Shown here: piece by piece, positions 1 through 34,138 of the stretch
How the letters are laid out: every line of letters starts with the position of its first letter
Position numbering within the stretch: the stretch's first letter is position 1
From: a bacterium
GTDB lineage: Bacteria > Patescibacteriota > Microgenomatia > UBA8517
Reading direction: 5' to 3'
Assembly (NCBI GenBank): GCA_021790215.1
Contig: JAJYIG010000007.1
Coordinates: 1-34,138 of the forward strand
Length of the DNA: 34,138 bases
The notes under the pieces: generated by a model
Database searches by the model: none
What the model was told of the DNA's origin: nothing
What the model saw: the letters and a program-made list of their open reading frames with translations, nothing else
Made by a program: the position numbers and the translations under genes

Positions 1-127
1 CGGCGGCGGGGGCAACACATCGCCATTTACTTGTAACAACATTCCAGACAAAACTTACATCAAGCCTTGTTGAAATTACCGTAGTTGTAGGAAGGGTTGC
101 TGAACCCGATTCAAAAGACGTTCCCCA
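1..127. repeat. Left copy of exact 127-nt terminal direct repeat (identical to 34012-34138)
   Basis: cggcggcgggggcaacacatcgcc...gacgttcccca is read at both ends; 127 nt is a common largest assembler k-mer, consistent with a circular contig. Confidence 0.95.
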
Positions 128-1084
128 AGTTATAGCTTGTGCAGTTCCATTGTCGGTTATGTCGATATCTAATTTATCTCCCTCAATAGGCGTTCCGGTT
201 AAACCAGAAGTAAAAGAGGTTATAGCTGCGCTTTGAGCCGTAATATGAACAACATCGTATAAATCAGTATTTATAGCAGGGGTTGCTGAGCCTGCCGATA
301 AGAGAAGAGAACGTTTAGTAATCCTTTTATTGGTTAAGGTCTGCGTGGCGGCTAAAAGAGCTACCGTATCTGTTCCTGTAGGAACGGTATTACCATTAAT
401 GGATTTATTCGTCAGGTTTTGTGCGGCGCTTATTAAATCTATTAAAGAAAGCGGGAAAATTGGCACGCTGTTACTATCTGTGCCACTTTGAGTAACGCCT
501 GTAATAGCAGAAGCGCTTGTTACGACTTTAGCTATACGGATAGAATTTGCGGTTAATGCCGGTGCTCCAGCACCATTAGCAACTCCGTTATAGCTATAAG
601 TGCCGTTATTGGCAACGTCTACATAAGTGTCCTGAGAGGCTGTATAGGTATGCCCGCCATCGGAGGGAATAGAGACAAGCGATCCGCTGTAATAAATCTG
701 TCCCGAAGGGATAGTAACAGCCAGTCCCGAACTGGGAGCGGTAAAATTAAGTCCGCCGGTTACAATGTTTTTATATGTTGTTAATGCTTCTAAAAGCTGT
801 GCTAGAGGAATAACGTATTCCGGCGAATCATAATCGACCACGGTAGCGCCGATAGTATGCGTATAGGCGCCGTTGCCGTCATAGTTTCGAACCACAGTTA
901 TTGAATTAGTTCCTCCCGATGTTGCTTGAACTTTTTCCTGAGCAGCTGTTCCGGAATCAATTATTAAAACACAGGGGAACCTGCCCGGAACAGCATTCAC
1001 GTAAAACGTGGTCGAGATCGTATCAGAAACAGCCTGATACAGAGTTGTACTGAACTTACTATTTGGCCGGTTTAAGAATGCCAT
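1..1084 (-). CDS. Tail fibre / receptor-binding-like protein, N-terminal part (continues across contig junction into 34011..33614)
   Basis: Open frame from ATG at 1084 (MAFLNRPNSKFSTTLYQAVSDTISTTFYVNAVPG...) with fibre-type repeats LTNKSINGNT and TQTLTNKRITKR; no stop to position 1; frame continues in 34011..33614. Confidence 0.85.
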   Translation of the reverse strand, partial: MAFLNRPNSKFSTTLYQAVSDTISTTFYVNAVPGRFPCVLIIDSGTAAQEKVQATSGGTNSITVVRNYDGNGAYTHTIGATVVDYDSPEYVIPLAQLLEALTTYKNIVTGGLNFTAPSSGLAVTIPSGQIYYSGSLVSIPSDGGHTYTASQDTYVDVANNGTYSYNGVANGAGAPALTANSIRIAKVVTSASAITGVTQSGTDSNSVPIFPLSLIDLISAAQNLTNKSINGNTVPTGTDTVALLAATQTLTNKRITKRSLLLSAGSATPAINTDLYDVVHITAQSAAITSFTSGLTGTPIEGDKLDIDITDNGTAQAITWGTSFESGSATLPTTTVISTRLDVSFVWNVVTSKWRCVAPAA

Positions 1085-1089
1085 GCAGG

Positions 1090-1119
1090 ATTATACAGTC
1101 GAAAGCGGGAAAAATTGAA
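1090..1119 (-). promoter_or_regulatory. Late promoter for tail fibre: TTCAAT-N18-TATAAT, ATG 5 nt downstream
   Basis: attata 1090-1095 and attgaa 1114-1119 on plus; ATG at 1084-1082. Confidence 0.8.
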
Positions 1120-1122
1120 TTT

Positions 1123-2670
1123 TCAGATTAACGAAGATTTTGGCCACAAATTCCATCCCCAACTCTCCAGCTTAGACAACTTTTCCTCGACCTCATCGCA
1201 ATAGTCGTCACGGGAAATAAAGGGAAGCCCCGCTATACTGACAACAATCGCATCGAGACGCTCATTGATAACTTTTGGTTTATGACCGATAATTGTAATA
1301 TAGGTAAAGGTTGATCCGGTCGGTTCAACAATCCCATAGGGGATATTGTCCTTATAGATAATCTGCAAATTCTTTGCATCCGACCAGTGAAAATGCCGGG
1401 CTTTTTCCGGATGAAAATCAGTGATAATAACCGGCATTTCATAGGAGCTTTCCCTTACCTGTTCAAATTCGTGCAGTTTTTCAATAAAGGTATCAGGAGA
1501 GGAAAGGGACTTTTGCAGTTCTCCTTTCAGGTTTTTATTGTCTGCAAGCTCTTTTTTCAAAAAATCATAGGACATACCCTTAAAGATAGAAGGGGGAACA
1601 TCTATGCGGACACCTACCGTGTATCCTTCGTTCCACTGGACATGTAAATCCTGTCCGTATGCCAATGCCTGGAGTAATTCGCCATAATCGGTTTTTCCAT
1701 ACAGCATCTCATAAAGTTGCGTTACCCAGGGAGAACCGGCCATCCGGACCGTCCACTCAAACGGATGGTACCCCCGCTCATTCATCATGCCGTTTAAGTT
1801 GATAAATCCATGAAATCCTACCTTACGCAAATAAGGCGCCAGAGGCGGATAGACGGTATTAAATAACGGGTTCCCATCTTTTTCCAATCCCCATGCCTCA
1901 TTCATCATTTCACCGGTATGGGGTCCACGATCGCCTGCCAAAAGAGGCTGATGTTCAAAATCAACCTCGCTCCAGTTCAAAAAATCTTTACCGTTAAAAA
2001 ATCCTGAAATAGCAACTTCTACACCGGTAGACCGTTCCTGCAGGAAAAAATGCACCTTTTTTTCTCCACCGAACCCTTTTTCCCGCAAATATGACAAACG
2101 GGCAATCACGTCCATGCCGCTATCTAGTTCTCCCTTATAGTTTAAGGCCCTGATATCCGAATCACCCGCCTCTTTAATCACCCATTTTTTTGGATTGGCT
2201 TCGACAAACTGAATCGCTTTATCAAAGTCGTTAAATTCCTCCTGCGGCAGTATATGAATGTTATAGAAAGAATTGCCATGTTTGTTATTGTAGTCTTCAA
2301 TCTGCTGGCAAATTTTCATACCGTAATCCCGATCATCTTCCCATTTTTCTATTTCCGGATACCCGCATAAGGTCGGGTAGCCTTTTTTAATCCGCTCCTT
2401 AACCCATTTGGTCATCAGGGTGTCTTCAACAACGACAATGGCGTTTTTTTCCAGGAGGTATTTTTTAATTGCCGATTCTTCGGTAATAATTTCCAGACCC
2501 ATATTTTCGTAGGCGTCTTCTAATGTATGAGGGTTGCCTTTATCATCTGTCGGGACGTTAAGAAACACCACCTCATATCCCAACTCTTCCTGGAGCTTAT
2601 AAGGAATGGAAGGTTGCAAAAGATCACGTCCCAGAAAAATAAACAGAGATTTCAGAGATTTATTAGGCAT
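1123..2670 (-). CDS. PurD/GARS-like ATP-grasp ligase
   Basis: 515 aa; LLAGDRGPHTGEMM, GFINLNGMMNERGYHPFEWTVRMAGSPW and C-terminal TGSTFTYITIIGHKPKVINERL resemble phosphoribosylamine-glycine ligase motifs; 8-nt overlap with upstream gene. Confidence 0.7.
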   Translation of the reverse strand: MPNKSLKSLFIFLGRDLLQPSIPYKLQEELGYEVVFLNVPTDDKGNPHTLEDAYENMGLEIITEESAIKKYLLEKNAIVVVEDTLMTKWVKERIKKGYPTLCGYPEIEKWEDDRDYGMKICQQIEDYNNKHGNSFYNIHILPQEEFNDFDKAIQFVEANPKKWVIKEAGDSDIRALNYKGELDSGMDVIARLSYLREKGFGGEKKVHFFLQERSTGVEVAISGFFNGKDFLNWSEVDFEHQPLLAGDRGPHTGEMMNEAWGLEKDGNPLFNTVYPPLAPYLRKVGFHGFINLNGMMNERGYHPFEWTVRMAGSPWVTQLYEMLYGKTDYGELLQALAYGQDLHVQWNEGYTVGVRIDVPPSIFKGMSYDFLKKELADNKNLKGELQKSLSSPDTFIEKLHEFEQVRESSYEMPVIITDFHPEKARHFHWSDAKNLQIIYKDNIPYGIVEPTGSTFTYITIIGHKPKVINERLDAIVVSIAGLPFISRDDYCDEVEEKLSKLESWGWNLWPKSSLI

Positions 2671-5600
2671 TTTTAATTCTTCGCACTTTTAACTTTCGGG
2701 TTGAGGCAGCCGGCATCCGATGGCCGGCAGTTCTTCGTGTTGGCGTACCCGTATATTTACTCAGGTTTTTAGCAATCGGCGCTTTTCTAATCTGAGTAAG
2801 CTTCGTTACATCTGCGAGTGTTAAGGCTTTTACTGGATTGGCAGGGGCCTTCAAGGAGCGACTGACAAGACCTGCTGTTTTTCCACTGGGAAGGTGAAAG
2901 CTGGTTTTTGGTACCTTAAAAGGTTTACCCGCTTCTTTAATAATCGCTTTCCGCTCATTTAAAAGTTTTGCGGAAGAAGTTCCGGATCCTCTGGCAAAAG
3001 AAGTAATCATTCTGCTGTCGGGAATAATTTTACCGTTTTTCTTTTCAAAGGAAAGTTTTTTCAGAGAAGCCGCATCTGACCTGGATAGATAGTTATCCTT
3101 GTAAAGATTATCTATAGTTGTATTGGAAATAAGATATTTTCCTGATAAGGATTTTATCCGCCCTTGGGCGATTGCGGCTGCCATCTGGTCGGGCTGCATT
3201 GCCTCAAGCTGCTGAGTTTGATATGCGGAATTGTCAGTAGCGGTTGCTTGGTAATCATAGGCGACATCTTGAGGATTTAATTTCAAAAGTTGAAACGCCT
3301 GTTGTTTAGTTGCATCAGAAATACCCGAAGAGGCATAGATTTTGTCGGCTGCTTTGTATTTCTTCAGTGTATTCTGATATCCGGCAACTCCCCGGCCGGA
3401 AGTAACAAGAGAAGAAAGATCTTCCTTTACCGCTTTGTTTTTCGTATCGTCAATATAATATAAGGTATTCCCCTTAATTTGAGCTGGTACATCAGTGCCC
3501 TGCTGCAGTTCGTCGTTCATATTATTCAGGGTAGTAATATCATCTGCTGTTAAGGCTTTTCCTCCTGAGGGTTTTGGTTGGTTCATTTTCCCCGTTATAA
3601 TCTGTTGCCAGAGACTATTGGGTGCGGTTGGAGAGGAGGGTACTAATTCGCCTTTACTGGCGCCGGACGTTACCTGCCGCATCCCGGGGGGTATGACATG
3701 ACGGGTACGGGCACCGGTAAGAAATGTTGTCGCATATTCTTTAGGCGTATATCTTCCTTGTTTGTCAGTCAGCATCTGCAGCGGTCCAGACACACTGAAA
3801 GGAACCGGTCCCAAATTAGCAGCTAATTGACCCGCTCCTCTTATTGTCCCCACCACAGGGCCTGATCCTTTGGGAATAATCTGCTGGCCATAGTAATTTC
3901 TATTTGTTAAAACCTGCATGCCCGTTCTTGCAAGAGGGGAGGCTTTTGCGGCTAATTCCTGCGCAGCCCCCATTGGCACGCCATAATCACCCATATTACG
4001 TAACAGATTTACCGCATCGCCTGCTGCACCGACGAAATACATATTTTGATAAATATCCCGTCCCTGTTTATCTTTTCCTAAGTAAACTGAAGTCGGATCA
4101 GATGAGGCTTTCCCGGATAACATCAGGCTTGTTAACTGAGTAAGGACTAGACCAGTGACAGCGCTTCGGACCCAAAAAGCTCGTGCTGCCTGACCGGCAG
4201 GTCCTCCCTTTAGTCCCAGTTGCGCTGTACGGATATTGGAATATGTCCAGTCCGGGGCCAGGAAAAACGCCCGGGCGACATCCTGCGTCAGTCGGTTAAT
4301 TCCTAAATCTTCCCAATTTAACCCTCCATACGCTGAATTGACTTCATCGGCTATCTGCTGTTCAGCAGAGCTTAACTCATTTGTCGAAGCGCCGGGTTGT
4401 TTAGCAATAAACTGCGCTCGCTGCAGAGCAAAATCCGCTACCTTAAATTTCCGCTGCATTTGATTAAAGGTAATATCGGTCATGGTTTTTGCCAATTGGT
4501 CGACTTGTTTAATTCCGGGAAGATTTCGCAAGGTATCAAATGTTCTTCCTATTACTCCTTGATTTTGGGGCAGGGAAGATTTCTTAAGACCACGGTACGC
4601 TTCAATTGTTTTTCCTAATTCACTAGTAGTTCCGCCTCGTTCCACAAATAATTGTTCCATATTCTTAAAATCAGCGGAATCCATACTTTGTCTGAATGCC
4701 TTCACCATGCCTTCTGGTCCCATATTATTGGTTGCCGTCAGGGAAAGAGCCCGCATGTGGAAGACTGACAGCCCCAATTCAATTGATTTAATATATGCCT
4801 GGAACATCCTGCCACGGGCGAAACCAGGGAGACTGTTTAAATAACTGGGGTCAGTAATCGGTTTTAATGCTTCGGCCACTTTTGGCGGTGCCATTAGGAA
4901 ATTTGAACCTGGTACCGGTTTCCCTGTTTTTGGATCTTTCATGGCAAACCGATTTTCAAATAACCGGTTGCCAGGCGCAACCCGTACCCATCCGTCCGGA
5001 ATGTTTGGTGAATTCTCTGTCCCAAATTTCCCCAGTCCGCTCTCCTTCAAAGTTGAAAGCAATTCCTTTGTTGCTGCAACAGTTCCATGACGGGAACCGT
5101 ATAAAGTCATAGCATCCAATGCGTTGAGCGTTGCGGGATTTTTCCCATTGGCAATCGCATGAAGAAGTGTCGGATAATAGCGCTGCTTCCCAAACTCAAA
5201 CGTTCTTCCAATTTTTCCTCCCCGTACGTTACTTATGGGTTTCGGAGGTTCTTCTCCTGTTAGAAGGATATGGTTAATATATTCGTCTGGATTGATCTTA
5301 CTATCCAAAAAACCTAATTTCTTACCTTCGACGAGCTTTTCATTAAAAAACTTTGAAAGTGTCTTATCGGCAGTAACAAGATTAATCCCGGGCTTAAGGG
5401 TACGTTGAATAACCGGTGCAAGGCGCTGTATCCGCTGCAGTGCTTCCTGCTTTACTGCCTGCAGTTGAGCTTTTGTTGCGGAGGGGTTCTCATTCTTGAA
5501 ATTATCCTGAATGGTCTTATAGTAGGGATGAGTTCCATTTAAAAACTGTTGAAGCTCTTTTGGTTTATTTTTGAACTCTCTGTATAAAGTGAGCGCTTCC

Positions 5601-6922
5601 TGATCCTGATAATCAGGAAGAGTTTTTTTCAATTCATCCCGTAACTGATTCGTTTGAACAATACGTTTGTCCCGTCTACCCGTAAAAAAGGTACGAAGTG
5701 ACTGGCCGAAATTTTTTGACTGCGTATTTAAATAGTCGGGAAACTGATTCTGCTTATTGGTGTTAACGGCAGGAGAACCAGGTTCTGCATATTTTTTCAC
5801 TCTTCCCAATAGTTCATTAATTTTCTCTTTTCCGCTTTGGATATCTGTGCCGACTGTCTTTTGTATCTCTCCCGTATCAATAGACCCTTCCCTGTTTCCA
5901 AGCAGATGCTGCCACATGGGTTTTGTTTCCCCGGTCCGCCAGTCATAGACAGGGATGGAAGCTTTCCGTTTTAATTCCAGGAGATTGTCATATATTTTTC
6001 CCGCCGTATCTTTTAGACCCGTTGCCTCCAATCCTTTTCCGGCAGTATTCATTACGGCTTCACCGCCAATATTCATTAACGAACCAACTCCGAAGTTCTT
6101 ACCAATAAAGGCAACTTTTTGATCAGGAGAAAGGTTTTTGGACATATCAGGAAGCATTTGTAACAGATTGGCAATTCCTCCTTTTATTCCCGTTTTTACC
6201 AGCCATTGTTTAAAAGGAAGCGCTGCCTTTGCTTCAGGAAGAAGCGCATCTACCATTCCAAACACTTTTTCATTAAAAGGATTTTTCGTAAATCCCGCCA
6301 TTTGTCCTATTCCCTTGACAACATCCACCTTTCCCAGTACGGGAAGATTGGTCTTGACATCAGGCACGTTTAATGCCGTATTGGGAGTTCCCGTATATCC
6401 CTGATAAAACCCAGCCGCTCCCCGCCGAAACCAATCGTGTTTTCCCAGCTGAGGCGTAAAGGAAGTTAGCGCATTGAAAGCAAGGCCAGGCGGCGTTGCC
6501 GGAGCAACAATATTACTTACTCCTGCTCCCGTCTGTAATCCTCCGCTTAATTTATCAAGAAACGAAGGGGACTGTAGTTTATTTCCCGCTTCACGCAAAT
6601 TTCGCACTCCCTGCATTTGAGAAAGTGCGGTATTGGCGATAAATTGCCGGAATGGCTGCATCCATGAGGGAGAACCCACATCCGGCTGCTGCATCCCCAC
6701 AGAGAAATTGTTTCGTGCCTGTTCGCTGACTTTTGGGTTGGTAAGAATATCGAAATTCGTTCTAAAATTAGAGATAGGTTTTTGCAAACCTGAAGAAATA
6801 GGAGAAAAAAGGCCACTTAACCATGTGGACCGTGTTTGCGGATTTGTGAGGGCAGAGATATTGCCAGTTAAATTGCTTTTTGCCTTACCAAACCAATTGG
6901 AAAGATTATCCAGGAATGACAT
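2663..6922 (-). CDS. Very large (1419 aa) virion protein, probable ejection/internal virion protein
   Basis: Largest ORF, in the late operon between tail and fibre genes; Ala/Gly/Gln-rich with long helical segments; own late promoter. Confidence 0.6.
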   Translation of the reverse strand: MSFLDNLSNWFGKAKSNLTGNISALTNPQTRSTWLSGLFSPISSGLQKPISNFRTNFDILTNPKVSEQARNNFSVGMQQPDVGSPSWMQPFRQFIANTALSQMQGVRNLREAGNKLQSPSFLDKLSGGLQTGAGVSNIVAPATPPGLAFNALTSFTPQLGKHDWFRRGAAGFYQGYTGTPNTALNVPDVKTNLPVLGKVDVVKGIGQMAGFTKNPFNEKVFGMVDALLPEAKAALPFKQWLVKTGIKGGIANLLQMLPDMSKNLSPDQKVAFIGKNFGVGSLMNIGGEAVMNTAGKGLEATGLKDTAGKIYDNLLELKRKASIPVYDWRTGETKPMWQHLLGNREGSIDTGEIQKTVGTDIQSGKEKINELLGRVKKYAEPGSPAVNTNKQNQFPDYLNTQSKNFGQSLRTFFTGRRDKRIVQTNQLRDELKKTLPDYQDQEALTLYREFKNKPKELQQFLNGTHPYYKTIQDNFKNENPSATKAQLQAVKQEALQRIQRLAPVIQRTLKPGINLVTADKTLSKFFNEKLVEGKKLGFLDSKINPDEYINHILLTGEEPPKPISNVRGGKIGRTFEFGKQRYYPTLLHAIANGKNPATLNALDAMTLYGSRHGTVAATKELLSTLKESGLGKFGTENSPNIPDGWVRVAPGNRLFENRFAMKDPKTGKPVPGSNFLMAPPKVAEALKPITDPSYLNSLPGFARGRMFQAYIKSIELGLSVFHMRALSLTATNNMGPEGMVKAFRQSMDSADFKNMEQLFVERGGTTSELGKTIEAYRGLKKSSLPQNQGVIGRTFDTLRNLPGIKQVDQLAKTMTDITFNQMQRKFKVADFALQRAQFIAKQPGASTNELSSAEQQIADEVNSAYGGLNWEDLGINRLTQDVARAFFLAPDWTYSNIRTAQLGLKGGPAGQAARAFWVRSAVTGLVLTQLTSLMLSGKASSDPTSVYLGKDKQGRDIYQNMYFVGAAGDAVNLLRNMGDYGVPMGAAQELAAKASPLARTGMQVLTNRNYYGQQIIPKGSGPVVGTIRGAGQLAANLGPVPFSVSGPLQMLTDKQGRYTPKEYATTFLTGARTRHVIPPGMRQVTSGASKGELVPSSPTAPNSLWQQIITGKMNQPKPSGGKALTADDITTLNNMNDELQQGTDVPAQIKGNTLYYIDDTKNKAVKEDLSSLVTSGRGVAGYQNTLKKYKAADKIYASSGISDATKQQAFQLLKLNPQDVAYDYQATATDNSAYQTQQLEAMQPDQMAAAIAQGRIKSLSGKYLISNTTIDNLYKDNYLSRSDAASLKKLSFEKKNGKIIPDSRMITSFARGSGTSSAKLLNERKAIIKEAGKPFKVPKTSFHLPSGKTAGLVSRSLKAPANPVKALTLADVTKLTQIRKAPIAKNLSKYTGTPTRRTAGHRMPAASTRKLKVRRIKNA

Positions 6923-6927
6923 GCAGG

Positions 6928-6957
6928 ATTATAGCCGAAAAAACCCTGAAAATTGAA
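6928..6957 (-). promoter_or_regulatory. Late promoter for 1419-aa virion protein
   Basis: TTCAAT-N18-TATAAT; ATG 6922, 5-nt gap. Confidence 0.8.
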
Positions 6958-6959
6958 TA

Positions 6960-8300
6960 TTAGGCTACTGAAGGATAGAAGGAAGAAGAAAAGGCGGGAG
7001 TGGCATTACCGAATTGATTACTAATAGCATTAAAGGAAGACAGATTTGTTCCCGTCGGATAAAGAGCGCTCATAATCTGCTGGAGCGTGTTATTGTTAAG
7101 GCCAGGATATTGGGTTTGGATCTGTCCAATAATTTGATCCTGCGTATATCCCTGGGAGGCCAGGCTTGCCGCATCGGTTTGAGCGGCAGCAATAGTTTGG
7201 GCATTATTTAATGGAGTAAAGCCCGTATTGACTGTGCCCGCAGTATTCAAAGTATTTTGTGTTCCCGTATTGAGGTTCTGTAACATGTTGGCAATATTAG
7301 TATTAGATTGTGCCCCGCTTGTAACAGAATCCTTGTACCCGCTCATGAGGTAAGAAATATTATTCAGGGTTGACTGCATTTGGTTATTGATCGCATTCAT
7401 GGCGTCCGTATTATCAACTCCAGCCCGTGCCAGTTCATTCTGGATATCGTTATAGCTTGATTGGTAGCGGTTAATGACGTCATTTTTTGCCTGCGTTTCC
7501 AGGTCATTAAGGTTTTGAACCTTGGTATTGGTTGTCGTGTTTTCACTGGTTATCTGATTGGCGATCTGATCCAGTTGTGATTGTTCCTGGTTGGAGAAGT
7601 TGGTAATATTCTGGGCGGTCTGGCTAGCCGCATTTCCCTGCAAACCTTCGTAGAATGATGAACCCAGGTCGCCCATTGAACGGGCCAATTGTCTGTTTTG
7701 CCGTTGTACGTCCCCCAAAAGCCGTCCCTGATCGGTTTTTTGACCCTCGTAGCCGGTCGTGACGGTATTTTGGGCCGTATTGAGCGTATTGAGGTTGCTG
7801 GCCAGGGTGTCTTTTGCCTGCTGGATAGAGTTGCCATACATGGTACTTAACTGATCAAGGAGGGAATTTTTGGTATTGCTTAGATCGTTTTGCTGATTGG
7901 AGATTTGACCCCGCAGGTAATCGTATTGATGTTGAGCCTGTTGGCGGGCCAGATCCGCATTGGAGCTGACTTGAGCATTTATATCCATGGGTTTAAGTTG
8001 ACCGTTTACATTTTGATATCCAGTTGGGATTACGTCTCCAGGGTTCCAGCCTCCAGTACTTCCACCTTGGTTAGGAGGATTCCAATTTAAGTTATTGGTA
8101 GACATGTTTGGACCGCCGTAATATTGCGGGCTGGAAGAACTATAGTTTATAGGGTCGGCATTTTGAGCACTGGCAGCATATACAGCAGACGGTATCCGTC
8201 CTGAACTATAGGGAGTACCAAGTGGTTCTGAAATACCCAATCCTGGGAGGTGATATGAATACCCCAGACCTGAAAGCCATTTACTTATGTTATTTAACAT
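6960..8300 (-). CDS. N/Q/T-rich coiled-coil virion protein (probable ejection/internal protein)
   Basis: 446 aa, heavily N/Q/T-rich, between nozzle-like and giant virion genes; own late promoter. Confidence 0.55.
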   Translation of the reverse strand: MLNNISKWLSGLGYSYHLPGLGISEPLGTPYSSGRIPSAVYAASAQNADPINYSSSSPQYYGGPNMSTNNLNWNPPNQGGSTGGWNPGDVIPTGYQNVNGQLKPMDINAQVSSNADLARQQAQHQYDYLRGQISNQQNDLSNTKNSLLDQLSTMYGNSIQQAKDTLASNLNTLNTAQNTVTTGYEGQKTDQGRLLGDVQRQNRQLARSMGDLGSSFYEGLQGNAASQTAQNITNFSNQEQSQLDQIANQITSENTTTNTKVQNLNDLETQAKNDVINRYQSSYNDIQNELARAGVDNTDAMNAINNQMQSTLNNISYLMSGYKDSVTSGAQSNTNIANMLQNLNTGTQNTLNTAGTVNTGFTPLNNAQTIAAAQTDAASLASQGYTQDQIIGQIQTQYPGLNNNTLQQIMSALYPTGTNLSSFNAISNQFGNATPAFSSSFYPSVA

Positions 8301-8305
8301 GAAGG

Positions 8306-8335
8306 ATTATAATGAGTGATTTTATAAAAATTGGA
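8306..8335 (-). promoter_or_regulatory. Late promoter for 446-aa virion protein
   Basis: TCCAAT-N18-TATAAT; ATG 8300, 5-nt gap. Confidence 0.75.
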
Positions 8336-8339
8336 TTTT

Positions 8340-8368
8340 TTGCTAAAAACAAAAAAGTGGAGTATAAT
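8340..8368 (+). promoter_or_regulatory. Promoter of CAP cassette
   Basis: TTGCTA-N17-TATAAT upstream of ATG 8378. Confidence 0.5.
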
Positions 8369-8377
8369 AGGGAAGAT

Positions 8378-8899
8378 ATGAAAATAGCTTATTGGGTCAT
8401 ATTGACAATCCTTTTTGTTATTTTCTTTTTATTTGGGTATATCTTTGGGTATATCAATACCCAAATCAATAAAACAGAATTAATGGCAACGCAAGCATAT
8501 CCAACCACTGCTCCTGCGCCCTATATACCCAACTCCGATAAGCTTTGGAATTTAATTGAAGAATGGCGGCAATCACAAGGATTAAAACCGTATGTCAAAG
8601 ATCAAGCGCTTTGTCAGATCGCCACCCAACGAGCAGAAGAACAAAACGCAGCGGGGCAGCTGGACGAACATGCGGGTTTTTTTGCTCGTTTTAGTAAGTC
8701 TCCATATTTGTGGTCAGAAAATGCACAATTTCTTCAACCTGACTATACAAGATTCATTAATAGTGAAACCCTTACTCTCCAAAGCTGGCTTCATTCTCCC
8801 GCACACCTTGCCAACCTCGAAAAACCCTATCTCTATTCGTGTGTGGAGCGTGTAGGAAGAGTATACGATCAGATATTTACATCGTATAGTAAAAATTAA
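8378..8899 (+). CDS. Membrane-anchored CAP/SCP (YkwD-like) domain protein
   Basis: Signal anchor MKIAYWVILTILFVIFFLFGYIFGYIN then LWNLIEEWRQSQGLKPYVKDQALCQIATQRAEE...SENAQF...LQSWLHSPAHLANLEKPYLYSCVERVG (CAP signature); start chosen downstream of TATAAT at 8363-8368; the track ORF starts at 8312. Confidence 0.75.
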   Translation: MKIAYWVILTILFVIFFLFGYIFGYINTQINKTELMATQAYPTTAPAPYIPNSDKLWNLIEEWRQSQGLKPYVKDQALCQIATQRAEEQNAAGQLDEHAGFFARFSKSPYLWSENAQFLQPDYTRFINSETLTLQSWLHSPAHLANLEKPYLYSCVERVGRVYDQIFTSYSKN

Positions 8900-8902
8900 A
8901 TC

Positions 8903-9130
8903 ATGAAAAAATATCTATTTACTTTCATACTCCTTTTGATAATATTTTCCGTTGGAAAGAACATTGCAAACGACACTCAATATAGCCCTTCAGTTATAGA
9001 ATGTTTACAAAATGGCGGTAACGCAGAAGGCGATATGTCCTGTCCATCATTCTCTCTTTTAGTGTATGGCATTATAGCAGCACCTGTATCTTTATATTTA
9101 CTTGCGGAGATTTGGAATGATAAATATTGA
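8903..9130 (+). CDS. Small membrane/secreted protein
   Basis: 75 aa, MKKYLFTFILLLIIFSVGKN signal-like N-terminus plus a second hydrophobic segment; directly follows the CAP gene. Confidence 0.6.
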   Translation: MKKYLFTFILLLIIFSVGKNIANDTQYSPSVIECLQNGGNAEGDMSCPSFSLLVYGIIAAPVSLYLLAEIWNDKY

Positions 9131-9198
9131 TTTTATTTTTGGGAAAACAGGTGGAACTGATAAGATCAGATAAGACTGGATTTTAATCACAGGCATTA

Positions 9199-11133
9199 TT
9201 ACGATACCCGCTCCGTTGGCGGCGGAGGCTGATTGCTTGAAAGCCAGACTATATACATGGATAATATTTCAAAATAACTCGTTGCTTCCAGGTCTTCAAA
9301 AATTGCCTGTAAAGAAATGATATTTTTATTGATGTCATAATAGCGGCGTACTAAACGGGTATTCAGCGATACAGTGGTTCCTGATGATTGATCCCATAAT
9401 TGGTTATCCCACAAATCCACATCCCATCCCGTCTGGCCTGTCCCCGAAGCAACCGCAAACTGCTTCAAAAGCGTTACGCCATCCTGGATTAATGACACGC
9501 TGACATTCGACGCATTGATGTTGCCAAAAATAAACCAGATGCGCCGGAGCATCTTGTAGGCATACGGCATATCCATGTCGAAACTTTTAGTTGACGCCCT
9601 GAAGTAAATATTATTCCCCATATCAGACGTGCCGGAAAAGAGTTGATAAATATTGCCTGATGAATCACCTCCATAACTGGCCTCATTACTGGATGAATCG
9701 ACAAACTGGGCAAATACCGTTGCCGCTATGCCCCGGTATTCGCTCCATCCCTGATATACCGGATCAAAGGCTATAGAGGTGTTATTTGTCTGTGCTCCGT
9801 TGGGAATAGACCACAAAAGCACATGGTTTGCCTTATTGTATATTCCGCAGACGTTTGCTACCGCCGACTGGGTAATGGAGTTGACGTAGGTGGGATGTAT
9901 GCGTATTGACAGCTCGGAAATGCGAAGAACATTAACAATATTCGGCTCCATGCGCAAGGTATAGGCCCCGTACCGGGACCAGAAACCTAGATCATTTTCA
10001 AAAGGAATAAGGGAAAGATCGGACTCCGCCCCTACTGCTAAATTGACATCGGCAACCGTCAAGTCTCCAGCTGAACCAAAATCAGCCTGCCCGATTTTAT
10101 GGGACTTGAACAGGTAGAGATAATTTTGCCCCTTGCCGGCAAACGTCTTGATCCCATTTATACCCTCTCCTTCTTCGGGGTGGTAGAGTATCCACCCACC
10201 GCCATCGTAAGGGGAAAAGCTATCTATTTTATCTCCTCCTGCCGAAAACCATAACTTTGTCCGATTGGATTTCTCAACCCCAAAAAGCGAGCTTTTGAAA
10301 ATATCGCCGGTAACAAAGATAAGACCAGAAGTTGTGTTTTCTGTTGGCGGCACAATCAAAATTGAGATGCCAGCATCCGCCTGTCCCTGATCATTAAATG
10401 AGATCGCAGTTACCGAGGTTAAAAGTTTTTCATTGCCAGGCGTGATAGAACGGTAGATATTGTAAACTTCAGCCCCAGTCACCGCAGTCCAACTCAGTTG
10501 AGCAAAAGTTGAGGAAGTTAAGGGAGACGGCATACTGGCAAGCGATACTTCCGACGTTCCCAAAGTTTCTCCAACGGCATTGCTGGCGGTGATAACATAA
10601 TAATAAGTGGTCGTTCCTGTTCCGGTTCCTGATTTTGTTACCGTCAAGCCTGTAGGGTTGGTAAGAGCGGTAAACTGAGTAAAGTTTGTTCCATCCCACT
10701 TCACAATCGGATTTTGACCGTCCAGTATATAGAGCCAGGCGTTTCCACCGAAATTCCAGGGAACCATGATTACTCTATTGGTTGGAGAAAAAGTAAAGCC
10801 GGTTTGCAGGGTGGCAGTTTTTGCGACCGGATTAATCACATAGAACTTCCCGCCGGCGACCGCACAAAAATACTTCGTCAGGGAACCGTCAGCATTGATT
10901 TTATTAAATGATCCCATCCCCTGAATGGAAGCACCAAGATTAGCAATAAGAGAGCTGCCAAGACGTTTAATGAGGACACCGTACTGGGTATAGGCAACGT
11001 TCACCGCTTCGGCTAACTCATCCGGACGGATCTGTTGGGGATTAACAAGGCTGTTTAGCCCTAAAGGCCATCCCCGAACCGGAAGCACGTTTGTTTTTGG
11101 GATTTTATATTTATTTTTCGCATACTGTCTCAT
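9199..11133 (-). CDS. Tail nozzle/hub-like protein with Ig/FN3-like segment
   Basis: 644 aa; N-terminus GLNSLVNPQQIRPDELAEAVNVAYTQYGVLIKRLGSS resembles podovirus tail hub/nozzle proteins; FN3-like TGTTTYYYVITASNAVGETLGTSE...LSWTAVTGAEVYNIYRS. Confidence 0.65.
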   Translation of the reverse strand: MRQYAKNKYKIPKTNVLPVRGWPLGLNSLVNPQQIRPDELAEAVNVAYTQYGVLIKRLGSSLIANLGASIQGMGSFNKINADGSLTKYFCAVAGGKFYVINPVAKTATLQTGFTFSPTNRVIMVPWNFGGNAWLYILDGQNPIVKWDGTNFTQFTALTNPTGLTVTKSGTGTGTTTYYYVITASNAVGETLGTSEVSLASMPSPLTSSTFAQLSWTAVTGAEVYNIYRSITPGNEKLLTSVTAISFNDQGQADAGISILIVPPTENTTSGLIFVTGDIFKSSLFGVEKSNRTKLWFSAGGDKIDSFSPYDGGGWILYHPEEGEGINGIKTFAGKGQNYLYLFKSHKIGQADFGSAGDLTVADVNLAVGAESDLSLIPFENDLGFWSRYGAYTLRMEPNIVNVLRISELSIRIHPTYVNSITQSAVANVCGIYNKANHVLLWSIPNGAQTNNTSIAFDPVYQGWSEYRGIAATVFAQFVDSSSNEASYGGDSSGNIYQLFSGTSDMGNNIYFRASTKSFDMDMPYAYKMLRRIWFIFGNINASNVSVSLIQDGVTLLKQFAVASGTGQTGWDVDLWDNQLWDQSSGTTVSLNTRLVRRYYDINKNIISLQAIFEDLEATSYFEILSMYIVWLSSNQPPPPTERVS

Positions 11134-11135
11134 AC

Positions 11136-11867
11136 TTAGAGATAATTCTTACGGGTATTACCCGAATAGAAATCGTGATCATTGTCAGCATGACGGGCCT
11201 GTTCGTAATTCGCCATGCCGGTTAAGCTCCCGGCAGTATTAATAGATTCGTTCTGAATGATTTCAGCGACCCTGTTTTCGTATTCCTGCCGAAACTCCGC
11301 CATATCCGTATAATTGCCAAGGGACATATGGTATGCGGTTAAGGCAAAAAAGATTACGGCATCCCCATCCAAAAGCACAACGTCTGTGGGATTTACCAAC
11401 AAAGGCGGTGTTGCATAATAAATCATCGTTAAGTTTTGAGTCGTATTGGGTGCAGGATTAAATTGCAGTTGATATAAGCCAGCATTTGCACCGGACAAAA
11501 TGCGGGTAATCCATAAAGTTGTCCCACTATACTGGATGCCATTTAAAGGAACAGGGGAATTGGTAGAGGTTATGGTATTGAAAGGATCGGTATAGACGGT
11601 CGTTCCATCAGCAGTTTGCAATGTCCTTAACGCATTGGGACGATTGAAGTCGGCAAACATCACATAGGTAGCCAGTCCCGCCGTTATCGGAAGCGTTGTA
11701 TTATTGGCAAGCGAGGGAAAAAACCAGCGTTTTGCGATATCTTCCCTGGCTCGATTAAACCAACGGGTGCGTCTCATGTACAAAACATCAGTTACGGCCG
11801 GCGGCGTATCTTCGTTGATATAATCTGAGAAAGACTGATGTAAATCCTGCAGCTGATTAATAATCAT
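11136..11867 (-). CDS. Head-to-tail adaptor-like protein
   Basis: 243 aa, between capsid and nozzle; MRRTRWFNRAREDIAKRWFFPSL typical of podoviral adaptor proteins; leaderless late promoter upstream. Confidence 0.6.
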   Translation of the reverse strand: MIINQLQDLHQSFSDYINEDTPPAVTDVLYMRRTRWFNRAREDIAKRWFFPSLANNTTLPITAGLATYVMFADFNRPNALRTLQTADGTTVYTDPFNTITSTNSPVPLNGIQYSGTTLWITRILSGANAGLYQLQFNPAPNTTQNLTMIYYATPPLLVNPTDVVLLDGDAVIFFALTAYHMSLGNYTDMAEFRQEYENRVAEIIQNESINTAGSLTGMANYEQARHADNDHDFYSGNTRKNYL

Positions 11868-11872
11868 GCAGG

Positions 11873-11902
11873 ATTATACAGTCGAAAGTGGGAAAAATTG
11901 AA
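11873..11902 (-). promoter_or_regulatory. Late promoter for adaptor gene
   Basis: TTCAAT-N18-TATAAT; ATG 11867, 5-nt gap. Confidence 0.8.
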
Positions 11903-11952
11903 GTTAAGCAAAATCGCTCCCTTGCCTGGCAAAAGAATATTCTTCAAGCCAT

Positions 11953-11983
11953 AAAAAACTCTAGGGAAATATCTAGAGTTTTT
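11953..11983 (-). terminator. Rho-independent terminator downstream of MCP
   Basis: AAAAACTCTAG-atatttcc-CTAGAGTTTTTT hairpin with T-run. Confidence 0.8.
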
Positions 11984-12002
11984 ATACTGGCAATTCAGGC
12001 TA

Positions 12003-13223
12003 TTATAAGCCTAAATCCCAGAGATAACCATGTACTCCAGGGACTGAAACTTTTGCTGTATATTCACCTAAAACCTGCCATTTAGAGCTGTCGCCCGTCT
12101 TGGCCAGTCTCTCGGTAAACCAACCCCTGTTCTTGAATGCCTTGTAGCCATATCTCGTCTCGTCAACCACAAAGATAAGGTCATTCAACGCATCGCCGGG
12201 AATCATGACAATGTCAAGTTCCCCTGCTTGAGAAAGATAGGTCGCTGGAACACCGTGCCCCAGTTTCTTATCAGTCCTGTCGACTCTCGTGATACCAATA
12301 TTCCACGTCATCATTCTGCGGAGAGCCTTGTACCCTACATATAAAGCTGTAGGAGTTGACCGGTTGTAAACAAGAGACTGAACTAATGTATCCAGTTTCT
12401 CCTGAACAACGGTGTACTGCTCACCGGTTACGCCTGAAGGAATAAGGGTAGATTGAGTAGTCCAGTTTGTGGAACCACCCGCATCTACTGCATTGGTCGA
12501 AGCATAAGTATCAATGAAATTCTTTAATCCTCCCAATGTCCTTCGGGATATCGTATCATCATAGGCTACGCCTATTAGAAGTGCCGTTTGAAGCATTTCC
12601 ATCAGTTCCTGCTGTTTTATGGTAATCTGATTGGAAGCATTGTCCCGACCTTGATCGGTCTTATACAAAAATGCTTCTTCTTCAGTCCCCGTCAACTGTA
12701 CCACATCCTCGAAAATCTGGGAATAGTTGTACAAATCAGTCAACGGTTGCGTTACAGCATTATCGGCGTCCGCTCCTTCCGGAGCTGCTACACCAACCCG
12801 GTAGATAAAATGTCCTGCGCCACCCGTGTGGGTTGCGGCTGTAGAATTCCATCCTCTAACTACCGTCAATGTCACGCCATCTGTGGCGACTGCGGTAACA
12901 ATCATGAATTCTGAGTCAATTTTAATGACATCATCAACATTGAAAATACCAACAGTTGTTGCCACGGCGGTTGTTGCCGTCGTTGAGGAAATAGAAGAGG
13001 CCAACACATCGTTAGTCGGCCGTAACACTTCCTGTTTCCACTGATATTTCGGATTATCAACCTCCTTCGTGAAAATCTTTCCATCCAGACGAGTCAAAAG
13101 CGGAAATCTTTTCCTTGGATAGCGGGCTACTAAATCCTCAATTGAAATATGAAGATTGTCGAGTTGGGTTGCGCTGCCGGACGCATATGTCGAAACCTGT
13201 CCGTAAAGTGCTGTTGTTGCCAT
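12003..13223 (-). CDS. Major capsid protein (SU10-like / DUF5309-like)
   Basis: 406 aa; IFEDVVQLTGTEEEAFLY..., LVYNRSTPTALYVGYKALRRMM, GELDIVMIPGDALNDLIFVVDETRYGYKAFK; strong SD AAAGGGGGTGA upstream; follows scaffold. Confidence 0.8.
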   Translation of the reverse strand: MATTALYGQVSTYASGSATQLDNLHISIEDLVARYPRKRFPLLTRLDGKIFTKEVDNPKYQWKQEVLRPTNDVLASSISSTTATTAVATTVGIFNVDDVIKIDSEFMIVTAVATDGVTLTVVRGWNSTAATHTGGAGHFIYRVGVAAPEGADADNAVTQPLTDLYNYSQIFEDVVQLTGTEEEAFLYKTDQGRDNASNQITIKQQELMEMLQTALLIGVAYDDTISRRTLGGLKNFIDTYASTNAVDAGGSTNWTTQSTLIPSGVTGEQYTVVQEKLDTLVQSLVYNRSTPTALYVGYKALRRMMTWNIGITRVDRTDKKLGHGVPATYLSQAGELDIVMIPGDALNDLIFVVDETRYGYKAFKNRGWFTERLAKTGDSSKWQVLGEYTAKVSVPGVHGYLWDLGL

Positions 13224-13281
13224 ATAGAATTCACCCCCTTTTTATAAAAAGCAAATGACAGAATTGTTAAGCTGTCTCTTA

Positions 13282-14223
13282 TTAGCGCCCTTGGATAGAT
13301 TTGCGGACACGGGAAGCAAGCAGTTCAGCCGGCGACATTTCCTCTTCGTTTTCTCCCTCTTCGGAAGAATAACGGTCTTGAGAAATTGCCCCTGCCCGTT
13401 TTCTAGTAATTTCCCGATTCGCTTGCCGTTTGCCTGATCCCTGAAACCTTGCAATATCCTTGTAGGTTTTATCAACTACGTGGGGCAAGGTTACTTTCCC
13501 TTGGAGTCCTCCCTGGGCAATAAAGCGCTCACCAATGAGTTGTTCAAGATCCGGATCAAACGCTTTATTTTTCGGATCAAGCTCCGGATGATCATGACGA
13601 ATATTTGTCTTATCGGCATCGTATGATGTCCGTAGACGTTCCACTTGAATCCGGTTCTCAACTCCGTATTTGATACCGGCATCGAGTTTTTTGGCCAGCC
13701 GCTCATCCATATAGGAAGCGAGCTTTTTCAAATCAACTTGGCCGTTTTGGGTCAAGACTTTGGACTCAAGGTCCGCCAAATCATCTTCCTGGCCTTTTCC
13801 AGGCGCCTGCGTCCCTTCTAGACCTCTCAAATATTCCTTGAGAGCGAGCGGGTCGCCTAATAATCGCTTCATATCGGAGTTCTGATTTTTCAGATCCTGA
13901 TAAAAGCGGCTTTCCGGTTCCCTGGCGACTTTCGTGCCACGGTCCGTCAAGTCTTCTTTGCTACTGTCTGTAGCGGATTCTTCGCCTTGAGTTTCCGTAC
14001 CTTCGGCGCCTTCCTGGCCTTCCTCTGGTTTTGTCTCCTCTTGGTCTTCCGAGGGGGACGTGTCCTCCGAGACTTCCTCATTGTCTCTATCTATGACGTC
14101 CTCTTGATCGTCGTCCATATAGGTTTTAACGTCTTGAATTTGTGGCGACGTATCCACGGCTAATGGACATTTAGTTGAAGGATTATATAAATGTATTGGT
14201 GAAAAATTGGAGACTAGCCTCAA
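13282..14223 (-). CDS. Acidic scaffold-like protein (true start probably downstream of 14223)
   Basis: Highly acidic N-terminal region DDDQEDVIDRDNEEVSEDTSPSEDQEETKPEEG, immediately upstream of MCP; promoter at 14182-14211 lies inside the annotated 5' end. Confidence 0.7.
   Translation of the reverse strand: MRLVSNFSPIHLYNPSTKCPLAVDTSPQIQDVKTYMDDDQEDVIDRDNEEVSEDTSPSEDQEETKPEEGQEGAEGTETQGEESATDSSKEDLTDRGTKVAREPESRFYQDLKNQNSDMKRLLGDPLALKEYLRGLEGTQAPGKGQEDDLADLESKVLTQNGQVDLKKLASYMDERLAKKLDAGIKYGVENRIQVERLRTSYDADKTNIRHDHPELDPKNKAFDPDLEQLIGERFIAQGGLQGKVTLPHVVDKTYKDIARFQGSGKRQANREITRKRAGAISQDRYSSEEGENEEEMSPAELLASRVRKSIQGR
14182..14211 (-). promoter_or_regulatory. Late promoter for scaffold/MCP
   Basis: TCCAAT-N18-TATAAT, same geometry; no ATG at the leaderless position. 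Confidence 0.7.
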
Positions 14224-14256
14224 GGATATTGAGCAGAGAAGATTGCGGGGGACAAA

Positions 14257-14286
14257 CTAAATACCCCGCAAAATGCGGGGATTTAG
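14257..14286 (-). terminator. Hairpin/terminator between decoration and scaffold genes
   Basis: CTAAAT-CCCCGC-loop-GCGGGG-ATTTAG stem. Confidence 0.7.
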
Positions 14287-14313
14287 TATCTATCTCGTAT
14301 ACAAAATAGATGA

Positions 14314-14718
14314 TTAAAGGACTATGAACGATATCTTCAATGTTCCGTTCAAAGCCACTGTCGCATGACCGTTCCTTACTATAATCGTCGCCGAACCTGC
14401 AGCGGGCGTTACCGAGAATAACGACGGATCTCCTGTCGTGTTAGTACCGTTACCAACGGACGCCAAAACCGCAGACGTAGCTGTGATAAAGCTATTAGTC
14501 AACGTTAAGGTGTAATCAGCCCCTGCTGCGGTAGTCAATGACTCTGAGGTAATTATTCCTGCCGGTGCATTTAATGTAGCCGCCCCAGCCGTCGCAGATG
14601 CTGTTTGGATATTATTGGCAACTTTTGCATTGCTTTTCAGCGTTACTCCTTTTCCACTAAACGTAAACTCCCCGTTTGCCTCATTATATGAAGCTAAATT
14701 TCCTTGAAATTCTGCCAT
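14314..14718 (-). CDS. Putative head decoration / beta-rich virion protein
   Basis: MAEFQGNLASYNEANGEFTFSGKG...; SD GAAAGGGGGTGATAATT before ATG at 14718; late promoter upstream; the track ORF starts at 14727. Confidence 0.55.
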   Translation of the reverse strand: MAEFQGNLASYNEANGEFTFSGKGVTLKSNAKVANNIQTASATAGAATLNAPAGIITSESLTTAAGADYTLTLTNSFITATSAVLASVGNGTNTTGDPSLFSVTPAAGSATIIVRNGHATVALNGTLKISFIVL

Positions 14719-14751
14719 AATTATCACCCCCTTTCAATCTTTCAATATAGG

Positions 14752-14781
14752 ATTATAATGCTGAAAGTGTGAAAAATTGAA
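14752..14781 (-). promoter_or_regulatory. Late promoter for putative decoration gene (with SD-containing leader)
   Basis: TTCAAT-N18-TATAAT; followed by a short leader with AAAGGGGGTGA. Confidence 0.8.
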
Positions 14782-14794
14782 TATTAGAGAAGTT

Positions 14795-15154
14795 TCAAAC
14801 TATTCCAAGTCTTATTATTTTTCCCTTTACTAACTGATGAATACCAGGAACAAAAATACCTCCACGGGGACACCGGATACATTTTATATGCACTCGTCCT
14901 CCTTCCCGTTTCCCGTTATTTTCAAATGCAAAATAATGTTCGCTTTCCTTGCACATTTTGATTGAGGATAATTCGGCGTAGGCAACTTTATGCTTAATGA
15001 TCTTTTCTGCGGGCGAGAGGCCAGTATATTCCAATTGCCCTTCTTTATTTATTGTAAAGAAGGGAACATCTTCAACGACTTTTTCCTCCTCCTCAATCCA
15101 TTCATTAAGTTTTGGTGTTTTGCTATTTGAATCCATAGACGCATTTAATGCCAT
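14795..15154 (-). CDS. Conserved-looking structural-region protein with CxxC (function unknown)
   Basis: 119 aa; VHIKCIRCPRGGIFVPGIHQLVKGK. Confidence 0.55.
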   Translation of the reverse strand: MALNASMDSNSKTPKLNEWIEEEEKVVEDVPFFTINKEGQLEYTGLSPAEKIIKHKVAYAELSSIKMCKESEHYFAFENNGKREGGRVHIKCIRCPRGGIFVPGIHQLVKGKIIRLGIV

Positions 15155-15378
15155 CTTGTTTTTGCATTTTTGGCAAAGACTAATTCACGTAACTTTTTTA
15201 CCTCAGCCCTCGTTTTGTTATTTTTTGCCTTAAGATTCTTTATTTGCGAATTGATCTTTGAGAGCGGAATTTTACTTCCCTGTTTAACATGCATCTTTTT
15301 ATGCAGCAAACCTTTACGGACTTTTGAGCCATAAAAGTTATACGATTTATTTCCTATCCGTGCTTTCATATCTTTCAC
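15145..15378 (-). CDS. Small highly basic protein
   Basis: 77 aa Lys/Arg-rich; overlaps the next gene by 10 nt; SD-like AAGGAGGTG upstream. Confidence 0.5.
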   Translation of the reverse strand: MKDMKARIGNKSYNFYGSKVRKGLLHKKMHVKQGSKIPLSKINSQIKNLKAKNNKTRAEVKKLRELVFAKNAKTRWH

Positions 15379-15382
15379 CTCC

Positions 15383-15550
15383 TTAGCGTGCGCCTACATA
15401 TTTATGATGTGTAAGCCTTGATATTTTCCGTTCTAGTCCTCGCTCCTTCGCACTCTTATGAGGAGTCCTCTCCAATTTTTTCTCCTCCTGCATCAGTTCC
15501 TTCACCATCTTGGTGTTGTATTGTCTTCCTGGTTTTCCTGTTTCAGACAT
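15383..15550 (-). CDS. Small basic protein
   Basis: Translated by eye: MSETGKPGRQYNTKMVKELMQEEKKLERTPHKSAKERGLERKISRLTHHKYVGAR*; fills the gap between neighbours. Confidence 0.5.
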   Translation of the reverse strand: MSETGKPGRQYNTKMVKELMQEEKKLERTPHKSAKERGLERKISRLTHHKYVGAR

Positions 15551-15553
15551 AAG

Positions 15554-15886
15554 TTATATCACCCCCCTTGCGCCTTTTATAGGCTTTTTCTTTTTTTTAA
15601 TTCCCATCCGCTCGGCAATCGTTGACCGGATACCGTCCATACTTTGCCTATCAACCATCGCTTGGTCATAAGCGGAGCCCTTGGGCGCTGTCTTTTTTCC
15701 TTTCAGCTTGTTGTAATCTTTCAGATGAGCAACGGTACGGCCATGACGACTGGCAGTTTTAACCCCTTTTTTGAATGACTGCCCCATTTTTCCTCTGGAA
15801 TTTTCCATTCCAAAGTAAATACTCTCACCTTTCTTTTTCCCGTATTTTTTTACTAATGAATTCATCAGATCAATATTTACTGGCAT
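15554..15886 (-). CDS. Basic protein, phage head-region
   Basis: 110 aa; SLVKKYGKKKGESIYFGMENS motif and Lys-rich C-terminus; between portal and capsid genes. Confidence 0.55.
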   Translation of the reverse strand: MPVNIDLMNSLVKKYGKKKGESIYFGMENSRGKMGQSFKKGVKTASRHGRTVAHLKDYNKLKGKKTAPKGSAYDQAMVDRQSMDGIRSTIAERMGIKKKKKPIKGARGVI

Positions 15887-16259
15887 GTGTGCTCACCTCC
15901 TTTGTTTGATCTTCCACTATAACCTGCTTATTTTTAATTGCTTCCTGTAATTTTTTGGGTCCCTCTATAATTGACTGAATAAAATCCAATAACAGTTTAA
16001 TTTCCAGATACCGTCCGGAATATTCGGCCTTCTGCTGATCGGCAGTAGTTATATATGTTTCGCTTCCGGTTTCAGTTTTCACGGTTTCCTCCAATGTCCG
16101 CAGCCGGTTTTCCAATAACAAGTTTTTAATATACTCCAAACGTTCCATCAACTCAGTTTCAATGATTTTCCATCCCGTGCTCCGTTTCATGCCACGGAGC
16201 GAATCTGATTCTTCCTGAATCTTCAGTTTTCGTTCTTGGCTGATAGTCTGTTTAGCCAT
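15870..16259 (-). CDS. Helical protein downstream of portal
   Basis: 129 aa, predicted helical, overlaps both neighbours. Confidence 0.5.
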   Translation of the reverse strand: MAKQTISQERKLKIQEESDSLRGMKRSTGWKIIETELMERLEYIKNLLLENRLRTLEETVKTETGSETYITTADQQKAEYSGRYLEIKLLLDFIQSIIEGPKKLQEAIKNKQVIVEDQTKEVSTHASKY

Positions 16260-18294
16260 TGGTCAAGGTGTTTTGAATTGGTAATTTTGACCGAATTGGT
16301 TGAGCGGTTTTCCGTAATTGTTGTCCTTGTTGCCGTACTAACCCTTGAGTATTGACTGCGGGATGAGAAAATGGTACTTTCTGTGACGGTGATTGAAACT
16401 GCTGAGGTTGTTGTGCCTGAGCAGTTTGCGGTTGTGACTGCTTAATTTGCTGGATTAACTGATCAACAGGCAATCTTTTTCCCAACTCCTCCAATAGGTT
16501 TTCATCATAGGACAACTCCCATGTCTTGTGGTCGTTAATATGGCTCATAACTGCCTGTACTTGATCTTTCGTTAACTCCTTACTTAACAAAAGGTGCTGG
16601 TGGATAATGTTATGCATTTTGTGGTTGTCGGAGGCTTCCACCTCTACCAGCTGACCCTTGAGGAGTAGTTCATTTTCTTCCAGTGCTTCTTCCCGGTCAT
16701 CTGGGACAATTTCATCAAGGTCGGTTTCTCCGATAAGTTCAATCAAACTTCGCCAGATGGGAACGGTGTTTATTTGCACCTTCTGTTCCCTGTCGGCCAT
16801 GGATTTGATATTAATGAGGTTTTGGAGTTTAATCATGGGATTTTTGGGAAGTACCGAATTGGGGATGACTATTGGATCAAACTCATTAGAAACCTCATCT
16901 GGTTTAATACTCAAATGTTTATACCCATGCCGCCCCACAATTTTGATCGTTTGCTCATCGGTGATAAACTGTGTATTAAGTCTTAGGAATTGCTTGGTAA
17001 GTTCAACCAACGTGTGTTTTTCAAGAATCGTCATAAAGAGTTTTAGGTTTTGATCAAGATTTTGCTCTTCCATGTTTAATGCAGCTGCTCCCTTTGCTCC
17101 TGCGCCTTTTTGCGGCAGTCCCATCGCCAGAAAATCGGAAATACCGGTAGCCCGCTGAATGTCAGTTTTTATCTCCCCCATCATCTGCATGGCTTGGGCG
17201 GTAATATCTTTATGCGCTACTTCCCGCAAGTTTTTAATATCACCCTTGACATGGATGACGCCATTGGGGCGGGAAATAAATTCCCAGTCGGGGATGTGTG
17301 TATCGGAAGTCATCCACATATTGTTAAGTTGTTGGCGTGCGTTGGTCAGATATTGATTAAGAACCGAATTCAAGCCCATTTGCAGGTCCTCAATGGGACG
17401 CACAATTCCCGATGAAAAATACTCATCGTCTTCCGGGAAAAAGGGTGTATCCAAAATCGGATATTCGCCATGCCAAAAGGGATTATCTTCATGCCGTATT
17501 TCGTATTCAGGATGTCTTCCCACTATTTCTGTTACCTTATTGGAATCCTTATCCCACATCTCCCAGGTTTCCATAAGTCCCGCATCCACCAGGAAATCGT
17601 CGCTATCGTTAAACATGACGTCCCGCCCATAGTCCACAAAGCGGACAAAGAGATTTTTATCTTTAACCTTTTTGAGATTGTAAACGTCTTCCTGACGGGA
17701 GTCGTTAATTTTTTTCATTTCTCCCATAGTCCGCCAATGCCGGATAATTATCCACGATTGTTTTTGCAGATCAGCAATGTTCCTGTTGGCAACAAACAAA
17801 TCAAAGACTCTTAAGTTATCCAGGTCGGTCCGGTTAATCATAGGATACATAACCACGCTGCGTGTTTTCCCATTTTCCTGTTCCTCTTCAATCACCTTTT
17901 CTTTTTGATATTTCCAGCCTGTTTGCAGATATCCTCTGCCATATAGAGCAGATTGAAAAACATGACGGGCGATCTTCAAAAAAAACCCTACCTCATTTAA
18001 CTCCCACTCTATCAGTTTCTGGTTGATATCAGTCTTCGGTCGGCTTTCCTCATTCCATGCCTGGAGTGTTACGCCGATATTCGGCGACACCGTACGGGCA
18101 AGAAAATTACGCAATACGGTAAAAACAAACGGATTGAATAAATGGTAATCCCACGGATAATCCTGCGTATCGGTAATTTTGGATTTAAATAGTTGTCGAT
18201 AGCGGGCAAACTCATCAAAGATGGGAGTTTGTTGATCGTAGGCGAACCTGAAGCGGTTATTAAGCACCTGTCCGATTTTCTGTTTTTTGGCCAT
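16252..18294 (-). CDS. Portal protein
   Basis: 680 aa, in terminase-portal-scaffold-capsid order; FFPEDDEYFSSGIVRPIEDLQMGLNSVLNQYLTNARQQLNNMWM typical of portal proteins; Q/P-rich C-terminus. Confidence 0.8.
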   Translation of the reverse strand: MAKKQKIGQVLNNRFRFAYDQQTPIFDEFARYRQLFKSKITDTQDYPWDYHLFNPFVFTVLRNFLARTVSPNIGVTLQAWNEESRPKTDINQKLIEWELNEVGFFLKIARHVFQSALYGRGYLQTGWKYQKEKVIEEEQENGKTRSVVMYPMINRTDLDNLRVFDLFVANRNIADLQKQSWIIIRHWRTMGEMKKINDSRQEDVYNLKKVKDKNLFVRFVDYGRDVMFNDSDDFLVDAGLMETWEMWDKDSNKVTEIVGRHPEYEIRHEDNPFWHGEYPILDTPFFPEDDEYFSSGIVRPIEDLQMGLNSVLNQYLTNARQQLNNMWMTSDTHIPDWEFISRPNGVIHVKGDIKNLREVAHKDITAQAMQMMGEIKTDIQRATGISDFLAMGLPQKGAGAKGAAALNMEEQNLDQNLKLFMTILEKHTLVELTKQFLRLNTQFITDEQTIKIVGRHGYKHLSIKPDEVSNEFDPIVIPNSVLPKNPMIKLQNLINIKSMADREQKVQINTVPIWRSLIELIGETDLDEIVPDDREEALEENELLLKGQLVEVEASDNHKMHNIIHQHLLLSKELTKDQVQAVMSHINDHKTWELSYDENLLEELGKRLPVDQLIQQIKQSQPQTAQAQQPQQFQSPSQKVPFSHPAVNTQGLVRQQGQQLRKTAQPIRSKLPIQNTLTNG

Positions 18295-18299
18295 GGAGG

Positions 18300-18329
18300 A
18301 TTATACCGTTCAATTGTTAAGAAATTGAA
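18300..18329 (-). promoter_or_regulatory. Late promoter for portal gene
   Basis: TTCAAT-N18-TATAAT; ATG 18294, 5-nt gap; -35 overlaps the 3' end of the sigma-4-like gene. Confidence 0.8.
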
Positions 18330-18727
18330 TAATTGTTATTTTTTGTTAATACTTTTCTCAAACGTTTAAGGTAATAGGTAAGGGTTCCCGGATCCATTTC
18401 CCAAATAGTGGCTATTTTTTTCTTCGTTATGTGATAACCCATTTCACGAGTAACAAAAAGAAGAAGTGCGATCGTGCGGTATTTATCGTTTGGCAGTGTT
18501 TTAATTAAAAAAAATAATTGATCTTCTCCTATTACGTTTTTAAGATTTTGATCTTCTTCACCAAACTCGACGGGATTATCGTTTTCACTTTCCTGGGCGT
18601 CCAGTGAGGAAAAAGACATCTCAACAATCGGACGCTTTATAAAACGCTTTTTTAATAATCGTTGATGGGTTTGTTTGACAAGTTCGGCCAACAACTCCTT
18701 TTCCAGTTTGGAATAGTAAACGCTCAT
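18317..18727 (-). CDS. Sigma-70 region 4-like / ArpU-like regulator, candidate late gene activator
   Basis: 136 aa; LPNDKYRTIALLLFVTREMGYHITKKKIATIWEMDPGTLTYYLKRLRKVL fits a sigma-4 HTH pattern; next to terminase. Confidence 0.55.
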   Translation of the reverse strand: MSVYYSKLEKELLAELVKQTHQRLLKKRFIKRPIVEMSFSSLDAQESENDNPVEFGEEDQNLKNVIGEDQLFFLIKTLPNDKYRTIALLLFVTREMGYHITKKKIATIWEMDPGTLTYYLKRLRKVLTKNNNYSIS

Positions 18728-19035
18728 AGATATTTCAACTCTTTAAGTTTTTTGGTAACTTCCCGGACAAGCCGGCGGTCAGTAAGTGTTGGTTGATAGT
18801 GATCCGGCCCAATATCATACTGGCTCTCTATTTTTCCATGGAAGAGGGGATCAATTTCTTTTTTCATCCATGCTTCGGCAAGAAGAATGACATCAGCCCA
18901 TTCTGACAAGAGATTACGAAGTTCAATACTATTATTTAATCCCATGGCTACTGCATCATGGTGTTTATAGATCAATAAGCGGCGGGTGATTACTGACCGT
19001 TTATACCCCTCTTCACAAATACAAAGAATTTTCAT
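18724..19035 (-). CDS. Low-molecular-weight protein tyrosine phosphatase-like protein
   Basis: 103 aa; MKILCICEEGYKRSVITRRL = C-X5-R-S loop at N-terminus; ADVILLAEAWMKKEI and YDIGPDHYQ (candidate general acid). Confidence 0.6.
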   Translation of the reverse strand: MKILCICEEGYKRSVITRRLLIYKHHDAVAMGLNNSIELRNLLSEWADVILLAEAWMKKEIDPLFHGKIESQYDIGPDHYQPTLTDRRLVREVTKKLKELKYL

Positions 19036-19253
19036 GTTGGTTTTTCTCTCCCTAACTTGCCTTTGCTAAAAACATTACACCAGGCATTCATGACGGTTTT
19101 TATTGCAACAATCCGGCAATCGTTGGGAGGAAGATAATTTATACAATAAAGACAATATTGACCTACTGCCCGCTCAGGCTTCTGATTAGGAGACCATTTA
19201 ACAGCATCCGGACTATAACGTTCCATATGATTTTCCATCTCCCAGAACGGCAT
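19032..19253 (-). CDS. Small Cys-rich protein, possible zinc-binding
   Basis: 73 aa with CLYC plus additional Cys; 4-nt overlap with next gene. Confidence 0.45.
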   Translation of the reverse strand: MPFWEMENHMERYSPDAVKWSPNQKPERAVGQYCLYCINYLPPNDCRIVAIKTVMNAWCNVFSKGKLGREKPT

Positions 19254-19389
19254 TTAACTCCTTATTGACCTTTTCCCGCTCAAAACGATTATAGAATTTG
19301 TAAACTTTTAACAGCGCTTTCTGCTGCCAATAATCTAATCCTGTCTTCCTGGCATACCGCCGGAGCCGTTTAACTGTTTTTTGACTCAT
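19213..19389 (-). CDS. Small basic protein downstream of large terminase
   Basis: Translated by eye: MSQKTVKRLRRYARKTGLDYWQQKALLKVYKFYNRFEREKVNKELNAVLGDGKSYGTL*; overlaps the end of the large terminase gene. Confidence 0.45.
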   Translation of the reverse strand: MSQKTVKRLRRYARKTGLDYWQQKALLKVYKFYNRFEREKVNKELNAVLGDGKSYGTL

Positions 19390-20591
19390 ATTACTCTGCC
19401 GGGTCTATTAAAACTTTTAATGGGGTTGTACCATGAGGGCGGTGTCTGCTTACGGGATTCTTCAACTACCTCCAGTGACTCCATCCCATAGCGTCCGGCA
19501 TCCATAGCATGATCGTAACCCTCCGCTGGAGTATTCAGACTTTTCCCGTTTTTATCAGTCATCCACATATAATTGCGCTGTTCTTTGAGGATATTTGTAG
19601 ACCGTTTGGTAATGAAGATTTTCTGACTCTGCACATATTGAATTCCCTGATTGACCGAACCCGGACCTTTATAGGAAGGAAGAATTTCAATACCATATTC
19701 TTTGATCTCGTCAATTGATTTCGGTTCGGACGAATCGGCAATGACGAGTGCTTGGTCTATATTCAATAAAAAGTCGGCAATATTCCGGTTTTTCATGCCT
19801 GTCGTATAACACATCTCATCCCAGATAAACGCCTGATTCCATCGGTATATTGCAACAATCGCTGTTGGATCGTTACTGTATCCAAAATCAAGTCCGTAGC
19901 GTACTAAACGTGCTTCTTTAGGAACCTCGTCAATCGGAAGAAAATGCGGATAGATAAGGCCTGTCTTCTCGCCAAGTTTTCCCTCTCCGTATACTTTCCA
20001 CCAATTTATATTATTGTGCCTTAATTCAATCGCCTGGACGATCGATGAATCAAGTTGCTCATTATCTTTATAGGTGAGCGTAATAAAATCCACGTCCTGA
20101 AAAGGTAAAACGTCGGTATACCACCAGAATTCAGATACAGGATTCCAATCAAGAAAGATAATTTTTTTAGTGCGTACTTCCAGGTTGGTATAGGTATCAT
20201 ACGAAACATTATTGGCCTCATTCAAAAAAAGAATATCACGGCGTGGGCCCCGTACCTTATCAGGCTGATCAGCAGAAAAAAATTCAATAATAGATCCCGA
20301 CGGGTAGGTATAAATGAAATCTGTCTTATTCCAAAACTTTTCTCTGAATGAATGATCTAGCTTCTCGTGCATAATGGAGAGAAAATCTCTTATGGCGCCC
20401 CGTTTCAAATGAGGTATGGATTCTGAAACAACGGAAACAATCTCCTTACGGGAGGAGTTGTTAGTTTCGGCCCGGTCGATAAGCCATCCCAGAATAGAAT
20501 AGGTCTTGGAGGCAGATGTGCCGCCGGCTATTCCCCGGATACGTTTTCGTAATGCGACAATTTTTTCCGTCGCAGTAGTTCTCTTGAACAT
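19386..20591 (-). CDS. Terminase large subunit
   Basis: 401 aa; Walker A-like GGTSASKTYSI, DILFLNEANNV, nuclease motifs GLDFGYSNDPTAIVAIY and DHAMDAGRYGMES. Confidence 0.92.
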   Translation of the reverse strand: MFKRTTATEKIVALRKRIRGIAGGTSASKTYSILGWLIDRAETNNSSRKEIVSVVSESIPHLKRGAIRDFLSIMHEKLDHSFREKFWNKTDFIYTYPSGSIIEFFSADQPDKVRGPRRDILFLNEANNVSYDTYTNLEVRTKKIIFLDWNPVSEFWWYTDVLPFQDVDFITLTYKDNEQLDSSIVQAIELRHNNINWWKVYGEGKLGEKTGLIYPHFLPIDEVPKEARLVRYGLDFGYSNDPTAIVAIYRWNQAFIWDEMCYTTGMKNRNIADFLLNIDQALVIADSSEPKSIDEIKEYGIEILPSYKGPGSVNQGIQYVQSQKIFITKRSTNILKEQRNYMWMTDKNGKSLNTPAEGYDHAMDAGRYGMESLEVVEESRKQTPPSWYNPIKSFNRPGRVI

Positions 20592-20599
20592 AAGACTCG

Positions 20600-21085
20600 C
20601 TAGCTCTTTTGAGAATCACCACCCAATAATGGTTGTATATTTACCTGAACTGCAGTATTTCCTCCCTCCTCTTCAAGTCCCAACAGCTTGCCTAGTTTAT
20701 CATGATACGCTTTACGTGTCTGATGATCAGGTTCGTCTACATATGTATAGATAGGTCTGCCTCGTTTATCTCTTCCAACCATCTCTGGACGAGCCCTGCT
20801 TGCGTTGAGACCATCTCTTAGCTGTCGGAAATAGACGTTAACATCTAATCCGTAGGATGACAAAATAATGGAAAGGTCAACCTTCGTCAACCTCGCCAGC
20901 GTACGTGAACCAAGAACCCGTGCAGAACCTTTTTTTACATTAGGATGTAGTTCTAGATAAGCTTGTGTCGCATTGAGACCTTTTTTTATCCAAGTAAGAT
21001 AGAAAAGAACCAAGCTTTTGTCTCCTCCCATAAGTTCTTCCAAATCATCCAAATTCGGTGGGGGTAGTAATTTGGTTTCAGTCAT
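20600..21085 (-). CDS. Terminase small subunit
   Basis: 161 aa immediately upstream of large terminase; FYLTWIKKGLNATQAYLELHPNVKKGSARVLGSRTLA HTH-like region; SD AAGGAG. Confidence 0.75.
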   Translation of the reverse strand: MTETKLLPPPNLDDLEELMGGDKSLVLFYLTWIKKGLNATQAYLELHPNVKKGSARVLGSRTLARLTKVDLSIILSSYGLDVNVYFRQLRDGLNASRARPEMVGRDKRGRPIYTYVDEPDHQTRKAYHDKLGKLLGLEEEGGNTAVQVNIQPLLGGDSQKS

Positions 21086-21123
21086 ATTAACTCCTTCATT
21101 TTAAAATCCATTTGAACTGTCCA

Positions 21124-21312
21124 CTAACTTAATTCAGGATTAATTTCTATAACAACAATTTTATCCGAATCAATATTGGATAATTCCATAATTTTTTTAT
21201 CGTCAGTTACCAATTTAATAGAGTATTCATTATCAAGACTGACAGTTTTTCTTTGTTTAATTTCTCTTATTTCAGCCTTAAATTTCATAAACGGGTTTAA
21301 TATGATTTTCAT
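21124..21312 (-). CDS. Small hypothetical protein
   Basis: 62 aa ORF at the start of the leftward packaging operon. Confidence 0.35.
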   Translation of the reverse strand: MKIILNPFMKFKAEIREIKQRKTVSLDNEYSIKLVTDDKKIMELSNIDSDKIVVIEINPELS

Positions 21313-21345
21313 CTATTTGTTTAATGAAAATTCTTCGCTTCTCAT

Positions 21346-21373
21346 AGTATACTCCCCCCCTCTATCCTGTCAA
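21346..21373 (-). promoter_or_regulatory. Leftward promoter for packaging operon
   Basis: TTGACA-N16-TATACT with a G-run in the spacer. Confidence 0.6.
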
Positions 21374-21566
21374 GATCTTTCTTTAATAATTATCTTAAGA
21401 AAATCGGGACTGATGGGGGCTTTGATGGTATGTGTGAACTAAACTTGACTTTTCTTTTCCCATGACGCCATTAAGGCCCCTTTTTTTGTTTTGTCCAAAA
21501 ACTATTTATCCATAACCGGTGCGGAGTTTCTATCCCTCCTGCTGCGGGATAAATCCTGAAACTCTT

Positions 21567-21779
21567 TTAACTTTTTTTATGTCTTGGATGATTAGGGTCA
21601 TGCCACCGGCCCCTATATAGTCCAACAAAGCGGGCAAGGTTAGCGAGATGGTTAACGACATTTTGGGGCAATTCCCCGATATCCTGATCTACTGAATTTA
21701 TTTCACGGCGGCGGAGGGACGCCCTTCCGTCATGACGGCCTTTATCGTGTTTACCGGTTATAAAATGTTCTGATCCCAT
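21567..21779 (-). CDS. Small basic hypothetical protein
   Basis: 70 aa ORF in the divergent region. Confidence 0.3.
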   Translation of the reverse strand: MGSEHFITGKHDKGRHDGRASLRRREINSVDQDIGELPQNVVNHLANLARFVGLYRGRWHDPNHPRHKKS

Positions 21780-21796
21780 GCTTTATATTTTATCAC

Positions 21797-21825
21797 TTGA
21801 CAAAGGGTTTTTAGTGTCGTATATT
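21797..21825 (+). promoter_or_regulatory. Rightward early promoter
   Basis: TTGACA-N17-TATATT. Confidence 0.75.
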
Positions 21826-21829
21826 GAGT

Positions 21830-21904
21830 ATGGGTGACAACGAAGTAGTAAAAATCAGCGAAAATAGTAAAATTAGTAAAAAGTTACCTGTCTATTTGAA
21901 TTAA
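21830..21904 (+). CDS. Possible leaderless 24-aa early peptide
   Basis: MGDNEVVKISENSKISKKLPVYLN*; ATG 4 nt after the TATATT of the early promoter. Confidence 0.3.
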   Translation: MGDNEVVKISENSKISKKLPVYLN

Positions 21905-21908
21905 AACC

Positions 21909-22175
21909 ATGCAGTCCTATAAAGTCAGGGACACCCAGATCGCCTCCTATCTTATAGCCCTGGGCTTTGAGAATTACTCGCTTGAAAAAGAGGGAAACAG
22001 AGCTTGCTTTATCTTCAAACTATTGGATGAAAATTCTCCTCTAAATGTCTTTGAGACCAGAATAAATGACTACTATGCAAATAATGTGAAGATTGAGCCT
22101 AAAAAACTATTTAATGCCTACCGGGAAGTCAAAAGCCGTATAGCCGTATTATTTAATAAAAGCAAATATGCCTGA
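21909..22175 (+). CDS. DUF5659-like small protein
   Basis: 88 aa; DTQIASYLIALGFENYSLEKEGNRACFIFKL pattern. Confidence 0.55.
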   Translation: MQSYKVRDTQIASYLIALGFENYSLEKEGNRACFIFKLLDENSPLNVFETRINDYYANNVKIEPKKLFNAYREVKSRIAVLFNKSKYA

Positions 22176-22187
22176 TAGGGGAGAAAC

Positions 22188-23153
22188 ATGAAAGACTTAG
22201 CACTTATAAACAACGAAGACTGGTATAAAACATTAGTTCTGGAATGCAAAGCCATAATTACCGAGGCCGTATTTACTTCACGCTGGGCCTTGGTGGAGGG
22301 AAATATGGAGCTTGGAAAACGGATAAGAGAAGATATAAATTTCAAGGAGTACAGTAAAGGCAATAAACGTTCCGTGCAAGACCTTGCACGGAACATAGGA
22401 CAATCAGAACGTACGCTATATTATGCGCTTCAACTATTTGATATATATAAATCAGTAGGCAATCTTCCGGAGGGAAAAAATATCTCAATGAATAAACTAA
22501 TAACTAAATATTTACCCCTCTATAGAGAAGAAATGATAAAAAACTTTGAGTATAAAGAGCTTCCGGAAAATCTGCAAATTATCAACGGAGACTTTAGACA
22601 GCAAAAAATAAAGGAAAGCTCAATCGACTGCATTATAACCGATCCGCCTTATCCAGAAGAATTCTTGCCGCTCTATGAGGATCTGGCAAACTTTGCAAAC
22701 AAAGTATTAAAACCAAGCAAATTTTGCATAGCATACAGCGGCCATATTCATTTAGACAAAGTAATCAATCTAATGTCTAAATATTTGCAATATTACTGGA
22801 TATTCGCCATGTATCAGCCAGGGCCAAATAAATTGATATTTTCAAGAGATATAATGACACGCTGGAAGCCTATTTTAATATTCCAAAAACCTCCTTTTAA
22901 GACTTTAGACTATCCTATTCAAGATTATATTATCTCAGAAAAACGAGAAAAATCAGATCACGAATGGCAACAGTCAGAATCGGCCGTTAAAAATCTTATT
23001 GAACAATTTACGGAAATAAACGAGATTATATGCGATCCTTTTTCCGGCTCAGGCACATTTTCTAAAGTAGCCCACGAATTAAAAAGAAAAGCGATCGGCA
23101 TAGAGATTGATACAACAACTTATAAGATTTCACTGCAGCGGATTTATGGGTAA
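22188..23153 (+). CDS. DNA methyltransferase (DPPY-type N6A/N4C) with N-terminal HTH-like domain
   Basis: IDCIITDPPYPEEF and EIICDPFSGSGTFSKVAHELKRKAIGIEID motifs; N-terminal RSVQDLARNIGQSERTLYYALQLFDIYKS. Confidence 0.88.
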   Translation: MKDLALINNEDWYKTLVLECKAIITEAVFTSRWALVEGNMELGKRIREDINFKEYSKGNKRSVQDLARNIGQSERTLYYALQLFDIYKSVGNLPEGKNISMNKLITKYLPLYREEMIKNFEYKELPENLQIINGDFRQQKIKESSIDCIITDPPYPEEFLPLYEDLANFANKVLKPSKFCIAYSGHIHLDKVINLMSKYLQYYWIFAMYQPGPNKLIFSRDIMTRWKPILIFQKPPFKTLDYPIQDYIISEKREKSDHEWQQSESAVKNLIEQFTEINEIICDPFSGSGTFSKVAHELKRKAIGIEIDTTTYKISLQRIYG

Positions 23154-23541
23154 ATATTATGGCTACAGCCATAAATCAACAGAGATGAATGACTGGATCA
23201 GGACAACATTGAAGGCACCTGAGTATGGAATGGTGGTAACAGATTTTGATTTTATCTTTTTTGAATATAACCTAAAAAGACTAAGACTGCTTGAGGTAAA
23301 AACGTTTAATGCTAAAGTCAAAAAGTGGCAGCTGGAAATATTCAGAATAATAGATTTTGCGCTTAAAAACATGAACAAATTAGATGAAATCGGCGATTTT
23401 AAGTATGATGGATTATATATTCTTACTTTAGATACCTCCAGCCCTAAAACAGCCGGTAAAATGAATATAAACGGGATTGAGATATCATACAACAATCTTA
23501 TTAAATTCTTAAATTTCGAGAAAGAGTTTGCTGATTTATAA
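23146..23541 (+). CDS. Putative PD-(D/E)XK-type nuclease coupled to methyltransferase
   Basis: MGKYYGYSHKSTEMNDWI...YGMVVTDFDFIFFEYNLKRLRLLEVKTFN: D...ExK arrangement; 8-nt ATGGGTAA overlap with the MTase stop; the track ORF starts at 23107. Confidence 0.5.
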   Translation: MGKYYGYSHKSTEMNDWIRTTLKAPEYGMVVTDFDFIFFEYNLKRLRLLEVKTFNAKVKKWQLEIFRIIDFALKNMNKLDEIGDFKYDGLYILTLDTSSPKTAGKMNINGIEISYNNLIKFLNFEKEFADL

Positions 23542-23612
23542 CTGATCAAAGAGCCAGCCTATGACGGCCAAATGAAGATAAAAAACACTATAATAATTTA
23601 TCTATTTGTCTC

Positions 23613-23641
23613 TTGACAAAAGAATTTTAAAGGACTAAATT
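23613..23641 (+). promoter_or_regulatory. Early promoter
   Basis: TTGACA-N17-TAAATT. Confidence 0.65.
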
Positions 23642-23650
23642 TAATAACGG

Positions 23651-23908
23651 GTGACGGCGGGTAGAATAGAGAGCATTCAAACCAGAACCATGAACATAGA
23701 ACTGCAGTCAAAAATATTTAAGCTCCGGTCAATATTAAACTCCATATCAGATGCTTCGTATGCCTATAAAACTCTTTATAACAGATACCATATCAACGAA
23801 CTGTCAGATGAAGAAGCGGAAAAAATAGCAGCAGCATATGAAGATTTAATCAGGCAGGTTAGAAATTCAATACAGAATATAGAAAATGAACAATCAGGGC
23901 TGGATTAA
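23651..23908 (+). CDS. Small helical hypothetical protein (start uncertain: GTG 23651 or ATG at 23690)
   Basis: 85 aa ORF preceded by TTGACA-N17-TAAATT. Confidence 0.5.
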   Translation: MTAGRIESIQTRTMNIELQSKIFKLRSILNSISDASYAYKTLYNRYHINELSDEEAEKIAAAYEDLIRQVRNSIQNIENEQSGLD

Positions 23909-24587
23909 GATACATAGAAAAATGATGGAATGGGAATGGTGGGATGATTTACCAACAAGAGTTTTATTTTTAACCATTTTGTTACTAACCAACCATTCAA
24001 GTAAGAAATGGCGTCGTATGACAATCCAAAGTGGACAGCTCATTACTTCACGTAACCAACTATCAACCAACAGCGGTTTGACGCCCCAACAAGTAAGAAC
24101 TAGCCTCAAAAAGTTAAGCAGCCTATCAACCAACAAGCTTTTTGAAGCTAATCAGCCTCAAAATGGATTTTTAAAATCAACCAGCGAAATAACCATCAAA
24201 ACTACTAACAAATTTACTGTCATAACAATAAATAATTGGAATAATTATCAAATATCAACCAACAAATCAACCAACAAACAACCAACAACTAACCAACAAC
24301 TAACCACAAACAACAATGATAAGAATGATAACAATAAAGAGAGAGAGAGAGAGGCCTCCCCCCTTTATTTACAAAAAATACCCGAACAGGACATAGAAAA
24401 ATTTACCCGTTATTATAAAGTCTCCCGCGCTCAGATAATAAACAAAGCCGAGTCTTTGTCTCTCTGGCTTATAAAAAAAGGCAAGGCGTACAAAAATTAT
24501 AAAGCCGCACTTCAGGACTGCCTGCTGCGTGACTACGGAAGAATACCGGAAAAGAAACATGACATATTTGATTTAGTCCCCGATTAA
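23886..24587 (+). CDS. Replication initiator / replisome organiser-like protein
   Basis: 233 aa; MNNQGWIKIHRKMMEWEWWDDLPTRVLFLTILLLTNH...WRRMTIQSGQLITSRNQLSTNSGLTPQQVRTSLKKL winged-helix N-terminus, T/N/Q linker, DnaD-like C-terminus. Confidence 0.65.
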   Translation: MNNQGWIKIHRKMMEWEWWDDLPTRVLFLTILLLTNHSSKKWRRMTIQSGQLITSRNQLSTNSGLTPQQVRTSLKKLSSLSTNKLFEANQPQNGFLKSTSEITIKTTNKFTVITINNWNNYQISTNKSTNKQPTTNQQLTTNNNDKNDNNKEREREASPLYLQKIPEQDIEKFTRYYKVSRAQIINKAESLSLWLIKKGKAYKNYKAALQDCLLRDYGRIPEKKHDIFDLVPD

Positions 24588-24600
24588 GGAGGTGAATAGT

Positions 24601-24954
24601 ATGCAGGACATATTTGATCTGGTTCAGGAAAAAAAAGAGGAAATCAAAAAAAAAGTGCTTTGGGAAATGACACCGGAGCAAGCCCAATGGCAGCGGGCCA
24701 AAGAAGAAGTAAAAAACCTCAAAGCCAATTATGAGGAGATTATAAAAGAAAATCTTAAGATCCGGGCAGCCTTTGTCAAAAAAAGAAAATTATCTACCGG
24801 GGAGGCGCTGGAGGTTTTTTTACCGAGGATTGAGGACTTTGAACTGGTCTTATACATAGCTAAAAACAAAGATAATATAATAAAAGTTGTCAGGTATGAA
24901 CTCTGGAACGGCAGAGCCGGTACGGTTTTTATCAGAGATCTATTGCAGCTTTAG
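24601..24954 (+). CDS. Hypothetical protein following replication initiator
   Basis: MQDIFDLVQEKKEEIKKK...; SD AAGGAGGTGAAT upstream of ATG at 24601. Confidence 0.55.
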   Translation: MQDIFDLVQEKKEEIKKKVLWEMTPEQAQWQRAKEEVKNLKANYEEIIKENLKIRAAFVKKRKLSTGEALEVFLPRIEDFELVLYIAKNKDNIIKVVRYELWNGRAGTVFIRDLLQL

Positions 24955-25041
24955 CTGCACCGGAAACAATAAATACGCACGTTTCAGCGTTTTCAGGCAA
25001 ATTGTCCGGCAGGAATAAAATAGACCTATAGCAAAATGCGC

Positions 25042-25070
25042 TTGACAATGATTTTTGATAAGTTTAATAT
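25042..25070 (+). promoter_or_regulatory. Early promoter
   Basis: TTGACA-N17-TAATAT; ATG at 25077. Confidence 0.7.
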
Positions 25071-25076
25071 AAAATT

Positions 25077-25220
25077 ATGAAGATAGAAGAAACTGAAGTA
25101 ACTAAAGAAATAGCCTGGGAATGCTGGAATTGCGAATACTGCAACTCTATCGAAGAACATATAAAAGTTTGCCGGAAAGATCAGGAAAGGTTAAAGTTAA
25201 AATTTAAGAAAAAAATATGA
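25077..25220 (+). CDS. 47-aa Cys-rich (zinc-knuckle-like) mini-protein
   Basis: MKIEETEVTKEIAWECWNCEYCNSIEEHIKVCRKDQERLKLKFKKKI*; ATG 6 nt after TAATAT of TTGACA-N17-TAATAT. Confidence 0.45.
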   Translation: MKIEETEVTKEIAWECWNCEYCNSIEEHIKVCRKDQERLKLKFKKKI

Positions 25221-25330
25221 GAACCCTAAAACGCTTATACTGGCTGGTTCTTGCGCTTCTTAACCCGGTTGAGAATGAAATCTGGAGCCGGGACCCCGTA
25301 AACTATTACAAATTACATGATTGTCTATGA
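25217..25330 (+). CDS. 37-aa small ORF
   Basis: ATGA overlap with preceding ORF; MRTLKRLYWLVLALLNPVENEIWSRDPVNYYKLHDCL*. Confidence 0.3.
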   Translation: MRTLKRLYWLVLALLNPVENEIWSRDPVNYYKLHDCL

Positions 25331-25569
25331 AAATTATAAGAAGGAATGAAAGCAACGGTAAGCCGGATGAAATCGAGTTGCTTGTGGATTTTATAGTTTT
25401 GAGCGAGCTTATAAACGATCTACCGGCTCTTAAAAAGGTTACCATGATTATAGAAAAGGTTAAAAGGCTTTATGATTATGTGCGGGAGTTAGAAGTTAGA
25501 CTAGCTAATCTACCCTCAAGGGAAGAGATCAAAGAAGAGGGAGAAAGGTTAGTAGAGGAGGAAATATGA
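25327..25569 (+). CDS. Helical hypothetical protein
   Basis: About 80 aa; 4-nt overlap with downstream gene; the track ORF starts at 25321. Confidence 0.45.
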   Translation: MKIIRRNESNGKPDEIELLVDFIVLSELINDLPALKKVTMIIEKVKRLYDYVRELEVRLANLPSREEIKEEGERLVEEEI

Positions 25570-26204
25570 CCAATCTGATTAAACCCAATAATTTTACCCC
25601 CGCCCAGATTGTCTCTTATGGACAGGAGGCGGCCAAAACTCTAAAAGAGATAGTTACCAAAGCTGGCTGGGTCGTCAAAATCCAAAAGAACGACTATCTC
25701 ACCTTTGAAGCATGGCAGACATTAGCTCGTTTTTACGGCCTTTCTGCCAAGACTGTCTCGACTAACCATGTCCAGTATGGGGAAGCGGAGGGATTTGAGG
25801 CGAAGGCAGACGTTATAGACAAGGAGGGTAAAGTAATAGGCAGCGCAGAGGCCTTATGTCTTAACGATGAGAAAAACTGGAGGGGCAAACCGCTCTATGC
25901 CCTTAAATCCATGGCGCAAACGAGGGCATGTGCGAAGGCGCTTCGCCAGATATTAAGCTGGGTGGTAGTTTTGGCGGGTTATAAACCAGCTCCGGCGGAG
26001 GAGATGAGCGAGGAGATTATAAAAGAACCAGAGACTCAATCCTTGCCTTCGGTCAAATGTAAGACTTGTGGCAATTATTTGACACCTGGCGAATGGGATT
26101 TTAACGAGAACTATCGCCTGCCTAAGAAGCTTCCCTATCAATGTTATTCCTGTTCAAAGAAAGAAACGGAAGCGGTGAAAGCTAAAGTAGCCGAAAAGTC
26201 TTAA
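25566..26204 (+). CDS. Putative ssDNA-annealing/recombination protein with C-terminal zinc ribbon
   Basis: 212 aa; LTFEAWQTLARFYGLSAKT...GKPLYALKSMAQTRACAKALRQILSWVVVLAGY and C-terminal CKTCGN...YQCYSC. Confidence 0.45.
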   Translation: MTNLIKPNNFTPAQIVSYGQEAAKTLKEIVTKAGWVVKIQKNDYLTFEAWQTLARFYGLSAKTVSTNHVQYGEAEGFEAKADVIDKEGKVIGSAEALCLNDEKNWRGKPLYALKSMAQTRACAKALRQILSWVVVLAGYKPAPAEEMSEEIIKEPETQSLPSVKCKTCGNYLTPGEWDFNENYRLPKKLPYQCYSCSKKETEAVKAKVAEKS

Positions 26205-26264
26205 ATGGCGGCGCAAATTTTGAAGAAGCGAAATAACTAAAAGTTAAATAAATAATATAAATAT

Positions 26265-26408
26265 ATGAAAAAAGAAAAGAAGATAAGAACTATTTTTAAT
26301 GAAAATATGGGAAATCCACTAAAACAGTTAGAAGAACTATGTATCATGGCTTCCTTGCTAAAGAGAAAGGCTACGGAAAATAAAGCAAGCGGTAGGTTAA
26401 TTAAATGA
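26265..26408 (+). CDS. 47-aa mini-ORF, paralogue of 28213..28326
   Basis: MKKEKKIRTIFNENMGNPLKQLEELCIMASLLKRKATENKASGRLIK*. Confidence 0.4.
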   Translation: MKKEKKIRTIFNENMGNPLKQLEELCIMASLLKRKATENKASGRLIK

Positions 26409-26429
26409 TTATAAATTTATTGAATATCT

Positions 26430-26648
26430 ATGAGTCAGAATATAGACAACATGTACTCTCTCAAAGAGATCGGGGAAATATTTGGCGTTCCCTATAGGAC
26501 GGTATATTACTGGATAAAAACACACAAAATAAAGGCGTGGCAGGGAATAAATAGATTCAATATAAACGAATGGTATATCTCTAAGTCTGACTGGCTGGAC
26601 GTTCCGGCATTTATCAGGAACCGGTATCATATTAAAAAGAGGGGGTGA
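26430..26648 (+). CDS. MerR/excisionase-like HTH protein
   Basis: NMYSLKEIGEIFGVPYRTVYYWIKTHKIKAWQGINRFNINEWYISKSDW. Confidence 0.65.
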   Translation: MSQNIDNMYSLKEIGEIFGVPYRTVYYWIKTHKIKAWQGINRFNINEWYISKSDWLDVPAFIRNRYHIKKRG

Positions 26649-26653
26649 GTAAT

Positions 26654-26929
26654 ATGAACAAACTATTAGGATTACTAAAATACATTTTCATTATGGGGCT
26701 GGGAATAACCACGGCGGTATTTGTTCTCTATTTACTGGCGGCCAAAAATATGGACTTTAATTTTGCAAACAACGGGCATATTATCTGCGTCAATCATAGA
26801 GACTATGGCCTATTTGACAAGGGAGACTTGACTTGTTTTGCGGTAACTCCCCTCAATTCTGGGATTGATCAGTTGACACAAAAAGTGCAGACTTTGAGCC
26901 CTAATGGCGAGATTATTTTGAAGAAGTGA
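26654..26929 (+). CDS. Single-TM membrane protein
   Basis: MNKLLGLLKYIFIMGLGITTAVFVLYLLAAKN; SD GAGGGGGTGAG upstream; the track ORF starts at 26645. Confidence 0.5.
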   Translation: MNKLLGLLKYIFIMGLGITTAVFVLYLLAAKNMDFNFANNGHIICVNHRDYGLFDKGDLTCFAVTPLNSGIDQLTQKVQTLSPNGEIILKK

Positions 26930-27165
26930 TTAAACTGTTTAATATAGTTGACAGTTATAGAATTGAAGGAAATATGAAAAGAATACTTAAATTAGTTACT
27001 ATAAGACATTTTACAACTGATGAACAATGGATCGTCTATAAAAATGAAATGAATAAATACGCAAAGATAGATTGGGGACTTTTAGAAAGCAAAGGATTAT
27101 TTTTTTTACAAAATCACTATCCAGGCGAGATAGTTTTTACTAAATATGAATTAAAAAATGAATAA
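26926..27165 (+). CDS. Hypothetical protein
   Basis: 79 aa ORF, 4-nt overlap with previous. Confidence 0.4.
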   Translation: MIKLFNIVDSYRIEGNMKRILKLVTIRHFTTDEQWIVYKNEMNKYAKIDWGLLESKGLFFLQNHYPGEIVFTKYELKNE

Positions 27166-27299
27166 TCCCATGACTAAAATAAAGAAAGATAAAAAAGTTA
27201 TTAAAAGAACATAAATTAAAAGTTATTAAAAGTTATAAAATATTTAACACCTTTCAAAAAAGGCCATAAATATTTTTCAGGAAAGGGGAATGATTTACT

Positions 27300-28184
27300 A
27301 TGTGTAACGGTGTAGCCTTCTTCGCAAATAATAAAAAAGCTATATATGGCAATACAAGTAGTCATAGTGATAGTGAGTTACAGTTAAAAATTGAAGGAGA
27401 TCATTGGCGAAAATTTGAGTACTTATGGTGGGAGAAAAAAATCCAACAGGTTCACTATGACCAGGTAGCAAAAGATATTTTAAAACAGATAAATGAAAGA
27501 AAAGCGTATAAACTTGTTGAACTTTCAGTAAAAAAGAATTTCAATACAGAAATAAAGTTAGCCAAGTGGCTCAAAAAAGTCCCTGATGAATGGGACAAGC
27601 TCATAGAGCCTAAATTTTATAATCTCGCTAAAAAAGTGAATCCATTATTAGTTACTTTCAAAGATAAGATAGAAAAATTTAAGAAACAGCCGATTGAAAA
27701 GTTTAATCCTTATCAGGCGGAAAAATTACCTTCACTTTCAAAAATAAAACGATTTATACCAAAATTGGTCAGGGCTCGGGTTAGCAATCAGGTCGGGAAT
27801 CAGGTCAGGAATCAGGTCTGGGATCAGGTCGGGATTCCCGTCTGGAATCAGGTCGGGACTCAGGTCTGGAATCAGGTCAGTAATCAGGTCGGGGCTCAGG
27901 TCTGGAATCAGGTCGGGAATCAGGTCGGGACTCAGGTCTGGAATCAGGTCAGTAATCAGGTCGGGGCTCAGGTCTGGAATCAGGTCGGGATTCCCGTCTG
28001 GAATCAGGTCGGGGCAACTTCTTATTGGGGAATTAAAATAGCCTTATCACTTCCTATAAGACACTGGTTTTTTGATTTCCTGGAACTAGGAGTAATGATT
28101 GTATTTGTTCAGGGGAAAGTAAAAGTTTTCGGCAAAAAAGGAAAATATTTAGGTGAATATAGTCAAGAAGACTTTATGAAGTAA
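27300..28184 (+). CDS. MCNG-initiated protein carrying a 19-unit tetrapeptide [GWSR]NQV repeat
   Basis: 294 aa; central VSNQVGNQVRNQVWDQVGIPVWNQV... array; conserved-looking N- and C-terminal flanks. Confidence 0.75.
   Translation: MCNGVAFFANNKKAIYGNTSSHSDSELQLKIEGDHWRKFEYLWWEKKIQQVHYDQVAKDILKQINERKAYKLVELSVKKNFNTEIKLAKWLKKVPDEWDKLIEPKFYNLAKKVNPLLVTFKDKIEKFKKQPIEKFNPYQAEKLPSLSKIKRFIPKLVRARVSNQVGNQVRNQVWDQVGIPVWNQVGTQVWNQVSNQVGAQVWNQVGNQVGTQVWNQVSNQVGAQVWNQVGIPVWNQVGATSYWGIKIALSLPIRHWFFDFLELGVMIVFVQGKVKVFGKKGKYLGEYSQEDFMK
27783..28010 (+). repeat. 12-bp tandem repeat, 19 in-frame units (consensus kGGAATCAGGTC)
   Basis: Exact 12-nt period; 19 x 12 = 228 nt; CAG GTC codons nearly invariant; two units carry CCC instead of CAG. 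Confidence 0.95.
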
Positions 28185-28212
28185 GTTACAAATTCTATAA
28201 ATATATAAATAG

Positions 28213-28326
28213 ATGAAAAAAGAAAATAAGACAAGAACTATTTTTAATGAAAAGATGGGAAATCCATTAAGACGATTGAAGAAATTATTAGTTCTTTGTT
28301 CCCTACTAAAAAAATATGTCAAATAA
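28213..28326 (+). CDS. 37-aa mini-ORF, paralogue of 26265..26408
   Basis: MKKENKTRTIFNEKMGNPLRRLKKLLVLCSLLKKYVK*. Confidence 0.4.
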   Translation: MKKENKTRTIFNEKMGNPLRRLKKLLVLCSLLKKYVK

Positions 28327-28801
28327 ATCGCTTAGTACTAGGGAGAAAAAAATAAGAAAAGAAATCAACGAAAGAGAAGATATGTTTTGTAATAATAATA
28401 GCGATATTATCGGTCATAATGTCCCTGTGGGGGATGGTCTAACTGCTAGCGGGTGGATTGGCAATATAAAAAGAAAATCTGGTCATTTATCAGAAGCATT
28501 ACAAGTTCTTAATTCAGAAAAATCTTTGAAGAGTAAGAAGAAAACATTTATAGAGAAAAAGTTTGAGGAATTTGATAAAAAGTTTACAGTAACCATAGAA
28601 GGCGGAAGATATCTTATAAATCATCCCAATGAATTAAAATCTTTTCTTCGCCAAGCTCTTCAAGAATATAAAAGTGAGATAAAAAAGAGACTACCAAAGA
28701 AAATGAAATTACATATTCATTCTGACTGTAGCGGCAATCTCATACGAGAAAGATATAATGAAGTTATAGATGAGGTTAACCAGGTTATAGATGAGATATG
28801 A
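28316..28801 (+). CDS. Hypothetical protein
   Basis: 161 aa ORF, overlaps the preceding mini-ORF. Confidence 0.5.
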   Translation: MSNKSLSTREKKIRKEINEREDMFCNNNSDIIGHNVPVGDGLTASGWIGNIKRKSGHLSEALQVLNSEKSLKSKKKTFIEKKFEEFDKKFTVTIEGGRYLINHPNELKSFLRQALQEYKSEIKKRLPKKMKLHIHSDCSGNLIRERYNEVIDEVNQVIDEI

Positions 28802-28843
28802 AAATATTTGAATAGAATGCGGATATAATAAAATAAGTTCAAT

Positions 28844-28996
28844 ATGATAGACAAATCGTTTACTCCCCTTACTCCCCAAAAGCTGATATGGCTCAAAATT
28901 AGGTTCTGGTTCTGGGAGCTGGCAATAGGGATCACAGTTTTGGGATTAGCTATTTATGGAGGTTATAAATTGATTGGAGAGATTGGAGGGAGGTGA
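28844..28996 (+). CDS. Small single-TM protein
   Basis: MIDKSFTPLTPQKLIWLKIRFWFWELAIGITVLGLAIYGGYKLIGEIGGR*. Confidence 0.45.
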   Translation: MIDKSFTPLTPQKLIWLKIRFWFWELAIGITVLGLAIYGGYKLIGEIGGR

Positions 28997-29001
28997 AAAA
29001 T

Positions 29002-29226
29002 ATGGAGACAATAGAACCAACTGGCCAAGATAAATCATTAGAAAATACAGTTAAAAGTTTGGATATAGCTGTTAATGAATTAGAAAAGAAAGTATTTAAT
29101 CAAAACATAGCTAAAGAAGTTTTACAATCTGCGCCACCAAGCCATAGTAAATTAGTAAATCTAACAACCAGACTTAATGAAATAAAAAAAAGAATAAATC
29201 AAATTACTGACGCTTTACCGCTTTAA
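29002..29226 (+). CDS. Coiled-coil small protein
   Basis: METIEPTGQDKSLENTVKSLDIAVNELEKKVFNQNIAKE...; the track ORF starts at 28993. Confidence 0.45.
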   Translation: METIEPTGQDKSLENTVKSLDIAVNELEKKVFNQNIAKEVLQSAPPSHSKLVNLTTRLNEIKKRINQITDALPL

Positions 29227-29286
29227 TTATCTGTTTCTTGTCTTAAACGGCAGAGATAAGTTAATTATAGTTTTAACCTTAATACT

Positions 29287-29412
29287 ATGGATGAGTATGT
29301 TTCAGACTCGTTGATAAATGAAATGAAACCTTTGGAGGCATGGTGGAAAATATTAAAAAAACTAAAAAAACATTTGACAAAGAGAACTAAAAAGGTTAAA
29401 CTTAAGTATTAA
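29287..29412 (+). CDS. 41-aa basic mini-protein
   Basis: MDEYVSDSLINEMKPLEAWWKILKKLKKHLTKRTKKVKLKY*. Confidence 0.3.
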   Translation: MDEYVSDSLINEMKPLEAWWKILKKLKKHLTKRTKKVKLKY

Positions 29413-29418
29413 ACATTA

Positions 29419-29637
29419 ATGTTTAATACCGTGTCCAATTCGATTTTTATTCCCGTCTTTGCCTATTCTAGGTTAAAAAATATCTCCCGTCAGAAACTTT
29501 ACCGTCTAATAAGAGAAAAAAGATTGAAGAAAGGCTCTGATTATACAATAATAGAAAAAACAGTTCATAGAATAGTTATTAATCCTGATTATGAACCTAA
29601 AGAAAATAGTAGAAGAAAGAAGAAAAAAACCTTTTAA
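29419..29637 (+). CDS. Small HTH-like protein
   Basis: 72 aa; FAYSRLKNISRQKLYRLIREKRLKKGSDYTIIEKTVHRI. Confidence 0.5.
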   Translation: MFNTVSNSIFIPVFAYSRLKNISRQKLYRLIREKRLKKGSDYTIIEKTVHRIVINPDYEPKENSRRKKKKTF

Positions 29638-29654
29638 ATTAAGAGAAGACATTT

Positions 29655-30077
29655 ATGAAATATCATAAAAAAAAACTAATTACTCTGCGAAAGCTATTGA
29701 CTAAAGCCGATCTCTCTTTCTCCCAATATATAAGGCACAGGGACCATAACCAATGCTTTGCTTCGGAAATTAGTAAAGATGAGGCCGCCAAATGTACTGG
29801 TTTTCCCCAATGCGCCCATCTGATTAAACGGGGCAAGAAAGCGGTGCGATTTGACGAGCGCAACTGTCATTGTTCCTGTTCTTATCATAACTATTTACAC
29901 AACCACTATCCTGAAATAATGACTTCATGGTTTATTAAAAAGTATGGAGAGCCTGTCTATTTAGCCTTGGTTCTTTCATCCCGGAGGATAAAGAAATGGA
30001 CAAGGCCGGAGTTGGAAGAGCTTATAAAAAAATATAAATTACGCTTATTAAATAAATCAAATGAAACGGGTATTTGA
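29655..30077 (+). CDS. ninG: NinG/Rap-like recombination endonuclease
   Basis: FSQYIRHRDHNQCFAS...CTGFPQCAHLIKRGKKAVRFDERNCHCSCSYHNYL matches the NinG pattern. Confidence 0.75.
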   Translation: MKYHKKKLITLRKLLTKADLSFSQYIRHRDHNQCFASEISKDEAAKCTGFPQCAHLIKRGKKAVRFDERNCHCSCSYHNYLHNHYPEIMTSWFIKKYGEPVYLALVLSSRRIKKWTRPELEELIKKYKLRLLNKSNETGI

Positions 30078-30264
30078 GAACTATCTGACAACGAAAATGC
30101 TTATGGACTATCTGAAGATAAGCTACTCAACTATAAGAAGGCTAGTTAAGAATGGTCGTCTCCATCCAGAAGTGGTCTCTGGGAGAAGATTTTTCGATAT
30201 AAAGGATATAGAGCGGTATTTAGCGTCTAGCTATACACCTCCTGCGTCTTTGGATAAAAGTTAA
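30061..30264 (+). CDS. Excisionase-like/HTH_17 small DNA-binding protein
   Basis: YLTTKMLMDYLKISYSTIRRLVKNGRLHPEVVSGRRFFDIKDIERYL. Confidence 0.7.
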   Translation: MKRVFENYLTTKMLMDYLKISYSTIRRLVKNGRLHPEVVSGRRFFDIKDIERYLASSYTPPASLDKS

Positions 30265-30474
30265 AATGGCATAGTTGCCTTAAATAATCACAGTACAATA
30301 GCAGGTATAGTTTGTGGGAATACAAAGATTTCAGATAGAGAGATTAAAAGATTATTTAGTGAAGGGCAAACCAAGGATGTCCGTTTTGCTCTTCAAAAAG
30401 GTATTATTGATAAAATTCAACTTCCTCAAATACCCAAGAATGCGCTTATTGTTACTATAAACATCAACGGTTAA
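30265..30474 (+). pseudogene. Start-less ClpP-like C-terminal remnant
   Basis: Open frame without ATG/GTG/TTG: ...IAGIVCGNTKISDREIKRLFSEGQTKDVRFALQKGIIDKIQLPQIPKNALIVTINING*, resembling a ClpP C-terminal region. Confidence 0.4.
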
Positions 30475-30591
30475 TTTTTTCTCCTTTTCTCCTTCGTTTT
30501 TTGAATTTAATGGCATTGTTCTATATAGTTGCATAGTTTAAATTAGGGAAACCATATTTTCCTGCAAACTCCTTGGCAAGTTCTTTTGCTT

Positions 30592-31128
30592 TTATCTTTT
30601 CCCATGGGTTGCTACTTGATATTTTCTATCTTTTACAAATACAGTGTTATATGGAATTTCTTGACCCTCAGAAGTAACAAGCCAACCCATTGTTTCATGT
30701 GTCATCTCACTTAATTGAGTAGCTGAAGATGATCGTTTATTGCATACGATATTTATAACAGAATCTACGTGTGCAATCATGTCGACATCAAATAAAGCGA
30801 GATTTGGTTCTCTCAAGGCAAATATTTTGTTTTGTAAATATGGTCCAGCATTTGTAACCACAATATCAATGTCAGTACCTTTCATATGCTTAAGTAGTTT
30901 TTCCATATCGTCAGGTACTGGACCATATCGTAGACGCCTATATGAACAATCTGTAATTGTCTTTTGTTTTTTCAAATAGAACAAGAAATCTGAGTAAAAA
31001 AGAATTTTATTCAGTTTAGTTTTGCTATATTTCACATCATTAGAGCATTTTGCTGAAATATAGACAATTAACTCTTTTAATTTTTGTTCTGGTGTTGTGT
31101 TTGCCATAATACCTACGTAATTATACAC
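30592..31128 (-). CDS. Panacea/SocA-like (DUF4065) protein, likely 3' frameshifted
   Basis: KYSKTKLNKILFYSDFLFYLKKQKTITDCSYRRLRYGPVPDDMEKLL ... TSEGQEIPYNTVFV. Confidence 0.75.
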   Translation of the reverse strand: MYNYVGIMANTTPEQKLKELIVYISAKCSNDVKYSKTKLNKILFYSDFLFYLKKQKTITDCSYRRLRYGPVPDDMEKLLKHMKGTDIDIVVTNAGPYLQNKIFALREPNLALFDVDMIAHVDSVINIVCNKRSSSATQLSEMTHETMGWLVTSEGQEIPYNTVFVKDRKYQVATHGKR

Positions 31129-31210
31129 TTAGTTGCGTAATCTTAACAGTATCGTAAATGGGGGTGCCTCTTTGTTTTGTTTTTAATCCAGTGCAATAAA
31201 TCCAAAATGG

Positions 31211-31235
31211 CCTCTCTTTGAAAACCAAAGAGCCT
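31211..31235. terminator. Hairpin downstream of lysis module
   Basis: CTCTTTG-aaaac-CAAAGAG stem between lysis genes and the Panacea-like gene. Confidence 0.45.
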
Positions 31236-31337
31236 GCTCTTTTGCGAAGTTTGATAAGCTCTTATTCCCTTTTTCACCTCTTGGTAGTCTATAGCCATTT
31301 TTAAGTTATCTAACTGTTAGTTAACTATTAGCTAACT

Positions 31338-31544
31338 TTAACTTACCTGTCCGTCAAAAAGTTTTCTTCCGATATTCACAATCACGCCTGCCAAGGCAAC
31401 TACAAGCGCTGTATAAACGCCAAAGTTAAGTTTGGCAACAACTTCTCCGGCATAAACCAAAGCCGCTCCCGAGACCGCAATAAGAAGACCCTTGAAGATT
31501 GATTTGATATCCTCTCCGCCTAGTGTAACTTTAGATAAATCCAT
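31338..31544 (-). CDS. Holin-like protein with two TM segments
   Basis: FKGLLIAVSGAALVYAGEVV and YTALVVALAGVIVNIGRKL; adjacent to GH25 lysozyme cluster. Confidence 0.6.
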   Translation of the reverse strand: MDLSKVTLGGEDIKSIFKGLLIAVSGAALVYAGEVVAKLNFGVYTALVVALAGVIVNIGRKLFDGQVS

Positions 31545-31555
31545 AAAATCACCTC

Positions 31556-31909
31556 CTAATATTTAATGAAATAGTGAACGATAACAGACGTCAGCACCCC
31601 TATAATCGTTCCAACGCCTGATATAGTCGCAATTAAAACTCGCTTTGTCAGCCTTTGGTCATGGATATATATACTACTCTTTTTTACCTCAGCAGCAAGC
31701 TCGGAAATATTAAACTCGTCTCTTAGCTTTTCCAACTGTGTAACCCTAATCTCTGCCTGGGCGAGTTTTTGGTTTGTCCCGTCTTTGAGGAGTTTGATAT
31801 CCTCAGCCATATAATCAAATTTAGTCTCAAGCCGTATTAAAAGGTCTCTTTCTTCCTGTCCCCATGCTGATTGTTTAATTGGTTCAGTTACTGAACTATC
31901 TCTTGACAT
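31556..31909 (-). CDS. Coiled-coil plus C-terminal TM protein (XhlA-like, lysis-associated)
   Basis: 117 aa; helical N-terminal region then RVLIATISGVGTIIGVLTSVIVHYF. Confidence 0.5.
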   Translation of the reverse strand: MSRDSSVTEPIKQSAWGQEERDLLIRLETKFDYMAEDIKLLKDGTNQKLAQAEIRVTQLEKLRDEFNISELAAEVKKSSIYIHDQRLTKRVLIATISGVGTIIGVLTSVIVHYFIKY

Positions 31910-31928
31910 ATGACTAATTTGTTTTACC

Positions 31929-32093
31929 TTAAGCGGTCAATATTTTTAGACAAGCCTCCAGTTTGGTAAATAAACTCTCACCCCGATATCTCTCGACTAC
32001 AGGGAAGCGCAGGAGCTCTTTTTTGGTCTCTTCTTTCATCTTAACTTCTATTTTCTTTAGTCTATCATCTATTCTCTGGTAAATATTCGACAT
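31929..32093 (-). CDS. 54-aa small protein in lysis module
   Basis: MSNIYQRIDDRLKKIEVKMKEETKKELLRFPVVERYRGESLFTKLEACLKILTA*. Confidence 0.4.
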   Translation of the reverse strand: MSNIYQRIDDRLKKIEVKMKEETKKELLRFPVVERYRGESLFTKLEACLKILTA

Positions 32094-32094
32094 A

Positions 32095-33018
32095 TTATCC
32101 GAACAACTTTTTTAATAATGCGCTAAAAAGCTGTCTGAATGTTGCGGAGTCAAGGGGAGGAAGATTGGGAGACGGCGTAGTGCTGGAGGAATTTTGCTGA
32201 CAGTTTAGCAGTTGCTCCTTAGTAGTGCTAAGATCAGTAATACATGAGTTATAGTCGGATTGGGCTTTTGTGACGTTCAGTTCAAGGGTGGAGTTTTGGC
32301 TTACCAGATCGGCCACTTTCTTATTAAGAGTATCAATAGTCCCCTCTACGTTTGATAGTTGATTTTTGATATCCGCACAAGGATCCACAGGAGGAGATGG
32401 CGGCGGTGTTTTATATCCATAGGCTCTGAAGGCATTAGCGTCTCCAAAAAAGATGTCTGAATCCGTCTGTCCCTGTATACCAGGAATCACTTGTGATCCC
32501 CATTGATTCATCATAGCAAATTTCCATGATCCTGTTTTAAAGTTTGTATTATTGGGATCTCCTGAGGCAGTTGCGACCCAGAGCCCATTTCCATTATTTA
32601 CAACCGGGGTCCAATCGTATTTAGTTAACATTGACTGATAAGAATAAAAAATAGGTTTTACTTGTAATACTTGTTCTACTAATTTCATCCAGCTAAGTAC
32701 CCAGTTTACATTATCTCCACCATATTGGACTTCGTAATCAAGATAGACCGACTCTCCCTCTTGTAGAGGTTGTCCATTCATCAAATCAATAAAAAATCGA
32801 GCTTCAGCTTGGGGAGAATTACCTAAATCTGGACGGGCAAAATGATAAAATCCTCTTAAAATATTAGTATCTCTAGCTTGCTGCCGATTGTTACCAAACC
32901 ATGAGTCTATTAAAGAATTTCCTTCACCGGATTTTATAATACAAAAATTTATATTATTTTTAAAGGTATTCCAATCAATATTTCCTTGATATGAACTAAT
33001 ATCTGCACCGCTAAGCAT
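32095..33018 (-). CDS. GH25 family lysozyme (endolysin) with C-terminal coiled coil
   Basis: GADISSYQGNIDWNTFKNNINFCIIKSGEG...GFYHFARPDL...SVYLDYE...PIFYSYQSML...LWVATA. Confidence 0.85.
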   Translation of the reverse strand: MLSGADISSYQGNIDWNTFKNNINFCIIKSGEGNSLIDSWFGNNRQQARDTNILRGFYHFARPDLGNSPQAEARFFIDLMNGQPLQEGESVYLDYEVQYGGDNVNWVLSWMKLVEQVLQVKPIFYSYQSMLTKYDWTPVVNNGNGLWVATASGDPNNTNFKTGSWKFAMMNQWGSQVIPGIQGQTDSDIFFGDANAFRAYGYKTPPPSPPVDPCADIKNQLSNVEGTIDTLNKKVADLVSQNSTLELNVTKAQSDYNSCITDLSTTKEQLLNCQQNSSSTTPSPNLPPLDSATFRQLFSALLKKLFG

Positions 33019-33041
33019 ATATATTTGAATTCAATTTATAA

Positions 33042-33070
33042 TTGAAACTTATTGTAGATTGTGTTATTCT
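33042..33070 (+). promoter_or_regulatory. Promoter of HNH gene
   Basis: TTGAAA-N17-TATTCT; ATG 6 nt downstream at 33077. Confidence 0.55.
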
Positions 33071-33076
33071 TTGGAT

Positions 33077-33499
33077 ATGAAAAGGAATAAACTTGGACAA
33101 TTTTTTGCTAAAGGGAATCAAGCTGGACACTGGAAAGGAGGACGAGCTAAAACTGGAAGAGGCTATATTAAAATATATATTCCTAATCATCCTAATGCAA
33201 GTAAAGGATATGTTTTTGAACATAGATTTATAATGGAAAAAAAACTTGGCAGATATCTGTTTTCTCATGAAATTGTCCATCATATCAATCATATTAAAAT
33301 AGATAATAGACTTGAAAATCTTATTCTGACAACTAGAAAAGGACATCCTAAAATACATAATTGGATTCAAAATAGATGGTCTTTGAAATATGAAAAATGT
33401 ATTGATTGTGGAACAACAAAAATCCATCACGAAGTTCATGGATGGTGTTATAAATGTTATAAAAAACATCTTAATATTTCTCGTAGAAAAAAGATTTAG
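33077..33499 (+). CDS. Free-standing HNH endonuclease
   Basis: MKRNKLGQFFAKGN...YVFEHRFIMEKKLGRYLFSHEIVHHINHIKIDNRLENLILTTRKGH...CIDCG...CYKC; leaderless-type promoter TTGAAA-N17-TATTCT; the track ORF starts at 33059. Confidence 0.8.
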   Translation: MKRNKLGQFFAKGNQAGHWKGGRAKTGRGYIKIYIPNHPNASKGYVFEHRFIMEKKLGRYLFSHEIVHHINHIKIDNRLENLILTTRKGHPKIHNWIQNRWSLKYEKCIDCGTTKIHHEVHGWCYKCYKKHLNISRRKKI

Positions 33500-33613
33500 A
33501 TTTTCTTTTACATCATTACCTACAATCATATTGCTCATATTACTTATATTACTACAAATTTACAAGATTTATAACTATCCATTCGTTGAAAAAGTCTTGA
33601 TAAGTCATATTGT

Positions 33614-34138
33614 TTACCCCGAATTGACCTCTTCAAGCGAAAAACTTATATACGAGATCGTTCCTCCTATATGCAAAGTTCCTCCTGCATCCGTCTTATA
33701 CTGAAGATCGTAAGTATGCGCTCCGGTTGCAGGATTGTCTAACGCATTCATGGCGATATTGAAATAATAGCCATTAGTACTCTCATTTACCACAGTTTGC
33801 GCAACTACGGTAGTTGTATCACGGACTACCTGAAACCAACAAGCATAAAGTCCATTGTAGGCTGTGAAGGAGGCCATTACCCTTACCTTATGGCTATTTG
33901 AGGTTGTTATAGACTTGGTGGTATTTGTTGCGTCCACAGAGACCCACGAGGAAGAGGTCGTGCTGTAGTTTGCCGAGGCGTTATAGGAATAGTTATTTGG
34001 AGTTAAAGTAGCGGCGGCGGGGGCAACACATCGCCATTTACTTGTAACAACATTCCAGACAAAACTTACATCAAGCCTTGTTGAAATTACCGTAGTTGTA
34101 GGAAGGGTTGCTGAACCCGATTCAAAAGACGTTCCCCA
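33614..34138 (-). CDS. C-terminal part of the junction-spanning tail-fibre-like protein (about 493 aa when circularised)
   Basis: Track ORF 33614..33937 begins at an internal GTG; upstream codons ...ATLTPNNYSYNASANYSTTSSSWVSVDATNTTKS... are open and join the frame from 1084..1. Confidence 0.85.
   Translation of the reverse strand, partial: WGTSFESGSATLPTTTVISTRLDVSFVWNVVTSKWRCVAPAAATLTPNNYSYNASANYSTTSSSWVSVDATNTTKSITTSNSHKVRVMASFTAYNGLYACWFQVVRDTTTVVAQTVVNESTNGYYFNIAMNALDNPATGAHTYDLQYKTDAGGTLHIGGTISYISFSLEEVNSG
34012..34138. repeat. Right copy of exact 127-nt terminal direct repeat
   Basis: Identical to 1-127; unique circular length would be 34011 bp. Confidence 0.95.

Follow-up and report, generated by a model that had tools for sequence, protein, structure and literature searches.

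The gene at positions 1123 to 2670 on the minus strand of the window (the whole stretch of 34,138 nucleotides analyzed here) encodes a PurD-like ATP-grasp protein that is, as judged from its sequence, a member of a distinct and widespread family common to phages, Patescibacteria, archaea and many bacteria. We put the probability at about 0.68 that this protein is a late-expressed carboxylate-amine ligase that is not a GAR synthetase (PurD) and that uses an acceptor other than phosphoribosylamine (PRA). The assignment of the gene as PurD-like and non-GARS draws on its reading frame, a match to GARS_A, profile scores, an AlphaFold2 model and a PDB match.

The gene and the phage genome that carries it

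The reading frame encodes 515 amino acids, begins with ATG and has no internal stops; its location on the minus strand is a correction to the earlier note. The start of the gene and the end of a 1419-aa reading frame (2663 to 6922, minus strand) overlap by 8 nt, ATGCCTAA, ATG on stop, as had been claimed, and the overlap supports the proposed coupling to a virion gene. The 1419-aa protein is a large virion protein, probably an ejection or internal protein, based on its homology to a protein from another phage locus (L226, below), and its gene is preceded by that of a 446-aa virion-type protein (6960 to 8300, minus strand) with weak matches to tape-measure PHROGs. The gene that follows the ATP-grasp gene (1 to 1084, continuing over the circular junction to about 33614, minus strand) had been described as a tail fibre gene. 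The placement of the ATP-grasp gene between these two neighbours stands, and the tail fibre identity is likely from position, the sole match being phrog_3030, which is of unknown function.

The window spans the whole of contig C28, which is part of a small, nearly complete assembly of 993,967 bases. Positions 1 to 127 are repeated exactly and directly at 34012 to 34138 and an open frame crosses the contig junction, so the phage genome is complete and circular with a length of ~34,011 bp. It encodes an SU10-type major capsid protein (12003 to 13223, minus strand; Pfam SU10_MCP, 7.8e-34), an SU10-type portal protein (16252 to 18294, minus strand; SU10_portal, 2.8e-17), an SU10-type adaptor and a terminase.

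Five mismatch-free copies of TATAATCCTNCATG are found on the minus strand of the window (1082-1095, 6920-6933, 8298-8311, 11865-11878 and 18292-18305), each of which ends in the ATG of a minus-strand gene (starts at 1084, 6922, 8300, 11867 and 18294, respectively). The number expected by chance is 1.3 in the window, even when two mismatches are allowed. The element is promoter-like, and as a phage promoter class it would yield leaderless or nearly leaderless mRNAs. The copy at 6920-6933, TATAATCCTGCATG, touches the ATG of the 1419-aa gene, and the same element at 1082-1095 precedes the putative tail fibre gene. There is no copy before the start of the ATP-grasp gene at 2670, and this gene is therefore probably transcribed together with the 1419-aa gene from the element at 6922, which likely drives the pair. 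Late expression of the ATP-grasp gene is suggested by its position and by the promoter-like motifs.

The bin to which the contig was assigned is a Patescibacteria genome of ~1 Mb. In the same bacterial family, a genome that is complete in one contig (G084) carries a prophage whose portal and capsid proteins are related (4.6e-16 and 3e-10, respectively); the 40 kb read there contain no relative of the ATP-grasp gene. These prophage genes lie at 12247-18895 of locus L264 (G084:C1, about 477-484 kb). The GC content of the window is 0.404, which is alike to the 0.38-0.43 with which it was compared, and the tetranucleotide correlation is moderate (0.43). A Patescibacteria host is plausible, and a binning error may have misplaced the contig. 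Neither purD (best 21.7 bits, cut-off 288) nor purF (best 38 bits, on a 624-aa frame that is probably GlmS; cut-off 350) was found in the bin. With no purF, no PRA would be made and a GAR synthetase would lack its substrate. No purine gene turned up in those window proteins that were scanned with Pfam, which agrees with the earlier remark that no other purine biosynthesis gene is visible.

A PurD-like family in cells and phages

The window protein matches GARS_A above the Pfam cut-off (1.3e-6), and its best PDB match by sequence is the PurD of A. aeolicus (3e-6). The match to the NCBIfam purD model (TIGR00877; 4.7e-7) reaches 29 bits and fails the equivalog cut-off of 288; two relatives, L015 and P0002, reach 113 and 83 bits. 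The sequence similarity to GARS is beyond chance. The AlphaFold2 model (76 aligned sequences) has a mean pLDDT of 87.6 and a pTM of 0.87, with a poorly modelled insertion at about residues 361-410. The Foldseek match to 2yw2 has an E value of 1.5e-23 and a TM score of 0.76 on the target; the 15 best PDB structure matches are GAR synthetases (E 5e-24 to 3e-19), followed by biotin carboxylase. The predicted fold is thus that of a whole GAR synthetase, and the description of the protein as a full-length GARS-like ATP-grasp protein holds at the fold level. A comparison with the viral models of BFVD gave no match over the full length of the PurD fold; the highest TM score on the query was 0.39.

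The N-terminal region had been said not to look like canonical PurD, and this was confirmed. The window protein has no Pfam match to GARS_N, which is absent from all of the family members that were scanned and is matched at 1.3e-34 by the PurD control; the family members match GARS_A and usually GARS_C. The GGREHA motif is absent from the window protein and lost across the family, and the window protein is also missing the RFGDPE motif, that is, the R[LF]GDPEx[EQIM] signature (PS00184).

Profiles built without the window protein score it at 206 bits (cellular set), 203 bits (phage set) and 32 bits (PurD set). Relatives were found by profile searches in well over 100 IMG/VR loci and in phage MW202796 (P0002); a single-sequence scan of viral contigs had returned none. 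Of the 389 genomes of the phylum, 12 others carry relatives that score >340 bits, and further relatives occur in DPANN and other archaea, including haloarchaea (L193 and L256), and in bacteria of many phyla. Some members are plasmid-borne, e.g., those of Halarchaeum and Chondrinema, each of which is 55% identical to an Omnitrophota member. With the A3 profile the cellular members score at least 345 bits and canonical PurDs below 140. The locus L003 was used as a PurD control only. MT839088 (H2) and most of the other "phage" records returned by tblastn encode what seems to be an ordinary bacterial PurD and were rejected as probably bacterial contigs. In one Patescibacteria genome (G188, locus L110) two PurD-like genes lie in tandem.

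PurD and the PurD-like family are split at 100% support in both trees. The window protein lies inside the family, outside PurD, in both. Its branch (2.5-2.8) is the longest, and in one of the trees it groups with mostly cellular rows (98/96). Topology tests on this long-branched row rejected neither a tree that held it with PurD (p-AU 0.24) nor one that joined it to a 21-row phage clade (p-AU 0.21). Topology tests by themselves do not fix its place, which was decided from profile scores and diagnostic residues. The protein carries the residues of the family and does not cluster tightly with housekeeping PurD.

The phage synteny survey covered 31 dereplicated loci, with gene calling that is crude in GC-rich contigs. 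In 16 of the 31, the PurD-like gene is preceded on its own strand by a gene of at least 400 aa that ends no more than 600 nt before it (in 8 of these the two genes touch or are at most 6 nt apart), and in the other 15 no large gene ends within that distance. Among the phage neighbours are matches to ejection, internal virion, transglycosylase, endolysin and tail-fibre families, and in one case the upstream gene encodes a DNA primase. In phages the PurD-like gene therefore recurrently, not universally, follows large virion or ejection genes. The central part of the 1419-aa protein is homologous to the large protein encoded directly upstream of the ATP-grasp gene in a distant phage, L226 (colinear stretches, 2e-8 and 5e-5); the ATP-grasp proteins of the window and L226 are only about 25% identical. 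An SU10-type portal scored above the cut-off in 6 of 28 other phages; the SU10 major capsid search matched nowhere in the other phages and is hence uninformative. A decarboxylase seen among phage neighbours was not found in L247 and L239, where the neighbours are fibre-like (collagen, beta-helix). These two are ~160 kb phages with two PurD-like genes each, located near the collagen-like or beta-helix fibre genes.

It is possible, although unlikely, that the gene is cargo, i.e., a cellular metabolic ligase parked behind a virion gene with no functional meaning to its place. The cellular members are stand-alone genes, both chromosomal and plasmid-borne, that move between domains, and the grouping of the window row with mostly cellular rows agrees with this explanation. 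A conserved neighbourhood of the cellular members was sought and none was found, so their context gives no pathway. Against the cargo explanation, the position behind large virion or ejection proteins recurs in several phage clades, the upstream protein is homologous in the case of L226, and the tests did not reject the joining of the window row to the phage clade.

Active-site residues and inteins

The residues of 72 cellular and 32 phage members were surveyed in the numbering of A. aeolicus PurD, with the residue roles taken from PMC8880213. The ATP core residues K143, E192 and E283 are kept in the window protein as K166, E218 and E305, as are E100 (E111) and the carboxylate arginine R287 (R309); K143, E192, E283 and R287 are kept across the family. 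E283 and N285 of PurD are presumably Mg ligands, as in ATP-grasp enzymes. Family-wide changes include D212 to E and N285 to T (both in 100% of the members), K103 to R (96-98%), G227 to E (95-96%), E185 to Q, D290 to Y or W, and E292 to T and others. All five of the diagnostic states (R103, Q185, E212, E227 and T285) are present in the window protein as R114, Q211, E239, E254 and T307. The glycine contacts of PurD, D212, R287 and E292, correspond to E239, R309 and W315 in the window protein and to E (100%), R (100%), and T or another residue in the family; at D290 the window protein has S.

The window copy also has changes of its own. K214, an ATP/Mg lysine that is conserved in 100% of the cellular and 93% of the phage members, is replaced by Q241, G229 is replaced by M256, and MN stands in place of the GT in TGEMGT. 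It had been asked whether the ATP and Mg ligands are lacking: the equivalents of K143, E192, E283 and R287 are present, whereas N285 is Thr, as it is family-wide, and K214 is Gln in the window copy. With one ATP/Mg lysine lost, the activity of the window copy itself is uncertain, and together with the longest tree branch, the strong divergence and the poorly modelled insertion these substitutions could indicate a copy that is catalytically dead or nearly so, serving for binding or as a scaffold or decaying in an otherwise enzymatic family. We regard this as quite unlikely, since the 515-aa frame is open, the predicted fold is confident, and K166, E218, E239, E254, E305, T307, R309 and the C-domain residues R487 and D489 are all kept. 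It is highly improbable that the gene is an auxiliary metabolic gene (AMG) whose product, although divergent, is a real GAR synthetase and raises purine synthesis for the phage. In favor of this explanation are the shared fold and domain order, the GARS_A match and virome surveys that list phage "purD" among the AMGs (PMC11097641, PMC11360552). Against it are the loss of the glycine contact E292 and the neighbouring D290, the D212 and N285 substitutions, the missing GGREHA and GARS_N, the 32 bits to the PurD profile versus 206 to the other family, a bin with no purF to supply PRA, and a window with no purine gene among the proteins scanned with Pfam. The earlier suggestion that the enzyme does not make GAR is very probably correct, given the profiles, the residues and a bin without purD or purF.

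In L229, L230, L231, L237 and L238, an insertion of ~300 aa lies inside GPN|SGEMG, with Cys as its first residue and Asn as its last before Ser, and in L247 (592-2949) an insertion lies inside EFT|CRFG. Pfam matches on the three insertion proteins scanned were LAGLIDADG_3, with Intein_splicing in L247. By these sequence features the insertions are inteins, at two sites in two clades and both in active-site motifs. Intein sites in these motifs are as expected because active sites are conserved.

Proposed reaction and relation to known systems

In the reaction that we propose, the conserved arginine (R309, equivalent to R287 of A. aeolicus PurD) would still hold a first substrate, whose carboxylate would be phosphorylated by Mg-ATP, and an amine other than PRA would then attack the acyl phosphate. 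The loss of the N-terminal motif and the missing purF argue for a non-PRA acceptor; the mode of PRA binding in PurD itself is unsolved (PMC8880213). Phages would express the ligase late, together with the ejection/tail module, and in the window the promoter of the upstream 1419-aa gene would also serve the ATP-grasp gene, with the two genes translationally coupled. With a shared promoter and coupling, the product or target of the ligase would be needed in assembly, release or the next entry. We infer the amide-bond chemistry, the late timing and the non-PRA acceptor from these data.

As a separate family, these enzymes probably join molecules other than those joined by the purine enzyme. Our guess is that there is about an even chance that the acceptor is a small molecule or peptide of both prokaryotic domains; that it is the ejection protein itself is doubtful. 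The former is favored because the cellular members are stand-alone, and the many such members also argue against a substrate found only in the virion. A broader reading, in which the ligation reaction is common to two domains and phages and the phages apply it to the coupled ejection protein or to a particle-borne compound, modifying these for DNA delivery, is tentative and rather improbable. If it is true, counts of phage "purD" AMGs would be partly wrong.

GAR synthetase (PurD, EC 6.3.4.13, TIGR00877) and the window protein are alike in their whole-chain fold, the order of the ATP-grasp and C domains, and K143, E192, E283 and R287. They are unlike in that the window protein has no GARS_N or GGREHA, carries D212E, N285T, G227E, D290S and E292W, scores only 32 bits with a PurD profile, and comes from a bin without purF. 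A 2011 study (PMC3261824) judged two extra haloarchaeal PurD-like proteins, rrnAC0307 and Hlac_1553, not to be actual GAR synthetases, as they are without GARS_N, the Mg sites and the Asp of RFGDPE. These traits match the PurD-like family, and the two proteins, likened here by their published description alone, are probably members of it; the study assigns them no function and does not connect them with phages or virions. It was the only paper found in a literature text search for "PurD-like". Phage amidoligase, R2K and LUZ24-type enzymes are also phage-borne ATP-grasp proteins but belong to other families, and the R2K families were proposed to modify proteins (PMC4431377, PMC3890496, PMC6209634). 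In the LUZ24-like phage UFV-P2 the ATP-grasp gene is one of the early-module genes, alongside those for an amidoligase and an amidotransferase.

PurD-like genes may enter counts of purine AMGs in phages, while their residues indicate something else. With the diagnostic residues, genuine purD genes can be told apart in practice from look-alikes, and a small set of proteins can be named for assays. The family is present in Patescibacteria, in DPANN and other archaea, in many bacteria and in several clades of phages, and it combines clean diagnostic residues with active-site inteins.

The window also encodes a CAP-domain protein (8312-8899, plus strand) on the opposite strand inside the virion gene block, an N6/N4 DNA methylase (22188-23153, plus strand), a SocA/Panacea-domain protein (30592-31128, minus strand) and a GH25 lysozyme (32095-33018, minus strand). 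Additionally, 12-nt units are repeated head-to-tail for ~300 nt (27743-28042, plus strand) within a 294-aa reading frame (27300-28184).
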